DNA of 64,000 bases, taken from positions 1-64,000 of the forward strand of contig JACXVD010000003.1 in the NCBI GenBank assembly GCA_014763545.1, read 5' to 3'. A model generated the notes under the pieces. The model was given only the letters and a program-made list of their open reading frames with translations, was not told the origin of the DNA and did no database searches. A program made the position numbers and the translations under genes. How positions within the stretch are numbered: the first letter of the stretch is position 1; each line of letters begins with the position of its first letter. This DNA is from Sphingomonadales bacterium. Its GTDB lineage: Bacteria > Pseudomonadota > Alphaproteobacteria > Sphingomonadales > Sphingomonadaceae. Positions 1 to 64,000 of the stretch are shown here, in pieces.

Positions 1-99
1 GGCTGACCGCAACGCTGACCAGCCTCGCCAATGGCCACCCGGCGTCCCGCGTCGACGAGCTCCTGCCCCACGCTCACGTGGCCTGAAAACACCGCTTAC
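1..99 (+). mobile_element. Right end of an IS66-family insertion sequence
   Basis: The first 86 bases encode the last residues of an IS66-type transposase, and 13 bases after its stop lies CGCTTAC (93-99), the inverse of the GTAAGCG terminus common to IS66 elements. From base 100 the sequence reads straight into ardA coding sequence, so base 99 is taken as the IS/target junction. The left IS end and the other half of the target lie outside the window. The terminus match is from memory of the family. Confidence 0.7.
3..86 (+). CDS. IS66-family transposase, C-terminal fragment (partial)
   Basis: The frame opens at the left edge and ends at TGA 84-86, reading ...LTSLANGHPASRVDELLPH plus four residues. 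This resembles the C-terminal tail of IS66 TnpC-type transposases (a pattern like WLxxVLxRIAxHPxxRIDELLPW). The catalytic DDE core lies outside the window. Only 27 residues are visible, so the assignment depends on this tail and on the IS66-like terminus just downstream. Confidence 0.65.
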   Translation: MTATLTSLANGHPASRVDELLPHAHVA

Positions 100-545
100 C
101 TTGGATTGAAGCGACCGACGCTTGGAGCATGTGGGAGGCAACCCGTGACATGCTGGCGAAATCACCCATCCCCGACGCCTAGGAGTGGGCAATCCACGAT
201 TATGAGGGCTTCGCCTCTATCCGCATCAACGAATACGACAGCTTCGAGCGCGTGGCCGAGCTGGCCGCGTTCATCGCAGAGCACGGCGCTCTTGGCGCGG
301 AATTGATCGACCACTTTTGCGGCGATTTGGACGAGGCGCGCAGCGCGCTCGAAGATCGACACCTTGGCCAATATCAGAGCCTTGCCGATTATGTGCAGGA
401 GGTGACGGAGGAAACCACCACCATCCCCGAGGCACTCCGCTACTATGTCGATTATGATGCAATGGCGCGAGACGCCGAACTCAATGGCGACCTGTTCACC
501 ATTCAAACCGCACATGACGCTGTTCATGTGTTCGTGGGGTGCTGA
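100..545 (+). pseudogene. ardA: ardA antirestriction protein, broken by IS66 insertion and a nonsense codon
   Basis: Read in one frame from base 102, the translation begins WIEATDAWSMWEATRDML, meets TAG at 180-182, and continues EWAIHDYEGFASIRINEY to TGA 543-545. This is the ArdA family, whose members mimic B-form DNA and inhibit type I restriction enzymes; they are acidic, about 165-180 residues long, and carried on plasmids and conjugative elements. The stop replaces the Glu usually found before EWAIHDYEG (GAG to TAG), and the roughly 20-30 N-terminal residues are cut off by the IS66 end. Two independent lesions argue for a dead gene. A shortened protein could start at GTG 252 (97 residues) but would lack the first domain. 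Confidence 0.8.
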
Positions 546-547
546 CC

Positions 548-844
548 ATGCAGCAGCCCCAGACCTACCGCTTCCAATGGGCAGGCATCGAGATCGAGGC
601 GACCTATTATAGCCCCATCAAATGGGGCGTGATCGCCCATCTTGAAATCCGCAGTATCCAGCCCGAGCGCGCACCGCTGCCGATCACCGAAACAGGCTAT
701 AAATCCCACTTCCACGCTTGCGGCACCGTTGAAGCCAACGGCGGCGATGTGGTGGCGCAGATCATCGCATGGCTGGACGAAGCAGCGACAAAGCCGGAGT
801 GGCGCGCCTATGCCGCCAAGAGCCGCCAAGGCGAGTTGTTCTAA
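548..844 (+). CDS. Conserved hypothetical protein of mobile-element neighbourhoods
   Basis: This 98-residue protein starts at ATG 548, three bases after the ardA stop, so the two look co-transcribed. It has no signal peptide or membrane segment. Visible features are an N-terminal YRFQWAGIEIEATYYSP stretch, a central HFHACGTVEANGGDVV stretch and a C-terminus ending GELF. I do not know its function; similar small proteins sit next to ardA on alphaproteobacterial plasmids and integrative elements (recollection, not a search). A hairpin terminator follows directly. Confidence 0.6.
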   Translation: MQQPQTYRFQWAGIEIEATYYSPIKWGVIAHLEIRSIQPERAPLPITETGYKSHFHACGTVEANGGDVVAQIIAWLDEAATKPEWRAYAAKSRQGELF

Positions 845-847
845 GGA

Positions 848-880
848 GGGGAACCGCGCCTAGGGCGCGGCTTTCCCCTT
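848..880 (+). terminator. Hairpin terminator after the ardA-linked gene
   Basis: CCGCGCC (854-860) pairs perfectly with GGCGCGG (864-870) around a TAG loop. The stem can be extended by GGGGAA (848-853) against the TTTCCCC that follows. The T-run is short, so it is a plausible rather than ideal intrinsic terminator. Confidence 0.6.
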
Positions 881-925
881 CCGCCCCAAGCCCCGGAACC
901 CCTCACGAGAATCGCGGCGCAGCCG

Positions 926-1089
926 TCCAAAGATTTGATGTTAAGTGAGCGCTTCGCTGCTATCGTCAGCCGCAGACGACAGGCGGATCAAGAACAAATC
1001 CGCAAATTTTTCTGCACAGTTCCTGCACAGGTAAAAATCACCGATTTTTGCTGTTTAATATCAATACTTTATTGGAATCCAAAGATTTG
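926..1089. repeat. 12-bp direct repeat pair flanking the tRNA 3' side, possible attachment-site remnants
   Basis: TCCAAAGATTTG occurs at 926-937 and again at 1078-1089; the second copy overlaps the tRNA-Gly 3' end. Between them CTGCACAG occurs twice (1011-1018 and 1023-1030), and AAAAATC/GATTTTT (1033-1039/1043-1049) forms a small hairpin that may terminate the leftward tRNA transcript. I see no gene in 881-1087. Repeats at a tRNA 3' end fit recombinase sites, but no integrase gene is visible. Confidence 0.4.
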
Positions 1090-1161
1090 GAGCGGGTGAA
1101 GGGAATCGAACCCTCGTCGTCAGCTTGGGAAGCTGCTGCTCTACCATTGAGCTACACCCGC
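1088..1161 (-). tRNA. tRNA-Gly (anticodon CCC)
   Basis: On the minus strand the sequence folds as a standard tRNA. The acceptor 5' strand GCGGGTG pairs with CACCCGC, the D-arm contains GTAGCTCAATGGTAGAGC, the anticodon loop is TTCCCAA with anticodon CCC, and the T-arm contains GGTTCGATTCC. The 3' CCA is encoded (plus-strand TGG at 1088-1090). Its 3' end faces the accessory DNA at the left of the window. Confidence 0.95.
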
Positions 1162-1289
1162 GAATCGGGGGCCGATTTCCACGATCCGGCGCGATTGGTC
1201 AACCTGTGTTCGCGCCCTGCGGGCAGTTGCTGCCGGTCGCAGTCCGGCTCTTGCCGGATCCTGCACTGGGTGCCGGGCAGCCAGCGGCC

Positions 1290-3479
1290 CTAGCGGGTGA
1301 CCTGCACCTGCATGAACTGCGGCTTGGACTGGTTCTCGCCCTGATTGAGCGACAAGGGATAATGGCCCGGGGGCAGCGCGCCCAGCGGCATGCCGGCTGC
1401 AGCCAGCGCGTAGGGCGAGATGCGGTGGCGGGTGCACAGGCCGCCCGCGCCGTCGCTGACCAGCGGCGTTTCGAATTCGACCGCGATTTCGACGTCGCGG
1501 CTGCGCGTCACCCAGCAGACCACCAGCTGCCCCGCGCCGAGGTCGAGCACCAGCCCGGTTTCCTCCGGCACGCCGAGCAGCCCTTCGATCCGCGCACCCG
1601 TCTTGGACAGATCGCGCATCACCGCTTCGTAGCGGTGATCGTCGTGGATGATGCCGATCCGGCGGAAGACCGAGCGACGGTCGGCGCGATAGCGATCGGG
1701 CCCTTCGGGTTCGATCTTCATCTCGCCCGATGCCATGCGCTCCATCAGCACGTCCTGCGGCATGGCCTTGGCATAGATCCAGCCCTGGATCAGCTTCGCC
1801 CCGCGCGAGCAGACGAGGTCGAACTGGTCGAATGCCTCGACCCCTTCGACGGTGGTTTCCATCCCCAGCGCTTCGGACAGGCCGATGATCGCGGTGATGA
1901 TCTTGGCGCTGTTCTGGTCTTTCTGGGTGCAGCTGTCGACGAAGCTCTTGTCGACCTTGATCTTGTCGAACGGGGCCGAACGCAGATAGCTGAGCGAGGA
2001 ATAGCCGGTGCCGAAATCATCCAGCGCCAGCCGCACGCCCAGTTCCTTCAGCATCTTGAAGGTCGCCTCGGTCGTCTCGCTGTCGCCCATGAAGACACTT
2101 TCGGTCAGCTCCAGCTCCAGCCGTTCCGGTTCCAGCCCGCTGGCGGCGAGCGCATTGGTGACGATCGCGGGGAAGCCGGGGTTGGCGAATTGCACGGCCG
2201 AGACATTGACCGCGACGCGCACCGTGCGCGGCCAGTGGACCGCATCGTCGCACGCACGGCGCAGCGCCCATTCGCCGATCTGGTTGATCAGGTCGGATTC
2301 CTCGGCGACCGAGATGAACAGGCCGGGGCTGACATTGCCGCGTTCGGGATGTTCCCAGCGCATCAGCGCCTCGCAGCCCACCACCATGTGATCCTTGGTC
2401 CGGACGACGGGCTGGTAATGCAGCTGCAGGTCGCCCTCGGCCAGCGCCGCGCGCAGGTCGCGCTCCAGCTCGCTGCGCACTTCGGCCTCGTCCTTGAGAT
2501 CGGCGGAGTAGAAGCGGAAGGCGCCGCGCCCGCCGTTCTTCGCGGCATAGAGCGCAAGGTCGCTGGCGTGGACCAGCTCGTCCTTCTCCACCCCGTCATA
2601 GGGCGCGATGGCGATGCCCACCGACGTGCCGATGGTCGCTCGCTTGTCCTCGATCGGATAGGGCTGCGAGATGATCTGGATGATCTTGTCGGCCAGTTCG
2701 CCCAGGCTACCGCGGTCATCGAGATCGGGCAGGATCACCTGGAATTCGTCGCCACCAAGACGGCCGATTTCGCCCCGGTCGCCGATGATGCCACGCAGCC
2801 GGTCGGCGACCTGGCGCAGCAATTCATCGCCCGCCTGGTGGCCGAGCGTGTCGTTGACCTGCTTGAACCGGTCGAGATCGAGCATCATCAGCGCGCAAGA
2901 TCGCTTGGCGACCTTGTAACTCGCCAGGGTGGATTCGAGCCTGCGGTTCATCCGGTGGCGGTTGGCGAGGCCGGTGAGCGAATCATATTCGGCGAGCCGC
3001 GAATCCTCCAGCTTGCGCTGGTATTCGGTGGTCACGTCGCTGGCGCTGCCGCGATAGCCGCGAAAATTGCCGTTGCCATCGTGCTTGGGAACGCCGGTGA
3101 TCGAAAGCCAGGTGTTCTTCTTGTTCGTGCCGACCGCAGCCGAATTGGTCAGCCGCACGGTCAGCGCGGACAATTTGCTATGCGCCGAAAGCTGGAACTT
3201 GAGCGGACGGTCCGATTTCTCGTCGGGATTGTCGGGGTCGGTTTCGAACAGCGCCGACAACGGCTTGCCCAGGATGTCGGCAGGATCGACCCCCAGTTTC
3301 TCCACTGCCGCCGGTGTGAGGTAGTTGAGCCGGCATTCCTCGTCCGTCGCCCAGACCCAGCCGATCCCGCTATCCTCGAAATCCTCCAGCACCTCGGCGC
3401 GCAGCCGCGCGTCGAATCCGCCGCGCATATCGCGGCCGGATGGAGAAATCTTGCCCGAGAGGATCTTGCCGAATGCCAT
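1290..3479 (-). CDS. PAS-GGDEF-EAL-PilZ cyclic-di-GMP protein
   Basis: This 729-residue cytosolic protein has four domains. A PAS fold lies at about 33-150 (GWVWATDEECRLNYLTP). The diguanylate cyclase domain is at about 166-325 with an intact GGDEF motif but no upstream RxxD inhibitory site. The EAL phosphodiesterase domain is at about 345-590 with EALMR, NVS, ELTES, DDFGTGYS, the VDKSFV lysine, VEGVE and QG all present, so it should be catalytically competent. A C-terminal PilZ domain spans about 595-700 with arginine-rich DRRSVFRR and DLSKTG, which would bind c-di-GMP. The combination suggests a protein that makes or degrades c-di-GMP and senses its own product. The ATG at 3479 is the only good start. 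The gene is apparently monocistronic. No transmembrane segment is visible, so the PAS input is intracellular; its ligand is unknown. Confidence 0.93.
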   Translation of the reverse strand: MAFGKILSGKISPSGRDMRGGFDARLRAEVLEDFEDSGIGWVWATDEECRLNYLTPAAVEKLGVDPADILGKPLSALFETDPDNPDEKSDRPLKFQLSAHSKLSALTVRLTNSAAVGTNKKNTWLSITGVPKHDGNGNFRGYRGSASDVTTEYQRKLEDSRLAEYDSLTGLANRHRMNRRLESTLASYKVAKRSCALMMLDLDRFKQVNDTLGHQAGDELLRQVADRLRGIIGDRGEIGRLGGDEFQVILPDLDDRGSLGELADKIIQIISQPYPIEDKRATIGTSVGIAIAPYDGVEKDELVHASDLALYAAKNGGRGAFRFYSADLKDEAEVRSELERDLRAALAEGDLQLHYQPVVRTKDHMVVGCEALMRWEHPERGNVSPGLFISVAEESDLINQIGEWALRRACDDAVHWPRTVRVAVNVSAVQFANPGFPAIVTNALAASGLEPERLELELTESVFMGDSETTEATFKMLKELGVRLALDDFGTGYSSLSYLRSAPFDKIKVDKSFVDSCTQKDQNSAKIITAIIGLSEALGMETTVEGVEAFDQFDLVCSRGAKLIQGWIYAKAMPQDVLMERMASGEMKIEPEGPDRYRADRRSVFRRIGIIHDDHRYEAVMRDLSKTGARIEGLLGVPEETGLVLDLGAGQLVVCWVTRSRDVEIAVEFETPLVSDGAGGLCTRHRISPYALAAAGMPLGALPPGHYPLSLNQGENQSKPQFMQVQVTR

Positions 3480-3626
3480 GCGTCCAGACTGCTGGTTAAC
3501 CTGTGCGCAGGCTAAAGGAGCTTGGTTTATTTTTTCCTAACCCGGGCTTACCGCGCCACTCCGTAGCCATGCCTAGGCGCGGCCAGAAAGCGCTGCCCGC
3601 CAGCCTGACGCAATCGCCGCAAGCGA

Positions 3627-3791
3627 TCAGTCGTTGTCGTTGCTCTGCAACGGGGCATGCACCTTGCGCCAGCGGTAGTAGGTCTTTTCCGAAATGCCGA
3701 CTTCGCGGCAGCTTTCGGTGACGCCCATGCCGCTTTCGATCAGTTCGATGATCCGGCGACAACGCAGATCCTTGTCGGGGATGGCAACCAT
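3627..3791 (-). CDS. Tiny helix-turn-helix protein translationally coupled to TauE/SafE
   Basis: This 54-residue protein contains a transposase-like/Hin-type helix-turn-helix (RRIIELIESGMGVTESCREV, then GISEKTYYRWRK). Its ATG shares a base with the exporter's TAA stop (TAATG at 3793-3789), indicating translational coupling. The C-terminus is charged (LQSNDND). It could be a small DNA-binding regulator of its own operon or the N-terminal remnant of an orphan IS3-type TnpA. The exact coupling favours a real gene. Confidence 0.65.
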   Translation of the reverse strand: MVAIPDKDLRCRRIIELIESGMGVTESCREVGISEKTYYRWRKVHAPLQSNDND

Positions 3792-4573
3792 TACAGTGCG
3801 CTCCAGCTTTTCCATAGCATATAGGCGGCGACGACGAAGATCAGGCCGGCAAAGACGCTGGTGAGCGTTCCTGCGCCGGACATCCTCTTGGCAACAACGG
3901 TGCCGCCAACACCGCCGAGGATGCCGCCCATGATGAACACCGCGGCGAGCGGCCAGTCGACCAGCCCCGACACCGCATAGTTGAACGCGGTGGTCAGCCC
4001 GAATGCGGTGACCGCAACCAGGCTGGTGCCGACCGCGTTGATCATCGGCATGCGGGTGCTGGCGATCAGCCCCGGCACGATCAGGAAGCCCCCGCCAATC
4101 CCGAAAAAGCCCGAAAAGGCGCCGGTGCCGAGGCCGTAGCCGAGCACCTTGGGCGCGTTTTGCCGGTGGCATTCGGCGCCCTGGCTCTCGATCCGCTTGC
4201 GCCCGCGCAGCATCACCACGCCGACCACGATCATCACCAGCGCGAACAGGAAAAGCAGCTTCTGGCCATCGAAATTCTTGCCCAGCGTCGAGCCCGCCAG
4301 CGCGCCGACGATGCCGGCAGCCGCGTACATCAGCCCGCAGCGCCAGACGACATGCCCGGCGCGTGCATGCTGCAGCAGGCCGGTGGCCGCGTTGGCCGCC
4401 ACCGCGAAGGCGCTGGTGCCGATCGCAACATGGGGGTTTTTCACCCCGACGAGATAGACCATCAGCGGCACCGCCAGGATCGACCCGCCGCCGCCGACCA
4501 GGCCGAGCGTGAAGCCGACGAGGATGCCCGAGAGCCCGCCGAGGAAGAGATGCAGCCCGTCGATTACCTGCAT
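3791..4573 (-). CDS. TauE/SafE family membrane exporter (sulfite/organosulfur type)
   Basis: The protein has 260 residues from the chosen ATG at 4573 and about eight hydrophobic helices. It carries the family glycine-rich loops FTLGLVGGGGSILAVPLMVY near the N-terminus and GAFSGFFGIGGGFLIVPGLI in the middle, the tandem half-repeat typical of TauE/SafE (DUF81). The family exports sulfite, sulfoacetate and related anions, or takes up taurine-related compounds. An upstream extension to 4690 in the same frame looks non-coding (charged, Cys/Arg rich), so the downstream ATG before MQVIDGLHLF is preferred. It is divergent from a peroxiredoxin-ArsR pair across an AT-rich palindrome. Substrate is inferred from family and from the sulfur oxidation genes elsewhere in the window. 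Confidence 0.85.
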   Translation of the reverse strand: MQVIDGLHLFLGGLSGILVGFTLGLVGGGGSILAVPLMVYLVGVKNPHVAIGTSAFAVAANAATGLLQHARAGHVVWRCGLMYAAAGIVGALAGSTLGKNFDGQKLLFLFALVMIVVGVVMLRGRKRIESQGAECHRQNAPKVLGYGLGTGAFSGFFGIGGGFLIVPGLIASTRMPMINAVGTSLVAVTAFGLTTAFNYAVSGLVDWPLAAVFIMGGILGGVGGTVVAKRMSGAGTLTSVFAGLIFVVAAYMLWKSWSAL

Positions 4574-4750
4574 GGCCGCCCCCCGCGCCCGGCGTGCAGA
4601 AAAGACATATTCACAATTTGCAAAGTCATTCTTCTCACCGGACCAGGCCGACTCTGCCCATTGCGGAAAAGCCGCTTCGCAAATCGGCACTTATCGTTCT
4701 ATACCAATAGCTTAATATCGCATCGAGGCGATCCGAAGCGCGCTCAAGCG

Positions 4751-4776
4751 ATATATATTTGACTTTCCTTATATAT
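4751..4776. promoter_or_regulatory. Palindromic operator between TauE/SafE and peroxiredoxin genes
   Basis: ATATATA (4751-4757) and TATATAT (4770-4776) form an inverted repeat with a 12-base spacer, about 45 bases before the peroxiredoxin ATG. AT-rich dyads of this kind are typical ArsR-family operators, and an ArsR gene is the second gene of that transcript. The rest of 4574-4821 shows no gene; it should hold the divergent promoters. Confidence 0.5.
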
Positions 4777-4821
4777 GAAAACAAGCTTGCGTCAAGCAAG
4801 CCGTCGCGCTAGCTCGGGGGG

Positions 4822-5475
4822 ATGGACGATGCCGCGAATCCCCCTCGCCGCGAATTGCGCATCGGCGATACGGCGCCCAATTTCCGGGCCCGCAGCACCG
4901 CCGGCCCGCTGGCGATGAAGGATTATCGCGGCAAGTGGGTGGTGATGTTCAGCCACCCGGCCGATTTCACCCCGGTTTGCACCAGCGAATTCATCGCCTT
5001 TGCCAAGGCGGCCCCGCAATTCGCCGCGCTCGATTGCGAGTTGATGGCGCTGTCGGTCGACAGCCTGTTTTCCCATTTCGCCTGGATCCGCGCGATCCGC
5101 GACCGTTTCGGGGTCGAAGTGCGCTTCCCGATTATCGAGGATCCGACGCTGGTCGTCGGCCGGGCCTATGGCATGGTGGCGGACGATGCGACCGATGCCG
5201 GGGCGGTGCGCAGCGTCTTCGTGATCGATCCGGAAGGGACGGTGCGCGCCACCAGTTGCTATCCGGTGGAAATCGGCCGCTCGGTCAAGGAAGTGTTGCG
5301 GATGGTCGCCGCGCTGCAGGCCGCCGACCGGCGCAAGGGGCTGGCCCCCGAAGGTTGGCAGCCGGGGGATGCGCTGCTGGCCCAGCCGCAACCGACGATC
5401 GACACCGTCTTTGCCGCCGACGACATCGTCGCCTGGTTCCTGAGCGAGGAAGGACAGGGCGCCGCCGATGGCTGA
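4822..5475 (+). CDS. 1-Cys-type peroxiredoxin (AhpC/TSA, Prx6 group)
   Basis: This 217-residue peroxiredoxin reduces hydroperoxides through the peroxidatic cysteine C53 in the motif FSHPADFTPVCTSEF. The length and the C-terminal arm (YPVEIGRSVKEVLRMVAALQ) match the Prx6/1-Cys group; another cysteine lies in RATSCYP and might act in resolution as in archaeal homologues. The start at ATG 4822 directly follows a G-run. The 3' end overlaps the ArsR gene by 8 bases, so the two form an operon. An AT-rich palindrome upstream is the likely ArsR operator. No secretion signal; cytosolic. Confidence 0.92.
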   Translation: MDDAANPPRRELRIGDTAPNFRARSTAGPLAMKDYRGKWVVMFSHPADFTPVCTSEFIAFAKAAPQFAALDCELMALSVDSLFSHFAWIRAIRDRFGVEVRFPIIEDPTLVVGRAYGMVADDATDAGAVRSVFVIDPEGTVRATSCYPVEIGRSVKEVLRMVAALQAADRRKGLAPEGWQPGDALLAQPQPTIDTVFAADDIVAWFLSEEGQGAADG

Positions 5476-5809
5476 CGATCCGCCGATCGACGTGCTCAAG
5501 GCGCTGGCGCACCCGGCGCGCTTCGCCATCCTCAGCGCGCTGGCGGGCCACGAACGCAATGTCGGCGAGATCGAAGGCGCCACGGGGATCGGCCAGCCGG
5601 GCCTGTCGCAGCAGCTTTCCGTATTGCGGCAAGCCGGGCTGGTGAGTTCGCGGCGTGAAGCGAAGCTGGTGTTCTACACCCTGTCGCATGAGGTAATCCG
5701 CGACACGGCCAAGGCGCTGGCGGCATTGCTGCCCGGCGATGGAAACGACGCGCCCGCACAGCACGGCGGCAAACTGACCAGCGCGGCGATGTTCGCGCAG
5801 CTCGACTAG
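5468..5809 (+). CDS. ArsR-family transcriptional regulator without cysteines
   Basis: This 113-residue winged-helix protein (residues 5-95) has LAHPARFAILSAL, the recognition helix GQPGLSQQLSVLRQAGLV and the wing SRREAKLVFYTL, all typical of ArsR/SmtB. Persulfide- or redox-sensing relatives (BigR, SqrR, sHdrR) use a pair of cysteines, but this protein has none, so thiol sensing in that manner is excluded. A metal site is also not obvious. It overlaps the peroxiredoxin gene and probably controls it and the divergent exporter through the palindrome at 4751-4776. Its stop overlaps that of the convergent gene (shared CTAG). Confidence 0.88.
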   Translation: MADDPPIDVLKALAHPARFAILSALAGHERNVGEIEGATGIGQPGLSQQLSVLRQAGLVSSRREAKLVFYTLSHEVIRDTAKALAALLPGDGNDAPAQHGGKLTSAAMFAQLD

Positions 5810-6537
5810 GCCCGCATTTCCGCCAGCACACTATGGAGCCAGCGCCGCGGTTCCGCGCGTGTGCCGATGTCGGCCACGAATTCCTGCCCCCGCGCCACCG
5901 CGCGCAGCCGCCCGCCACGCAGCCAGCGATCGGCACGGTCGTGATAGCTCAGCCCGCCGCGCTTCAGCCACGGCGGCCTGTGCCACAGGCTCGGCGGCCC
6001 GCCCGCAACGGTCAGCCGCAAGGGGGACGAGGCGCGCGGTGCAGTGGCCCCCGGCCCGCACCACAGCATGTCGTTCGTGCCATGCGGGGCCAGCGCGTGC
6101 GGATGGCCCAGCGCGGCATAAGGCGCCAGGGTCTCGGCCGACGCGCCGGAAAGCGTGACGCACCGCTCCACCTCCAGCCAGCCGAAGATGCGGTGATGCG
6201 GCTCGCCCGTTTCCTCTTCGCGAAACAGGCCGAAAAACAGGAACACATCGCCCACGCCCACGCCGCGATTGATGAGGTGGGTCTGCGCCGCGCCGCATTG
6301 CCCGAAGACGCAGCGCCCATCGGGCAGGAACATCGGATCGTGATGGCACAGATCTCCCGGGCCATGGCGCCCCCGACTCGCCTGCCCGGCAAGCTCGCCC
6401 AGCCCCAGATCGCCGTAACTGGTGCGCGAGGCGACCCCGGCGGGGATCGGCAGGCTGACCGGCCTGCCCCCGACGATGGGCGAAGCGCCGCCGCCCGCCG
6501 CGCTGTCGAACCCCTTGCGGCTGAAGACGATCTTCAC
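5806..6537 (-). CDS. Nmad3-like (nucleotide-modification-associated domain) protein
   Basis: This protein of about 243 residues opens VKIVFSRKGFDSAAGGGASP, followed by PIVGGRPVSLPIP, the signature I associate with the Nmad3 domain, a family found in predicted nucleic-acid base-modification systems. A conserved acidic/aromatic middle (DPMFLPD...FGQCGAAQTHL) and a C-terminal tryptophan-rich part follow. The GTG start at 6537 gives the family-like N-terminus; an ATG at 6549 would add four residues. It lies immediately downstream of the TPR gene, so they are co-transcribed. Function is unproven and may be host-encoded housekeeping rather than phage-type modification. Confidence 0.65.
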   Translation of the reverse strand: MKIVFSRKGFDSAAGGGASPIVGGRPVSLPIPAGVASRTSYGDLGLGELAGQASRGRHGPGDLCHHDPMFLPDGRCVFGQCGAAQTHLINRGVGVGDVFLFFGLFREEETGEPHHRIFGWLEVERCVTLSGASAETLAPYAALGHPHALAPHGTNDMLWCGPGATAPRASSPLRLTVAGGPPSLWHRPPWLKRGGLSYHDRADRWLRGGRLRAVARGQEFVADIGTRAEPRRWLHSVLAEMRA

Positions 6538-6538
6538 C

Positions 6539-7498
6539 CTATTGCGCAACCCCCAGCACCTGCGCTTCCGCCTTCAACCGGCTCGCCTGCGCGGGGTTGG
6601 CCGCCAGCGCATCCTTCAGCGCGCGGGCGGCCTTGTCCGGCTCGCCCAGCGTCATGCGGCTGCGCATGAGCATGACCCAGCCATCGACATTGGCGGGATT
6701 GGCCTTGAGCTTGGCCTCCAGGCTTTCGACCATGCCGCGGGCCATGTCGTCCTGCTCGCTCGGGCGCATGCGGCTGGCGCCGTCGATCTCCGCCTGGCTG
6801 GGGCCGGGGATCGCATTGCCTGCGGTCAGTTCCGGCGCCGCGGGCGGCTGCGGGCGGCCTGCGGTCGCCTGCGCGATGATTGCCGAGGTGTCGATGTGGT
6901 TGATCTTGCCCGCCTGTTCGATCGTGCGCTGCAAATCCGCTTCCCACGGCGCACCGGGCGGCGTGTCCTTGAGCAGCGCCGCCCAGGCGTCGATCGCGCC
7001 CTGGTGGTCGCCCGCGAGGTCCTTCTTCACCGCAAGAAAATAGCGCGCGCGCGGATCGGTCGGATCGAGCTTGATCGCCTTTTCGAACGCGGTCACCGCT
7101 TCGAGCGGGAGCGGATCGCTCTCGCTCGCCATCACCCGCGCTTCGCCCAGGGCCGACCACAGCACGGCATTATCGGGATCGCCTTCCGCCGCCTGGCGAT
7201 AGGCGCGCGCCGCATCGGCGTATCGCGCCGCGGTGAAATAGGCGAAGCCGAGTTCCTGCCACGCCTTGGCGTCGAGCGGGTCCTGCTGCGCCCGCGCCTC
7301 CAGCTGTTCGATCGTCGGCGGTGCATCGGGCTTGGCGGGCGCGCTCGCCGACGTTTCGCCGCCCGATGGCAGCATCCGCCAGCCGATCGCACCGGCGGCG
7401 ATCAGCAGCGCCACGCCCAGCAGCGCCCAGCCCATTCGCGATGCACCCTGCCCCTGCGCGGCCGGCGTTGCAGCCCCCTGATTATCCCCTGCGTCCAT
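6539..7498 (-). CDS. Membrane-anchored TPR protein, CcmI/CycH-like
   Basis: The 319-residue protein has one N-terminal transmembrane helix (MGWALLGVALLIAAGAIGWRM, residues about 21-40), a proline/alanine-rich linker and a periplasmic TPR array (EQLEARAQQDPLDAKAWQEL, YADAARAYRQAAEGDPDN, AVTAFEKAIKLDPTDPRA and a C-terminal repeat). This is the architecture of CcmI/CycH C-terminal modules, which chaperone apocytochrome c to the heme lyase. Location beside a multiheme cytochrome island supports a cytochrome maturation role, though other ccm genes are absent from the window. The ATG at 7498 is divergent from the large oxidoreductase gene, with about 100 bases for two promoters. Confidence 0.75.
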   Translation of the reverse strand: MDAGDNQGAATPAAQGQGASRMGWALLGVALLIAAGAIGWRMLPSGGETSASAPAKPDAPPTIEQLEARAQQDPLDAKAWQELGFAYFTAARYADAARAYRQAAEGDPDNAVLWSALGEARVMASESDPLPLEAVTAFEKAIKLDPTDPRARYFLAVKKDLAGDHQGAIDAWAALLKDTPPGAPWEADLQRTIEQAGKINHIDTSAIIAQATAGRPQPPAAPELTAGNAIPGPSQAEIDGASRMRPSEQDDMARGMVESLEAKLKANPANVDGWVMLMRSRMTLGEPDKAARALKDALAANPAQASRLKAEAQVLGVAQ

Positions 7499-7600
7499 AT
7501 TGCCCGGATTCTCCGTAAAAAGCGGGAAATGAGGCTGGCGGTTTGCGCCTCGCTGCCTATGATGGCAAAAAAAGGGTCGCGGGATCAACGGGGGGTTTTG

Positions 7601-10066
7601 ATGCCGCATCGCTTTCGCGTGGCTATTGTCGGTTCGGGCCCTGCCGGCCTGAGTGCTGCTGCGCGCGCCGCCCAGCTGGGCATGAGCCACGTGCTCCTGG
7701 AAAAGACCGACCACCTGTCGGACACGATCTACAAGTACCAGAAGGGCAAATACGTCATGGCGACGCCCAGCAATCTGGTGCTGCGCTCCGACTTCGATTT
7801 CGACGCCGGCATTCGCGAGGATATCCTGGGCACCTGGGATCGCCAGGTGGAAGAATGCAAGGTCAACGTCCGGCTCAACGCCGATGTGACGAAGATCACC
7901 GGCACCAAGGGCAATTTCACCATCGAGCTGAAGGGCGGCGACACGATCGAGGCCGAAGCCGTGGTGCTGGGCATCGGCACGCAGGGCAACCCCAACCTGC
8001 TGCGGGCGCCCGGCGGCGAGCGCAAGCATGTGCAATACCAGCTCGACGATCCCGGCGAATATTACGACGAGCACATCACCGTCATCGGTTCGGGCGACGC
8101 GGGGATCGAAAACGCGCTCGGCCTGGCAAAAGATGCCAAGCAGAACAACATCGTCACCATCCTCAACCGCAGCGCCGATTTCGCCCGCGCGAAGAAGGGC
8201 AATGTCGATGCGCTGATCGAGGCGGAGCAGGAAGGCCGCGTGATCGTGCGCCGCGAAACCAGCCCGGCGGAGGTGAAGGACGGCGAGCTGGTGCTCGAAA
8301 CGCCCAACGGGCAGGAAACCATCCGCTGCGACCGGATCATCGCGCGCATGGGGTCGAAGCCGCCGCGCGATTTCGTCGAAGCCTGCGGCATCCAGTTCAC
8401 CAGCGAGGATCGCGACGCCTTCCCGCAGCTGTCCCCCAGTTTCGAGACGACCCAGCCCGGCATCCACGTGATCGGCGCGCTGGCGGGGTACCCGCTGATC
8501 AAGCACTGCATGAACCAGGGCTATGACGTGATCGAATTCCTCAACGGGAATTCGCAGCTCAAGCCCGCCGACCAGCCGATCCTCGAAGAACGCTTCGCCG
8601 CCCTGCCCGGCAATCGCCCGGTCGAGGAATGGCTGGAGCTGTTCAACACCAACATCGTCATCCTGCGCGATCTCTCGCCGCTGCAGATGCGCGAGCTGAT
8701 GCTCGATTCCACCGTCCATTCCTATCGCAAGGGCGAGGTGATCTTCGAACGCAACGCCGAAGGGTCCTCGATGTTCGCGATCGGGCAGGGCTCGGTCGCG
8801 GTCGAGATCAATCCCGCCGATCCCTCGATCACCGTGCCGATCGGCACCGGCTCGATCTTCGGCGAGGTCGGGCTGATTTCGGGCCGCAAGCGCGGATCGA
8901 CCATCCGCGCGGCGGAAGATACGATCTGCGTCGAATTCTCGCGCAATGCCGCGCTCAAGCTGATCGCCACCAACCCGGCGGCGGGGCGCGCGGTGAACCG
9001 CATCTTCATCGAACGGCAATTGCTGCAGATGTTCGGCTCCGGCCTCGCCCCGGCGGACATTGCCGAGCTGGTCGATACCGCCGAAGTCATGCAGGTGCGC
9101 GCGGGGCAGAAAGTCGTCGAGGAAGGGGGCGAGGACAAGGACATCTTCGTCATCCGCCGCGGCTCGATGATCGTCGAGAAGGATCTGGGCGGCAAGCCGG
9201 TGTTCCTCTCCTATTTGCCTGCCGGTTCCTATTTCGGCGAAATGGCGGTGATCGACGGGTCGAAACGCACCGCCACGGTCAAGGCTGCGATCAAGAGCGA
9301 GGTCATCAAATTGCCGGGCGATGCCTTCCTCAAGGTGATGGAGGCCAATCCGCGGCTGCGCGAACGGGCGCTGGCCGACATGCGCGCGCGGCGCAAGACC
9401 AACCAGTTCATCGAAAGCCGCAAGGAAAGCTTCTCCAGCGCGGTCGACCTCTACACCGCGACCGCGCAATTCCTGATCAACGAAGGCATCGGCGATGCCA
9501 CCGATGTGCTGCTGATCGACGAGAAACTGTGCGTCGGCTGCGACAATTGCGAAAAGGCCTGCGCCGACAGCCACGACGGGCTGTCGCGGCTCAACCGCGA
9601 AGCGGGCACGACCTACGCCCATCTCCACGTGCCGACATCCTGCCGCCACTGCGAACACCCGCATTGCATGGCCGACTGCCCGCCCAACGCGATCAAGCGC
9701 GGGGTCGACGGCGAAGTGTTCATCGACGAGACTTGCATCGGCTGCGGCAATTGCCAGCGCAACTGCCCCTATGGCGTGATCCGCATGGACGCGAAGCCGC
9801 CGAAGAAGCCGGGGATTCTCAGCTGGATCTTCTTCGGGCGCGGCCCGGGGCCGGGCGAGCCCAGCTATTACTGGCGCAAGAAGAAGATGGAGGAGGCAGA
9901 AGCCGCCACCGGCAAGAAGCCCGGCAAGTTCGCGATCAAATGCGACATGTGCCAGGGCATCGCGGGCGGCCCGGCCTGCGTGCGCGCCTGCCCCACCGGG
10001 GCGGCGATCCGCGTGTCGCCGGAACGCTTCCTCTCGGTCACCCGCTTTGCCGAGGAGACCGACTGA
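7601..10066 (+). CDS. FAD/NAD oxidoreductase fused to two cNMP-binding domains and a four-cluster ferredoxin
   Basis: This 821-residue cytosolic protein joins three modules. Residues about 1-320 form a TrxB-like flavoprotein with the FAD motif VAIVGSGPAGLSAA and a second Rossmann motif ITVIGSGDAGIENA. Residues about 350-600 hold two cyclic-nucleotide-binding domains, each with a phosphate-binding cassette (IFGEVGLISGRKRGSTIR and YFGEMAVIDGSKRTATVK) including the arginine. Residues about 630-820 form an NrfC/DmsB-like ferredoxin with four cysteine clusters (CVGCDNCEKAC, CRHCEHPHCMADCP, CIGCGNCQRNCP, CDMCQGIAGGPACVRACP), enough for four [4Fe-4S] centres. The ATG at 7601 follows a GGGGGG ribosome site. 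The TGATG overlap with the next gene indicates translational coupling to a membrane cytochrome. It likely passes electrons between NAD(P)H and a membrane chain, gated by cAMP or cGMP; direction is unknown. Confidence 0.88.
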   Translation: MPHRFRVAIVGSGPAGLSAAARAAQLGMSHVLLEKTDHLSDTIYKYQKGKYVMATPSNLVLRSDFDFDAGIREDILGTWDRQVEECKVNVRLNADVTKITGTKGNFTIELKGGDTIEAEAVVLGIGTQGNPNLLRAPGGERKHVQYQLDDPGEYYDEHITVIGSGDAGIENALGLAKDAKQNNIVTILNRSADFARAKKGNVDALIEAEQEGRVIVRRETSPAEVKDGELVLETPNGQETIRCDRIIARMGSKPPRDFVEACGIQFTSEDRDAFPQLSPSFETTQPGIHVIGALAGYPLIKHCMNQGYDVIEFLNGNSQLKPADQPILEERFAALPGNRPVEEWLELFNTNIVILRDLSPLQMRELMLDSTVHSYRKGEVIFERNAEGSSMFAIGQGSVAVEINPADPSITVPIGTGSIFGEVGLISGRKRGSTIRAAEDTICVEFSRNAALKLIATNPAAGRAVNRIFIERQLLQMFGSGLAPADIAELVDTAEVMQVRAGQKVVEEGGEDKDIFVIRRGSMIVEKDLGGKPVFLSYLPAGSYFGEMAVIDGSKRTATVKAAIKSEVIKLPGDAFLKVMEANPRLRERALADMRARRKTNQFIESRKESFSSAVDLYTATAQFLINEGIGDATDVLLIDEKLCVGCDNCEKACADSHDGLSRLNREAGTTYAHLHVPTSCRHCEHPHCMADCPPNAIKRGVDGEVFIDETCIGCGNCQRNCPYGVIRMDAKPPKKPGILSWIFFGRGPGPGEPSYYWRKKKMEEAEAATGKKPGKFAIKCDMCQGIAGGPACVRACPTGAAIRVSPERFLSVTRFAEETD

Positions 10067-10944
10067 TGGCGTCGATCCCCGAAGACAAGCCGGTGGGCGC
10101 CAGCGCGATCGAACAGCGCCGCGCGGCCGACCATGAGAGCTTCCTGTCGCACAAGCGGCTGCGCTGGCTGAAGATCGCGACCGTCTTCTGCCTCGTCGCG
10201 ATCCTCATCTACGCCTTCACCCCGTTCGAACCGCGGGCCAACGGCGGCACCTGGTACGGCTATACGTTGGGCACGATCGGTGCGCTGCTGATCGTGTGGC
10301 TGTCGCTGCTGGGCATTCGCAAGCGGCGGATGACCGAAGGGCACTGGTCGTTGAAGGCGTGGACCAGCGCGCATGTCTATCTCGGCCTGGCGCTGATCGT
10401 CATCGCCACGCTGCACACCGGCTTCCAGTTCGGCTGGAACGTCCACACGCTGGCCTATGCGCTGATGATGCTGGTGATCGTTTCGGGCATTTACGGCATC
10501 ACCGTCTATGCCATGCTGCCCCAGCGGCTGAGCGACAATCGCAAGGACATGACCACCGAGATGATGGTCGAGGCGCTCGGCGCGCTCGATCGCCAGCTTG
10601 CCAGCGCCGCCCAGCCGCTGGACCGCGCGGATGCCGACATGGTGCTCGCCGCGCTGGACCAGGACCCGTTCGGCTTCGGCCTGTGGACGCGCCTGTCGGG
10701 CAATTACCGCCGCTGCGCCACGCAAAAGGCGCTGGACCATTTCTCGGGCGGCTATGCGGAGGATTCGGTCGACGGGCGCATCCGATCTCTGCTCTCGCGC
10801 CGCCGCGCGCAGCTCGCACAGATGCGGCGGCACATGAAACTCAAGGCCATGCTGGAGGTCTGGCTGTTCGTCCATATCCCGGTCACCATCGCCCTGCTCG
10901 CGGCCCTGACGGTGCATATCGTCAGCGTGTTCTTCTACTGGTGA
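10066..10944 (+). CDS. Four-helix membrane protein, probable diheme cytochrome b subunit
   Basis: This 292-residue protein has four hydrophobic helices (about residues 37-55, 68-85, 98-150 and 265-290). Histidines lie in helices at SAHVYLGLALIVIATLHTG, WNVHTLAYALMML, VWLFVHIP and LTVHIVSVFFYW, spaced for bis-His heme ligation as in cytochrome b561/NapC-partner b-type subunits. A soluble, probably cytosolic insertion of about 110 residues sits between helices three and four. It overlaps the oxidoreductase stop (TGATG) and is followed 11 bases later by the FHA-decaheme gene, so it should connect the cytosolic ferredoxin to the periplasmic hemes, perhaps exchanging electrons with quinone. No exact family recognised. 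Confidence 0.7.
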   Translation: MASIPEDKPVGASAIEQRRAADHESFLSHKRLRWLKIATVFCLVAILIYAFTPFEPRANGGTWYGYTLGTIGALLIVWLSLLGIRKRRMTEGHWSLKAWTSAHVYLGLALIVIATLHTGFQFGWNVHTLAYALMMLVIVSGIYGITVYAMLPQRLSDNRKDMTTEMMVEALGALDRQLASAAQPLDRADADMVLAALDQDPFGFGLWTRLSGNYRRCATQKALDHFSGGYAEDSVDGRIRSLLSRRRAQLAQMRRHMKLKAMLEVWLFVHIPVTIALLAALTVHIVSVFFYW

Positions 10945-10955
10945 GGGCGTAGGGC

Positions 10956-12740
10956 ATGGCTTTCCTGATCGAGACCATCGACATCACCGACAGCGGGCGC
11001 GAAATCGTCCGCAAGAAGGAACTGGCCGCCGACGCGCTCACCATCGGGCGCGATGCGGCGAGCGACATCCATCTCGACGATCTGGCGGTCGAACTGCATC
11101 ACGCGCGGATCGAACCGCATGTCGGCGGGCAGCTGCAGGTCGTGGCGGAAACCTCGCTGGGTTTCGGGCTGGAAGGGCGCAGCACGACCAGCGCCGTGAT
11201 CGACCCGAAGGCGGGCGCCGAGCTGGAAATCGGCTCCTACCGCCTGACCGTGTCGCAGGACGCGGGCGAGCCGCCGACCATCTCGATCCGCAAGGCTGAC
11301 GAGAAGGAAGGCGCACGGCTGGACAAGGTAGCCGGCTTCTCGCTCGGCGAAGTCATGCCCAGCAAGCGGCTGGTCGGCTGGGCGGCGCTGATCGCCATCC
11401 TCGTCGCGTTCCTCGCCATCCCGGCCTACACATTCGCCACCCGCGACCGGGTGGCCAAGCCCGATATCAAGCAACCCGGCCAGGTGGTGATGGATGCCAG
11501 CTGGTCCACCGGCAAGCTCAGCCTCGCCCACCACGGGCTGGAGGACAATTGCGAGGCGTGCCACGTAAAGGCGTTCGAGCCGGTGACCGACAAGACCTGC
11601 CTGACGTGCCACGAAGACGTGCACGACCACGCCGATCCGGCGCGGATGGACAAGGGCCGCGGCCCCCTGTCGCCGGGTGACGAGCTGCAGTGGAAGATCG
11701 CCCATGCCTTCGGCAAGCCCGGGCCGGGCGCCTGTTCGGACTGCCATACCGAGCATGAGGGCATGACGAAGATGCTGCCGCCCTCGCAGCGTTTCTGCGC
11801 CGATTGCCACAGCTCGCTCGACACGCGGCTGACCGACACCACGCTGGGCAATGCCAGCGATTTCGGCACGGCGCATCCGCAGTTCAAGGCAGTGGTATTC
11901 ACCGAGCCGGGGCAGAAGGAACCGCAGCGCATCTCGCTCGACAAGCATCCGCGACAGTTCAGCGGGCTGCGCTTCCCGCACGAATTGCACCTCAACCCGC
12001 GCGGCGGGGTGGCCCGGATGGCGGGCAATATCGGCGCGAAGGCAGGCTATGGCGGCGACGGGCTGGAGTGCAAGGATTGCCACCGGCTCAACAAGGACAA
12101 GTCGAGCTTCCTGCCGGTGGAGATGGAGCGCGACTGCGAAGCCTGCCACAGCCTGGTGTATGACAAGGTCGGCGATACGTTCCGGAGCCTGCGCCACGGC
12201 AAGGTGGATGAAATGCGCGCCGATCTCGCCGCGATGGATCGCAGCCCGCGCCGCCCGATCGTGACCGGCCGCCGCCGCCCCGGCGAATTTGCGCAGGGCG
12301 GACTCTACTACCAGGATTTCGGTCGCCCGGCTCCGTCGCTCGTCGGCATCAGCAGGGCACTCTCGCGCGACGGGATCTGCGGCGAATGCCACTATCCCAC
12401 CACGAAGAACGGGCGCGCCGATGTGCTGCCGGTGCGTTTCAGCCAGCGGTATTTCACCAACGGCTGGTTCGATCACGAAGACCACATCGCCATCCAGAAG
12501 GGCAAGAAGGCCGAATGCACCGACTGCCACAAGGCGGATGCGTCCAAATCCTCCGAAGACCTGCTGATGCCGGACCTCAAGATCTGCCGCGACTGCCACA
12601 TGGGGCAATATGATACAAAGGCGGATGTTCCCTCGGGCTGCGCCATGTGCCATTCCTATCACCCGAGCGGCTCGGACATGCCCGCAGGCCATCCCCAGAT
12701 GGCCCCGCGGCGGTCGCCGCGCACGCGCGGCAAGACCTGA
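10956..12740 (+). CDS. FHA domain-TM-decaheme cytochrome c fusion
   Basis: The 594-residue protein has an N-terminal cytosolic FHA-like domain (about 20-110; LTIGRDAASDIHLDD, with conserved arginine and histidine in HHARI), a linker and one transmembrane helix at about 132-155 (GWAALIAILVAFLAIPAY). A periplasmic region follows with ten CxxCH heme motifs: CEACH, CLTCH, CSDCH, CADCH, CKDCH, CEACH, CGECH, CTDCH, CRDCH and CAMCH. FHA domains bind phosphothreonine, so the electron carrier may be tethered or switched by phosphorylation of a partner. The C-terminus is basic and proline-rich. It is third in an operon with the oxidoreductase and membrane cytochrome and would receive electrons from, or deliver them to, the latter. 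Confidence 0.88.
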   Translation: MAFLIETIDITDSGREIVRKKELAADALTIGRDAASDIHLDDLAVELHHARIEPHVGGQLQVVAETSLGFGLEGRSTTSAVIDPKAGAELEIGSYRLTVSQDAGEPPTISIRKADEKEGARLDKVAGFSLGEVMPSKRLVGWAALIAILVAFLAIPAYTFATRDRVAKPDIKQPGQVVMDASWSTGKLSLAHHGLEDNCEACHVKAFEPVTDKTCLTCHEDVHDHADPARMDKGRGPLSPGDELQWKIAHAFGKPGPGACSDCHTEHEGMTKMLPPSQRFCADCHSSLDTRLTDTTLGNASDFGTAHPQFKAVVFTEPGQKEPQRISLDKHPRQFSGLRFPHELHLNPRGGVARMAGNIGAKAGYGGDGLECKDCHRLNKDKSSFLPVEMERDCEACHSLVYDKVGDTFRSLRHGKVDEMRADLAAMDRSPRRPIVTGRRRPGEFAQGGLYYQDFGRPAPSLVGISRALSRDGICGECHYPTTKNGRADVLPVRFSQRYFTNGWFDHEDHIAIQKGKKAECTDCHKADASKSSEDLLMPDLKICRDCHMGQYDTKADVPSGCAMCHSYHPSGSDMPAGHPQMAPRRSPRTRGKT

Positions 12741-12774
12741 CGGCAGCCGGGTCGACGAGGGGAAAGGGGGCTGG

Positions 12775-13623
12775 ATGCTGATTGGGCAGATCACCGATAT
12801 CCATATCGGCTTCGAACCGGACGCACGGCCGGAAGAGCTGAACCGGATCCGCTTCCGCGCCACCCTTGCCCGCATCGTGGAAGGGCCCAACCGGCCCGAC
12901 ATGCTGGTCGCCACCGGCGACATGACCGATCGCGGCGACTGCGAAAGCTTCGAACGCACCGCCGAGCTGCTGGGCGCGTGCCCGTTCCCCGTCTATCCGA
13001 TGGTCGGCAACCACGACACGCGCGAGGCCTTGCTGCGCGCCTTCCCCGACACCCCCAGCGCCGACGGTTTCGTGCAATACGAGGTGGAACGCGGCGGGCT
13101 GCGTATCCTGCTGCTCGACACGCTCGAACCCGGCCGCCACGGCGGCGCCTTCTGCGAAACGCGGGCCGCCTGGCTGGCCGACCGCCTGCGCGAGCGGCCC
13201 GACCAGCCGACGCTGATCTTCATGCACCACCCCCCGGTCGTCGCCGGGATCGACTGGATGGACCCGGTGGCATCCGAAGGGTGGATCGCCCGCTTCGGCG
13301 AGGCGGTGGCGGGGCAGGACCAGATCGTGGGGATCCATTGCGGCCACCTGCACCGCCCGATCTTCACCATGTTCCGGGGCCACCCGCTGGGGGTAACCCC
13401 GTCGGTCGCGCCGCTGGTGGCGATGGATTTGCGCCCGATCGACCCCGACACGCCCGACGGGCGCGACCTGATCACCACCGAACCGCCGACCTATGCCCTC
13501 CACCGCTGGGACGGCAGCACGCTGGTGACGCATTACGAACGGGTCAGCGACTGGCGCGTGCTCGCCAGCTACACGCCGCAATTGCAGGGCATGATCCGCG
13601 AAATGTTCGCCGAGCGCGAATAG
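12775..13623 (+). CDS. Calcineurin-like phosphodiesterase (CpdA/class III cNMP phosphodiesterase type)
   Basis: The 282-residue metallophosphoesterase has all dinuclear-metal motifs in order: DIHIG near the N-terminus, GDMTDRG, GNHDTR, MHHPP and GHLHRP. The pattern and length match the CpdA/Rv0805 class III cyclic nucleotide phosphodiesterases. The ATG at 12775 gives MLIGQITDIHIGFEP, the normal N-terminus of the family; upstream in-frame sequence is the out-of-frame tail of the cytochrome gene. It follows the cytochrome by 34 bases on the same strand, in the operon whose first gene has two cNMP-binding domains, so cAMP or cGMP turnover is the favoured role. Other phosphodiester substrates remain possible. 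Confidence 0.85.
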   Translation: MLIGQITDIHIGFEPDARPEELNRIRFRATLARIVEGPNRPDMLVATGDMTDRGDCESFERTAELLGACPFPVYPMVGNHDTREALLRAFPDTPSADGFVQYEVERGGLRILLLDTLEPGRHGGAFCETRAAWLADRLRERPDQPTLIFMHHPPVVAGIDWMDPVASEGWIARFGEAVAGQDQIVGIHCGHLHRPIFTMFRGHPLGVTPSVAPLVAMDLRPIDPDTPDGRDLITTEPPTYALHRWDGSTLVTHYERVSDWRVLASYTPQLQGMIREMFAERE

Positions 13624-13625
13624 GC

Positions 13626-13664
13626 GCGATCAGGCAAAGCAGCGATCAGGCGGGGCGATCAGGC
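13626..13664. repeat. Three short direct repeats between convergent genes
   Basis: GCGATCAGGC occurs at 13626-13635, 13642-13651 and 13655-13664, just past the phosphodiesterase stop and before the stop of the convergent decaheme gene. No obvious hairpin with a T-run is seen here. It may be slippage-generated spacer sequence. Confidence 0.6.
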
Positions 13665-13701
13665 GGGGTCGCATGCGCCACGCCTGGCCAGTCGGCGGTG
13701 C

Positions 13702-16700
13702 CTATTGCCCGCCCATCGCTGCATCGTCGCCGCTGTCCGCCCGGCGCGGGCCGGTGCCGGGGACCCAGGCGGACATGTCGACATTGTCGCTGACCTTCCA
13801 CGGGGTGCCGCCGCGGGTCAGGAACAGCCGCTCCATCTCGGGCCTGGTGAAGGGCCGCGAACCCAGCCGGCCGAAGATCGCGATCTGGCCGCCGGTTTCG
13901 TCCACCGCGCGGTCGCGGTCGAGGCCCTTGGACATGGCGATGGTCGCGCCCTTGGTCTTGGCCCAGGCGATCAGTTCGGGCTTGGGCGGCGGGCTGAAGC
14001 CATAGAAGCCGCGCTGGCTCGCCGGGCTGGTCAGTTGCAGCACCTTCATCCCGTTCACCCCGTCGGCGACATAGGCGAAGAGCGAGGCATTGGTCGTGCC
14101 GACCACCACATCCTCGACATCGTTCATCCGCCCGCCGAAGGTTACCTTCTGGTAGATCTTCGGCGCCAGCGGATGCTTGACGTCCACGATCACCAGCCCG
14201 TCCTGCTTGGCCGCGACATAGGCATAGGTGCGCGCGACATAGAGGCGGCGGGCATCGGCCAGCGGGATGGTTGCCGCAGGCACCGCCACCGGGTTGCGCA
14301 TGTTGGTGACATCGAACAATTCGACCCCGCGTGCGGTGGTGACCCACAGGTAACGGAACTGGATCGCGCTCGCCCGCGCGTCGGGCAACTCGCGCACCGC
14401 CGCGAGCTGCGGGTTCAGCGGGTCGGACAGGTCGACCACCACCAGCCCCTTGTCCGCCGCGATATAGGCGATCTCGCCCGCCAGGGTGATGTGCCGCGCC
14501 CCGGCGAGCACCCCGTCGGGGTTCCAGGTGACCGCACGCTTCAGCTTGTTGTTGCGGAATTCGCCATCGGCAAATGTGTCGACATTGACCAGCACCAGCC
14601 CTTCCACCGCGTCGGTGATCGCGGCGTAGTGATAGATCGGCAGGAAGGCCTGCTCCTGGTTCATTTCGCGCATTTGTTCGGTGTTGCGGGTGGGCGCGAT
14701 GGCCTGCATCGTCGGCAGCGCCATGCAGGTGGCGTTGGCCGTCTTGACCCGCGCATCGTGGCCGAGCGGCGAGAACGGGGCAGAGACGATCCGTTCGGAG
14801 AAGCCCTTGTTGGCGATCGCCGCCACGTCATAGACCGCGAAGCCGCCTTTGCCTTCGGCCACGAACATGTATTCGCCGCGCAATTGCAGGCAGCCGACCC
14901 GGTCGCGCGTGCCTTCGTGCACATTGGCGAATTGTTCGAGCGGATGGGTTTCGCCCGACAGATCCTTGTCCAGCACTTCGCCGCGGGTCCAGTCCTTCAG
15001 CTCGCGGTCGTTGTCCTCCACGAACTGGCGGTAATATTCGGGATAGGCATATTTGTGCAGGTAGGACCCGAGCACCGCCTGCGGTTCGTCCCATTCGGTA
15101 ACGCGCACCGCCTCGAACCCGTTATCCTCGCCGGTCCAGGCGTTGAGGCCGACGAAATTCACGAAATTGGTGCCGAGCAGCAGCAGCTGCGACATGATCG
15201 CATTGTTATCGTCGGCATCGGACAGATGGCAGTCGGTGCAGGTCTTGGTCTCGGTCAGCCGCACCGTGTGCGGGAAATGCGGCGCGAAGGCCTGCGAGCT
15301 GAAGCCGACCGCGCTGATCGGCGGTTGCTGCACATAGATCCGTTCGCGGTTGATGTTGGTCGAGGACAGCACCAGCGCCGAGGACGAACGCACCGGCGCG
15401 ATCTCGCTGCCCTTGGTCGTCATGTGCTTGCCCAGCTGGAACATCTGGTCGCGCGCGACCTGCGGGTTGTAGGTCGCGAAATTGCGCGTTTCCTCGCCAT
15501 CGTAGTGATGCAGCGCGGTCTTCCAATTGGCCTCGATCGGCAGGTGGCAGCCGCCGCAGCTGGTGGTCCACGACAGGTGGCAGGTAAAGCAGGCCATCTC
15601 GCTGTCCTTGTGGGCGCGATTTTCCGGCGCGATGCCGGGGCCAAATGCGAAGTTGCCGTCTTCCGCCCCGCTCTCGCTCATCAGCTTGGCGCGCGCCGAC
15701 TTGGCGTTGAAGCAGGGGCTGTTGTTGCTGCTCTCGGTGGTGATGCAGGGCGGCAGCGCGGGATCGACGCTGTCCTTCACCAGGCTGACCCGCCATTCCA
15801 GCTTGGGATCGACCAGCGAACGCTGGATCAGCACCCTCCGCCCGGCCTCGTCATACGACCATTCGAAGCGGCGCTGCCCGTCGGGATTGCGCAGCAGCGC
15901 CAGATTGGTGCCCTTGGGCGGCGCCGCCGGCCCGCTGGTCAGGAGGTTGGGATAGGCATCGGCGGTGCCGTGGCAATCCTTGCAGCCGATCTCGATCGCA
16001 TTGGCGACTTCGCCATAGACCAGCCCGTTGCCGTGACTGTCCTGCGCAAAGTGGCAATCGGCGCATTGCAGGCCCTTTTCGGCATGGATGTCCATCATAT
16101 GGACCGCCTTGCCCGGGTTCGCACCTTCCGGCTTGGGTTCGACGAACTTGCCTTCATCGCCCTTGCGCCATTTCTCCGGATCGTCGGGATCGACGATCTT
16201 GCCATAGGCATCGAGGAGGTTGCCGTCGCGGTCGCGCTTGAAGATCGCGCGGAAATTCCAGCCGTGGCCATGGTAATCGGCGAACTGGGTATCCTGCAGC
16301 TCGGGGTTGAGATCGTAGACGTTGCGCAGGAAGTCGAGGTCGGCCCACTTGCCGCGCGGTGCAGCCCCTTCTGGGTTGCGTTCAAGCACCTTGTGTACCT
16401 CTTCTGCGGTCGGGAACTTCTGGTGCTCCGGCCACATCTTCGGCGCGTCGGATTCGTAATCCCACATGGTGAAGCCGAGGTAGGAATTCAGGAAGATATT
16501 GGGCTGGTGCATGTGGCAGTTCATGCACTGGCTGGTCGGGATCGAGCGGGTGAAGATATGCTGCAGCGGGTGCCCCTTCTCCTTCATCGGAGCGGCACCG
16601 TCGCCGTGATCGTCCCTCTGCTCTTCATCGCCCGGTTGTTTCAGTGCGCCGTGCCCGCCTTCCCCGTGCGCATCGCCATGTTCGGGCTCAAGCTTGTCGG

Positions 16701-17817
16701 AAATGGTCGGATCGACGGTGATCGTCTGCCCGTCGCGCCCATATTGCGCATAGATCGACGCCTCGCGCGGTTCGCGGCTGTTGGCATAGATCACGTGGCA
16801 GGCGGTGCAGCCCGAATGGCGATAATCGCCCGGCTGGTCGTTGGTGCCCATGAACCACATGAAGGGATCGTTGAGGCGGGTCTTGTGGATGTTGAGCACC
16901 GGGATCGCGACGCGCAGGCCCGTTGCCGGGCCGCGGCTCGACTGCTTGAGGTCGGGCCGGCCCGGCTCTTCCAGCCGCTGGATCGACCCGGTCGGGTTGG
17001 GCAGGCCGATTTCGGCGAATTGCGTGCCGATCACGCGCCCGCCGCGTTCGAACACGCGGAAAATGTCGGCCGGCGGCACCACTGTCCACATCGGCAGCGG
17101 ATAGAGCGCGGCCAGCGCGCCGCGTGCCTTCTGCCGGTCGGTCAGTTCGCCCGGCGGGTCGCCCGGGCTGACGATCTTCGCCGCTTCGCCGTTGCGGGTA
17201 TAGGCCTCGCCCAGCACGTAATTCTTGTAGGGGACGATGCCGTTGTTATAGGCCGCCCCGCCCCACAGCATCGCGCCGGTCGCCATGATCGAGCGTTCGG
17301 CGGCCTCGATGATCGGCAAATGGCACGATCCGCAGGCCTCGCGCGCGACGCGGTAATCGCCCGGGTTCACGAAGCGGATGAATTCGGGCGCCTCGCGGTT
17401 GAGCAACGCATAGGTGCGCGGCGGGTTGGCCGACGAGGGATAATGCCAGCTTTCCGGGAAGCGCGGCAGCACATGCGCCCGTTCGCGCGCGGCAACATAG
17501 AGCGGATCGTCATGCGCCAGCTTGCTGTCACCGACCACACTCGGATCGCCCCCGTGGCAATCGACGCAGCCGATCTTGACCGCCGTGGTCGCATGCATCG
17601 TCGGCGCATCGGTGCGCACATGGCAGGAATAACACCCGTCGGACTTGGCCGCGACCTGCACATCGTCCTGGTTGAACGGCGCGGGCGGCGCGGCGACGCG
17701 CGCATAGTCGCGCTCGACCGGCTTTTCGCCTTCCGAGGCGCGGGTCTGGCCGACCATCAGCGCGGCGGCGAGGGTGAAGACGGCGGCCCAGAAGGCGAAG
17801 AGGCGGGTGATGCGCAT
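13702..17817 (-). CDS. Decaheme cytochrome c with C-terminal LVIVD-type propeller
   Basis: The 1371-residue exported protein has an N-terminal signal peptide (LFAFWAAVFTLAAALMVG, cleavage near TRASEG). Ten CxxCH motifs are spread over the first ~900 residues: CYSCH, CVDCH, CGSCH, CTACH, CMNCH, CADCH, CKDCH, CFTCH, CGGCH and CTDCH. The last ~400 residues carry repeats such as GLVVVDLSDPLNPQL, VELFDVTNMRNPV and GLVIVDVKHPLAPKI, the LVIVD repeat that forms a beta-propeller and often mediates surface protein contacts. There is no lipobox. It is the last gene of a four-gene operon, overlapping the barrel gene (TGATG at 17819-17815). A periplasmic or surface terminal redox protein is likely. I do not recognise the substrate; a histidine/aspartate-rich insert (HGDAHGEGGHG) might bind metal. 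Confidence 0.85.
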   Translation of the reverse strand: MRITRLFAFWAAVFTLAAALMVGQTRASEGEKPVERDYARVAAPPAPFNQDDVQVAAKSDGCYSCHVRTDAPTMHATTAVKIGCVDCHGGDPSVVGDSKLAHDDPLYVAARERAHVLPRFPESWHYPSSANPPRTYALLNREAPEFIRFVNPGDYRVAREACGSCHLPIIEAAERSIMATGAMLWGGAAYNNGIVPYKNYVLGEAYTRNGEAAKIVSPGDPPGELTDRQKARGALAALYPLPMWTVVPPADIFRVFERGGRVIGTQFAEIGLPNPTGSIQRLEEPGRPDLKQSSRGPATGLRVAIPVLNIHKTRLNDPFMWFMGTNDQPGDYRHSGCTACHVIYANSREPREASIYAQYGRDGQTITVDPTISDKLEPEHGDAHGEGGHGALKQPGDEEQRDDHGDGAAPMKEKGHPLQHIFTRSIPTSQCMNCHMHQPNIFLNSYLGFTMWDYESDAPKMWPEHQKFPTAEEVHKVLERNPEGAAPRGKWADLDFLRNVYDLNPELQDTQFADYHGHGWNFRAIFKRDRDGNLLDAYGKIVDPDDPEKWRKGDEGKFVEPKPEGANPGKAVHMMDIHAEKGLQCADCHFAQDSHGNGLVYGEVANAIEIGCKDCHGTADAYPNLLTSGPAAPPKGTNLALLRNPDGQRRFEWSYDEAGRRVLIQRSLVDPKLEWRVSLVKDSVDPALPPCITTESSNNSPCFNAKSARAKLMSESGAEDGNFAFGPGIAPENRAHKDSEMACFTCHLSWTTSCGGCHLPIEANWKTALHHYDGEETRNFATYNPQVARDQMFQLGKHMTTKGSEIAPVRSSSALVLSSTNINRERIYVQQPPISAVGFSSQAFAPHFPHTVRLTETKTCTDCHLSDADDNNAIMSQLLLLGTNFVNFVGLNAWTGEDNGFEAVRVTEWDEPQAVLGSYLHKYAYPEYYRQFVEDNDRELKDWTRGEVLDKDLSGETHPLEQFANVHEGTRDRVGCLQLRGEYMFVAEGKGGFAVYDVAAIANKGFSERIVSAPFSPLGHDARVKTANATCMALPTMQAIAPTRNTEQMREMNQEQAFLPIYHYAAITDAVEGLVLVNVDTFADGEFRNNKLKRAVTWNPDGVLAGARHITLAGEIAYIAADKGLVVVDLSDPLNPQLAAVRELPDARASAIQFRYLWVTTARGVELFDVTNMRNPVAVPAATIPLADARRLYVARTYAYVAAKQDGLVIVDVKHPLAPKIYQKVTFGGRMNDVEDVVVGTTNASLFAYVADGVNGMKVLQLTSPASQRGFYGFSPPPKPELIAWAKTKGATIAMSKGLDRDRAVDETGGQIAIFGRLGSRPFTRPEMERLFLTRGGTPWKVSDNVDMSAWVPGTGPRRADSGDDAAMGGQ

Positions 17818-19733
17818 CAGTAGGTAAAGGTCACATTGGCGAGGACCGAATAGTAATTCCGGTCATTCCCGAGATTGTCGAACAGGTCGCGGAAACCGCC
17901 GCCTGACAGCAGCGTGGCAGCCGACAGGCGGAAGACGATGTTCTGCGTCGCCTTGGGCCGCCAGATCGCTGAAGCGGACAGATCCCAGCCGATATCCTTG
18001 GGGATGCTGCCTTCGTTGCGCAGCACCTGCATGGTCGCGGTATCCTCGAACCACAAATGGTTGGCATTGCCGGTCAGTCGCAATTCGGGCGAGATATCGA
18101 AATCCGCGCCCACCCCCAGCAGCATCAGCCCCGGATTGTTGAAATTCGACTGGCCCTGTTCCTTCGAACTGCGCAGCGAATTGAGTATGCCGTTGCGCCC
18201 GTTGACCGAGATCACCCGCCCGCCGCCTGCGAAGGGGATCGTCTGGCGCACCCAGTAACTGGTGTCTGCCCCGGCGAAGATCGGGTTTTCGAAGATCGCA
18301 TCGAACCCGGTCTCGGTGTCGTCGTAGGGGTCGCTGTCGCCGCTGGCCCATGCGCCCGACAGGCGGAAGCGCATCCAGTCGTGGTCGTAGCTCAGCTCCG
18401 CCGCGCCGAAGAAGCTGCGGATCTTGGCCGGGCGCGAGGTGAAGAAGCTGTTCCGGTCTTCGCCCAGCGCGGCATAGGCGCTGGCGGTAACGTTGATCCG
18501 CCCGATGCGCCCATCGGCATTATAGCCGAGATAGACCACATCGTAATCGCGCCCGCGCAAGTCGCCCAGCAGCGCCGGGCGTACCGGAAAGCCATTGTCG
18601 TCGATCTGGACGTCGTTGCCTTCGCGGTTGCGATTGTAGACCACGGTGACCTGGCTGGTGAGCGCCGGAATGGGGAAATCCTGCCGGTAGATATTGCCGA
18701 CGAAGACGAAATCGTCGCGCGGTTTCTGCAGCACCGCATTCAGCCCGCTGTTCGTGTCTTTCTCCAGCCGCCAGAAGGCCGCGAGATTGAACTGCACCCG
18801 GTTGTTGTCGCGATTGCCGAACAATCGCACGCCCAGCTGGTTGTCGTTGAACAGGAAGCCGCGAAAATCAGACTGGAACGGCTGGATGCCCGCGCGGATC
18901 GAGATGAAATCGAAGCGCGACGTATCGAACCGGCCCATGTGGTAATCGACGAAGGCTTCCTGCACGCCCAGGAAATGATCGGTGCGGTGCGTCGGCTTGG
19001 ACGGTTCGACATAGAGCACGCGGCGTTCGGGCACTTTGACGTGATTGACGTTGAAGGCCAGCGTCAGGCGATATTCCACCACCGGCGGTTTGAACGCCGT
19101 CATCCCCTTGAGCAGTGCGGCGCCCACGATGAACGTCTGCGAAGCGACATAGCTCGCATCCTTGCCGAACACATCGAGGCTCTGCGGCCGCGCGGTGGTC
19201 TGCACACCCACAGGGATCGGGAAGGTGCGCGGTTCGAGCACCGTGTCCGAAATCCCGTTCAGCACGAAGAACCAGTCGTTCCCCTTGATCGGCAGCCACG
19301 GCACTTTCGCCGGGTTGATCGGCCGGTCACCCTTGTAGGTGTTCTGGTGATAGGGGTCGGAGAATTTCTCCGTCACCAGCCCCAGCGACTGGATCAGCCG
19401 CCAGCGGTCGGGAATCGGGATCTGGTCGGTCGGGAAGGCTTCGGGCGGCGGCGCGCGCACTGCGCCTTCGTTATCCTGCATCGCCCGGTCGGGCAGGTCG
19501 GGGGTGTAGCCCGGCCGACGGCGGCCATCGATGATTTCGGGATCGACCGGCGGCACGGTCTGCTCGTCGTAAGGCGCTACATCGGGAGCGGGCGCATCGG
19601 GAGTGGGCGCATCAGCCCCGCTGTCCTGCACAACCGCCGCCTGCGCGGCCGCATCACCGGGTGTGCCGGGGGGCAGTTCGCCCGCAGCCTGCTGGAGCGC
19701 AAGGGGCAGGAAGAGGAGCGCGTTCACCGCCAT
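17817..19733 (-). CDS. Outer-membrane beta-barrel protein partnering the multiheme cytochromes
   Basis: The 638-residue protein has a short N-terminal signal-like stretch (NALLFLPLALQQAAG), a proline/alanine-rich periplasmic segment to about residue 110, and then alternating amphipathic strands with many aromatic residues, ending VLANVTFTY. The C-terminal aromatic residue is the signature of outer-membrane barrels. Motifs such as FRLSGAWASGDSDPYDDTET are like those of the alginate-export/long-chain porin group. The start codon follows the stop of the lipoprotein gene with no gap (TAG then ATG). A barrel encoded directly with a decaheme cytochrome recalls porin-cytochrome conduits (MtrB-MtrA type), although it has no visible MtrB CXXC motif. 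Confidence 0.75.
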   Translation of the reverse strand: MAVNALLFLPLALQQAAGELPPGTPGDAAAQAAVVQDSGADAPTPDAPAPDVAPYDEQTVPPVDPEIIDGRRRPGYTPDLPDRAMQDNEGAVRAPPPEAFPTDQIPIPDRWRLIQSLGLVTEKFSDPYHQNTYKGDRPINPAKVPWLPIKGNDWFFVLNGISDTVLEPRTFPIPVGVQTTARPQSLDVFGKDASYVASQTFIVGAALLKGMTAFKPPVVEYRLTLAFNVNHVKVPERRVLYVEPSKPTHRTDHFLGVQEAFVDYHMGRFDTSRFDFISIRAGIQPFQSDFRGFLFNDNQLGVRLFGNRDNNRVQFNLAAFWRLEKDTNSGLNAVLQKPRDDFVFVGNIYRQDFPIPALTSQVTVVYNRNREGNDVQIDDNGFPVRPALLGDLRGRDYDVVYLGYNADGRIGRINVTASAYAALGEDRNSFFTSRPAKIRSFFGAAELSYDHDWMRFRLSGAWASGDSDPYDDTETGFDAIFENPIFAGADTSYWVRQTIPFAGGGRVISVNGRNGILNSLRSSKEQGQSNFNNPGLMLLGVGADFDISPELRLTGNANHLWFEDTATMQVLRNEGSIPKDIGWDLSASAIWRPKATQNIVFRLSAATLLSGGGFRDLFDNLGNDRNYYSVLANVTFTY

Positions 19734-21746
19734 CTACAGCCCCTGGCAGACATTCTGTTCGGATGAATCGAGGAACGGGGCGAAGGGGCAGCTGACATAA
19801 CGCAGCCGCACCTTCCGGCCCGAAACGTCGACCACGATATTGTCGGCGCGGATGCCGACCGGCGCATTGCCGATCGTGCCTGTCGCCAGCCCGCCATTAT
19901 GCGCGCCGAGGAAGCTGACCATATCGTCCTGGTCGATGCCATCACCCGACACGCCGATCCCGCCGACCAGCACATTGCCGCGATAGATCGGCACCGAGCC
20001 GGGGAAGATCTGGACGCCGTTGGCAATCCGCGGCTCGCCCTGCGCGGTCAGCGGCAGCTGGGTGCAGTAACGCGGCGTATCCGCGCTCGCCCCGCCGCTG
20101 TTCACATAGGCGAGATGCTGCACCAGGTTCGGCACCACCAGATCGGTCTGCAGCCCGACTGCGAAGGGGCTCCACAGTGCCGACTGCGCCACCGACAGCG
20201 GCCCCGGCGGCTGCGCCACTTCGCCATCGGGGAAATAGGGGCGCGAAAGATTGCCGCCCGAGCGGTCGGCAAAGGCGAACGTGCCGGTAAGCGCCGCGGG
20301 GTCCTGCAGGAACGTCCGCACCCGCGAAACATAGGCGGGAATATCGGTCAGCCCGGGGATCGACGGGGTGGCGAGCAGCTCTGCCCCGGCATGGCTGCCG
20401 GAAAAGAAGGTCGCCGTGCGCGCCTTTTGCAGCGACACATCGGTGCCGAAGATCGGCCCGTCGGGCGAGCGGACGATGCCGAGCACCTGCCCATTGGTGT
20501 CGACCACGCTGACCGTTGCCTGCATCCGGCTGTCGAGCGGGCGGCGGATCTGCGGGCGGGCGCGCGACAGCACGCCGAAAGCATTCTCCAGCACCGCCTG
20601 CACTTCCGCCTTGGTCAGCGGCTGCGCCACCGACGCGGCATCGGTGCCGCCACGGATGGGGTAGCGGTCGTTACCGCTGCCGTCGGTCAGGACATAGGCT
20701 TCGGTATTGGCGAATTCGCCCGCCTTGGCCTGGCGCACGCCCGAAGCTTCGCTGCCATAGGCGGTGCCGGCGTGGATCGTGCCATCGGTATAGCCGGTGA
20801 TCGCCAGCAGCATGCCCAGCGTAACATTCACCGCGCCGAAATTGCCCGACAGCGGGGCCAGATCGCCGGCAGTCGCATCGCTGAAGCGCAGGGTTGTGCC
20901 ATCCACCGGGATGCGGTCGGCGCGGATTTCATCGGGCGGGGTGAATCCCTGCGTACCCGCAAGCGCGATCGCCTCTTCCGCGTCCTGGTCGATGTCGAGG
21001 ATGTTGGGGTCGAACGAATAATCCTGGTCGCCCATCACCCCGATCCCGCCGACGACGACGCCATTCTTGTAGAGCGGGAAACCGCCCGGATCGGCCGAGA
21101 GGCCAAGCGGCGAACGCTTGGGCCCGATCAGCGCCGCCGCGCCGCCCATCGGGTTGTAACGCTGCGAAAGGTCGGAACAGGGCAACTGGCTGAACTGCAC
21201 GCCAAACAGCGGCCCGCTCTCCAGCCCCACCGTGGTGGGTGCGGGCGGGAAATGCTGTTGGACGATCTGGCTCGCCGTGCGGCTGGAAAAGGCATTGCCG
21301 CTGCTGGAGAGATAGGCGCCGGTGATCGCCTTGGCGATGGCCGCTGCGGCAGCCGGGATGGTCTGGCCCTGCAGGCCCACCTCGCTGCCGCTGGCGGCAA
21401 CACCGCCGATACGGTTGCGGCTGATCACGGCAGTATCCGCCGCCCCGTTCATCTTGAACACGGCCAGCACATTGCCCACCCGGTCGGTCACCGCGATCAC
21501 CACCGGCAGCTTGCGCGCCTGCGCCTCGCCCACGGCCTGCGCGATCACCTGCTGGACATCGGCAACGCTCAGCGAAAGCAGCGCGGGCTGGGTGTAGAGC
21601 GCACCCGAAGTCGGGCTGGGCGTGGGGGTCGGCGTGCCCGAGGTCGGCGGGCCATAACCGCCCGAACTGCCCCCACCCCCGCCGCAACCGGCAAGTGCGA
21701 GCGCAGCCGCAAGGCAGGCGTAAGTGCCGGGGCGAGAGCGCATCAA
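19734..21746 (-). CDS. Tandem GlcG/HbpS-domain lipoprotein
   Basis: The 670-residue protein has a lipoprotein signal (LAAALALAGC with lipobox cysteine at about residue 21), then a glycine/proline/threonine-rich tether. Two GlcG/HbpS-like domains follow, recognisable by VIAVTDRVGNVLAVFKM in the first copy and TVSVVDTNGQVLGIVRS in the second, and by the repeated GVVVGGIGVMGD / NVLVGGIGVSGD elements. HbpS proteins bind heme or act as extracellular redox/heme sensors, and this fold forms oligomers. Four non-lipobox cysteines are present. It overlaps the preceding cytochrome gene by four bases (ATGA) and abuts the barrel gene, so it is part of the same envelope complex or heme-supply step. The duplication within one chain is unusual. 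Confidence 0.8.
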   Translation of the reverse strand: MMRSRPGTYACLAAALALAGCGGGGGSSGGYGPPTSGTPTPTPSPTSGALYTQPALLSLSVADVQQVIAQAVGEAQARKLPVVIAVTDRVGNVLAVFKMNGAADTAVISRNRIGGVAASGSEVGLQGQTIPAAAAAIAKAITGAYLSSSGNAFSSRTASQIVQQHFPPAPTTVGLESGPLFGVQFSQLPCSDLSQRYNPMGGAAALIGPKRSPLGLSADPGGFPLYKNGVVVGGIGVMGDQDYSFDPNILDIDQDAEEAIALAGTQGFTPPDEIRADRIPVDGTTLRFSDATAGDLAPLSGNFGAVNVTLGMLLAITGYTDGTIHAGTAYGSEASGVRQAKAGEFANTEAYVLTDGSGNDRYPIRGGTDAASVAQPLTKAEVQAVLENAFGVLSRARPQIRRPLDSRMQATVSVVDTNGQVLGIVRSPDGPIFGTDVSLQKARTATFFSGSHAGAELLATPSIPGLTDIPAYVSRVRTFLQDPAALTGTFAFADRSGGNLSRPYFPDGEVAQPPGPLSVAQSALWSPFAVGLQTDLVVPNLVQHLAYVNSGGASADTPRYCTQLPLTAQGEPRIANGVQIFPGSVPIYRGNVLVGGIGVSGDGIDQDDMVSFLGAHNGGLATGTIGNAPVGIRADNIVVDVSGRKVRLRYVSCPFAPFLDSSEQNVCQGL

Positions 21747-23173
21747 CGCAGCGCCTCGATCGCGGCAGCCGCCCTGCCCAGCGCCGCGCGGAATTCCGCC
21801 GGGCGATAGGCTTGTGGGCTGCGCACGGCGGCATAGGCCCGGTTGATATCCGCCCTGATCCCCGCTGCCGCGCCGGTGGTCACCCGCCCGTCGCGCACCA
21901 GTGCGTTGAGCAGCGTGTCGACCGCCATCACCGCCTGCGCCGATCCGGTGTAGTCGGTGAAGCGTGCATTGGTCGCCTTGGCGGCAATCGCCGCAATCAC
22001 GGTGAAGGCATCGTTCCCGCCATAGCTGCGGGCGGCCAGCGCGCCCGACAGCGCCTGGGCGCGGTCGCCCAGCCGCCCGGCAGCCGCCGCCGCGTCAGCC
22101 CGGCCGCTGGCCATCGAGCGATGGAAATCCATGCTCGCCTGGTCGAAGCCTGCCGCCTGCGCCGGGGCGAGCACCCGGCCCACGGCAGAGAGCATGATCA
22201 TGTTCTCGTCATTGAACGGCGCATAGCCGAAGGCGATCGGGCGCCCCGGATTGGTCTCGAAGGTCCGCGTCGCATTGGGCCCGTCGTTGATCGGGCGGTG
22301 GCAGCTATGGCAGTCGAAGAAGTAATATTCGGGGAACACGCCCTGGCTGCCGAGCCGCGTGGCGAACAGCCTGGTCTGGCGGCGCACCGCCTCTGCCTGG
22401 CCCACCGCCCACAGCTTGACCCCGTCGACCACCGGCTTGCGCGCGCGGTAATCGGCGTCGACCTGGTGGTGTTGCTGCAGCGCGCTGAACAGGTCGAGTT
22501 CGAAGGACACGCGCGGATGGCCCGCTGCCATCATCGAATGGGTGACGAATTGCCCGCTGTCGGTGCTGCCGAAGTGGCAATCGAGGCAGACCTGCGCGCG
22601 CACCTGCGGATTTTCCAGCGGCACCATGCCGTTGGCGACGTTCTGCGCGTGGGTGACCTTGGCGCCACTGTCCGGCTCGTAGAGCGAATAATGGCTGGCG
22701 ATCCAGTTGCCGGAGGGGCCGTGGCAGCTTTCGCAGCCGACCCCGTCGCTGATCTGGAAGCGCGCGCCCCGCTGCGCGGCGGGGGCGAAAGTCGCGTGGC
22801 AGCCGAGGCATTCCTTGGCCGAAGTGGCCGGGCCGAGGCCGAGCGCGGCGGCGATCTGGCGGCCTCGCGGGCTGCCCAGCACGGCGTAGGCGCGGCTGTG
22901 CGCACCGCTGGGCGAGGACGGTTCCTGCCAGGTGGCGATCTCGTCCTGCCGCACTTCCTCGCCATTGCCTTCCGCGCGACCGTGGCAGGTCGATCCGGCG
23001 CAACTGGCGACGCCCTCGTAATGGCCTGCGCCGCCCGCGGCCCTTGCCTGCGGCGCAGCACCAGCCTGGAAAAACAGCGAGAGGGCAAAGACCAGCGGCA
23101 GCGCCAGCAATCCCGCCCAGCGCAGCGCCAAGCGCATGCCGCGCGACAAATCAGGCATGTCAGCCAGTGTCAC
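21743..23173 (-). CDS. Cytochrome c554-like multiheme protein (five heme sites)
   Basis: The 476-residue exported protein has a signal/anchor helix (LRWAGLLALPLVFALSLFF, about residues 17-36). Heme motifs are CLGCH, CESCH, CLDCH and CHSCH, plus a first, non-standard site CAGSTCH with four intervening residues. The sequence TWQEPSSPSGAHSRAYAVL and the following CLGCHATF resemble the cytochrome c554/hydroxylamine-oxidoreductase-like superfamily. The C-terminal ~150 residues are heme-free and helical. The GTG start at 23173 is preferred because GGGAGGG lies 7 bases upstream; in-frame ATGs lie at codons 6 and 13. First gene of the four-gene operon. It probably shuttles electrons in the periplasm; enzymatic activity cannot be judged. 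Confidence 0.82.
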   Translation of the reverse strand: MTLADMPDLSRGMRLALRWAGLLALPLVFALSLFFQAGAAPQARAAGGAGHYEGVASCAGSTCHGRAEGNGEEVRQDEIATWQEPSSPSGAHSRAYAVLGSPRGRQIAAALGLGPATSAKECLGCHATFAPAAQRGARFQISDGVGCESCHGPSGNWIASHYSLYEPDSGAKVTHAQNVANGMVPLENPQVRAQVCLDCHFGSTDSGQFVTHSMMAAGHPRVSFELDLFSALQQHHQVDADYRARKPVVDGVKLWAVGQAEAVRRQTRLFATRLGSQGVFPEYYFFDCHSCHRPINDGPNATRTFETNPGRPIAFGYAPFNDENMIMLSAVGRVLAPAQAAGFDQASMDFHRSMASGRADAAAAAGRLGDRAQALSGALAARSYGGNDAFTVIAAIAAKATNARFTDYTGSAQAVMAVDTLLNALVRDGRVTTGAAAGIRADINRAYAAVRSPQAYRPAEFRAALGRAAAAIEALR

Positions 23174-23412
23174 AAGTTACCCTCCCCCTGGGCAAGATGT
23201 TCGCTGTGGCGCGCAGCATGCGCCCAGCCCGATGGGCCGGCGCCGCGCGTGCGGCCATGCTGGATCGGACCGGACCGATGCCTCATTCGCCTTCCCTCAT
23301 CCCGCCGGCAGTGCCGACAGGAATGCCCCCCTGGGCTTCAGGATTGTACCGGCAGGCCCGCGCGTATCGCTGGCCCGCTGCGACCCGGTTTGTCTTATAC
23401 CCCCCGGACGGA

Positions 23413-24138
23413 TCAGCCTTGCGGCGTCGCCATCCCGGCGGAGAGGATATCCAGCTGCGCGTTGCACCCTTTTTCGATCAGGGCGGCAGCCAGTTCCTCC
23501 GGTTCTTGTGGCACTGTTTCGATCAAGGCGAAAGTCACCTTGCTTTCGGGCACACCGCCTGGCCCCTTGATAGTGTATTGCGTGTCGCTTGCCAGCGGCA
23601 ATTGCTGCGTATCCCACAGGGCGACGTCGACGCTGTCGTCGAACAGCACATTCACCGTGGCCCCGCTGGGCGCGGCGACGGAATAATTGGCGATCCCCTT
23701 GCTCTCGGCACGCCACAACCGCACGACCGAAGCGTCGGCCAGACACATGGTGCCCGACCGGCCGACATCGACATACCAGATCGACGGAACGGTGCTCGAC
23801 TGGTCGCCGCGAATCGCCCCGGTGCGGGCCCTGACCGCCGAGCGCTGGCGGGTAAGCATGGCGAATTTTGCTTGGTTGGGCGTGCCCGGAGCGCCGACGA
23901 CGCGCGTCCCCGGCCCGGTCAGCACCCGCGTGCCCTTGGCATCGAGGATGGTCACCGAATCGCCCTCTTTCAGCGTGATCCGGTCGGTATCCGCCAGCTT
24001 CTTGCCGCGTGGGAACTGGCTGGCGGATGGCCCGCTGGACGCGACGACGGTGCCGGCATGCGCCGCCCCCGAGAGCGCCAGAACCATGGCTCCACCGACC
24101 AGAGCGGTGGTTTTCGCGATTGCCCTACCCCAGAACAT
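23413..24138 (-). CDS. FecR-like exported protein paired with the CHASE2 cyclase
   Basis: The 241-residue protein has a signal peptide (TTALVGGAMVLALSGAAHA) and a central FecR-like segment (RITLKEGDSVTILDAKGTRVLTGPGT written in parts: DSVTILDAKG, RVLTGPGTRV). Two cysteines are present. It overlaps the cyclase gene by 14 bases, the usual FecR-CHASE2 arrangement in which a periplasmic FecR protein is thought to modulate a CHASE2 sensor. The stretch 23174-23412 between it and the cytochrome operon contains no gene I can support and should hold that operon's promoter. Confidence 0.75.
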   Translation of the reverse strand: MFWGRAIAKTTALVGGAMVLALSGAAHAGTVVASSGPSASQFPRGKKLADTDRITLKEGDSVTILDAKGTRVLTGPGTRVVGAPGTPNQAKFAMLTRQRSAVRARTGAIRGDQSSTVPSIWYVDVGRSGTMCLADASVVRLWRAESKGIANYSVAAPSGATVNVLFDDSVDVALWDTQQLPLASDTQYTIKGPGGVPESKVTFALIETVPQEPEELAAALIEKGCNAQLDILSAGMATPQG

Positions 24139-26143
24139 AGGTTCCGTCCTCGCTCAGATTCTGCGTCCGCATTAGCAAATTCTCCAGTGCCTTGTCAGCC
24201 GGGTAACGGCTGGCAATCTCTTCGATCATTTCTATGGCTGCGGCCCGGTTATCCCTGATGATGGCCACTGCCTTGTCGAGCGTTTGCCGATCCTGAACGG
24301 GGAAATCGGGCGCCGGTTCGTAGATATCGACCGGCTGGGCGCGCCCGCGCAGGACGATCCGGCCCATCGCCCGCCACCAGTCGAGCCCCGAGCGCTCGGC
24401 AAACTCGCGGCTCGCCATGACCGAGCTCTTGAGCGGCTTGTTGGCCGCTTCGAGCCGGGCGGCGGTGTTCATCGAATCGCCCAGCGCAGTGTACTGGATG
24501 CGCCGCTCGCCACCGAAATTGCCGACCACCGCCTCGCCCCAATGCAGGCCCACGCGCGTCTTGCCGACTTTGGGCAAGTTGGGGTCCATCGCGGCGACCT
24601 CCGCGCGGAAATCCTCGCCCGCTTGCCAGATCGCATAGCCGCATTGGGCCGCACGTTCGCCGTCACCCTCGCGCGCGATCGGCGCCCCCCAGAAGGCAAC
24701 CACCGCGTCGCCCACGAATTTGTCGATCACACCGCCATGATCGAGCACCACCTGGCTGAGCATTTCGAGATAGCGATTGAGCAGCTTGGCGACCATTTCC
24801 GGCGTCAGCGCGTGGCTCATCTGGGTGAAGCCTTCGAGGTCGGAGAAGAGGACGAAGATTTCCTTCTTCTCTCCGTGCAGCGCCAGCAGGTGCGGCTTGT
24901 CGACCAGTTCTTCCGCAATCGAGCGCGGGATATATTTGCCCAGCGCCCCTTGCGCGAACTGGCGCTGCACCGCGGTGGAGGCGCGCGCGGCGGAGGTGAC
25001 CGCGGTGAAGGCAAGGATCCACGCCAGCAGCCAGCCGAAGGCGGGCAGATTGTAGGTATCGACCCCGCGCCATTGCAGCAGGAACGGGGCACCGAGGAAC
25101 AGCGCGAACTGCGCGAACAGCAGCGGGTATATTCGCCAGCTGCGCAATTCGAGCAGCCCGGTCAGCGCCGCAGCGAAAGCCACAAGCACAGCGAGCAGCC
25201 AGATCGTCCACGGCGCAATCGCGGGCAGGCGGGCGCCGTCGAGCATCTGCGCGATCAGGTCGGCATGCACTGCCAGCCCCGCCGGCATATCCCCATTCAC
25301 GCTGGTGAGGGTCGTGGCGACCCGGTCGAAATCGATAATGTCGCCGCCGATCAACACGTAGCGGCCCCTGACCGCGTCGGCCATTGCCGGGGCCAGCTCG
25401 GGGTCCACGAAATTGTCGATCTGCAATTCGGTATAGATCGGCGCATCGCGCAGCGCCGGGATGCGATAGCGGATCGCCCCGGTATAGCCAGGAAGCGATT
25501 TGTCTTGCTCGCCCGCACCGATGAGCATTGCGCGGCCCAGGACCGGCGGCAGGCCTGGCTCTATGCTCGGCCAGATACGCGTTGCGCCATAGGTGTTGTC
25601 GAGCCGGATGCTCGCGGCCTGCGCCTTGCTGCCGGCAAGCCGGGCGACGAAGCTCTTCAGGAATTCCTGCTGCTCCCACTCGATATCGTCGGGATTGGTC
25701 GCCATTTCCGCGAGCGCCACATAGGTCGGCGTGTTCATCGCACGCAGGGCGGCGACCAGCTGGTCGTCTTCGTCCTGCGGCTGGTCGAACAGGATGTCGA
25801 TCCCGATCGCCTTGGCGCCCATGGCATCGAGATTGGCTAGCGCCTTGGCCAACAGGCCCCGATCGAGCGGCGAGCGCTTGCGCGCGGCGATCAGCGTCTG
25901 GTCGTCGTAGACAACCAGCAGGATGCGAGGGTCCTGCTCGATCTTCTGCGCGGTCAAGGCACTGCGATAATCGAACAGGCCGCGTTCGGCGTCGCCGGTG
26001 ATCGGCAGGTACCAGCTGAACCGGGCAAGCAGGATCGCGAGCACCACCAGCAGCGCGGTCAGCGCCAGCCGTTGCCGCCCGGCCGAGCGCAGATTGCGCC
26101 AGCCGGTTGCGATCATGCTGTATTTCCGCCCGCTGTCCGGCAT
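24125..26143 (-). CDS. CHASE2-domain class III adenylate/guanylate cyclase
   Basis: The protein is about 672 residues from the ATG at 26143 (a second candidate ATG is at 26116). A signal-anchor helix (ALTALLVVLAILLARFSWYL) leads into a periplasmic CHASE2 domain (ILLVVYDDQTLIAARKRSPL, AIGIDILFDQP). Three transmembrane helices follow, then a cytosolic class III cyclase domain with metal and catalytic residues in LFSDLEGFTQMS, DKFVGDAVVAFWGAP and TALGDSMNTAARLEAANKP. All active-site elements appear intact, so it should make cAMP (or cGMP). It overlaps the FecR-like gene. As the only nucleotide cyclase visible near two cNMP-binding domains and a CpdA-type phosphodiesterase, it is a candidate input for the multiheme island. 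Confidence 0.9.
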   Translation of the reverse strand: MPDSGRKYSMIATGWRNLRSAGRQRLALTALLVVLAILLARFSWYLPITGDAERGLFDYRSALTAQKIEQDPRILLVVYDDQTLIAARKRSPLDRGLLAKALANLDAMGAKAIGIDILFDQPQDEDDQLVAALRAMNTPTYVALAEMATNPDDIEWEQQEFLKSFVARLAGSKAQAASIRLDNTYGATRIWPSIEPGLPPVLGRAMLIGAGEQDKSLPGYTGAIRYRIPALRDAPIYTELQIDNFVDPELAPAMADAVRGRYVLIGGDIIDFDRVATTLTSVNGDMPAGLAVHADLIAQMLDGARLPAIAPWTIWLLAVLVAFAAALTGLLELRSWRIYPLLFAQFALFLGAPFLLQWRGVDTYNLPAFGWLLAWILAFTAVTSAARASTAVQRQFAQGALGKYIPRSIAEELVDKPHLLALHGEKKEIFVLFSDLEGFTQMSHALTPEMVAKLLNRYLEMLSQVVLDHGGVIDKFVGDAVVAFWGAPIAREGDGERAAQCGYAIWQAGEDFRAEVAAMDPNLPKVGKTRVGLHWGEAVVGNFGGERRIQYTALGDSMNTAARLEAANKPLKSSVMASREFAERSGLDWWRAMGRIVLRGRAQPVDIYEPAPDFPVQDRQTLDKAVAIIRDNRAAAIEMIEEIASRYPADKALENLLMRTQNLSEDGTYVLG

Positions 26144-26184
26144 GCGCGAAATGCGCCCTCCCGCCTGGTGAGGCTCCGCCGAAT

Positions 26185-26217
26185 CCCGTCTTATGCGTTT
26201 GCGACCCGTCTTATGCG
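26185..26217. repeat. 13-bp direct repeat upstream of the cyclase gene
   Basis: CCCGTCTTATGCG occurs at 26185-26197 and 26205-26217, a 20-base period (about two helical turns), in the 176-base gap between gcvPB and the cyclase. A tandem regulator site is possible. Nothing else is evident in 26144-26319. Confidence 0.5.
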
Positions 26218-26319
26218 ACGTGGTGGAACCGGACCTGCCCCCGCAGGCCCGGCCGCACAAAAGACGTTCGATGCGACAATTTCAAGGCCGCACAGCCAAC
26301 AGGCCGGATATTTCCGATG

Positions 26320-27888
26320 CTATTCCGAGACCGGCTCCTGCCAGACCAGCACCGGTTTGCGCGCGGCCAGCGTTTCATCGAGCCGCCGCCGGGGCGCGTG
26401 GAAGGGGGCCTGCTTGAGCGCCGGATCGCCTGCCCGCGCGCGTTCCGCCACGCTGCGCAGCGCGCCGATGAACTGGTCGAGCGCGGCCTTGCTCTCGGTC
26501 TCGGTCGGTTCGACCAGCATCGCGCCATGCACCACCAGCGGGAAATACATGGTCATCGGATGATAGCCTTCGTCGATCAGCGCCTTGGCGAGGTCGAGCG
26601 TGGAGAAGCCTTCCGCAAAACCCTTGTCGCTGAACAGGGCCTCATGCATGCACGGCCCGCTGGCGCCGAAGGGTGCGTCGAGCACGTCTTCGCAGCTGCG
26701 CAGCACGTAATTGGCGTTCAGCACCGCATCTTCGGCCACCTGTTTGAGCCCGTCGGCCCCGTGGCTGAGGATATAGGCCAGTGCGCGGGTGAACATGCCC
26801 ATCTGGCCGTGGAACGCGGTCATCCGCCCGAAGCCCTGCGTGTGGCCGAAGGCCGCTGCGTCCTCTTCCTCGACCAGATGCACCACCCCGCCCTGGTCGC
26901 GCGCGGTGAAGGGTAGCGGGCCGAACGGGCTCAGCGCCTCGCTCAGCACCACCGGGCCCGAACCCGGGCCGCCCCCGCCATGCGGGGTGGAGAAGGTCTT
27001 GTGCAGATTGATGTGCATCGCATCGACGCCGAGGTCGCCAGGGCGCACCTTGCCGACGATGGCGTTGAAATTGGCCCCATCGCAATAGACGTAGCCGCCC
27101 GCGGCATGCACCGCGTCGGAAATGTCTTTCAGCTCCGGCTCGAACAGGCCGCAGGTGTTGGGATTGGTGATCATCACCCCGGCAACGTCCGGCCCCAGCC
27201 GCGCCTTGAGCGCCGCGACATCGACCCGCCCGGCAGGCGTCGCGGGGATATTCTCGACCCGGTAACCGGCGAAGGCGGCGGTGGCCGGGTTTGTGCCATG
27301 CGCGCTTTCGGGCACCAGGATCACCTCGCGCGCGTCGCCCTTCGCCTCCAGCGCGGCGCGGATGCACAGGATGCCGCACAATTCGCCATGCGCACCTGCC
27401 TTGGGGCTCATCGCCACGCCGTGCATCCCGGTGAGCGTGAGCAGCCAATGCGCCAGCTCGTTGACCACTTCCAGCGCCCCGCGCACCGTTTCCTGCGGCT
27501 GCAGCGGGTGGACGTCGGCAAAGCCGGGCATCCGCGCGACCTTTTCGTTGAGGCGCGGGTTGTGCTTCATCGTGCAGCTGCCGAGCGGGAACAGGCCGAG
27601 GTCGATGGCGTAGTTCTGGCGGCTGAGGCGCGTGTAGTGGCGCACCGCTTCGGGTTCGGACAGGCCGGGCAGCCCGATCGGGTCGCTGCGCTCCATCCCG
27701 CCCAGGCGGTTGGCAGCGCCGCTGCCCGGTTCGGGCAGGTCGACGCCGGTGTTGGCGCTGCTGCCGATTTCGAAGATCAGCGGCTCTTCCAGCATCAGCG
27801 CGCGGTTGCCGGTATGGGTCGGCGCGACGGTGTCGGGGGCGGCGGTTTCCATCTCGGGCTTCCAGCCGGACTGGTTGGGCGCGTTCAT
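26320..27888 (-). CDS. gcvPB: Glycine dehydrogenase (decarboxylating) subunit 2
   Basis: The 522-residue C-terminal half of P-protein is a PLP enzyme of the glycine cleavage system. The PLP lysine lies in [20 protein letters not shown], and family motifs [15 protein letters not shown] and [13 protein letters not shown] are present. It works as a heterotetramer with GcvPA to decarboxylate glycine and transfer the aminomethyl group to lipoyl-GcvH. The ATG at 27888 overlaps the gcvPA stop by four bases. Last gene of the gcvT-H-PA-PB operon under the glycine riboswitch. Confidence 0.97.
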
Positions 27889-29246
27889 GCCAGCACCTCC
27901 TTCAGCGCAGCGGCCAGCGCCGCGATATCCTCTTCGGTCGTCGTCTCGGTCACGGCAACCACCAGCCCGCCCGCCAGCTCATCGGCACCGGGATAGAGCC
28001 GCCCGAGCGAGACACCGGCCAGCACATCGCGCCCGGCCAGTTCGCGCACCACTTCGCGCGCGTCGCGCGGCAGGGTGACGGTGAATTCGTTGAAGAAACT
28101 CTCATTGACCAGGGCCACCCCCGGCAGTTGCGCCAGCGTGTCGGCGGCGAGGCAGGCCAGCCGGTGGTTTTCCGCAGCCAGCGCGCGCAGCCCCTTTTCG
28201 CCAAGCAGCGTCATGTGGATGCTGAAGGCCAGCGCACACAGCCCGCTGTTGGTGCAGATGTTGCTGGTCGCCTTCTCGCGGCGGATATGCTGCTCACGGG
28301 TGGAGAGCGTCAGCACGAAGCCACGCTTGCCCTCGGCATCCATCGTCTCTCCGCACAGCCGGCCCGGCATCTGGCGCACATGTTTCGGATCGCGCACCGC
28401 GAACAGGCCGAGGTATGGCCCGCCGAACTGCAGGCCGACGCCGATCGACTGGCCTTCGCCAACCACGATATCCGCGCCCAGTTCGCCGGGGCTCTTGATC
28501 GCACCCAGCGCGACCGGCTCGGTCACTACCGCGACCAGCAGCGCGCCCTTGGCATGCGCCGCCTCGGCCACTTTCGCGAGGTCGGGAATGCGGCCGAGGA
28601 TATCGGGATATTGCACCACCACGCAGGCGGTCGCTTCGTCCACTTCGGCGATCAGCGCATCCTCGTCGCACGCAGGACCCAGCGTGGGCGTGCCGGTCAC
28701 CAGCGTATCGCCGGTGAATTTCGCCATCGTCCGGGCAACTTCGACGTAATGCGGGTGCAGCCCGCTGGCGAGCACCGCACGGCTGCGGCGGGTGACGCGG
28801 CCGGCCATGGCGATCGCTTCCCAGCACGCCGTCGAACCGTCGTACATCGAGGCATTGGCCACCGCACAGCCATAGAGCCGCGCGACCTGCGTCTGGAATT
28901 CGAACAGCATCTGCAGCGTGCCCTGCGCGATTTCCGGCTGGTAGGGCGTGTAGGCGGTGAGATATTCGCCGCGCTGGATAAGATGGTCGACACTGGCCGG
29001 GACATGGTGGCGATAGGCCCCCGCGCCGAGGAAGAACGGCACCTGCCCCGCGACCGTATTTCTGGCCGCGAGCTTGGCCATGTGGCGTTCGACGGCCAGC
29101 TCGCTGGCATGCAGCGACAGGCCCGCGACCGGCCCATCGAGCCGCGCCGCTTCAGGCACATCGGTGAACAGATCCTCGATCGAGGCAGCACCGATCACGC
29201 CGAGCATGGCGGCCCGATCGGCATCGGTCAGGGGCAGGTAACGCAT
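27885..29246 (-). CDS. gcvPA: Glycine dehydrogenase (decarboxylating) subunit 1
   Basis: The 453-residue N-terminal half of P-protein begins [20 protein letters not shown] and contains [20 protein letters not shown] and [20 protein letters not shown], diagnostic of GcvPA. It pairs with GcvPB; splitting of P-protein into two chains is normal in Sphingomonadales and many other bacteria. It lies 45 bases after gcvH and overlaps gcvPB by four bases. Confidence 0.97.
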
Positions 29247-29291
29247 CGTATCTTCCTCATCCTCCCCCGCCTCGACGGGAGGAACAGCAGG

Positions 29292-29666
29292 TCACAAACT
29301 GTCGCAGAACGCCTTGTAGGCAGCTTGGTCCATCAGCCCGTCGAGTTCGCCCTTGTCGGCGACCTTGAGCTTGAAGAACCAGCCTTCGCCTTCGGGGTCG
29401 GAATTGACCAGCGCCGGGTCTTCTTCCAGCGCGCCATTGCCTTCGGTCACCGTGCCGCTGACGGGCGAATAGACATCGCTTGCCGCCTTCACGCTTTCGA
29501 CCACCGCGGCGTCGCCGCCCTTGGTCAGTTCCGCGCCGGTATCGGGCACCTCGACAAAGACGATATCGCCCAGCTGGCCCTGCGCGAAATCGGTGATGCC
29601 GACGGTCGCGACATCGCCGTCGAGTTCGATCCATTCGTGTTCTTCGGTATACAGGCGGGCCATCAT
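29292..29666 (-). CDS. gcvH: Glycine cleavage system H protein
   Basis: The 124-residue lipoyl carrier has its lipoate-accepting lysine in [17 protein letters not shown]. It shuttles the aminomethyl group between P-, T- and L-proteins. Length and motif are canonical, in contrast to the divergent LbpA at the other end of the window, which is the sulfur-oxidation carrier. The start overlaps the gcvT stop by four bases. Confidence 0.97.
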
Positions 29667-30814
29667 TGAGCTCCCTTGCGGTAGTAACGGTGGGGGACGA
29701 AGGGCATTTTGACGACGCTTGCCGGCAAGCGCTTGCCCCGAACTTCGATTTCGAGCGCCGTGCCGGGTGCCGCATGGTCGGCAGCGACATAGGCCATGGC
29801 AATCGGGTGGCCGAGCGACGGCGAGAAGCCGCCGCTGGTCAACGCGCCGATCGCGCGATCCCCGGCAAAGACCACGGCCCCCTCGCGCGCAGCCTGACGG
29901 CCTTCGAGCGTCAGGCCGATGCGCTTGTGCGCCGCGCCCCCGGCGATCTCGCGCAGCACGCGTTCGGCGCCGAGGAAACCGCCTTCACTGCGGCGACGCT
30001 TGTTGATGGCGAACAGCAGATCGGCCTCGATCGGGCTATGTTCGGGGGAAAGGTCATGGCCGTAGAGGGGCAACCCTGCCTCAAGCCGCAGCGAATCGCG
30101 CGCGCCGAGTCCGATGGGTTTAACCTCGGGCTGGCCGCAGATCGCATCGGCCACCTTGGCCACCTCGTCGGCGGGCAAGGCGATCTCGAAGCCATCCTCG
30201 CCGGTATAGCCCGAGCGGCTGATCCAGCATTCGACGCCTGCGACCATGAAGCGGCCGCCTTGCATGAAGCTGAGCGCGGACAGCGGATATTCGCCGCTCG
30301 CCAGCCGCTCCAACGCTTCGAAAGCCTTCGGGCCCTGCAGCGCGAGCAGCGCATTGTCTTCGAGATGCGTCAGTGTCACTTCGTCGGGCAAATGCTCGCG
30401 TAGATGGGCAATGTCGTCCCATTTGGTCGCGCCATTGACCACCAGGTAGAAACCCGAACTCCAGCGCGTGACCATCAGATCGTCGAGCACGCCGCCCGTT
30501 TCGTCGAGCAGCATCGAATAGCGCGGGGCAAAGGGCTTGAGCGTGGACAGGTCGATCGGCAGCACGGCTTCCAGCGCTGCCTCGACCCCTTCGCCCGAAA
30601 CGAACAGCTGGCCCATGTGGCTGACGTCGAACAGGCCCGCGCTTTCGCGGGTCCACAGATGTTCGGCCATGATGCCTTCATACTGGACCGGCATCCAGTA
30701 ACCCGCGAAAGGCACCATCCGCCCGCCATGCGCGCGGTGCCAGGCGTCGAGCGGCAACGCATCGGGCGCGTGCTCTTCGATCTCCGGCTCGTCCAGAATA
30801 TCGCCGTCACTCAT
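29663..30814 (-). CDS. gcvT: Aminomethyltransferase (T protein)
   Basis: The 383-residue T-protein transfers the methylene group from GcvH to tetrahydrofolate. Visible family features are [41 protein letters not shown] and the C-terminal [13 protein letters not shown]. An N-terminal acidic extension of about 20 residues ([18 protein letters not shown]) precedes the usual start; the ATG at 30814 is kept. First gene of the operon; the glycine riboswitch ends about 50 bases upstream. Confidence 0.96.
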
Positions 30815-30867
30815 TTTCGAACCCCGACATGGGGCGGCGATGTCCGCAGGAGTCGAACACCTTCACC

Positions 30868-31085
30868 GCCGCCCCCTCTGTCGGGTAACCTGAGAGCTTG
30901 GCCGGGCGGGTGGCACCCGGCTTACCCCTTCGGTGGTTTGCCGCCTGTTACCAGGCAAGCGGCAAACGCTTTCCAGAGTGTCGCTACCCCGCCACGGTCC
31001 TGGGGCCTGAGAGTTTCCGGGGCGGTTGCTCCTTCGGCGCCCCGCACGGCCATGCAGCCATGCGAGAGCTCTCCCGCGGCGAAGC
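30868..31085 (-). ncRNA. Tandem glycine riboswitch upstream of gcvT
   Basis: On the minus strand two aptamer copies are visible. The first has GGGAGAGCTCTC, then CGCCGAAGGAGCAA and AAACTCTCAGG. The second has GACACTCTGGAAAG, then CACCGAAGGGGTAAGC, AAGCTCTCAGG and CCGACAGAGG. These conserved blocks identify the two glycine-binding domains. The leader precedes gcvT, where glycine would switch expression on. AT-rich DNA beyond it (31170-31230) is the probable promoter region; 31086-31317 has no gene. Confidence 0.93.
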
Positions 31086-31317
31086 CGGTTTCCGAAGACG
31101 CCGACGACGCCGCAATTGTCGCGGAAAGCCGCGCCCCGGTCAATCGCATATCCGAAGCCTGGGCGAATTTTCCACATGCACGGATGTACAATTTTCTTGT
31201 TTATTTTCATATATTTATTGTTGAATAGCACGCGCTTCGCAGTCGCGGCGTATTCGTATATCCGAAGCGCCAGGTGCGCACCGCTGGCTGCCCCCGAATC
31301 GGGAACCACCCGAGCGC

Positions 31318-32292
31318 TCATCGCCAGGCTTCCTGCACCGGCATGTCGGGCGAATAGAAATTGAGATATTGCACCAGCCGGGGCGTCGCCGCGCGATTGG
31401 GACTGGCGCCATGCGGCAATTCGTGGCGCCAGATCACCAGGTCGCCCGCCTTGCCCGGCACGGCATGCGCCTGGGCAGAGAGATCGACTGCGCGCGGGTC
31501 CTCCGCCCCCAATCCATCGAGCCAGCTCGCCAGTCGGCGATGAAAGCCGGGCACACAGCGGAAAGCGCCGCCATCCGCTGAAGTATCGGTCAGGTAGAGC
31601 ACGCCTTGCGTGCCGAACGGAACCGGCTGCACGAGGCTGACATCCCAGTGCAGCGGCGATCCGCGGAACCGGCTTTCCGCGCGCTCTGGCGGGTTGAAGC
31701 CGACCCGGTCGATCGTCGCCCAGAGATTTTCGGTGCCCCATAATTGCGCGAACGCCTTGTGAGTCCGGGCCGAGCGCCGTGCCACCTCAAGCGCGGCGTG
31801 CCGGTAGCGGTCGATCATGATTCCGTCGACATCGGCCAGATACCAGCTGTCCGGATCGTCGGGCGAAGCGCGAAGGTCTTGCCAGATCAGCGCACGGACC
31901 GCCGCCACCTCCTGCGCGGTGATCGCCCCGGGCAAAACGACATAGCCCCGCGCCTCCCAATGCGAGAGTGCCGCCTCGTCGAGCACCGGCGCCATCGCCG
32001 CAATCTGCGCGAGCCGCGGCCAGTCGTCCGGATGGCATTCTTCTTCACCTGCAACCCAGCGAACATAGCGCGCAAGCAACTCCGCGTCCGGCGCCCCGAC
32101 CGTGTCTGCGATCCATTGCCGAAATTCGGCGTACCCAGGCCGCGCACCATTGAGGAATCCGAACACCTCGCGATTGCCGAGGCCGAGTGTGTCGAGCAGC
32201 ACCTGGGCAGCCATCGGAGCCAGCATCGGCCCGCCGGCGCAATGCGATGCCCACAATGCCCGCAGGCCGGGGATATCCTCGCCCGCGTCCAC
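31318..32292 (-). CDS. Phytanoyl-CoA dioxygenase-like Fe(II)/2-oxoglutarate oxygenase
   Basis: The protein is about 324 residues from the GTG at 32292, which lies 3 bases after the TauE/SafE stop. The N-terminal ~100 residues are helical. The PhyH-type jelly roll follows with the iron triad in SPLHWDVSLVQPV (HxD) and HELPHGASPNR (distal His plus the 2-oxoglutarate arginine nearby). PhyH proteins hydroxylate diverse small molecules. Here the substrate is unknown. The tight link to a TauE/SafE exporter suggests a sulfonate or other organic anion, but that is inference. The frame is open further upstream only because it overlaps the exporter gene. Confidence 0.75.
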   Translation of the reverse strand: MDAGEDIPGLRALWASHCAGGPMLAPMAAQVLLDTLGLGNREVFGFLNGARPGYAEFRQWIADTVGAPDAELLARYVRWVAGEEECHPDDWPRLAQIAAMAPVLDEAALSHWEARGYVVLPGAITAQEVAAVRALIWQDLRASPDDPDSWYLADVDGIMIDRYRHAALEVARRSARTHKAFAQLWGTENLWATIDRVGFNPPERAESRFRGSPLHWDVSLVQPVPFGTQGVLYLTDTSADGGAFRCVPGFHRRLASWLDGLGAEDPRAVDLSAQAHAVPGKAGDLVIWRHELPHGASPNRAATPRLVQYLNFYSPDMPVQEAWR

Positions 32293-32294
32293 GG

Positions 32295-33248
32295 TTACCG
32301 ATTGAGCCACAGGAGGTAAGCCGCCGACAGCACGATCCACGCGCCACCCGCCGTCTTGAGCCGCCGCGCACCGAGCCACATGGCAATTGGCCTGGCGAGG
32401 AAGGCACCCAGCATGGCGCCCGGCGCTGCTAGCAGGATCACTTCCCACTGCACCGTGTGGTGCCCGACATGCCAGACCAGCCCGGCGATGCAACTGACCG
32501 CGGAAATCACGCAAGCAGTGCCGACGCAGAGCACGATCGGATAGTGTCGCAGGAAGAGGTAGAATGCGACCAGTTCGCCAATCCCGACCGAGAACATCGC
32601 CGTAATCGCCCCGCCCGGCACCGCCAGCAGCAACAGCACCGCAAGATCGAGGCGGTCGAGCCGTGCACGCTCGGGAATCGAACGGTTGATGGTCCAGGTG
32701 GCCAGGATCAGTGCGAACCCCAACAAGATCGAAAAGCTCTTGTAGCCAAGCAGTACCGCATGCGCATCGAAGGTGAACAATCGCTGCGTCGCCAACATCG
32801 CGGGGAGCGACAGCGCCAGCACGGCGATGCACACGGTCCAGTAATCGCGCACCTGTGCGCGCGCCTCGAGCGGCGCCGGCGGATGCTGGTGGTAAAGCCG
32901 GTCCGTCCAGCGCAGTCCGCCCAAACTCATGCCGAAGGACTGGATACCCATCGACACCGCCGTGACCCGCAACGGATCGAGCGACATCACGCCCAATTCG
33001 CGCAGGGCGTTGAAGACCGGGACGAACACAACGCCCCCGCCGGTGCCGCTGGCATTGGCGATGATCGCCCCGACCACTCCGATCCCGGGAAGGAACCAGA
33101 GCTGTTCGAGCAGCCCGGTGTCGCGGTCCACAAACAGCCACAGGCTGGCATAGGCAATCGCCAGGATCGCCCCGCCGAGAATCGCGAAAGCCGAACTGTG
33201 GCCCAGCGTCGGCTGGAACTCATTCAGTCGAGGTTCGGGCGCAGCCAT
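32295..33248 (-). CDS. TauE/SafE family membrane protein
   Basis: The 317-residue protein has about eight to nine membrane helices. Half-repeat loops are visible as [21 protein letters not shown] (in parts) and [20 protein letters not shown], typical of DUF81 exporters of sulfite or organosulfonates. Its start lies inside the 3' end of metH (25-base overlap), and a dioxygenase gene follows after 2 bases, so three unrelated functions share one transcript. It is a different subgroup from the exporter at 3791-4573. Confidence 0.82.
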
Positions 33249-35839
33249 CGTTCGGCTGTAGCAGCATCGACCCCGCGGCGCTGTGCGTAATCTTCCAGCT
33301 GGTCGCGCCCGATGCGGGCGACTCCGAAATATTCCGCCTGCGGATGGGCGAAATAGAAACCGCTGACCGCCGCCGTGGGTAACATGGCATAGCTTTCGGT
33401 CAGCATCAGCCCGGCATTCTCCTCCGCCTCGAGCAGTTCGAACAGGATCGGCTTCAAGCTGTGATCCGGGCAGGCGGGATAGCCCGGCGCCGGGCGGATG
33501 CCGCGATATTCTTCCTTGATCAGCGCCTCGTTGGTCAGCTGCTCACCCGGAGCATAGCCCCACAGCGTGGTGCGCACATGTTTGTGCAGCCGCTCGGCAA
33601 AGGCTTCGGCGAACCGGTCGGCCAGTGCCTTGAGCAGGATGTCGGAATAATCGTCATGGTCGGCGCGGAAGCGTGCGATATGCGGTTCGATCCCGTGGAT
33701 GCCGACCGCGAAGCCGCCGATCCAGTCGCCTGCTGGATCGATGAAATCGGCAAGGCAGTAATTGGCCCGGTCGCGGCTCTTGCGCACTTGCTGGCGCAGG
33801 AAGGGCAGGCGCACATGTTCCTCGCGGCGCACGCGGTGGATCGTCACATCGTCGCCATCGCGCGCGCAGGGCCAGAAACCCGCGACGCCTTTGGCGGTGA
33901 GCCATTTCTCGGAGACGATGCGGTCCAGCATCGCCTTTGCATCCTTGAACAGTTGCCGGGCGCTGTCGCCGACTACCTCGTCCTCGAGGATCGCGGGGAA
34001 TGTCCCCGCCAGTTCCCAGGCACGGAAGAACGGCGTCCAGTCGAAATGATCGACCAGATCGGCCAGGTCCCATTCCTCGAAAACATGCACGCCGGGCTGT
34101 TCGGGCGGTGCGGGCTTGTCCGAATAATCGCAGGCGAAACCGTTGGCGCGCGCTTCCTCCAGCGTCAGCAGCACGCTGTCGGTCTTGCCCGCGCGGACAT
34201 CGCGCAGGTGGGAATATTCGGCGGCGGTTTCCTCCACGAAGCCATCGCGCTGCGTATTGGAAAGGAGGCGCGAGGCGACGCCGACCGCGCGGCTGGCGTC
34301 GAGCACATGGACGACCGGCCCTTCGTAAGCCGGGTCGATCTTGAGCGCGGTGTGCAGCTTGCTGGTTGTCGCCCCGCCGATCAGCAAGGGGATATCCATC
34401 CCGGCACGCTGCATCTCTTCGGCGACGGTCACCATCTCGTCGAGCGAGGGGGTGATGAGGCCCGACAGGCCGATGATGTCGGCCTCCTCGTCTCGCGCGG
34501 TTTCGAGGATCTTCGACCACGGGACCATAACCCCCAGGTCGATCACCTCGTAGCCGTTGCACTGCAGGACCACGCCGACGATATTCTTGCCGATATCGTG
34601 GACGTCGCCCTTAACCGTCGCCATCACGATCTTGCCCTTGGACCTGGTCGCCGCATCCTTTTCCGCCTCGATGAACGGGATCAGGTGCGCGACCGCCTTC
34701 TTCATCACGCGGGCGGATTTGACGACCTGCGGCAGGAACATCTTGCCGCTGCCGAACAGGTCGCCGACGACGTTCATCCCGTCCATCAGCGGGCCTTCGA
34801 TCACCTCGATCGGGCGACCCTCGGCAGCCGCGATGGCGAGGCGCATTTCCTCGGTATCGTCGACGATATGTGCGTCGATCCCCTTGACCAGCGCATGCTC
34901 CAGCCGCCTTGCGACCGGCCAGCCGCGCCATTCGGCAGCCTGTTTCTCGTCTTCCTTGCTCTTGCCCTTGAAGCTTTCGGCCAGTTCGATCAGCCGCTCG
35001 GTCGCGTCTTCGCGGCGGCACAGGATCACATCCTCGCAGGCATCGCGCAGCGCGAGGTCGATATCGTCATAGATGTCGAGCTGGCCGGCATTGACGATCG
35101 CCATGTCGAGCCCTGCGGGGATCGCGTGGTAGAGGAACACCGAATGCATCGCGCGGCGCACCGTCTCGTTGCCGCGGAAGCTGAACGACAGGTTCGACAA
35201 GCCGCCCGAACAATGGACATGGGGGCAGCGTTCGCGGATTTCCTGCACCGCTTCGATGAAGTCGAGCCCGTAGCGGTCGTGTTCGGCAATCCCGGTCGCC
35301 ACCGCGAAGATGTTGGGATCGAAGATGATGTCCTCGGGCGGGAAACCAATCCCGGTGAGCAGCTTGTAGGCGCGCTCGCAAATCTCGACCTTGCGTGCCT
35401 TGGTATCGGCCTGACCGGTCTCGTCGAACGCCATGACGACCACCGCCGCGCCGTAATCCATGCATTTGCGGGCATGTTCGAGGAACGGTTCCTCGCCCTC
35501 TTTCATGCTGATCGAATTGACGATCGGCTTGCCGGAAACGCATTTCAGCCCGGCTTCGATCACCTCCCATTTCGAACTGTCGATCATCACCGGGACGCGC
35601 GCGATATCGGGTTCTGCGGCGATCAGCTTGAGGAAGGTGGTCATTGCCAGCTCGGCATCGAGCAGGCCCTCGTCCATGTTGACGTCGACCACCTGAGCAC
35701 CGTTTTCGACCTGCTGGCGCGCGACTTCGACCGCCTTGGCATAGTCGCCCGCCATGATCAGCTTCTTGAAGGCAGCCGATCCGGTGACATTGGTGCGTTC
35801 GCCGACATTGACGAAGCGGGAGGAGGAAAGTTCGTTCAT
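33224..35839 (-). CDS. metH: Methionine synthase, pterin/cobalamin/activation part
   Basis: The 871-residue protein covers MetH from the methyltetrahydrofolate-binding domain onward. It has the pterin domain ([19 protein letters not shown]), the cobalamin cap and the B12 site with the lower-ligand motif [17 protein letters not shown] (DxHxxG), and the SAM-dependent reactivation domain ([13 protein letters not shown] to the C-terminus with GYPACPDH). The homocysteine domain is encoded separately just upstream. The ATG at 35839 before [13 protein letters not shown] is chosen; more N-terminal in-frame sequence lacks homology. Part of the methionine operon downstream of metF. Confidence 0.95.
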
Positions 35840-35964
35840 CTCGGTAATCTCAAATCCATCCGTGCCGGGCCGGTCGAAACATCGCTCGTCACATCCGGCC
35901 TCGCACTGGAAGAAAACGGCTGCCCTTCGACAAGCTCGGGGCGAACGGAAGCTGGGCTGCCCTG

Positions 35965-37011
35965 TCAGGCCGCCATGGTGAAAGGTTCCAGCCCCGCGAG
36001 ACGCGTGGCGACCGGCGGATGGGGCAACTGGCGCGGCTCCATCCCGGCAACCGCCTGCGCGATCGCGGCGATATGCGCAGGCGTGGACCCGCAACACCCG
36101 CCCAGCGCATTGACCGCGCCGCCGGTGGCCCACTGGCGCAAATGGTTGGCGGTGGTTTCGGGCAGCTCGTCATATTCGCCCAGTTCGTTAGGCAGGCCGG
36201 CGTTGGGATAGGCCAGCACCAGCGTGTCGGCGATCCGGCCGAGCAGCTGGATATGCGGACGCAGCTGCTCTGCCCCGAAGGAACAGTTCAGCCCCACCGT
36301 CAGCGGCTTCGCATGGCGCACCGCGTGCCAGAATGCCTCGACCGTGTGGCCCGACAGATTGCGCCCAGACAGGTCGGTCAGCGTCATCGACAGCATGATC
36401 GGCACATCGCGACCCAACTGCCGCTCGAGCTGCCTGACCGCGTAGATAGCGGCCTTGGCGTTGAGCGTATCGAACACGGTTTCGACGAGGATGAAGTCCG
36501 CCCCGCCCTCGACCAGCGCGGCGGCCTGTTCGCGATAGACTTCGGCCAGGAAATCGAAGTCGATTTCGCGGAAGCCGGGGTCCTCCACATCGGGCGAGAG
36601 GCTGAGCGTCTTGTTGGTCGGGCCGATGGCACCCGCCACGAAGCGCGGGCGCCCGTCCTGCGCGGCGAAGTCATCCGCGGCAGTCCGCGCGATCTGCGCG
36701 GCGGCGATGTTCATCGCAGGCACCAGATCCTCCGCGCCGTAATCGGCCTGGCTGATGCGGTTGGCGGAGAAGGTGTTGGTCGACACCATGTCCGACCCGG
36801 CAGCGAGATAGGCGCGGGTAATCGCGTCGATCACATCGGGCCGGGTCAGCGCAAGGATATCGTTATTGCCCTTCTGTTCATGCGACAGGCCCAGCGTACC
36901 CGCATAATCGGCTTCCGACAGCCTGCGTTCCTGAATCTGGGTGCCGAAGGCGCCGTCGAAAATCAGGATGCGCTGGGCCGCTTGCGCAAGGAAGGCTTCG
37001 CGCGCGCTCAT
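35965..37011 (-). CDS. metH: Homocysteine S-methyltransferase part of methionine synthase
   Basis: This 348-residue protein is the N-terminal MetH module as a separate chain. It begins with [14 protein letters not shown] and carries the zinc cysteines in [10 protein letters not shown] and [10 protein letters not shown]. It activates homocysteine for methylation by the B12 protein encoded 125 bases downstream. The two-gene MetH is characteristic of several alphaproteobacteria including sphingomonads. It overlaps metF by four bases. Confidence 0.93.
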
Positions 37012-37952
37012 GCCGCCTGCTCCATGCCCGCCGCGCCGCGTTTGGGTCGCAGCCCCAAGAGGTGGCAGGTGGCATAGGAAAGTTCCGCCCGGTTGAGCGT
37101 GTAGAAATGGAATTCGCGCACCTGTTCGGCATAGAGGCGGCGGCAGAATTCAGCGGTGACGGTGGCCGCCACCAGTTCCCGCGTGCGGGGATGGTCGTCC
37201 AGCCCGTCGAACACATGTTCCAGCCATTCGGGCAGTTCGGCACCACAGGCAGCGGCGAAGCTCTTGGTCCGCGCAAGATTGCTGATCGGCAGCACCCCGG
37301 GAACGATCGACTTGTCGATCCCCGCCGCCGCCGCGCGGTCGCGGAAGCGGAAGAAGGTGTCGGCGGAGAAGAAGAACTGGGTGATCGCGCGGTCCGCCCC
37401 GGCATCCAGCTTGCGCTTGAGATTGTCGATATCCGCCTCGGCGCTCACCGCGTCGGGATGCACTTCGGGATAGGCGGCGACCGAGATTTCGAAGGGGAAG
37501 CGCGCCTTCAGCCCTTCGACCAGCTCGGCGGCGCTGGCATAGCCTTGCGGATGCGGCTCGAACTTCGCGCCCGGCTGCCCGGCATCGCCGCGCAGTGCGA
37601 CGATGTGGCGGATGCCGGCATTCCAGAATTCCTCTGCCACGCGATGCGTCTCGTCCTTGCTGGCGCCGACACAGGTCAGGTGCGCGGCCACCGGCACCTC
37701 CACCTCGCTGCGCATCCGCCCGGCGAGCGACCAGCTGCGTTCCTTGGTCGATCCGCCCGCGCCATAGGTCAGCGAGACGAAATCGGGGGCCAGCTGCGCC
37801 ACCGACCGCACGGCTTCCAGCACCGCTGCCTCGCCCGCCTCGCTCTTGGGCGGGAAGAATTCGAACGACACCTTGATGTCGCCGGGCAGCCCCGCGAACA
37901 GCGGCGTGTCCGCAAAACGCAGGGATTGGTGGGGATAGAGCGGCTGGGTCAC
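37008..37952 (-). CDS. metF: 5,10-Methylenetetrahydrofolate reductase
   Basis: The 314-residue flavoprotein has the signature KVSFEFFPPKSE near the N-terminus, LTYGAGGST, and the FAD-contacting ALRGDAGQPG. It makes 5-methyl-THF for methionine synthase. It overlaps both neighbours by four bases (ATGA), consistent with one arsR/methyltransferase-metF-metH operon. Confidence 0.96.
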   Translation of the reverse strand: MTQPLYPHQSLRFADTPLFAGLPGDIKVSFEFFPPKSEAGEAAVLEAVRSVAQLAPDFVSLTYGAGGSTKERSWSLAGRMRSEVEVPVAAHLTCVGASKDETHRVAEEFWNAGIRHIVALRGDAGQPGAKFEPHPQGYASAAELVEGLKARFPFEISVAAYPEVHPDAVSAEADIDNLKRKLDAGADRAITQFFFSADTFFRFRDRAAAAGIDKSIVPGVLPISNLARTKSFAAACGAELPEWLEHVFDGLDDHPRTRELVAATVTAEFCRRLYAEQVREFHFYTLNRAELSYATCHLLGLRPKRGAAGMEQAA

Positions 37953-38971
37953 TTGGCCTGGGCTTTCTTCGTGGGACTATTGGATGTCCGGCGACGCGCC
38001 GGATCGAGCGTGGTCACCGGGTCGCCCTTGCGGGTGCCGGTCCAGATGTTGACGGCGAGTTGGCCATCGTCGAGCGTGCGGGTCGCGGCGGGAACGAAGC
38101 CCTGGCGGCCGAGCATCGCGCGCATCTGTTCGTCCGCGAAACCGAGCCGGGCGTGGGCATGGCGGCTGCGCAGTTCCTCGCGCCCATGGGCGGCGAGATC
38201 GACGATCGCGATACGCCCGCCGGGGCGGCAGACGCGGGCGGCCTCGGCCAGCGCATAGGCCGGTTCCTGCGCATAATGCAGCACCTGGTGGAAGATCACC
38301 GTGTCGAACCCGCCATCGGGCAGCGGCAGCGCGCCGAAATCGCCCTGCACCAGCTCGACCGAGGTCGCGGGCAAGCCCTGCAGCCGCGCACGGGCAAGGC
38401 GGAGCATTTCCGGGCTCTTGTCGAGCGCGACGATATGGTCCGCCGACGGGGCGAGCAATTCCGCGATCCGCCCGGTCCCGGTGCCGATATCGAGCAGGCG
38501 GCCAAGCGGCGCATCTGCCAGCGCATCGAGCAGCGCCGCCTCGACCTGGTCGGCGGGCACCAGCAGGGCACGCAGATTGTCCCACTCACCGGCATGGCGC
38601 GCGAAATATTCCGCCGCGCTGCGTTCGCGTGTGTCGCGGATCGCGGCGAGGTGGCGCCGGTCGGCCGCGCAGATATCGGCGAATTCGGCATCCTCCGCCT
38701 CGCCCGCGGCAAGCAGATGCGCCAGGCTGCGCTCCATCGCGCCGCCCCCGCGTTCGGAAATCGCCTGGCGCAGGAACACCCAGCTGCCTTCGCGCCGCCG
38801 TTCGGCGAGGCCCGCATCGCACAGGATCGCCACATGGCGCGACACGCGCGGCTGGCTCTGGCCCAATACGGTCGCCAGTTCGCCCACGGCCAGTTCCATG
38901 GTCGAAAGCAGCCGCATGATCCGCAGCCGCGTGGGGTCGTCGAGCGCCCGGATGATCGATTCGATCCGCAT
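37949..38971 (-). CDS. ArsR regulator fused to a SAM-dependent methyltransferase
   Basis: The 340-residue protein has an N-terminal ArsR winged helix (about 1-90: DDPTRLRIMRLLSTMELAVG, LGQSQPRVSRHVAILCDAGL). A class I methyltransferase domain follows (about 150-300) with the SAM motif LLDIGTGTGRIAELLA and VIFHQVLHYAQEP. Such fusions usually head metF/metH operons in alphaproteobacteria and are thought to sense SAM or homocysteine status. A palindrome 14 bases upstream of its ATG suggests autoregulation. The C-terminus is lysine-rich. Confidence 0.9.
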   Translation of the reverse strand: MRIESIIRALDDPTRLRIMRLLSTMELAVGELATVLGQSQPRVSRHVAILCDAGLAERRREGSWVFLRQAISERGGGAMERSLAHLLAAGEAEDAEFADICAADRRHLAAIRDTRERSAAEYFARHAGEWDNLRALLVPADQVEAALLDALADAPLGRLLDIGTGTGRIAELLAPSADHIVALDKSPEMLRLARARLQGLPATSVELVQGDFGALPLPDGGFDTVIFHQVLHYAQEPAYALAEAARVCRPGGRIAIVDLAAHGREELRSRHAHARLGFADEQMRAMLGRQGFVPAATRTLDDGQLAVNIWTGTRKGDPVTTLDPARRRTSNSPTKKAQAK

Positions 38972-38984
38972 CTGGGAAATGCAG

Positions 38985-39004
38985 ATATAAAGATATTTTT
39001 ATAT
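38985..39004. promoter_or_regulatory. Palindromic ArsR-type operator upstream of the methionine operon
   Basis: ATATAAA (38985-38991) and TTTATAT (38998-39004) form a perfect 7-base inverted repeat with a 6-base centre, immediately before the ArsR-methyltransferase start. This is the right form and position for autorepression. Confidence 0.6.
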
Positions 39005-39027
39005 GCGCAAGCGTATTTGCCCGAATA

Positions 39028-39807
39028 TCAGACCGAGACGCCGACCAGCAAACCGTCTGCCAGCCATTGGCCGAGCAAGCTTCCAGCAAGCGCCGCGGCC
39101 TCTTCCGGGCCTAGCCTGTCCGCCAGCAAGCTGCACGCCTCGCCATAGCTCGCGCCCGATTGCAGCAGCGCCAATGCTTCTGCGTCGGTGCGATCCGCCA
39201 TGCGGAACACGGGCGACAGACCTTCGCGCCAGACCACCAGGCCGCCCGGCTGCGCCAGCGTGTAATCGCCGACCGCCTCGTCCTGCTTGAGCGCGTTCCA
39301 CAGTTTCGCAATGTCGTGCGCGACACTGCATGTTTGCACCGCAGGCTGGAAGATCAGCCGCATTTCGGCCCAGTCCTCACCAGCAAAACCGGCCGTCGCG
39401 GCGACGAATCGCTCGCGGGTGAGCGGGGCCGCATCGGCGGCGACGAAGGCCGTATGCATCGCCCATTCCAGCCAGGCGAGTTCGGGCACCTCGGGATCGT
39501 TGGCGAACAGCTCTCCCAACACTTCGGGAAAGCCCAGCCCGGCATGGTCGAGGGTCCAGCTGGAGGGCGGCGTCGTGATCAGGTGATGCGCCGCAGCCGC
39601 TGCGAAGGCTTCGTCGCCCACCCATTGCACGGTGCGCGGGAACGTGTCGCGCAACGCCTCGACCAGCCGGGTGCGATAGGCGTTGCGATAGATGTCGAGC
39701 CCGCTGGCAAACCGCGCATTCCACCCCGAAGGCAAGGCAAGCGCGTCGGCCATGACATGCGCCATGAATTCGGCCTGCTGCGCGGCCAGTTCCGCCTGCG
39801 CGCTCAT
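39028..39807 (-). CDS. bufC: DUF2063 partner protein of the bufferin system
   Basis: The 259-residue protein starts at ATG 39807 (MSAQAELAAQQAEFMAHVM) and matches the DUF2063 family (LDIYRNAYRTRLVEALRDTFP, followed by a helical bundle). DUF2063 (BufC) proteins pair with DUF692 oxygenases and help recognise the precursor peptide. It overlaps bufB by four bases. The upstream open frame to 39966 is a shadow of bufB. Confidence 0.88.
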   Translation of the reverse strand: MSAQAELAAQQAEFMAHVMADALALPSGWNARFASGLDIYRNAYRTRLVEALRDTFPRTVQWVGDEAFAAAAAHHLITTPPSSWTLDHAGLGFPEVLGELFANDPEVPELAWLEWAMHTAFVAADAAPLTRERFVAATAGFAGEDWAEMRLIFQPAVQTCSVAHDIAKLWNALKQDEAVGDYTLAQPGGLVVWREGLSPVFRMADRTDAEALALLQSGASYGEACSLLADRLGPEEAAALAGSLLGQWLADGLLVGVSV

Positions 39808-40637
39808 GCCGCCACCTTCGCGCCCGCCTGCTGCATCGCGCGGGCGATATCGAGTTCGGCCAGCAGCTCCGCCAGCGGGGGGATCGCATCGTCGCGCTCG
39901 ATCATCACCGCCGCATCGCCCAGCATGTCGCTGACCTCGGCGAACAGGCGCCAGACCCCGTCGCAAATTTCGCGGTCATGCGTGTCGATGACGATTTCGC
40001 CCGGCGTATGCCCGGCAAGATGGACCTGGCGCACCCGCTCGAGCGGCAAGCCCGCGATATAATCGCGCGCCGAAAATCCGTGGTTATGGGCGCTGACGAA
40101 CACGTTGTTGACGTCGAGCAGCAAATAGCACCCGGTTCGCCGCGCCATTGCCGCGATGAATTCCCATTCTTCCATCTCGTTGCCGGGGAAGGCGCAATAG
40201 CTCGACGGGTTTTCGAACAGCATCGCCCGGCCCATCGCCTGCTGCGCGCGGTCGATATTGTCGCATACGACATCGAGCGCGGCGCGCGTATAGGGCAGTG
40301 GCAGCAAATCGTGGCTGTTGTGCGCGCTGGTGCGCGTCCAGCACAGGTGGTCCGACACCCACAGCGGATCGAGCCAGTCGGCCAGTTCGCGCAGCCGACG
40401 GAGGTAATCGGCGTCGAGCCCGTGGGCACTGCCGATCGACAGCGACACGCCATGCATCGCCACCGGATAGCGTTCGCGCACCCGGGACAGCACGTCGCGC
40501 GGTTTGCCGCCCGCGACCATGTAGTTTTCCGAGATGATCTCGAGAAAATCGACCGCCACCTCGCCTTCGAGGAAGTCGTGGTAGTGGCTGCGCCTGAGGC
40601 CGAGGCCGAGGCCGGCGAAGGTCTGGATGGTTGTCAT
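39804..40637 (-). CDS. bufB: DUF692 multinuclear iron oxygenase (BufB-type MNIO)
   Basis: The 277-residue TIM-barrel enzyme has the metal ligands expected of MNIOs: SHYHDFLEG, EIISENYM, MHGVSLSIGS, DHLCW, DVNNVFVSAHN, HLAGHTPGE and DTHD. In bufferin pathways it converts cysteines of the small BufA precursors into copper-binding heterocycles. The ATG at 40637 before TTIQTFAGLGLGLR is the conserved start. It lies between bufA1, across a hairpin, and bufC. Confidence 0.93.
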   Translation of the reverse strand: MTTIQTFAGLGLGLRRSHYHDFLEGEVAVDFLEIISENYMVAGGKPRDVLSRVRERYPVAMHGVSLSIGSAHGLDADYLRRLRELADWLDPLWVSDHLCWTRTSAHNSHDLLPLPYTRAALDVVCDNIDRAQQAMGRAMLFENPSSYCAFPGNEMEEWEFIAAMARRTGCYLLLDVNNVFVSAHNHGFSARDYIAGLPLERVRQVHLAGHTPGEIVIDTHDREICDGVWRLFAEVSDMLGDAAVMIERDDAIPPLAELLAELDIARAMQQAGAKVAA

Positions 40638-40647
40638 ATCGTGTCTG

Positions 40648-40709
40648 CCAAGGCAGGAGCGACCCGGGGAGGACGGGGTTCGGGTCAATGCCGGGCCGCT
40701 CCGCCTTGG
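40648..40709 (-). other. Stem-loop between bufA1 and bufB
   Basis: CCAAGGCAGGAGCG (40648-40661) and CGCTCCGCCTTGG (40697-40709) are inverted repeats with a single bulged base, making a 13-bp stem. In the minus-strand transcript it falls between the precursor and enzyme genes with no T-run, so it could protect the bufA1 message or attenuate transcription to keep precursor in excess. Confidence 0.55.
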
Positions 40710-40718
40710 AACGGTGGA

Positions 40719-41006
40719 TCAGCCGATGTCGCCGATCGTACCGCCCTTGGACAGGCAGGCCCCCGCCTTCATGGCCTTGAAGCCGTGGCCCTTGCAGCTG
40801 TTCATGCCCTTGCATTCGTGATCGGCAGTCGCGCAGTCGGCGCTGCCCTTGCAGCTGTTGACGCCGTAGCAGTGGACGGTGTCCTGCGCGCCGACGGCGG
40901 CACCGCGGCTGCCCGTCGGGGCATCGGCAGCGAAGGCGCTGATCGACGAAAGGGCAAGCGCGGCAGCGGCCGAGGCAATGGCAGTTGTCTTGCGGGTAAT
41001 GGTCAT
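40719..41006 (-). CDS. bufA1: DUF2282 bufferin precursor (six-cysteine)
   Basis: The 95-residue protein has a Sec signal peptide ([21 protein letters not shown]) and a mature core with six cysteines in [28 protein letters not shown] and GACLSKGG. This is the DUF2282/BufA1 pattern of a peptide modified by BufB before export to the periplasm, where bufferins sequester copper. The ATG at 41006 gives the natural signal peptide. First gene of bufA1-B-C under a SigF-type promoter at 41059-41085. Confidence 0.92.
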
Positions 41007-41058
41007 GCGAATTCTCCCTGAGAAAAGAGGCGGATCGCCCGAAGCGGGCATCGGCTGG

Positions 41059-41085
41059 TTCGATGGCCCGACCGCCAACGGTTAC
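41059..41085 (-). promoter_or_regulatory. SigF-type (ECF) promoter for bufA1-bufB-bufC
   Basis: On the minus strand GTAACC (41085-41080) and CGAA (41062-41059) are separated by 17 bases. This matches the GTAACC/CGAA pattern known for SigF-controlled promoters in Caulobacter. The predicted start lies about 45 bases before bufA1. Confidence 0.7.
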
Positions 41086-41109
41086 AGGCGGATCGAATAT
41101 TTCGTGGCT

Positions 41110-41135
41110 GTAACCCGGCCATCGGGTCGGTCGAA
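41110..41135 (+). promoter_or_regulatory. SigF-type (ECF) promoter for bufA2-doxX-sigF-nrsF
   Basis: GTAACC (41110-41115) and CGAA (41132-41135) are separated by 16 bases, and both elements recur in the mirror-image promoter for the opposite operon. It implies that the sigma factor encoded downstream drives its own operon. Confidence 0.72.
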
Positions 41136-41195
41136 CCAGAGGGCAGTTCCGGCAAGCGCCGGGACGTGATTTTCTGGAAAGACTGGAGCTTATTC

Positions 41196-41483
41196 ATGGA
41201 CCGTACCGATCTTGCCCGCCTCAGCACCCTCGCGCTCGCCGCCGGGGTAGCCGCAGGCATCGCGGCGATTCCCGCCGCTGCAGCCGAAAAGGCGCCGATG
41301 GAAAAATGCTATGGCGTGGCCAAGGCCGGCCAGAACGATTGCGCGGCGGGCCCCGGCACCAGCTGCGCCGGCACCTCCACCCGCGATTACCAGGGCAATG
41401 CGTGGAAGCTGGTGAAGAAGGGCAGCTGCACCAAGATCGCCACGCCCAAGGGCGCCGGATCGCTCACCCCGATCGACCGCTAA
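41196..41483 (+). CDS. bufA2: DUF2282 bufferin-like precursor (four-cysteine)
   Basis: The 95-residue protein has a signal peptide ([19 protein letters not shown]) and four cysteines in [22 protein letters not shown] and KGSCTKIA, with the CYGV start shared with BufA1. It looks like the second, BufA2-type precursor. No second oxygenase gene is nearby, so BufB may process both. The ATG at 41196 is chosen over an upstream one that adds ten residues before the signal. Confidence 0.87.
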
Positions 41484-41508
41484 GCGGCACACGGGGAGGA
41501 GACACGCC

Positions 41509-41967
41509 ATGCAAGGCATGATTTCGCGCTATGACCGGCTGACTTGCCTCCTGTCGGGCCGGTTCGTCGAAAGCATCGCCTTGCTGGCGCTGCGCGTCGC
41601 GCTGGCCGGGATTTTCTGGCGATCGGGCCAGACCAAGGTGGTCGAGGGCACATGGCTGGAGGTAAGCGATGCCACGCGATACCTCTTCGAAAACGAGTAT
41701 TCGGGCGTCCCCCTCCCACCCGATCTCGCAGCCACCCTCGCCACCTGGTCGGAACACTTCTGGCCCGTGCTGCTGGTGCTCGGCCTCGCGACGCGCCTTT
41801 CCGCCTTTGCCCTGCTGGGCATGACGCTGGTGATCCAGATCTTCGTCTTCCCCGAGGCGTGGTGGACCACCCACATCCTGTGGGTCGCCATGGCGCTGGC
41901 GCTGGTCAGCCGAGGCGGCGGGCTCTTTTCGCTCGACGCAATTGTCGGCAGGATGCGCGGCAAATGA
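41509..41967 (+). CDS. DoxX-family membrane protein
   Basis: The 152-residue protein has four membrane helices and the DoxX motif ALRVALAGIFWRSGQTKV. DoxX-like proteins accompany DUF692/DUF2282 operons and may serve redox or quinone-linked roles; the exact function is unknown. The stop overlaps the sigma factor start (ATGA). Confidence 0.85.
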   Translation: MQGMISRYDRLTCLLSGRFVESIALLALRVALAGIFWRSGQTKVVEGTWLEVSDATRYLFENEYSGVPLPPDLAATLATWSEHFWPVLLVLGLATRLSAFALLGMTLVIQIFVFPEAWWTTHILWVAMALALVSRGGGLFSLDAIVGRMRGK

Positions 41968-42494
41968 TCGCCGACGAACAGACCCTTTCGCGGTTGATGG
42001 CCGCCAGCCAGCGCGGCGACAAGCGCGCCTACAGCGTGCTGCTGGACGAGGCCGGCAAGTGGCTGACGCGCTATTACCGCCGCCGCATCGCGCCCGACCA
42101 GCTGGACGATCTGGTGCAGGATGTACTCGTCTCGCTTCACCGCAAGCGCGCGAGTTACGATCCGACCCGCCCGTTCCTCCCATGGCTCGCGGCGATCGCG
42201 CGCTATCGCTGGGTCGATCATTTGCGGCGCGCCTATCGCAACCAGGAACAGGCGATCGACACGGAAGAGCCGTCCGAACCCGGCGACCAGGATGCCGTGC
42301 TGGCCCGCATCAGCCTCGAACGGCTGATGGAAAACCTGCCGCCCGCGCAGGCCGACGCGATCGAACTGGTCAAGATCGAAGGCTGTTCGATCCGCGAGGC
42401 ATCGGAACGCAGCGGGCAGAGCGAATCGCTCGTCAAAGTGAATATCCATCGCGGCCTCAAGAAGCTGGCCGCGCTGATCGAGAAGGCAGAATGA
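41964..42494 (+). CDS. sigF: ECF sigma factor, SigF-like
   Basis: The 176-residue protein has region 2 (YRRRIAPDQLDDLVQDVLVSLH) and region 4 (LPPAQADAIELVKIEGCSIR then EASERSGQSESLVKVNIHRG). It is paired with NrsF, as in the metal- and oxidant-responsive SigF system of Caulobacter, and both bufferin promoters carry SigF-like elements. Overlaps of four bases on both sides show strict co-translation with doxX and nrsF. Confidence 0.9.
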   Translation: MIADEQTLSRLMAASQRGDKRAYSVLLDEAGKWLTRYYRRRIAPDQLDDLVQDVLVSLHRKRASYDPTRPFLPWLAAIARYRWVDHLRRAYRNQEQAIDTEEPSEPGDQDAVLARISLERLMENLPPAQADAIELVKIEGCSIREASERSGQSESLVKVNIHRGLKKLAALIEKAE

Positions 42495-43156
42495 CAATGA
42501 ACAACAGCTCGCGCGAGCAGGGTCGCAACCGCTTGATCGACGAATTGACCGAGGATTTGACCCCGGTACGCGCGTTCAACCCGCGCGACGGGGTGGCGCT
42601 GGTCGCAGGGGCACTCGCCCTTACCGTGTCGGGCATCGCCGCAATCGCCGGGCTGCGCGCCGGGTTGGGCACCACCATGCCATCCCCCTATTTCCTGATC
42701 GCCAATTTGCTGCTGCTCGGCGTCGGGCTGGCCGCCGCGACCGCGGTCGTCGCCATGGCCGGGCCGCGCGTCGGCAATCGCCACGATGCGCCGAAATGGG
42801 CGCTGGCGATGGCGGCCGTGCTGCCGCTGGCTGCCCTCGCCTCGCTGGCCGGGCAGGGCCACGTCGAATCCGACATGATGCACGATGCCGCAGGCTGGCG
42901 CTGCATGGCCTATGGCACGGTGGACGGGCTGCTGGCGGCCACCGCGATGGTGCTGTGGCTGCGGCGCGGTGCCCCCGTCTCGCCCGAACGGGCAGGCTGG
43001 TGGACGGGCATCGCCGCCGGCGGCCTGGGCAGCGCGGCATACGGGATGCATTGCCCGGTCGATACGCTGGCACACCTGGGCATCTTCCACATGCTGCCGG
43101 TGCTGATTGCCGGGATTGCCGGGCGCATCGCGATCCCGCCGCTGCTGCGCTGGTAG
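42491..43156 (+). CDS. nrsF: NrsF (DUF1109) membrane anti-sigma factor
   Basis: The 221-residue protein has a short cytosolic N-terminus (RLIDELTEDLTPVRAFNPRD) and six hydrophobic helices, the NrsF/DUF1109 form. Cysteines in the periplasmic loop/helix region (AGWRCMAYG, YGMHCPVDT) match those used for metal sensing in SigF-NrsF systems. Loss of binding would release SigF and switch on both bufferin operons. Confidence 0.88.
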   Translation: MTMNNSSREQGRNRLIDELTEDLTPVRAFNPRDGVALVAGALALTVSGIAAIAGLRAGLGTTMPSPYFLIANLLLLGVGLAAATAVVAMAGPRVGNRHDAPKWALAMAAVLPLAALASLAGQGHVESDMMHDAAGWRCMAYGTVDGLLAATAMVLWLRRGAPVSPERAGWWTGIAAGGLGSAAYGMHCPVDTLAHLGIFHMLPVLIAGIAGRIAIPPLLRW

Positions 43157-43248
43157 AGCGCCGCGCAGCCCCCCGCGAAACGGGATAGACTGCCCCGGCA
43201 ACGCCGCTAACATGCCCCGAAAGACAAGTGCTTTCGGGAAGGGACCGC

Positions 43249-44802
43249 ATGCATCCGCGCAACCAGCTGGCCGAGCGGGCAGACAAGCCGGCAGTCATCA
43301 TGGCGGGCAGCGGTGCGCAGCTGACCTATGCCGAACTCGAAGCCGCCGCCAATCGCGGTGCGCACCTGCTGCGGCAATGCGGGCTGCAGCGCGGCGATGC
43401 CATCGCGATGATGGTCGAAAACAGCCTCGAATTCTTCACCACCTTCTGGGCGGCCCAGCGCGCGGGCGTATTCATCACCCCGCTGGCGATCCACCTGACC
43501 GCGCCCGAGGCGAGCTACATCATCGGCAATTGCGGGGCGAAGCTGGCGGTGCTTTCCGCCGGGATCGGCGAGACGACCCGGCGGCTGGTGGAGGAACGCG
43601 CCAGCCTGATGCCCGGCGTCACCCACATCTTCGGCCATCGCGGGCTGGCCGGCGTGCCCGACTGGACGCAGGCCTGCGCGGCGCTGCCCGACACGCCCAT
43701 CGCCGACGAAAGCCAGGGCTACCAGCTGCTCTATTCCTCCGGCACCACCGGCCAGCCCAAGGGGGTGCGGGTCGAACTGCCCGACACGCCGCTGGAGGAA
43801 GGGACCACCCTGTCCGCCAGCGTGGCGATGGTGTGGCAGATGGGGCCGCACACGACCTATCTCTCGCCCGCGCCGATGTACCACGCGGCTCCGCTCAATT
43901 TCTCCACCGCCGTGCAGCGCATGGGCGGGACGGTGGTGGTGATGGAGAAATTCGATCCGCACGGCTTCCTCGCCGCGATCGAGCGCCACCGGGTCAATAT
44001 GACGCAGGTCGTGCCGACAATGTTCATCCGCCTGCTGCGCCTGAGCGAGGAGGAACGCGGCGCGCGCGATCTCTCCTCGCTTCGGCTGGTGCTGCACGCC
44101 GCCGCGCCGTGCCCGATCGCGGTCAAGCGGGCGATGATCGAATGGCTCGGGCCGGTGGTCTACGAATATTACGCCGGGAGCGAGGGCAATGGATCGACCG
44201 CGATCACCCCGCAGGACTGGCTGGAACATCCCGGCTCCGTCGGGAGGCCACCGATCGGCGGGGTGCATATCTGCGGCGACGATGGCGCGGAACTGCCGCC
44301 GGGCGAAGTCGGCGCGATCTATTTCAGCGGCGGCAAGCAGTTCGAATATCTCGGCGATGCGGACAAGACGGCGGGATCGCGCAACCCGCTGCATCCCGAA
44401 TGGTCGACGCTGGGCGATGTCGGCTGGAAGGACGAGGACGGCTTCCTCTACCTCGCCGACCGCAAGGATTTCATGATCATCACCGGCGGGGTGAACGTCT
44501 ATCCGCAGGAGGTCGAACATCATCTGGTGATGCACCCGAAAGTGGCCGACGCTGCGGTGTTCGGCCTGCCCGATGCCGATTTCGGCGAGCAGGTGACCGC
44601 AGTGATCCAGCCGCTCGATCCTTTGGAGAGCGGGGATGCGCTGGCCGACGAACTCGACGCCTGGTGCCGCACCAGCCTCAGCCGGGTCAAATGCCCGCGC
44701 GCCTTCCACTTCAGCGATGCCCTGCCCCGGCAGGAGAACGGCAAGCTCTACAAGAAGAAATTGCGCGAGGAATTCCTCGCCGCGACGGGGCAGACCGCTT
44801 GA
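43249..44802 (+). CDS. AMP-dependent acyl-CoA synthetase
   Basis: The 517-residue ANL-family enzyme has the P-loop YSSGTTGQPKGV, YEYYAGSEGNGST, the A8 hinge YLADRKDFMIITGGVNVYPQ and the C-terminal catalytic lysine in GKLYKKKLR. It activates a carboxylic acid to acyl-CoA. The ATG at 43249 has a GGGAAGGGA ribosome site. It is translationally coupled to the hydrolase (TTGA overlap). Substrate unknown; steroid-type or branched acids are common for this subgroup. Confidence 0.9.
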   Translation: MHPRNQLAERADKPAVIMAGSGAQLTYAELEAAANRGAHLLRQCGLQRGDAIAMMVENSLEFFTTFWAAQRAGVFITPLAIHLTAPEASYIIGNCGAKLAVLSAGIGETTRRLVEERASLMPGVTHIFGHRGLAGVPDWTQACAALPDTPIADESQGYQLLYSSGTTGQPKGVRVELPDTPLEEGTTLSASVAMVWQMGPHTTYLSPAPMYHAAPLNFSTAVQRMGGTVVVMEKFDPHGFLAAIERHRVNMTQVVPTMFIRLLRLSEEERGARDLSSLRLVLHAAAPCPIAVKRAMIEWLGPVVYEYYAGSEGNGSTAITPQDWLEHPGSVGRPPIGGVHICGDDGAELPPGEVGAIYFSGGKQFEYLGDADKTAGSRNPLHPEWSTLGDVGWKDEDGFLYLADRKDFMIITGGVNVYPQEVEHHLVMHPKVADAAVFGLPDADFGEQVTAVIQPLDPLESGDALADELDAWCRTSLSRVKCPRAFHFSDALPRQENGKLYKKKLREEFLAATGQTA

Positions 44803-45971
44803 TCGCCGCGATCCTGTCCGCGCTGATGCTGCTCCACGCGTTGACCGGGCTGGTCCGCGTGCGCCCGCATGGCGTGCCCGGCCATGCAGTGCTCGCATGG
44901 TGGGTGCCAAGTTTCTTCGCGCAGGCGTTCGCCTTGCCCAATGCGCTGGTCGCGCTGGCACTGGCAGCGTGGCAGTGGCGCGGCGGCGTAATGGCGACGC
45001 CAGGCCCGATCCTCGCGCTGCTCGCCGCGACCGCCAGCCTTGCGATCCACCTGCGCCATCGCAAGGATGCGCGCACGCTGCTGGCCGCCGCCGGATTGCC
45101 GCCACGCGTGCCGTTGCTCGCCGGATTGCTCGTTACCCCCGGCGCGAAGCGCGGGACGCGCAAGATCGCCAACCTCTCCTACGGCCCCCATGGCAAGCCG
45201 AACCGGCTCGACCTGATCCTGCCTGCCGACCCACCACCCGGCCCGCGCCCGGTGCTGCTGCACGTCCATGGCGGCGGGTGGATCGTGGGCAAGAAGAACG
45301 AACAGGCGCTGCCGCTGCTGCGCGAAATGGCGCGGCGGGGCTGGGTTTGCGTGGATATCGACTATCGCCTCGGCCCGAAGCACCGCTTCCCGGCGATGAT
45401 CGAGGATGTGCTGCGCGCGGTCCACTGGACGCGCGACAATATCGTGCAGCATGGCGGCGATCCGGCGCGCGTCTTCATCACTGGTGGCTCGGCGGGCGGG
45501 CATCTGTCCTCGCTGGCGCTGCTCGCGCATGACGATCCGCGTTTCAAGCCGGGGTTCGAGACTGCCGATTGCTCGCTCGCCGGGGGCGTGCATCTCTACG
45601 GGCGTTACGACTTTCTCGACCGCGAGGCGCTATGGCATCGCAACCACCAGGCGATGATCGAATGGGAAGCGCAGTGGTTCATGCCGGGGTTGCCCGATGC
45701 GGATGCGGACATCTGGGAAGCGGGCTGCCCCATCGCGCGCCTGCGCGGCGACAGCCCGCCGGTGTGGCTGATCCACGGGTGCCACGACACGCTGATCCCG
45801 TGCGAAGAGGCAGAGGCGATGGCCCGCCGCTGGCGCGAGGCGGGCGGCGATGTCCAGTTGACCGTCATTTCCGGCGGTCAGCATGCATGGGACATACTGA
45901 CCAGCGCGGTCACCTGGGGGCATGTGCAGGCAGTCGCCGCCTGGCTGGAACGACAGGCGGCCCGGGACTGA
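44799..45971 (+). CDS. Alpha/beta hydrolase (HSL-like esterase) with membrane N-terminus
   Basis: The 390-residue protein starts at TTG 44799 overlapping the synthetase stop. Three N-terminal hydrophobic helices (to about residue 90) are followed by a hydrolase domain with the oxyanion HGGG motif, nucleophile GGSAGG, acid in CHDTLIP and catalytic histidine in GGQHAWD. This is the hormone-sensitive-lipase-like carboxylesterase pattern. It would hydrolyse an ester to feed the adjacent acyl-CoA synthetase. Convergent with the acyl-CoA dehydrogenase gene 3 bases away. Confidence 0.85.
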   Translation: MIAAILSALMLLHALTGLVRVRPHGVPGHAVLAWWVPSFFAQAFALPNALVALALAAWQWRGGVMATPGPILALLAATASLAIHLRHRKDARTLLAAAGLPPRVPLLAGLLVTPGAKRGTRKIANLSYGPHGKPNRLDLILPADPPPGPRPVLLHVHGGGWIVGKKNEQALPLLREMARRGWVCVDIDYRLGPKHRFPAMIEDVLRAVHWTRDNIVQHGGDPARVFITGGSAGGHLSSLALLAHDDPRFKPGFETADCSLAGGVHLYGRYDFLDREALWHRNHQAMIEWEAQWFMPGLPDADADIWEAGCPIARLRGDSPPVWLIHGCHDTLIPCEEAEAMARRWREAGGDVQLTVISGGQHAWDILTSAVTWGHVQAVAAWLERQAARD

Positions 45972-45974
45972 CCG

Positions 45975-47129
45975 TCAGATCGCGCGGCTGATCACTTCCT
46001 TCATGATCTCGCTCGTCCCGCCGAAAATCCGGGTGACGCGCGCCCCGCGCCACAATTTGGCGATGTGATATTCGTTCATATAGCCCGCCCCGCCGAACAA
46101 TTGCAGCGCGCGGTCGGCCACCCGGTTCTGCATTTCGGTATGCCACAGCTTGGCGGCAGAGGCTTCGACGGCGGTCAGCTGTTTCGCCATATGCCGTTTG
46201 AGCGCCCAGTCGAGATGCGCCCAGCCGACCTGCAGCTCGGTGGCGATGTCGGCCAGGGTGAAGCGGGTATTCTGGAACTGGAACACGCTGCGCCCGAAAG
46301 CCTGGCGATCCTTGGTGAAGGCCAGCGCCTCGTCGAAGGCGCGCTGGGCGGATGCCTGCGCGGAGACGGCGATCGAAAGCCGTTCCTGCGGCAATTCCTC
46401 CATCAGATGCACGAAGCCGCGCCCTTCCCCGCCCAGCAGGTTCGACTGCGGCACGCGCACATCGTTGAAGAACAATTCCGACGTATCCGCCGCTTCCATC
46501 CCGACCTTGTCGAGATTGCGGCCCTTCTCGAAACCGGGAGTACCGGTATCGACCACGATCAGGCTGGTTCCCTTGGCGCCGCCTTCCGGATCGGTCTTGG
46601 CGACGACGATCACGAAATCGCAGTTCTGCCCGTTGGTGATGTAGGTCTTCGACCCGTTGATGATGAAATCGTCGCCGTCCTTCTTCGCGGTGGTGCGGAT
46701 GGACTGCAAATCGCTGCCCGCGCCCGGTTCGGTCATCGCAATGGCGGAGATCACCTCGCCCGAGACCATGCCGGGCAGGTATTTCTGCTTCTGCTCTTCG
46801 GTGCCGAGCCGTTCGACGTAATTGGCGGTGATGTCGCTCTGCAGGGTGAAACCGGCAGGACAGCCGAGATAGGACAATTCCTCCGCGACGATGGCATTGT
46901 AGCCGAAATCGAGCCCAAGCCCGCCATATTCGGGGGCGACGGTGGGGCACAGCATCCCCGCCTCGCCCGCGGCGAGCCAGACATCGCGCGGGACGATCTT
47001 GGCCTTGTCGAATTCTTCCATCCGCGGTTCGACATGCTGCGCCAGCACCTTGCGCACCGTGTCGCGGAACATGGCGTGGTCGTCGTCGTAGGCGGTGCGG
47101 GCGGCGGTATCGAGCATTGTCGCGGTCAT
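45975..47129 (-). CDS. Acyl-CoA dehydrogenase
   Basis: The 384-residue flavoprotein has the FAD-binding signature AIAMTEPGAGSDLQSI and DDFIINGSKTYITNGQ. The C-terminal motif is IFGGTSEIMKEVISRAI, where the usual YEGT catalytic glutamate is glycine; as in long-chain and isovaleryl-CoA dehydrogenases, the base would come from another helix. Last gene of a catabolic operon running from MaoC. Confidence 0.93.
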   Translation of the reverse strand: MTATMLDTAARTAYDDDHAMFRDTVRKVLAQHVEPRMEEFDKAKIVPRDVWLAAGEAGMLCPTVAPEYGGLGLDFGYNAIVAEELSYLGCPAGFTLQSDITANYVERLGTEEQKQKYLPGMVSGEVISAIAMTEPGAGSDLQSIRTTAKKDGDDFIINGSKTYITNGQNCDFVIVVAKTDPEGGAKGTSLIVVDTGTPGFEKGRNLDKVGMEAADTSELFFNDVRVPQSNLLGGEGRGFVHLMEELPQERLSIAVSAQASAQRAFDEALAFTKDRQAFGRSVFQFQNTRFTLADIATELQVGWAHLDWALKRHMAKQLTAVEASAAKLWHTEMQNRVADRALQLFGGAGYMNEYHIAKLWRGARVTRIFGGTSEIMKEVISRAI

Positions 47130-47141
47130 GTTTGCTTCCTG

Positions 47142-48278
47142 TCAGGCAATTGCGCCGCTGCTGTGCAGTCGGGCGATTTCATCCTCTCCCATGCCGATCC
47201 CGGCGAGGATTTCGATTGTGTCGGCCCCGGGGGTCCGCTCGGGGGTGGGCGCGTCGCTGGCGGTGACGCTGTAACGCGGCGCAGGGGCAGGCTGGATGTC
47301 GCCGCCAACCTCGATAAATGTGCCGCGCGCCGCATTGTGCGGATGCTGCGGCGCCTCGCCCATGGTCAGCACCGGGGCGAAGCAGGCGTCGCTTCCTTCC
47401 AGAATTGCGCACCATTCATCGCGTGTCTTGCCCCGGAAGACCTCGGCCAGCCGGGCTTTCAGCGCAGGCCATTGGCGCGGGTCCATCTGGCGGGCGAAAT
47501 CGGGATCGTCGGCCAACCCGGTAAGTCGCAGCAACTCGGCGTAGAACTGCGGCTCAATGGCACCGAGCGCGACATAGCCACCACATGCGCATTGGTAGCA
47601 GTCGTAGAAAGGCGCCCCGCCATCGAGCAGGTTGGTCCCGCGTTCGTCGCGCCATTGTCCGGCGCTGCGCATGCCGTGGACGATCGCCATCAGCAGCGCC
47701 GTGCCATCGGTCATCGCGCAGTCGATCACCTGGCCCGGCCCGCCGCGCTGGACATGCAGCATGGCGCTGACCATCGCGAAGGCCAGCATCATGCCGCCGC
47801 CACCGAAATCGCCCACCAGGTTGATCGGCGGCAGCGGGTTTTCGCCCGGCCGCCCGAAATGGGCGAGGGCACCGGCCAGCGCGATGTAGTTGATGTCATG
47901 CCCGGCGGTGTGGGCATAGGGGCCGTGCTGGCCCCAGCCGGTCATCCGCCCGTAGACCAGCTTCGGATTGGCTGCGAGCAGCGCGTCCGGCCCCAGCCCC
48001 AGCCGCTCCATCACACCGGGCCGCAGCCCTTCGATCAGCCCGTCGGCGCTGGCGCAAAGCCGCTTCGCGACCGCGACCCCGGCAGGCTGCTTGAGGTCGA
48101 GCGCGATCGAGCGGCGCGACCGGCTCAGCACATCCTTGCCGCCGAACAGGCTCTTCCCGCCCGGGCGGTCGATGCGGATCACCTCTGCTCCGTGGTCGGC
48201 CAGCATCATCGCGGCAAAGGGGCCGGGCCCGATCCCGGCAAATTCGACGATCGTCAGGCCATGGAGCGGGCCGGGCAA
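47142..48278 (-). CDS. CaiB/BaiF family CoA-transferase
   Basis: This protein of about 378 residues begins [20 protein letters not shown], with the catalytic aspartate in [17 protein letters not shown]. The TTG at 48278, 4 bases after the hydratase stop, gives the family start; the frame is open upstream to 48344 only as an overlap with the hydratase. Related enzymes include alpha-methylacyl-CoA racemase (PEGEDxxR-like features, [20 protein letters not shown]), which favours racemase or CoA transfer on branched acyl-CoAs. Confidence 0.88.
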
Positions 48279-48282
48279 GCGA

Positions 48283-49044
48283 TCAGCGCCCGGTCCAGTT
48301 CGGCGCGCGCTTCTCGGCGAAAGCGGCGGCCCCTTCGCGGGCATCCTCGCTCACGAACACGCGGTCGACCAGCGCGGCCTGCCGCAGCCAGCGTTCGGAC
48401 CGGGGCCATTCGCGCGATTCCTGGATTACCTGTTTGGAAATCTGCACCGCCAGCGGGCCGTTGGCGGTGATCGTCCGCGCCAGCGCCAGCGCGCCTTCGA
48501 TCGCCGGACCTTCGGTGACGCGGTTCACCAGCCCGATGGCATGGGCGCGCGCGGCATCAATGAATTCGCCGGTCAGCGCCATTTCCATCGCCAGCTTGTG
48601 CGGGATCAGATCGGGCAGGTTGATCACCCCGCCCGCTGCCGCGACCAGACCGCGCTTGACCTCGGGAATGCCGAATTTCGCGCCCGCGCTGGCCACCACC
48701 ATGTCGCAGGCGATCATCAGTTCGAGCCCGCCCGCCAGCGCATAGCCATCGACCGCGGCGATCAGCGGCTTCTTCGGCGGCGCTTCTGTCAGCCCGCCAA
48801 ACCCGCGCCCGGGCACCATCGGGCTTTCGCCGCGCAGGAAGCCCTTGAGGTCCATCCCCGAACAGAAGGTGCCGCCCGCGCCGGTGATAATCCCCACGCG
48901 CAGGTCTTCCACCGCATCGAGCCGGTCGAGCGCCTCGGCGATCGCTTCGGCCGCCGCCTTGTTCATCGCGTTCTTCGCTTCGGGGCGGTTGATGGTGATG
49001 GTCAGGATGCCGCCTTCGGCCTCGACCAGGACTTCGTCGCTCAT
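48283..49044 (-). CDS. Enoyl-CoA hydratase/isomerase family protein
   Basis: The 253-residue crotonase-fold protein has [14 protein letters not shown], the oxyanion region [15 protein letters not shown] and [19 protein letters not shown], plus [16 protein letters not shown]. It probably hydrates the enoyl-CoA product of the downstream dehydrogenase. It shares the operon with CaiB, CitE-like and MaoC genes. Confidence 0.92.
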
Positions 49045-49068
49045 TGCCAGTTCCTCTGCTTGGGTAAT

Positions 49069-49962
49069 CTATTGGCGCTGCGCTGCCACAGCCGCCGCCA
49101 GCACTTTTTGCGCGGCAACGAGATGCGGCCGGTCGACCATCTTGCCATCCAGCCCCACCGTCCCTGCACCAGGATTGGCGGCGAACGCGTCGACCACCCG
49201 GCGGGCATGCGCCACTTCCTCGTCGGCGGGGGTAAAGCCGTCATTGATCGGCCCGACCTGGGCGGGGTGGATCGCCAGCCGCCCGGAGAACCCTTCGGCG
49301 CGTGCCGCGCGGCTGCTCGCCAGCAGCCCGTCGAGATCGCGGAAATCGGCGTGCAGCGTGTCGATCGCCGGGACGCCGGCGGCATGGGCCGCCATCAGCG
49401 TGAGCGAGCGGACCAGCTGGTAGGTGAAGGCGAATTGCCCGTCCGGCCCGCGATTGGTGCTGGCGCCGAGCGCGGCGGAAAGGTCCTCTGCCCCCCAGGT
49501 CAGCCCGGCAAGGCGCGACAGACCCGCCCCCGCGTAATCGCCCAGCCGGAAGGGGGCGAGCGGGGTTTCGGTCGCCACCGGGATGATCGGGGTTGCTGTG
49601 TCGTGCAGGCCCAGCCGCCCCTCGAGCGCGTCGAGTTTCATCGACAATTCGCGCACGCAATCGGGCCCTTCCGCCTTGGGCTGCATGATCCCGCAGGGCC
49701 TGTGCGGCATGATCGCGGCCAGATCGGCATCGGTCAGGCCGCTGTCGAGCGGGTTGACCCGCACCCACAATTGCACGCCGCGCTGGCCCTGCGGGCGCGC
49801 GGCGAGGAAGGCTGCGGTGATCTCGCGCGCCGCCGGTTTGCGTTCGGGGGCGACCGAATCCTCCAGGTCGATGATCACCGCATCCGCGCCGCAACCATCG
49901 GCCTTGGCCAGCTTGGCTTCGCTGTCACCGGGGATGAACAGCAGCGAGCGGAGCGCGTTCAT
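49069..49962 (-). CDS. HpcH/HpaI aldolase/CitE-like lyase
   Basis: The 297-residue protein has the CitE pattern LLFIPGDSEAKLAKADGCGA, IIDLEDSVAPERKPAA and the LTWGAEDLSAALGA metal site. Family members cleave or form malyl-, citramalyl- or beta-methylmalyl-CoA thioesters. With the adjacent MaoC dehydratase it suits mesaconyl/citramalyl-CoA chemistry; the exact substrate is open. Its start overlaps the MaoC stop by four bases. Confidence 0.9.
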   Translation of the reverse strand: MNALRSLLFIPGDSEAKLAKADGCGADAVIIDLEDSVAPERKPAAREITAAFLAARPQGQRGVQLWVRVNPLDSGLTDADLAAIMPHRPCGIMQPKAEGPDCVRELSMKLDALEGRLGLHDTATPIIPVATETPLAPFRLGDYAGAGLSRLAGLTWGAEDLSAALGASTNRGPDGQFAFTYQLVRSLTLMAAHAAGVPAIDTLHADFRDLDGLLASSRAARAEGFSGRLAIHPAQVGPINDGFTPADEEVAHARRVVDAFAANPGAGTVGLDGKMVDRPHLVAAQKVLAAAVAAQRQ

Positions 49963-50423
49963 GCGGCGGGCCGCTTGTGCTGCAGCCCGCTGCGCTTGCA
50001 GCTGGCGACCAGCACCCCATCCTGGTTGTAGGCGCGGTGGATGAAGGTGACGATGCCGGCATTGGGACGCGACTTGCTCGGCCGCAGCTCCGCCACTTCG
50101 GTTTCAATCCGCAGCGTATCGCCGATGAACACCGGCGCGGGGAAGCGCACCTCGTCCCAGCCGAGATTGGCGACTGCCGTGCCCAGCGTGGTATCGCCGA
50201 CCGATACGCCGACCATCAGCGACAGGGTAAAACAGCTGTTGACCAGCACCCGCCCGTAATCGGTGCCCTTCATATATTCCGCATCGAGATGCAGCTGCGC
50301 CGGATTGTGGCTGAGCGTCGTGAACAGCAGATTGTCCGTCTCGGTCACCGTGCGCCGGATCGCGTGATCGAATATCTGCCCGACTTCGAGCTCGTCGAAC
50401 CACAGACCTGCCATTGCCATCAC
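49959..50423 (-). CDS. MaoC-family (R)-hydratase
   Basis: The 154-residue hot-dog protein has the MaoC motif FDHAIRRTVTETDNLLFTTL followed by HNPAQLHLDAEY, with conserved aspartate and histidine in the catalytic segment. It is similar to mesaconyl-CoA hydratase (Mch). First gene of the catabolic operon; a TTGACA element lies on the minus strand at 50472-50467 in the 114-base leader. Alternative ATGs at codons 2 and 4 are possible. Confidence 0.88.
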   Translation of the reverse strand: MMAMAGLWFDELEVGQIFDHAIRRTVTETDNLLFTTLSHNPAQLHLDAEYMKGTDYGRVLVNSCFTLSLMVGVSVGDTTLGTAVANLGWDEVRFPAPVFIGDTLRIETEVAELRPSKSRPNAGIVTFIHRAYNQDGVLVASCKRSGLQHKRPAA

Positions 50424-50537
50424 TCTCCTGCTTGCGCGGATCGCAGGTGGCGGCGGCGGGCCGGGCTTGTCAAGTTGCCGTTACGGAAGGTCGGGAGCGG
50501 GAGAGGGCCGGTACCGCTATCCGCCGTCAAGCGGACA

Positions 50538-51476
50538 TCACACCGCGTTGATCGGGATCTTGATGTAGCTCACGCCATTGTCTTCCGGATCGGGCAGGCG
50601 CCCGCCGCGGATGTTGACCTGGACCGAGGGCATGATCAGCTTGGGCATCGCCAGCGTCGCGTCACGCGTGGTGCGCATGGCAACGAATTCGTCCTCGCTC
50701 ACCCCGTCCTTCACATGGATATTGCCGTCGCGCTGCTGGCCCACGGTGGTTTCCCACGCATAGGTATCACGCCCCGGCGCCTTGTAATCGTGGCACAGGA
50801 ACAGGCGCGTATCGCGCGGCAGCGCCAGCAGGCGGCGGATCGAACGGAACAGCTGGTGCGCGTCACCGCCCGGGAAATCCGCCCGCGCGGTGCCGAAATC
50901 GGGCATGAAGATCGTATCGCCGACAAAGGCCGCATCGCCGATGATGAAGGCCATGTCCGCCGGGGTGTGGCCGGGCACATGCAGCGCGATCCCGTCCAGC
51001 TCGCCCAGCTTGAAACGCTCGCCGTCGACGAACAGCCGGTCGAACTGCGATCCGTCGCGTTCGAATTCGGACCCGGCGTTGAACAGCTTGCCGAACACAT
51101 CCTGCACGCGGATGATCTCGCGCCCGATGCCCAGCTCGCCGCCCAGCTTGCCCTGCAGATAGGGTGCGGCGGAAAGATGGTCGGCATGGGCGTGGGTTTC
51201 GATATGCAGCGTCACCTTGAGCTGCTTGCTCTCGACATATTCGGCCACCAGATCGGCCGAGGTGAAGCTCGTGCGGCCCGATGCGGCGTCGTAATCCAGC
51301 ACCGAATCGATCACCGCCGCTTCGCAAGTGGCCGGATCGTGCACGACATAGGTGATCGTGTTGGTCGCCTCGTCGAAGAATCCCGCGATCGAAGGGCGTT
51401 TGGCCGGGTCGGCGATTGCCGCTGCGACCTGCGCCGTGGCGGTGGCGAGGGGAGTGTCGGTGGTGTCGGTCGTCAT
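50538..51476 (-). CDS. Metallo-beta-lactamase-fold hydrolase, persulfide dioxygenase/Blh-like
   Basis: The 312-residue protein has the metal motif ETHAHADHLSAAPYL (HxHxDH) and other ligands in VPGHTPADM, FVGDTIF and LCHDY. These and the length match the Blh/ETHE1-type persulfide dioxygenase group, which oxidises glutathione persulfide to sulfite. It lies 30 bases after a DUF442 gene, the usual Blh-associated partner, and close to the sHdr operon. A conserved N-terminal part (PAKRPSIAGFFDEATNTITY) matches Blh proteins. Confidence 0.85.
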   Translation of the reverse strand: MTTDTTDTPLATATAQVAAAIADPAKRPSIAGFFDEATNTITYVVHDPATCEAAVIDSVLDYDAASGRTSFTSADLVAEYVESKQLKVTLHIETHAHADHLSAAPYLQGKLGGELGIGREIIRVQDVFGKLFNAGSEFERDGSQFDRLFVDGERFKLGELDGIALHVPGHTPADMAFIIGDAAFVGDTIFMPDFGTARADFPGGDAHQLFRSIRRLLALPRDTRLFLCHDYKAPGRDTYAWETTVGQQRDGNIHVKDGVSEDEFVAMRTTRDATLAMPKLIMPSVQVNIRGGRLPDPEDNGVSYIKIPINAV

Positions 51477-51506
51477 GTCAGTTTCCTTTGGCCCTAAGGG
51501 GCCGGT

Positions 51507-51926
51507 TCAGCCGAGCATCTGCAGCTTGTGGCGCAGCTCCGAAAGGTCGAAGCCGGCACGCGCGGCGGTGTCGAGCAACGTATCGGTGTCCTGTTCCTCC
51601 GCCTGCGACAGCGCCCACAGCGACGCGACACGCTTGCCGGTGCGGCAATAGCCGTACATCGGCAGCGGCAGCTCCTCCATCGCTTCGGAGAACGCCTCGA
51701 CATCGGCCATGGTGATGTTCTTGGGGTCGACGGGGATGTTGAGGAAGGCGAGGCCGGCCGCCTGTGCAGCGGCTTGCATCTCCGCATTGCTCGGCTGTCC
51801 GGGCTCTTCGCCATCGGGGCGGGCGCACAGCACGCTGCGGTAGCCCTGCGCCGCGAGCTCGGCCATGTCGTCGGGCCGAATCTGGCAATCGATCGCCAGA
51901 TCGTCGGAGAACTTCTTCGGTGCCAT
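51507..51926 (-). CDS. DUF442/TIGR01244 phosphatase-like sulfurtransferase
   Basis: The 139-residue protein has a cysteine-based loop GYCRTGKRVASLW, like the CX5R loop of dual-specificity phosphatases and of the N-terminal domain of Blh proteins, where it serves sulfur transfer. The ATG at 51926 has GAGAGG 7 bases upstream. It is co-transcribed with the persulfide dioxygenase-like gene and divergent from a small helical protein across a palindrome at 52004-52027. Sulfurtransferase (rhodanese-like) function is inferred from association. Confidence 0.83.
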   Translation of the reverse strand: MAPKKFSDDLAIDCQIRPDDMAELAAQGYRSVLCARPDGEEPGQPSNAEMQAAAQAAGLAFLNIPVDPKNITMADVEAFSEAMEELPLPMYGYCRTGKRVASLWALSQAEEQDTDTLLDTAARAGFDLSELRHKLQMLG

Positions 51927-52003
51927 GGTCCAACCTCTCATCATCTGTGGGGCCTGCCAGCGCAGCGGGCAAATCCGGTCACCCAGCCCGAGTGACCGAT
52001 TGC

Positions 52004-52027
52004 GTATATTAGCTAGTTACAATATAC
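52004..52027. promoter_or_regulatory. Palindromic operator between the DUF442 operon and a small divergent gene
   Basis: GTATATT (52004-52010) and AATATAC (52021-52027) form a perfect inverted repeat with a 10-base spacer in the 166-base divergent region. AT-rich dyads like this are bound by BigR/SqrR-type ArsR repressors upstream of blh genes; no such repressor gene is adjacent here. Confidence 0.6.
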
Positions 52028-52092
52028 TGTTTTTCAAGCCGCTGCATGGTGAAAACGCGGGTATGGGAAGGGTTCCCGGAAGGAGCTGGGCA

Positions 52093-52419
52093 ATGACACT
52101 GGACGATCATCTCGCCGCGCTGGCAGGTAATATGGACAGCATGTTCCGCGCCGCACTGGCGCGCGAGGATATCGCCCGGCTGGCGAAGCTGCGCGATCTG
52201 GCGGCCAGTGTCGCGGACCAGCCGACGCTGGCGCGCGAGGCGCTGTTCGTCGGCTGGACCGCGGGCGATTTGCGCAGCAAGGACCTCGCCCCCGCGATCG
52301 GGCCGCTGGCCGATGCACTGTGGGCCGAAGCGCATGGCGGGATCGCGGACGAGGCGCTGCTGGACGCCTGGCAGAGCTTCAATGCCGAGCGGATGCGCAT
52401 CCTGATCCACTGCCTTTAG
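52093..52419 (+). CDS. Small all-helical protein of unknown function
   Basis: The 108-residue protein starts at ATG 52093 with AGGAG upstream. It appears entirely alpha-helical, acidic, without signal or membrane segments; visible landmarks are MDSMFRAALAREDIARL, LFVGWTAGDLRSKDLAP and a single cysteine next to the end (LIHCL). It is divergent from the DUF442/Blh operon, sharing a palindromic operator, and convergent with the sHdr operon across a bidirectional terminator. I do not recognise the family; sulfur-linked regulation is inferred from position. Confidence 0.65.
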   Translation: MTLDDHLAALAGNMDSMFRAALAREDIARLAKLRDLAASVADQPTLAREALFVGWTAGDLRSKDLAPAIGPLADALWAEAHGGIADEALLDAWQSFNAERMRILIHCL

Positions 52420-52454
52420 CCGCCGCCAGCCCTTCGCCGCCCAAAACGGGAAAA

Positions 52455-52481
52455 GGGCCGCAGCGCTTTGCGCCGCGGCCC
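52455..52481. terminator. Bidirectional hairpin terminator at the end of the sHdr operon
   Basis: GGGCCGC (52455-52461) pairs with GCGGCCC (52475-52481), with inner GCGC/GCGC pairing around TTT. On the minus strand the stem is followed by CTTTTCCCGTTTTG, so it should end the lbpA transcript; on the plus strand it follows the small helical gene. Confidence 0.65.
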
Positions 52482-52510
52482 CCTCGGTGGTTCGAATTGC
52501 TTGTGCCGGA

Positions 52511-52957
52511 TCAGGCGGCTTCGCAGCCTGCGAAACCGTCGGCATCCATCTTGGCTTCATAGGGCGCTGCAACCGCACTGCCCGGGGTCAGCGTCGGCTT
52601 GACGCTCGCCCAGTCTTCGGGCTGCAGGATCACCAGCCAGCCGGCATCGTAGGGATCGGCATTGGCGGTCGACGGCTTGGCGGTCATCGCGTCGTTCACC
52701 TCGACCACTTCGCCGGCGGCAGCCGATTTGGCAGGGCCGACCCACTTGCCCGATTCGATCGTCGCGACCGACTTGCCCGCGCCGACCGAGCGGCCGACCT
52801 TCTTGGGCGTGAAGGCGACGATTTCGCCCGCCAGCGCGGTCGCCACGGTGGTCATCCCCAGCTTCACGCGCCCGTCGGGCATTTCCGAGAACCAGGTATG
52901 GTTCTCGACATCGTAAAGCAGGTCGTCGGGCAGGTTGCATCCACGCACTACGGTCAT
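52511..52957 (-). CDS. lbpA: Lipoate-binding protein LbpA of the sHdr sulfur-oxidation system
   Basis: The 148-residue protein is related to GcvH but diverged. The lipoate lysine is in ATIESGKWVGPAKSAAAG, where GcvH has ESVKAAS, and both termini are longer. LbpA carries the lipoyl arm that binds sulfur during oxidation by the sHdr complex. Conserved cysteines occur near the N-terminus (VRGCNLPDD) and the C-terminus (FAGCEAA). It overlaps the preceding small gene by four bases and is the last gene before the terminator. Confidence 0.93.
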   Translation of the reverse strand: MTVVRGCNLPDDLLYDVENHTWFSEMPDGRVKLGMTTVATALAGEIVAFTPKKVGRSVGAGKSVATIESGKWVGPAKSAAAGEVVEVNDAMTAKPSTANADPYDAGWLVILQPEDWASVKPTLTPGSAVAAPYEAKMDADGFAGCEAA

Positions 52958-53409
52958 TGTGTACCCTCACCTTCCATCGCAGCTTCCGCCGCTTCGTTGC
53001 GTATCGGGCGGGAGGAGCAGCAGAATTCGCCCAGCTGGGCATTCCGCATTTTTCCGCCGATGAAGTAAGCCAGATGCTGCACCACACGGCGCAGCGTTGC
53101 AAGGTTTGCCTGCCATTCCTCGCGCGGTAAATCGGTTTGCGCAAGATTGTAGCGATAACAGGCCTCGCGGCAGGTTTCGCGGCAGGCGTTGAAGGCGGGA
53201 TCGCCCTTGGCTGCCTGGCGATGCAGCGCCAGCAGGCGGAACCCTTCCTTCTTGTCGGCGGTCGGCTGCTGGCCATGGGCGAGCAGCCAATGTTCGAGGA
53301 TTTCCTCGCCCGCCAGCAGGAACGCCATCGGGGCCGCGGCACCATCCGCCGCGCCTTCGCGCAGCGACCAGTCCTCGATCCAGCTTTCGATGGCTTCGAT
53401 CGAACGCAT
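52954..53409 (-). CDS. Cysteine-rich protein coupled to lbpA
   Basis: The 151-residue soluble helical protein has cysteines grouped as NACRETCREACYRYN (CxxxCxxxC) and EFCCSSRPIRN, five in total, suggesting metal or persulfide binding. It begins 3 bases after the shdrB2 stop and overlaps lbpA by four bases, so it is translated with the sHdr machinery. I do not recognise a characterised family. A role in sulfur transfer to LbpA or in complex assembly is plausible but inferred. Confidence 0.8.
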   Translation of the reverse strand: MRSIEAIESWIEDWSLREGAADGAAAPMAFLLAGEEILEHWLLAHGQQPTADKKEGFRLLALHRQAAKGDPAFNACRETCREACYRYNLAQTDLPREEWQANLATLRRVVQHLAYFIGGKMRNAQLGEFCCSSRPIRNEAAEAAMEGEGTQ

Positions 53410-53412
53410 GGC

Positions 53413-54342
53413 TCAGGCGATCTGCCGGGCCTTGAGCGCGGCGCGCCCGTCGGACGCGTTTTCGTGCACCCCGACCTTCTTCGGCGACAGGCCGAGCGCG
53501 ACGCCCAGCAGCTGGGTGAAATACATCACCTTCACATTGGTCTTGATGCCGAAATTGGTTTCGGCGCGGACCTGGTGCATTTCGAGGCCGGTATGGCACG
53601 TCGGGCATTCGGTGGCGATCACCTCGGCCCCGGCTTCTTCCGCGGCGCGCAGGATATTGGCGACCAGCTTGGTCGATGTGTCCGCATCCGACAGCGTGTG
53701 CGCCCCGCCGCAGCAGGCGGTCTTGAGCGCGAAATCGACGTTTTCGGCACCGGCGGCGGCCAGCAGATCGTCCATGTAATGCGGCTTGCTGGTCGATTCC
53801 GACCCCGGGCCCTGGTCCTTCTCGGGGAAGATGTGCCGCGGGCGGGTGTACATGCAGCCATAATAATTGGCGATCTTCAGGCCCTTGAGCGAATTCTTGA
53901 CCCGCTTGGCCAGCTCTTCCTCGCCGATCCCGTCCTTGATCCAGTCGAGCGCGTGGATCGTTTCGATCTGCCCGGCCTGGTAGGTTTCGTGGCCCGCCTT
54001 GGACGAAAGCCGGTCGACCACTTGGCGCGATCCTTCGTCATGCGCGAGATCGTATTCGGCCTTCTTGAGGTTGTGGTAGCAGCCATTGCACGGTGCCATC
54101 ACGACATCGTGCTTCATCTCGTTGGCCGCGATGCTCATCACCCGGCTGGAGAGATAGGTCTGGATCTTCGGGTCGATGTTCTTGACTTCCATCGCGCCGC
54201 AGCAGTTCCAGTTGTCGACTTCTTCCAGCTCGAGACCCAGCGCCTTGCCGACCGCCTTGGTCGACTTGTTATAGGCATGGCCCGACCCTTCCAGCGCGCA
54301 ACCGGGGTAATAGGCAACTTTCTGATACTTCTTTTCTGCCAT
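53413..54342 (-). CDS. shdrB2: sHdrB2, CCG-domain heterodisulfide-reductase-like subunit
   Basis: The 309-residue protein has two complete CCG signatures: first YYPGCALEGSG, NWNCCGAME and APCNGCYHN; second NYYGCMYTRP, TACCGGAHTLSD and TECPTCHTG. In HdrB such motifs hold non-cubane [4Fe-4S] clusters that act on disulfides. It follows shdrC2 by 9 bases. Part of the C1-B1-A-hyp-C2-B2 order diagnostic of the sulfur-oxidising Hdr-like complex. Confidence 0.93.
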   Translation of the reverse strand: MAEKKYQKVAYYPGCALEGSGHAYNKSTKAVGKALGLELEEVDNWNCCGAMEVKNIDPKIQTYLSSRVMSIAANEMKHDVVMAPCNGCYHNLKKAEYDLAHDEGSRQVVDRLSSKAGHETYQAGQIETIHALDWIKDGIGEEELAKRVKNSLKGLKIANYYGCMYTRPRHIFPEKDQGPGSESTSKPHYMDDLLAAAGAENVDFALKTACCGGAHTLSDADTSTKLVANILRAAEEAGAEVIATECPTCHTGLEMHQVRAETNFGIKTNVKVMYFTQLLGVALGLSPKKVGVHENASDGRAALKARQIA

Positions 54343-54351
54343 GGTCTGTTC

Positions 54352-55113
54352 CTAGTCGGCGGTGTGGAAGGCGGCTTCGGGATGCGAACCGCGCACGGCG
54401 GCAATGTGCTTTTCTTCCTGTTCCTTGGCGTATTCGGCGATGGCGGCATGCGCTGGGCCCCAGCCCTTGGTGCGCGGGTGGATCACGGTGGCGAAGCCCA
54501 TCTTCATCATCCAGCCGAGCGGCAGGCCGGCGAACATCTTCTTGACGAAGGCGATCAGCCAGGGCTGCATCAGCGGCTGGCCGGTGCGCTTGAAGAAGCC
54601 CATCATCACCCGCCCGTCTTCGATCTTGCCGGTGCGGATGACCTGGTTGGCGAATTCCTCGTCGAATTCGGTCGAAGGCGTACGGTCGAGATAGCCCTTG
54701 AGCTCGAGCCAGTGCGCAGTCGCCTTCATCACCCCTTCGGGCACCACGTCGCGCGGGCAGGCATAGGTGCATTTGTTGCAGCTCACGCACTTCCAGATCA
54801 GGTCCTTGTCGCGCACCAGCTCGCTTTCGAAGCCCATGCGGATGAGGTAGATCCAGTGGCGCGGGTTGAAGTCCGGCTCGATCGCGTTGACCGTGCAGCT
54901 GTTGGTGCACGAACCGCATTGCCAGCAGCGATGGATATACTCCGCGCCGGGCAGCGAGCCGATCTCTTCCTGCAGGTTCTCGTTGTAATCGGCGACCACA
55001 CGGGTCTTGATGAAAGTACTCCAGTCGCCCGAGACGTCGACCCCGTCGATCACGAGATTATCGTGGGTCGAAAGGTTTTCCGGCCTGATCAGGTTCTTCT
55101 CGTGGATGGGCAT
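54352..55113 (-). CDS. shdrC2: sHdrC2, iron-sulfur subunit
   Basis: The 253-residue protein has two ferredoxin cluster motifs, CWQCGSCTNSCTVNAIEP and CVSCNKCTYACPRDVVPEG, binding two [4Fe-4S] centres. It transfers electrons between sHdrA and sHdrB2. The C-terminal half contains an HdrC-like hydrophobic/basic region (PWLIAFVKKMFAGLPLGWMM). It follows the hypothetical sHdr protein by 35 bases. Confidence 0.92.
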   Translation of the reverse strand: MPIHEKNLIRPENLSTHDNLVIDGVDVSGDWSTFIKTRVVADYNENLQEEIGSLPGAEYIHRCWQCGSCTNSCTVNAIEPDFNPRHWIYLIRMGFESELVRDKDLIWKCVSCNKCTYACPRDVVPEGVMKATAHWLELKGYLDRTPSTEFDEEFANQVIRTGKIEDGRVMMGFFKRTGQPLMQPWLIAFVKKMFAGLPLGWMMKMGFATVIHPRTKGWGPAHAAIAEYAKEQEEKHIAAVRGSHPEAAFHTAD

Positions 55114-55148
55114 TGGGGTCCTCTCTCTCCCGTCTTCCGTCCCGCGCC

Positions 55149-55988
55149 TTACAGGCCGGGCAGCGCCGCGCGGGCAGCCTGGGCCACGGCGCGGTCGTTA
55201 TGCTTGATGCGGACGCCGTCGAGCCCGAGCAGCCTGCGCAGATAGGCCACGGCATCTTCGGCGGCGGTGAAATCGGCGCGGAGGTAGCTGCCCCCCTGCG
55301 CCGCGATATATTCGGAATAAACCTGCGCCATCAGCAGATCGACATAGAGCAGCGTATCGCGGAACACGCCGTTGCCGGCGAGGAATTGCGACAACTCCTC
55401 GCGCAGCATCACATGGGTGGCGTAGCCATCGCTCACCCTGATCGAAACGCGGTCGACATCGCCGTGCCAGATTTCGCGCAGCACGCCGGTGTTCGATCCG
55501 GTGTCCCACACCCAGCGGCACATCAGCGGGTAGCGTTCCGGATCGAGCGCGTGGAGCAGTTCGCCCGCCAGATCCTTGACCCAGCGATAACGCTTGCCCT
55601 GCGGGAACTGGACGCAGAATTCGGCGATCCGCTGGTCCACCAGCAGCTCGTCGTGCTTGGCGCCGACAAGCTCCATCACCGCCTTGCGCAAGGTGGCAAA
55701 CTTGTCACCTTCCAGCCAGTCGCCGATCCGCCGCCGCACGGTGGGCATCAGCCCGGCGAGGACGGTGAACTCCTCGGCCGACGGGCCGCCCGGCCCGGCT
55801 TCGGCGAAGATCTTGCGGAACGCCTCGCCCTTCAGCCGCAGCGCCTCGACATAGGCTTCGACCCCGCCGGTTTCCTCGCACGCCGCAGCCAGCCGCTCGG
55901 TCGCCGCGGTCAGCGCGGGTCCCGAAAGGTCGAGCACCGGCCTTTCGAGCGCGGGCGCCTTGGAGGAAGAGGAGGAGAAGAAACCCAT
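55149..55988 (-). CDS. Conserved sHdr-cluster hypothetical protein
   Basis: The 279-residue protein starts at ATG 55988 (MGFFSSSSSK) and sits between shdrA and shdrC2, the position of the conserved hyp gene in sHdr operons. It is soluble and mostly helical, with few cysteines (AAACEETGG, FCVQFPQGKR, MCRWVWDTG). Its function within the complex is not known. An upstream in-frame extension is a shadow of shdrA. Confidence 0.85.
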   Translation of the reverse strand: MGFFSSSSSKAPALERPVLDLSGPALTAATERLAAACEETGGVEAYVEALRLKGEAFRKIFAEAGPGGPSAEEFTVLAGLMPTVRRRIGDWLEGDKFATLRKAVMELVGAKHDELLVDQRIAEFCVQFPQGKRYRWVKDLAGELLHALDPERYPLMCRWVWDTGSNTGVLREIWHGDVDRVSIRVSDGYATHVMLREELSQFLAGNGVFRDTLLYVDLLMAQVYSEYIAAQGGSYLRADFTAAEDAVAYLRRLLGLDGVRIKHNDRAVAQAARAALPGL

Positions 55989-55995
55989 CGCTGGC

Positions 55996-57036
55996 TCAGG
56001 CGGGCGTGAGCGCCCGGAGCATGCCCAGCGCCGACATCGCCGCACCGGCACCCTGCGCGACCGAATCGTCGATCGTTTCCGGCCCGATTGCGGCACCGGC
56101 CACGAACACACCCTCGCGCGAGGTTGCGCCCATCACGCCATAGGTGTTCTCGCGCTTGACGTAGCCCCAATGGTGCAAATCGACGCCGAACACGCTGGAG
56201 ATGGTCATGTTGTCGACATTCGGGTCCATCCCGATGGCGTGGACGACCATGTCGAAGGGGATCGTGATCGGGCGCTTGACCAGTGTGTCCTCGCCCTTGA
56301 CGATGACCTTGTCGCCGTCGCTCGTCACCTCGGCGATGCGCGCCTTGATGTATTTGACCTTCTGCTGTTCCTGCGAGTTCCAGTAGATTTCCTCGTAGAG
56401 GCCGAAGGTGCGGATATCCATGTAGTAGATGTAGACGTGGCAATCCGGGATTTCCTCGCGAATTTCCATCGCCATCTTGGCCGAGACGGTACAGCAGATC
56501 TTCGAACACCATTCGCGCCCGATCTGCCGGTCGCGGCTGCCGACGCACAGCAGGATCGCCACGCGCTTCGGCTGTTCGCCGTTCGACGGGCGCTTGATGC
56601 CCGCCCCGCTCGAAATCATCTGTTCGACCTGGCTGGTGGTCACCACATCGGGGAAGCGGCCAAAACCCCATTCGGGCTTGTTGACGCTGTCGAAATGGGT
56701 GAAGCCGGTGCACAGGATCGCCGACGGCGTCTTGATCGTGCGCCCGCCCTTGAGCGTGGCGGTGAAATTGCCCGGCGCGCCTTCGAAGCTCTGCACCACC
56801 TCGCCGGTGATCACTTCGATATCGGGATTGCCGGTCACGCGGTCGATCATCGAACCGATCGCATCCTTGGCCCATTCGCCCGAGGGGACGAGCTTGGCAT
56901 AGCCAGAATGGATCGGCGCGCCGCCGAGGATGTCGGTCTTCTCGACCAGCACTACCTTGTTGCCGGACGCAGCCAGTGCATGGGCCGCAGACAGGCCGGC
57001 GGGGCCGCCGCCTACCACCAGAAACGGATCGCTCAT
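55996..57036 (-). CDS. shdrA: sHdrA, flavoprotein subunit
   Basis: The 346-residue FAD protein has VVGGGPAGLSAAHALA at the N-terminus, a cysteine segment (ILLCVGSRD, REWCSKICCTVSAKMAMEI) and the C-terminal FAD loop EGVFVAGAAIGPETIDDSV. It lacks the N-terminal extra domain of methanogen HdrA, like other sHdrA proteins. It is the electron hub of the complex. It follows shdrB1 by 7 bases. Confidence 0.93.
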   Translation of the reverse strand: MSDPFLVVGGGPAGLSAAHALAASGNKVVLVEKTDILGGAPIHSGYAKLVPSGEWAKDAIGSMIDRVTGNPDIEVITGEVVQSFEGAPGNFTATLKGGRTIKTPSAILCTGFTHFDSVNKPEWGFGRFPDVVTTSQVEQMISSGAGIKRPSNGEQPKRVAILLCVGSRDRQIGREWCSKICCTVSAKMAMEIREEIPDCHVYIYYMDIRTFGLYEEIYWNSQEQQKVKYIKARIAEVTSDGDKVIVKGEDTLVKRPITIPFDMVVHAIGMDPNVDNMTISSVFGVDLHHWGYVKRENTYGVMGATSREGVFVAGAAIGPETIDDSVAQGAGAAMSALGMLRALTPA

Positions 57037-57043
57037 TCCTCTC

Positions 57044-58402
57044 TTACCCCTCGATTTGCGCGACCGGCTTGTAGCCCGGCCCGCCCGTTATCATGCGACG
57101 CGGATCGTAGAGCGTCTCGCGTTCGCCACCTGCTTCGATCTGCTTGAGATAGCCTTCGAATTCGGCCTTCTTGGCCTGCCAGTCGATCCCCAGCTTCTCG
57201 AACAGCTTTTCGGTCGCCGAAGCGTGCCAGTGCGACTGGACGATCTTGTAGGGATGCGCACCGCACAGCAGCGCGGCGAACTGGATGTCGGCCAGCACGG
57301 GCAGCTCGTAATCCTTGCCCTCGGCCTTGCCGATCCACTGGTTCTTGTCGAGCGTGGTGATGCAGCCGGTATCGTGGCCGATCATCACGTCGCTGCGCGC
57401 CTCTTCCACCGCGACCTTGATCTTGCGGTCGAGCGCGAAGCTGCGGGTGAACTCGCGTTCCGAAATGATGTGGCGGAAACCGAAGCCGCAGCAATCGTAC
57501 CAGGTCGAATAATCGATCGCCTGCGCGCCCAGCGCCTCGACGATGCCGGTCGACACGGCGACACGGTCACCCTCGAGCACTTCCTCGTCGTAGATCACGT
57601 CCTGCGGGACCATCTTGTAGACGTGGCACGCGGGGTGGACGGTGGCGCGGATGTTCGACGCGTCGATCACCTGGCGTTCGGCGATGCGCTTGCGCATCAC
57701 GTGGACCCATTCGGAATAATGGACCACTTCTTCGGGGATCAGCAGCTTGCCATCGACCAGGCGGCCGAGCTTGCCGAGGATCTTCTTCACCTTCTCGCGC
57801 AGCGTGGCCGAGCTGATCAGGTAGCCGCGCACTTCCTTGTAATTGCCGAAGGATGTGCCGCAGTGGACCAGCGGATAGTAATATCCTTCCGGCTTGCCTT
57901 CCGCCTTGGCCGAGACATAGGCCTGGTGGAAGTTGCGCAGGAACACCGCGGCCAGGCTTTCGATATTGCCGATGCCCGACCCGTGGTAGTTCCACGCGGT
58001 GCAGCTCGTCTGGTCGGTTTCGTCGAGATACTGGATGTCGAGCTGGTTCATCATCCACAGCAGCGACGCGGGGTAGCCGGGGATATTGCCGCACTGGCCA
58101 CAGCTCTTGTGGTGCCACAGGCGGTTGGTCGGGATCTTCTTGTCCCAGCCATACAGCGTCTTGGCGATCACCGGCTCGTTGCCGTCGTTGATCCGGTGGA
58201 CGAGGATCTCGCCCTCCTTCTCCAGCTGCCACATCTGGTCGCGGATATCGTCCACGCGGCTCTTGGTGGTGAGCATCGAGCGCTTGTTGATGCGCTGCTC
58301 CACCCAGGCGGTCGCGGTCTGCGCGTCGGCCGGGCTGAGGTTGCTGTCACGCCATTCGGCACCGTGGCCGGTAAAGCGTTCGCCGTTGCCAGTCGTCGTC
58401 AT
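57044..58402 (-). CDS. shdrB1: sHdrB1, CCG-domain subunit
   Basis: The 452-residue protein is longer than HdrB2-type subunits because of an N-terminal extension of about 100 residues. CCG elements include SCGQCGNIPG, LVHCGTSFG, HPACHVYK, YDCCGFGFRH, HDTGCITTLD and LLCGAHPY; the first CCG motif is degenerate, the second is complete, as described for sHdrB1. It lies 52 bases after shdrC1. Confidence 0.92.
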   Translation of the reverse strand: MTTTGNGERFTGHGAEWRDSNLSPADAQTATAWVEQRINKRSMLTTKSRVDDIRDQMWQLEKEGEILVHRINDGNEPVIAKTLYGWDKKIPTNRLWHHKSCGQCGNIPGYPASLLWMMNQLDIQYLDETDQTSCTAWNYHGSGIGNIESLAAVFLRNFHQAYVSAKAEGKPEGYYYPLVHCGTSFGNYKEVRGYLISSATLREKVKKILGKLGRLVDGKLLIPEEVVHYSEWVHVMRKRIAERQVIDASNIRATVHPACHVYKMVPQDVIYDEEVLEGDRVAVSTGIVEALGAQAIDYSTWYDCCGFGFRHIISEREFTRSFALDRKIKVAVEEARSDVMIGHDTGCITTLDKNQWIGKAEGKDYELPVLADIQFAALLCGAHPYKIVQSHWHASATEKLFEKLGIDWQAKKAEFEGYLKQIEAGGERETLYDPRRMITGGPGYKPVAQIEG

Positions 58403-58454
58403 TGCACTGCTCCTTCCGTGCGGGTCCAGCCGCCCGCACTCATTCGTCCGCCGC

Positions 58455-59195
58455 TCAATCGTCGTCCTGCTCGTCGAGGAAATCTTCCCAGTCCTCGCGC
58501 TTCTCGTCCATGATGTCGGAAATCACGTCGAACAGGTTTTCGTCGATGGTTTCGAGCTGGTCGAGCACGCCGGTCTCTTCCCAGATCGTGTAGAGTTCGA
58601 CCGAGGTCTTGAGGTTGGTTTCCCACGCCGTCTTGGTGGTGTGCAGCGTGGGCATCGGGATCGCCTGGCGCAGCACGGTGAGCGGCGCGTCGACCTTCGA
58701 GATGTTCGGGCCCCAGTCGGCAAAACCATCGGGGTTGATCATGTCGGGGGACAGCTGGTTGCCGGTCGAGATCAGCTTGAGCATCACGCGGCTGAACGGG
58801 CGCAGCACGTTCTTGGCGCTTTCCATGCCGTGCTTGATCGCGGTTTCGCGCATCAGCATGACAAGGCCGCCGGGCGAGTTTTCGAACGGGCAACGCGCCG
58901 CGCAGGTATAGCACTGGGCGCAGGCCCAGATCTTTTCCTGCATCGCGTCGTAAATGCCTTCGAGATTCTCGGTCCACAGCAGCTGGACGATCTCGCGCGG
59001 GCTGAAGTCGTAATAATGCGCCGCCGGGCAGGTGGCGGTGCAGATGCCGCAATTGAGGCAGCCGTTCAGCTCGTGGTCGTAGCGTTCGAACGACTGGATG
59101 TCGGCGAAGATCTCTTCGAGCTTCGCACGCGAAATCGGCGGCGCGTCGGTTACCGGATCGCCGATGTATTCCTGAACCCTGGTACCGACATGCAT
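58455..59195 (-). CDS. shdrC1: sHdrC1, iron-sulfur subunit
   Basis: The 246-residue protein has cluster motifs CLNCGICTATCPAAHYYD and CAQCYTCAARCPFENSPGG and an acidic C-terminus (EDFLDEQDDD). It pairs with sHdrB1. It follows dsrE by 25 bases. Confidence 0.92.
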   Translation of the reverse strand: MHVGTRVQEYIGDPVTDAPPISRAKLEEIFADIQSFERYDHELNGCLNCGICTATCPAAHYYDFSPREIVQLLWTENLEGIYDAMQEKIWACAQCYTCAARCPFENSPGGLVMLMRETAIKHGMESAKNVLRPFSRVMLKLISTGNQLSPDMINPDGFADWGPNISKVDAPLTVLRQAIPMPTLHTTKTAWETNLKTSVELYTIWEETGVLDQLETIDENLFDVISDIMDEKREDWEDFLDEQDDD

Positions 59196-59220
59196 TGTTT
59201 TATCCTCTCCCCGGCGTCGA

Positions 59221-59598
59221 TCAGTAGGTCATCACCTTGCAGTCGCCCTCCATGACCTCTTCGATCAGATAGGCGCCGCCGACGATCCCCTCGCATTCCG
59301 GGATCAGATCGTCCTCGGTCATGTCGAACAGGTCGAGATTGGGCGAGCAGCAGTAGAATTTGGCGCCCGCTTCATGCGCGTCCTTGATGAAGTCATAGAC
59401 CGACTTAGGCGAACCCGGCTTGACCACCAGGCTTTCGGCCACACCCTTCTTCATCAGGCGGCCGGCAGTCGCCGTGCAGATCACGTCGACTTCATATTCC
59501 ATCGCTGCAGCGACGGTGGCCTGGAAGATCGGCGCACCCAATTCCTCGCCATTACGCGGATCGGTATTCGCCATCACGATGATGAGTTTCTCTGCCAC
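59221..59598 (-). CDS. dsrE: DsrE-family sulfurtransferase
   Basis: The 125-residue protein from the GTG at 59598 (VAEKLIIVMANTDPRNGEE), with GAGGAG 8 bases upstream, has the DsrE fold and cysteines in DVICTATAG, AGAKFYCCSPNLDLFDM and IPECEGIVG. DsrE3-type proteins relay sulfane sulfur, often with TusA, toward the sHdr complex; tusA is not in this window. First gene of the dsrE-shdr-lbpA transcript, with a strong palindrome about 65 bases upstream. Confidence 0.9.
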   Translation of the reverse strand: MAEKLIIVMANTDPRNGEELGAPIFQATVAAAMEYEVDVICTATAGRLMKKGVAESLVVKPGSPKSVYDFIKDAHEAGAKFYCCSPNLDLFDMTEDDLIPECEGIVGGAYLIEEVMEGDCKVMTY

Positions 59599-59662
59599 GT
59601 CTGTTCTCCTCTCGCCGCCCTGCCGACTCAATGGTCCGGCAATCACGACACAATTCTGCTTT

Positions 59663-59694
59663 ATTAGCGATGCTACATATCAGTATTCGCTAAT
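59663..59694. promoter_or_regulatory. Long palindrome upstream of dsrE, candidate sHdr operator
   Basis: ATTAGCGA (59663-59670) and TCGCTAAT (59687-59694) are a perfect 8-base inverted repeat, 24 bases centre to centre, in the only sizeable gap (59599-59714) within the sHdr region. A dimeric regulator such as an sHdrR-type ArsR protein could bind here. No regulator gene is adjacent. Confidence 0.6.
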
Positions 59695-59714
59695 GCAAGG
59701 CCCGCGGCGCAAAT

Positions 59715-60407
59715 TCAGCGCATCAGCCCCGTGGTAGCGACCAGCCCGGTCATGAACGGGACCAGCGCATCCTCGATCGGGCGTTGCATCGCGCGCAGGC
59801 GAGTGAGCGATTCCGCCACATCGGGGGCGCTTTCCTCGAATTCCATGATCAGGTCTTCGACCATCGCCACCTTCAGCCCGGGGTGGAAGGCGAAGCCGAA
59901 GGCGGTGTCGCCCATCTGGAAGGCGAGCGGGTTACCATCCTCGTCCACCGCCAGAATGCGCGCGTGGGCGGGCGGCACCGCGCGGTCGCGGCCATAGCTG
60001 GCATAGGGGAAGCTTTCGGGGAGGTAGCCGGCGAGGGCCGCATCGTCGGTGCGCCGCGCCTCCCCCAATCGGCATTCGAGCGGGGCGGCCTGCGAACTGC
60101 CGCCGCCCGCCAGCGCGACGATCTGTGCGCCCAGGCCGAAGCCGATCACCAGCTTGTTGGCCATCATGCAATTGCGCACCAGCGCCAGCTCGTCCGCCAG
60201 GCTCGGCAAATCGCGCGTGCCCGCGCTGCCCCATGGCCCGCCGCCGAGCAGCACCAGCCCATCGCCGACCAGGTCGTAAGGCGGGATCTCCACCGCACCG
60301 GTGAAGGGCCGGATATAGCGGAAACGGATGCGCCGCCCTTCGAGATGGTCCTCCATCAGCCCGAGATATTCGGCGCTGGTGTGCTGCAATATGGTGAGGT
60401 TCTTCAT
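59715..60407 (-). CDS. Class I glutamine amidotransferase-like protein lacking the catalytic cysteine
   Basis: The 230-residue protein has the GATase fold (LLGGGPWGSAG; nucleophile elbow KLVIGFGLGAQIVALAGG; FHPGLKVAMVEDL). The elbow usually reads GxCxGxQ; here cysteine is glycine (GFGLGAQ), so glutaminase chemistry is not expected, although the histidine is kept. It is translated with the lipoate ligase (four-base overlap), so it may bind a ligand or partner in LbpA lipoylation. Amidotransferase genes have been noted with sHdr-lbpA clusters (recollection). Confidence 0.85.
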   Translation of the reverse strand: MKNLTILQHTSAEYLGLMEDHLEGRRIRFRYIRPFTGAVEIPPYDLVGDGLVLLGGGPWGSAGTRDLPSLADELALVRNCMMANKLVIGFGLGAQIVALAGGGSSQAAPLECRLGEARRTDDAALAGYLPESFPYASYGRDRAVPPAHARILAVDEDGNPLAFQMGDTAFGFAFHPGLKVAMVEDLIMEFEESAPDVAESLTRLRAMQRPIEDALVPFMTGLVATTGLMR

Positions 60408-61483
60408 GCCGCGACCGGCTCCGCCGCCAGCGCGGCATCGAGCGCGGCAATGAAATCATCGGCCCCGATCGACAGCAGCCCGCCTGGCGGGAGCGCTGCG
60501 AAATAAGCGCGCACCGCCTCGCCCAGGGCGTCGGTGCGGACCTGCCGCAATACGGATTCGAGGTCGAACACGATGCGCGGCGGGGTGACGAAATAATCGC
60601 CGGTGAACAGCACCTCGCGCACGCGATCGCCGGCCGCACCTTCCAGCCGCAGATGCGCGCTGACCAGCCCGCCCGCACCGATATGGTGGCCCAGCCTTGT
60701 GCCCGCGATACGGCTGGCCCCGTCGATTTCCGCGACGAAGTCGTCGGTGCCGATCTCGTCTTCATATTCCGCGCGCGCAGCATCCTCTTCGGCGGCGGAG
60801 GTTTCGGCCTCGGTAAAGGCGATCCCCAGCCCTTCGGACAGGCCGCGCGCGATCGCTGCCTGCACCTGCGCCAGCGGCGGCGCTGCGCCGAGCAGCGCGG
60901 CGAGCGTCGTCACCCGCTGGGCGGCATCGTCGAGATCGCGCTTGGCGAGCTTGGCCTTGGGCACGTTGAGCACCTGGCCGATGGTCGCCGGGTCGAGATC
61001 GACCAGCACCGTGCCCTGGAACATCAGCACGTCGCCGTCGAAATAGCCGCCGGTGCCCGAGATCTTGCGCCCGCCGACCTCGATATCGTTGCGCGGGCGA
61101 TAGCGGGCATCGATCCCGAGGGTCGAAAGCCCCGCCGCCGCCGCCTCGCAGATGCGGCGCGTGATGCTGCCCAGATCCTCGCCCGCGAACACCTTGCGCG
61201 AACAGACCAGCGCCCAGCCGAGCTGTGCCGGGTCGAGATAGATCGCCCCGCCCCCGGTGATCCGCCGCGCGGTGCCGATGCCCTGCGCGGCGCAATAATC
61301 GAGGTTGAGTTCCAGCCCCAGGTCCTGGTGCCGCCCGACCAGCGCGGTCGGTTCGAAATGGATGAAGCGCAGGCTGTCGCCGATCGTCCCGGCCTGGCGC
61401 AGCGCCACCATCGCCTGGTCGAAGGCGATATTGGCGCGGCCTTGCCTGAGGCCGGTGTCGATCAGCCGGAAGGAATGCGGCAA
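60404..61483 (-). CDS. slpl: Lipoate-protein ligase for LbpA, sLpl(AB)
   Basis: The protein is about 359 residues and belongs to the LplA/BirA family. It has FRLIDTGLRQGRANIAFDQA, the RRITGGGAIYLDP motif, and the adenylate-binding lysine in RKISGTGGYFDGDVLMFQGT. A C-terminal extension from about 250 corresponds to the accessory domain (B) fused to LplA. It loads octanoate or lipoate onto LbpA. The start is uncertain: TTG 61483 lies 8 bases after lipS1 and gives the family N-terminus, while ATG 61534 would overlap lipS1 by 44 bases. Confidence 0.87.
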   Translation of the reverse strand: MPHSFRLIDTGLRQGRANIAFDQAMVALRQAGTIGDSLRFIHFEPTALVGRHQDLGLELNLDYCAAQGIGTARRITGGGAIYLDPAQLGWALVCSRKVFAGEDLGSITRRICEAAAAGLSTLGIDARYRPRNDIEVGGRKISGTGGYFDGDVLMFQGTVLVDLDPATIGQVLNVPKAKLAKRDLDDAAQRVTTLAALLGAAPPLAQVQAAIARGLSEGLGIAFTEAETSAAEEDAARAEYEDEIGTDDFVAEIDGASRIAGTRLGHHIGAGGLVSAHLRLEGAAGDRVREVLFTGDYFVTPPRIVFDLESVLRQVRTDALGEAVRAYFAALPPGGLLSIGADDFIAALDAALAAEPVAA

Positions 61484-61490
61484 CTCGCCC

Positions 61491-62795
61491 TCACTCGTAA
61501 GGCTGCACCACGTCCAGTTCCTCGTCCTCGACATAGGGATCGTCGGGCCGTTCCTTGCCCAGCTGCTTGCGGATCAGGCGCAGGTCGGCGGGTTGCGGCT
61601 GGAACGGATAGCTGGCGATGTTCGACGGCGGGCTGTCGCCATAGGGGCGGTCGCAGGCCGAGATATCCTCGGCGAACTTGCCCGGGCAGCCGCTGGTGCG
61701 GAAGGCGATGCCGGCGTCGATGATCGCGTCGGTCTCGCCGGTCGGCAGGCCGAAATCGGTGACGCGGCCTTCCTCGTCGAATTTCATCTGGTCGATCCGC
61801 ACACCGCAATAATCGATCATGTAGCGGGCCAGCTGCACCCGGCGCCACTGGTCGCGCGGGGTTGCAGGCAGGTGGTCCATCAGGCTGCCCTTTTCCGGGA
61901 AGAAGCAGAACATGTGGCTGTGCCCGCCCATGTCGACCAGCTGCTGCACCAGGCTGAGCACCTCGTGTTCGGTCTCGCCCATGCCGACGATGATATGCGC
62001 ACCGAATTTCTGCGCCCCGAAGATCTCGCGCGCATCCTCGAGGATTTCCCAGTATTTCGACCATTTGTGCGGGCTGTTGACGCCCTTGCCGCGGGTGCGG
62101 TCGAACAGTTCCGGCGTCGCCGCGTCGAGCGCGACGGTGAAGATGTCCGAACCCATGTCCTTCAGCGTGGCGACATCCTGCCGCGTCATGGTGGTGGGGT
62201 TCGACAGGATCGAGATCGGGATTGCCCCCGGATCGACATAATCGGTCCAGGTCTTGAGCACCGTCTTGGTATCGTCATCCGAATTGGGATGGGTGATCAT
62301 CGAGATGCACATGCGGTGGAAGGGCGAATTTTCGGGGTCGCGCCCGACCGTTTCGGCAATCTGTTCCATCGGCACGGCGGGCCAGTCCACCCGGATGAAA
62401 TTGCGGTCGGCATAGTCGCGCTCCGCCTCGCGATGGCGGGCCAGCCCGCAATAGGCGCAATTGGCGCGGCAGCCTTCGGGATAGGTCAGCAGGATGTTGA
62501 GGCAGCGCGTGCAGGAGCAGCGGTGCATCTTGCCCGGCATCAGCCCCAGCGTCATCGCCGCCGCCGTGCTCAGCTGGACATATTCCGGGCTGCGCATATG
62601 CGGGGTGAGGATGTTGTTGTTCGGCAGATAGGTGCCGGTCGGGCGAATGTCGGTCGCCTTCACCGCTGCGCCGTTGCGCTTGTCCAGCGGCGCCTCTGCC
62701 GGCTTGCGCGGCTGCATCGCGTCGAAGGGGTTGTAGTCCTTGCCTTCGGCGCCGGTCGCACCCGGCATCGCCCCTTCAGGCTTCAAGCAGCTCAT
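61491..62795 (-). CDS. lipS1: Radical SAM lipoate synthase subunit LipS1
   Basis: The protein is about 434 residues with the radical SAM motif CRANCAYCGLARHRE and further cysteines in HRCSCTRCLNILLTYPEGC that can hold an auxiliary cluster. Homology runs through SNPTTMTRQDV, IFTVALDAATPELFDRTRGK and FRTSGCPGKF. LipS1 and LipS2 together insert the two sulfurs of lipoate on LbpA in sulfur oxidisers. The ATG at 62795 has GGGAG upstream and overlaps lipT; ATGs at 62801 and 62768 are alternatives. Confidence 0.9.
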   Translation of the reverse strand: MSCLKPEGAMPGATGAEGKDYNPFDAMQPRKPAEAPLDKRNGAAVKATDIRPTGTYLPNNNILTPHMRSPEYVQLSTAAAMTLGLMPGKMHRCSCTRCLNILLTYPEGCRANCAYCGLARHREAERDYADRNFIRVDWPAVPMEQIAETVGRDPENSPFHRMCISMITHPNSDDDTKTVLKTWTDYVDPGAIPISILSNPTTMTRQDVATLKDMGSDIFTVALDAATPELFDRTRGKGVNSPHKWSKYWEILEDAREIFGAQKFGAHIIVGMGETEHEVLSLVQQLVDMGGHSHMFCFFPEKGSLMDHLPATPRDQWRRVQLARYMIDYCGVRIDQMKFDEEGRVTDFGLPTGETDAIIDAGIAFRTSGCPGKFAEDISACDRPYGDSPPSNIASYPFQPQPADLRLIRKQLGKERPDDPYVEDEELDVVQPYE

Positions 62796-63897
62796 TGCCA
62801 TTCTCCCTTTGCGCCATCGGGGCGACTTGTTTCGTATCGGTCCAATATTGCGGATAGGCGATCCAGCCGCGCCGCAAATCGGCCGCCTCGGCCGTTCCGT
62901 CGCGCCACTGCGCCAGCAGCTCCCTGCGCCGCGCGACCGCCCGGCGCAGCGAGGCGCCGAACAGATCCTCGATATCGTCGTAATAATCGGCCAGCGCATC
63001 GCGGTCGCCCGCAACGATCCGCGCCGCCGCCTCGCCCGCCATCTTGCCGGAGATGCAGGCGGCGGGAATGCCCGCCCCGGTCACCGGATTGGCGAGGCCT
63101 GCGGCATCGCCCGCCAGCAGCACCTGCACCCCGCCGATCCGCCCGGCAACGCCAACCGGCCCACCGACCGGGATCGCCCCGCCGGTATGGCCGAGCCGCT
63201 TGTCCGCGATCTTGCCCTGTTCGACCAGCATGGCGAGCAATGCCTCGAGCTCGGGCTTGAGCAGTTCGCGCCATTCGCGGCCCACGCCGAGCCCGACATT
63301 GGCGACATCGCCCTTGGGAAACAGCCACGCATATCCGCCTGGAATGCGCGTGCTGAGATAGATGTCGGTCGAATCCTGCGGCGCGAGCAGCGGCACGGTG
63401 ACCTGCCGCGTTTCCACCAGCTCGCGATTGACGCAGCCGATCGCCGCGCCGAGCGGCGAATTAGGGCCGTCCGCGCCGATCACCACATCGGCCACGAAGC
63501 GGGCGCCATCGGGGGCGACCAGCGCCCCGTCCCCGCGATCCACCGCGACCTGCATCCCGAACCGGCAATCCGCCCCGGCGGCCATCGCCTGTTCGACCAG
63601 TTGGCGGTCGAACGCACCGCGATCGATCATCTTGCCGCGAAAATCGGGCGTGTGCCGGTCGTGCGCATTTTCGACGAAGCTTTCCATCGCCAGGATCGGC
63701 TGGACCTGCGCGGAGGTGACCGGGCCGGCATCCATGCCCATCATTGCGGGCACGAATTCGGCGCATTGCACCGGGAAGCCGGCCTCGCGCCGCCGGTCGA
63801 GCGCGATCACCCGCGCCCCGCCCTGCGCTGCCGCAATCGCGGCGCTGGCGCCCGCAGGCCCCAATCCGACAATCGCGACGTCGCAGCGCTGGATCAT
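62776..63897 (-). CDS. lipT: FAD-dependent oxidoreductase LipT
   Basis: The 373-residue geranylgeranyl-reductase-type flavoprotein has the FAD motif VAIVGLGPAGASAAIAAAQG, VIGADGPNSPLGAAIG and VLLAGDAAGLANPVTGAGIP. LipT is encoded with LipS1/LipS2 and probably supplies electrons for lipoate assembly. The ATG at 63897 shares bases with the lipS2 stop (ATGA). The upstream frame is a shadow of lipS2. Confidence 0.9.
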   Translation of the reverse strand: MIQRCDVAIVGLGPAGASAAIAAAQGGARVIALDRRREAGFPVQCAEFVPAMMGMDAGPVTSAQVQPILAMESFVENAHDRHTPDFRGKMIDRGAFDRQLVEQAMAAGADCRFGMQVAVDRGDGALVAPDGARFVADVVIGADGPNSPLGAAIGCVNRELVETRQVTVPLLAPQDSTDIYLSTRIPGGYAWLFPKGDVANVGLGVGREWRELLKPELEALLAMLVEQGKIADKRLGHTGGAIPVGGPVGVAGRIGGVQVLLAGDAAGLANPVTGAGIPAACISGKMAGEAAARIVAGDRDALADYYDDIEDLFGASLRRAVARRRELLAQWRDGTAEAADLRRGWIAYPQYWTDTKQVAPMAQRENGNELLEA

Positions 63898-64000
63898 GCG
63901 GCGCAGGCCTTCACGCGGGAATCGGCGCCGACGCCGCTGCCCGGTTCGCCCATGCCGGTCTTGATCGAGCAGCAACTGTGTTCCTGTGCGAAACTGCGGC
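63894..64000 (-). CDS. lipS2: LipS2 radical SAM protein, C-terminal end (partial)
   Basis: From the right edge a minus-strand frame reads ...CCSIKTGMGEPGSGVGADS to a TGA at 63896-63894, overlapping the lipT start. Its place in the lipS2-lipT-lipS1-slpl order and the SIKTG tail fit LipS2. Only about 34 residues are visible, so identity rests mainly on context. Confidence 0.7.
   Translation of the reverse strand, partial: RSFAQEHSCCSIKTGMGEPGSGVGADSRVKACAA

Follow-up and report, generated by a model that had tools for sequence, protein, structure and literature searches.

The predicted porin–cytochrome cluster PCC4 of Hyphomicrobium, Zetaproteobacteria and other bacteria was described by He et al. 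(2017, PMC5566968), whose article defines it by an inner-membrane protein with five helices, two WX3HX13H motifs and an SGXXG motif. That study, which is independent of ours, interpreted the PCC4 clusters as electron conduits, and its authors proposed that electrons enter from a donor outside the cell and end in the quinone pool. The same article names a Mn(II)-oxidising Erythrobacter among the bearers of another cluster, PCC3. In Geobacter, the porin-like ExtI, which is encoded among cytochromes, has been implicated in selenite and tellurite reduction, and the ext cluster was said not to be analogous to the pcc clusters (PMC5877670).

The window studied here is the whole analysed stretch of 64,000 nucleotides from a Sphingomonadales bacterium. 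With a probability that we put at just under one half, two of its operons encode a single trans-envelope electron path, in which an inner half of the PCC4 type is combined with a different outer half. The genes of both operons and their neighbours are as follows (position, strand, product):

6539..7261, minus: CcmH/CycH TPR protein of cytochrome c biogenesis, accessory, divergent to the inner half (PF23914, 58.4 bits)
7601..10066, plus: flavoprotein with a pyridine-nucleotide oxidoreductase domain, two cyclic-nucleotide-binding domains and a ferredoxin domain with 16 cluster Cys (PF13247)
10066..10944, plus: membrane cytochrome b, 5 predicted helices, two WX3HX13H motifs and SGXXG
10956..12740, plus: inner-membrane-anchored FHA decaheme with an FHA-like domain, one helix (139-157) and a ten-heme domain
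12775..13623, plus: calcineurin-like phosphoesterase (PF00149, 59.8 bits; start placed from the domain start, ORF opens at 12610)
13702..17817, minus: decaheme with C-terminal LVIVD repeats, 1371 aa, ten CxxCH, N-terminal signal, no lipobox
17817..19733, minus: outer-membrane beta barrel, 638 aa, no Cys
19734..21746, minus: HbpS-like lipoprotein, 670 aa, lipobox LALAGC, repeated HbpS-like matches
21743..23173, minus: c554-like pentaheme protein, 476 aa, N-terminal signal or anchor, four CxxCH and one CAGSTCH (CX4CH)
23413..24138, minus: protein between the cyclase and c554, FecR-like by eye, occurring together with the cyclase
24125..26260, minus: CHASE2 adenylate/guanylate cyclase upstream of the outer operon, motifs FSDLEGF, DKFVGD and LGDSMNTAARLE

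Genes and conserved ligands of the two operons

All four genes of the outer half (13702-23173) were found where the first-pass annotation had placed them, and the products it named (a c554-like protein, an HbpS lipoprotein, a barrel and a decaheme–LVIVD protein) were borne out by the ORFs, the heme motifs and the Pfam matches. Its description of the genes as overlapping nearly holds: the barrel and decaheme genes share one base (TGATG) and the c554 and HbpS genes four, given the HbpS start at the listed TTG, but the HbpS and barrel genes only adjoin. In the Pfam search, the c554-like protein matched Cytochrome_C554 (PF13435) with 44.2 bits against a cut-off of 20.8, the HbpS-like lipoprotein passed the gathering score of PF03928 (79.1 bits versus 25, in three stretches), and the decaheme matched the LVIVD family PF08309 (60.4 bits, cut-off 20.2), the repeats presumably forming a propeller. 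The barrel matched no Pfam family at an E-value of 0.01 and no NCBIfam family. The gene order c554–HbpS–barrel–decaheme was kept in all 72 loci that hold the four genes, among 80 named loci. No promoter-like site was found between 12500 and 24300, the mean for shuffled sequences being 1.3.

The decaheme orthologues that are not cut by contig ends retained ten CxxCH motifs (L073 has nine with the chosen start), and the c554 orthologues that are likewise uncut retained their 4+1 heme sites, L080 being a broken ORF. This retention indicates that the heme pattern is more than chance. In the alignments, nine decaheme sites were invariant in 75 of 75 rows and the first site was present in 74, with one gap; the five heme cysteines of the c554-like protein were invariant in all 63 rows and 11 histidines were conserved at 97% or more. 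We presume that the c554-like protein is a periplasmic carrier; its lipobox count (35 of 62) was left unused, as the pattern also fits the first heme site. The lipobox cysteine of the HbpS-like protein, at residue 21, was present in 61 of 78 rows (16 gaps, one Ser).

In the inner half (7601-12740), the flavoprotein gene lies directly upstream of the cytochrome b gene, and its product scored 41.5 bits against PF13247 (versus 26.2). The 16 cluster cysteines were invariant in 44 of 44 sequences. Both cyclic-nucleotide cassettes are intact, with E422, R431, E547 and R556 invariant in 44 of 44, and may bind their ligands; these tandem domains align to PKA regulatory subunits. In cytochrome b, His103, His117, His127, His270 and His284, which include the four histidines of the HX13H pairs, were invariant in all 65 rows, 63 of which hold the full set of two WX3HX13H motifs and SGXXG. 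The family PF01292 was matched by 22 of 33 cytochrome b sequences and PF01794 (ferric reductase/NOX) by two of 33 (best E-value 1.3e-3), while the profile matches in PDB sequences (ATP-synthase b, coiled-coil-like proteins and others, E-values of at least 0.03) were taken as spurious. The FHA decaheme keeps ten CxxCH motifs in 45 of 45 orthologues; its ten heme cysteines were invariant in 69 of 69 rows, with 20 histidines at 97% or more, and its FHA-like domain scored just below the cut-off of PF00498.

Co-inheritance of the halves and a second outer module

Of 149 genomes from the window's family, 53 carried the barrel, and exactly these also carried the decaheme–LVIVD protein (Fisher p 1e-41); the FHA decaheme was present in 52 of these 53 carriers and in none of the other 96 genomes. 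Three short decaheme matches (G707, G745 and G615) were excluded from the counts, and G155, G324 and G514 were counted as carriers though their loci were only partly read. In the scan of the class (385 genomes), from which ten weak cytochrome b rows (E above 1e-21) were excluded, all 29 barrel carriers were among the 37 genomes with a strong cytochrome b.

In the window, the two operons have a divergent arrangement, and in 20 genomes of the family the inner half came from a different place, as might be expected if the operons and the barrel were chance neighbours with separate functions. At the loci of other class families, both halves formed one cluster in 21 of 23, the remaining two being cut by contig ends; the halves adjoin each other in L165 and L167 and share a contig in L166 and L168. 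This contiguity, together with the matching distribution over 149 genomes, refutes chance neighbourhood, to which we give practically no weight, and shows that 7601-12740 and 13702-23173 are one co-inherited system. The conserved co-occurrence that the first-pass annotation had proposed as a check was therefore found, and the barrel travels with the cytochromes, with identical distribution and conserved operon order. In the broad sense of obligately linked barrel and multiheme genes, the locus is a porin–cytochrome system.

Six genomes of the class kept cytochrome b and the FHA decaheme and lacked the window-type barrel, carrying a different pentaheme–barrel pair. The alternative loci L255-L259 match the heme counts of PCC4 (4, 5 and 10), those of L257 being 4, 5 and 10; in all but L257, the c554-like protein has four CxxCH motifs and one CX4CH. 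The same inner half thus occurs with two barrels that share no detectable similarity, each with a multiheme partner, and the outer half therefore seems to be exchangeable. In the stretch of L257 that was read, no flavoprotein was found, which we count against the path proposed below.

A putative electron path and its outer end

For the direction of the electrons, the gating, the number of Fe-S clusters and the involvement of quinones, we infer the following. The cytosolic flavoprotein would take electrons from NAD(P)H and pass them to four [4Fe-4S] clusters, a step that its tandem cyclic-nucleotide domains may gate. The two b hemes of cytochrome b would carry the electrons across the inner membrane to the anchored FHA decaheme, and the c554-like pentaheme protein would shuttle them through the periplasm to the decaheme–LVIVD protein. 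At the outer membrane, this last protein would be accompanied by the barrel and the HbpS lipoprotein, and it would pass electrons to an acceptor at or beyond the surface. The whole would amount to a path that is driven by NAD(P)H, gated by cyclic nucleotides and directed to the outer membrane.

In sphingomonads, the cyclase and the phosphoesterase may assist the gating. The nearest solved structure to the phosphoesterase is the phosphohydrolase 2dxl (Rv0805/Icc), which makes it a candidate cAMP hydrolase, although it may not act on cAMP. Among the 45 FHA-decaheme loci of the family, 44 include it, and the cyclase is linked in part of the family only (13 fetched loci; 25 of 80 named loci). Neither occurred at any of the 23 loci from other families, which counts against the gating proposal. 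The protein at 23413..24138 matched no family in Pfam or NCBIfam. Separately, an ORF resembling the CcmH/CycH protein was seen by eye in 19 fetched loci.

The outer end of the path was approached through the barrel. Its AlphaFold2 model (pLDDT 65.5, pTM 0.67) has 18 strands from residue 154 and a poorly modelled N-terminal extension, and this predicted structure aligned to the AlgE/Occ fold in VIA-align with a Z of 25.3 and an rmsd of 3.3 over 363 residues. The barrel is thus modelled with an 18-strand substrate-porin fold of the AlgE/Occ type; Alginate_exp (PF13372) was matched by one of 32 members of the barrel family (E-value 6.5e-4). The Pfam and NCBIfam libraries contain an MtrB/PioB model, and neither the window barrel (Pfam, NCBIfam) nor its 32 orthologues matched this sequence family; no MtrB/PioB was present among the best 50 Foldseek or VIA-align rows for the barrel model. 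The MtrB barrel has 26 strands, and the narrower modelled fold counts against a conduit. The first-pass annotation had named, as evidence against itself, a barrel predicted as a substrate porin and a lack of co-conservation; the model agrees with the former, but the shared distribution refutes the latter. The window barrel is 60-84% identical to 31 orthologues, and in each of the 20 genomes compared it exceeded the Omp85 barrel in conservation (means of 72 versus 61%).

Two further results on the decaheme count against a conduit. A lipobox, which would offer a route to the surface, was found in none of 74 orthologues, and the model of residues 28-960 (29 sequences) was unusable, with a pLDDT of 36.7. 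The decaheme profile had no match in PDB sequences at 0.01. We infer that the placement of the decaheme next to the barrel, the passage through the outer membrane and the acceptor would be as drawn above. Of the full cytosol-to-surface path suggested earlier, the single system of two halves stands, and the crossing of the outer membrane by electrons is putative.

The plain, lipobox-free signal of the decaheme and the substrate-porin model would suit a periplasmic reductase with its own porin, in which the same inner half feeds a periplasmic decaheme, a soluble acceptor enters through the barrel and no electron crosses the outer membrane. ExtI offers a precedent (PMC5877670), and residues 574-624 of the decaheme resemble ExtM (63.1 bits, far below the cut-off of 800). 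We nevertheless consider such a reductase rather unlikely, since one inner half is found with two dissimilar barrels, each accompanied by a multiheme protein, since the HbpS-like component is a lipoprotein and since the barrel is unusually well conserved.

Electron uptake has also to be considered, with electrons from extracellular Fe(II), Mn(II) or another donor reaching the quinone pool through a quinone-reactive cytochrome b, and the flavoprotein linking to NAD(P). This is the model drawn for PCC3 and PCC4, both found in iron oxidisers, with the Mn(II)-oxidising Erythrobacter among the bearers of PCC3 (PMC5566968); the window's own genome has a RuBisCO large subunit. In the family, reaction centres were not enriched (12/53 carriers versus 13/96 others, p 0.17), nor was RuBisCO (2/53 versus 5/96), which argues against autotrophic uptake but not against heterotrophic use; a link to photo-autotrophy was rejected on these counts. 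The flavoprotein is more simply an electron entry, as making NAD(P)H from such donors would be uphill, and uptake is in our view improbable.

More improbable still is a role in iron or haem assimilation, that is, ferric reduction at the surface or haem handling with the HbpS lipoprotein as binder. The HbpS-like family is described in Pfam as haem-degrading, and assimilatory ferric reduction would suit carriers in aerobic genera, but inspection of the recurrent neighbours by eye revealed no TonB receptor, and 25 c hemes would be a large iron cost for an iron gain.

Comparison with known systems

The path to the outer membrane may belong to a widespread alphaproteobacterial exporter, present also in aerobic sphingomonads, in which electrons from cytosolic NAD(P)H would bypass the quinones and run through a flavoprotein gated by PKA-like tandem cyclic-nucleotide domains, a two-heme cytochrome b and 25 c hemes. 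Its outer terminus would exist in two or more dissimilar and interchangeable forms, one of them probably PCC4 itself, and could ride conjugative megaplasmids. We regard this extension as doubtful, and the opposite direction drawn by the authors of PCC4 counts against export. If it were true, electron export would be switched allosterically by a second messenger and the published PCC4 model would be turned round.

About a third of the sampled genomes of this large family carry the set. The named carriers belong to aerobic genera, better known for degraders and for aerobic anoxygenic phototrophs, in which such conduits have seldom been sought. If electrons leave or enter the cell here, electron exchange with minerals, humics, electrodes or other cells would be open to more organisms; if they do not pass the outer membrane, the set would be a periplasmic reductase of large size and high conservation. 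The list of parts is definite, and culturable strains are among the carriers: in Sphingobium herbicidovorans MH the cassette lies on pMSHV, and Erythrobacter longus DSM 6997 (L206) has all seven genes.

The MtrCAB, PioAB and MtoAB systems likewise have a barrel and multiheme cytochromes in one operon, but the window shows no MtrB/PioB match, no NapC/NirT inner donor (flavoprotein aside, none of the six remaining proteins had a PF03264 row) and 18 modelled strands. The DmsE model TIGR03508 (cut-off 192.2) gave 17.3 bits for the decaheme and 18.1 each for the c554-like and FHA proteins. The statement that none of the named Mtr/Pio/Omb parts is used holds insofar as no part reaches an Mtr, Pio, Omb or Ext model, but a conduit with this type of inner half, PCC4, had already been proposed in print (PMC5566968). 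With AlgE and Occ/OprD the window barrel shares its predicted fold, at about 15% identity, and it is found with cytochromes. The Geobacter cluster extHIJKLMNOPQS likewise unites the porin-like ExtI, the multiheme ExtM and ExtN and the cytochrome b ExtP (PMC5877670), but has the Rieske-type ExtO in place of the flavoprotein. PCC3 has the same kind of inner-membrane protein, with an Erythrobacter sp. among its bearers, but its cytochromes are given with medians of 34 and 21 hemes and 22-39 residues per heme (PMC5566968, PMC10734462), whereas the window decahemes have 137 (1371/10) and 59 (594/10).

No description of the HbpS–barrel–decaheme–LVIVD half was found in passages of PMC5566968, PMC10734462 and PMC5877670, by a term search of PMC11475568 or among the matches listed in the open-licence PMC literature. 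In PMC5566968, the text on PCC4 (sections 16 and 17) names no HbpS, LVIVD, FHA or cyclic-nucleotide part. By that description, PCC4 has periplasmic cytochromes with 4, 5 and 10 hemes, whereas the window has 5, 10 and 10, and the outer half of the window consists instead of the HbpS lipoprotein, the decaheme–LVIVD protein and the AlgE-like barrel. Shared with PCC4 are the five helices, two WX3HX13H motifs and SGXXG of cytochrome b, the Fe-S protein (pfam13247) encoded upstream of the inner-membrane protein in subgroup II, as is the window flavoprotein, and the company of ten-heme and four- or five-heme cytochromes with a porin (PMC5566968). The inner half thus fits the published account of PCC4, a fit to the description rather than sequence by sequence. 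The predicted conduit type is thereby widened to a second outer half, and the added flavin and cyclic-nucleotide input suggests that the electrons come from elsewhere than the quinone pool.

Gene content of the two halves

The first-pass annotation had claimed a four-gene operon at 13702-23173, and all four ORFs were found there, following each other in the order listed below. Together they are called the outer half, and the flavoprotein, cytochrome b and FHA-like decaheme the inner half.

7601-10066, divergent from the four-gene operon: flavoprotein
10066-10944, divergent from the operon: cytochrome b
10956-12740, divergent from the operon: FHA-like decaheme
12775-13623, divergent from the operon: phosphoesterase, start taken from the domain start
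within 13702-23173, minus strand: c554-like pentaheme, four CxxCH and one CX4CH
within 13702-23173, minus strand: HbpS-like protein, lipobox present
within 13702-23173, minus strand: barrel, zero cysteines
within 13702-23173, minus strand: decaheme, ten CxxCH and LVIVD repeats (60.4 bits, Pfam)

A TauE/SafE exporter (3791-4690, minus strand) and a PAS-GGDEF-EAL protein (1290-3479, minus strand) lie near the inner half.

Without exception, the 44 aligned flavoproteins have the sixteen cysteines of the ferredoxin part and, in each of the two cyclic-nucleotide cassettes, the key Glu and Arg residues. The tandem nucleotide domains (residues 374-580) aligned to PKA regulatory subunits. As the CxxC motif was not found in the flavin domain of the window flavoprotein, a disulphide reductase is unlikely. 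Among 33 members of the cytochrome b family, Pfam matches were to PF01292 (22) and PF01794 (2). The FHA decaheme has a single helix (139-157); its nearly invariant histidines number exactly 20, as many as ten bis-histidine hemes require. The phosphoesterase had 2dxl and Rv0805/Icc as its nearest matches.

The barrel was modelled with 18 strands starting at residue 154 (pLDDT 65.5), and the model matched AlgE and Occ porins with Z of about 25; residues 1-135 were mostly poorly modelled, yet part of them is strongly conserved. The barrel reached no family model of Pfam or NCBIfam, and the decaheme exceeded the cut-off for generic heme and repeat models only. The decaheme carries a signal, and a lipobox was found in none of its 74 orthologues.

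Co-inheritance and spread

The family sample comprised 149 genomes of 96 genera. The barrel and the decaheme were present in an identical set of 53 genomes, and the FHA decaheme occurred in 52 of these 53 but was missing from all the remaining 96, which bears out the earlier proposal that the parts at 7601-12740 and 13702-23173 belong together. The sole exception, G022, is an assembly that is 67% complete. The FHA decaheme and the decaheme stood together in 26 of the 53 carriers (25 fetched stretches and the window); the inner half was fetched from a separate place in 20, located at a separate place by genome search without fetching in six, and absent in one. Since the halves are co-inherited even without close linkage, this is a strong sign that they work together.

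The order c554-HbpS-barrel-decaheme was kept in 51 fetched family loci, as far as contig ends permit reading. Meanwhile, a scan of named genomes gave at least 554 barrel relatives, the best 80 of which were kept (Erythrobacter, Porphyrobacter, Novosphingobium, Sphingobium, Sphingopyxis, Sphingomonas and others). Among these best 80, the same order was seen in all 72 loci holding the four genes, the other eight being interrupted by contig ends; every one of the 61 loci spanning 18 kb or more contained the four genes, and 49 of the 80 had the whole inner half in the same stretch. Of the 45 family loci that contain the FHA decaheme, 44 also have the phosphoesterase. The CHASE2 cyclase, which has the usual motifs, was linked in only 13 fetched loci and 25 of the best 80 named loci. 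In one genome, HbpS and the barrel are separated by other ORFs over about 2.9 kb (L049:6080-8800). Genes named by eye around the operon in sphingomonad loci include an aldehyde-dehydrogenase-like gene (24 loci, e.g., L055:14533-15969) and an acetolactate-synthase-like gene (21 loci, e.g., L077:2099-3754).

Barrel identity to the window copy was higher than that of the Omp85 barrel, presumably BamA, in all 20 chosen genomes (means 72 vs 61%; best segment alone for G014 and G021). Lateral transfer could contribute to this. The barrel was found on 13 plasmids (12 of Sphingobium, one of Sphingopyxis), typed as non-mobilizable (11) or conjugative (2), and all 12 Sphingobium plasmids also carried the FHA decaheme. 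The conjugative megaplasmid pMSHV of Sphingobium herbicidovorans bears the cassette: in the stretch displayed, all four genes of the outer half stand together with the phosphoesterase, the FHA decaheme, cytochrome b and one flavoprotein end; on the conjugative megaplasmid pMC4 of Sphingopyxis indica, the outer four genes lie beside gdhA and putA.

Beyond the family, the barrel profile matched 29 of 385 class genomes. The decaheme profile gave 11 full matches in 398 phylum genomes (eight in the same family, two in the class, one in another class), three short matches being set aside. Both decahemes, the flavoprotein, cytochrome b, HbpS and barrel were all present in 21 of 23 loci from other families of the class, and the remaining two (L150, L152) are cut at contig ends. 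The stretch included c554 in 12 of the 23 loci, and the phosphoesterase and cyclase in none. The halves were contiguous in loci L165 (another class) and L167, and L166/L168 share one contig. A protein of about 159 aa occurred in 14 loci outside the family (e.g., L164:6554-7033, between the FHA decaheme and HbpS).

A second outer module

With the cytochrome b profile, 37 of the 385 class genomes matched strongly, every one of the 29 with the barrel among them; another ten matches, all weak, were not counted. Two of the eight strong genomes without the barrel are represented by a locus with HbpS at the contig end (L253) and by a small contig (L254). The other six (G207, G403, G267, G523, G252, G199) have a different pentaheme of about 600 aa and, after it, a second barrel of about 530 aa (loci L255, L257, L258, L259, also L263 and L264). 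With the G523 pentaheme as query, its counterparts in the five other genomes were 66-79% identical. Similarity between the two barrels was undetectable (hhalign probability 0.1%, a weak test against one sequence). The second pair adjoins the inner half in four genomes and lies elsewhere in G403 and G199; the flavoprotein was not seen in the stretch read for L257. Judged from these sequences, the outer half appears exchangeable on one type of inner half.

The second pentaheme was absent from three of four first-barrel carriers checked. The fourth, G155 (locus L267), has a 31% match to the second pentaheme (residues 507-614) and, beside it, a sequence that matches the second barrel at 26%; therefore, the two outer types may not be strictly exclusive.

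Proposed electron route and relation to known clusters

In the proposed route, electrons would pass from NAD(P)H via FAD, four Fe-S clusters and two b hemes to the FHA decaheme, and then via c554 to the decaheme at the barrel and an acceptor. We give a probability of about 0.48 to a last step outside the cell; a last step in the periplasm seems rather unlikely. Export is weakly favoured as the direction because the flavoprotein would let electrons in at low potential, the gene set encodes no pump, and carriers were not enriched over the other family genomes in reaction centres (12/53 vs 13/96) or RuBisCO (2/53 vs 5/96). Electron uptake, the direction of the PCC4 model published by He et al. 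(PMC5566968), is improbable here. The genome of the window has a RuBisCO large subunit gene (447 bits; contig C62:7878-8801); such a gene occurs in 7 of the 149 family genomes.

The best sequence clue to the decaheme comes from its residues 574-624, which resemble ExtM, a protein of the ext cluster in Geobacter. The kind of system is already known as a prediction, namely the porin-cytochrome clusters PCC3 and PCC4 (PMC5566968). The outer half of the window type, its sphingomonad spread and the tandem cyclic-nucleotide link were not seen in the open-licence texts consulted. PMC5566968 places an Erythrobacter under PCC3; the heme density described for PCC3 does not fit the window cluster. PCC4, in the same text, comprises a porin, three periplasmic cytochromes with 4, 5 and 10 hemes, an Fe-S protein (pfam13247) and further redox proteins, and is drawn as quinone-linked electron uptake. 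Its inner-membrane protein, likened to the membrane domains of ferric reductase and NADPH oxidase, has five helices, two WX3HX13H motifs and SGXXG. The cytochrome b described here shares these motifs (complete in 63 of 65 rows) and the helix number (five predicted in the window protein), and the window protein upstream of it has PF13247, as does the PCC4 Fe-S protein. Besides this common inner half, the heme counts of the alternative loci (4, 5 and 10 in L257; 4+1, 5 and 10 in L255, L258 and L259) resemble those reported for PCC4, so these loci are probably PCC4. The window cluster has the inner half in common with PCC4 as published, whereas its outer half differs.
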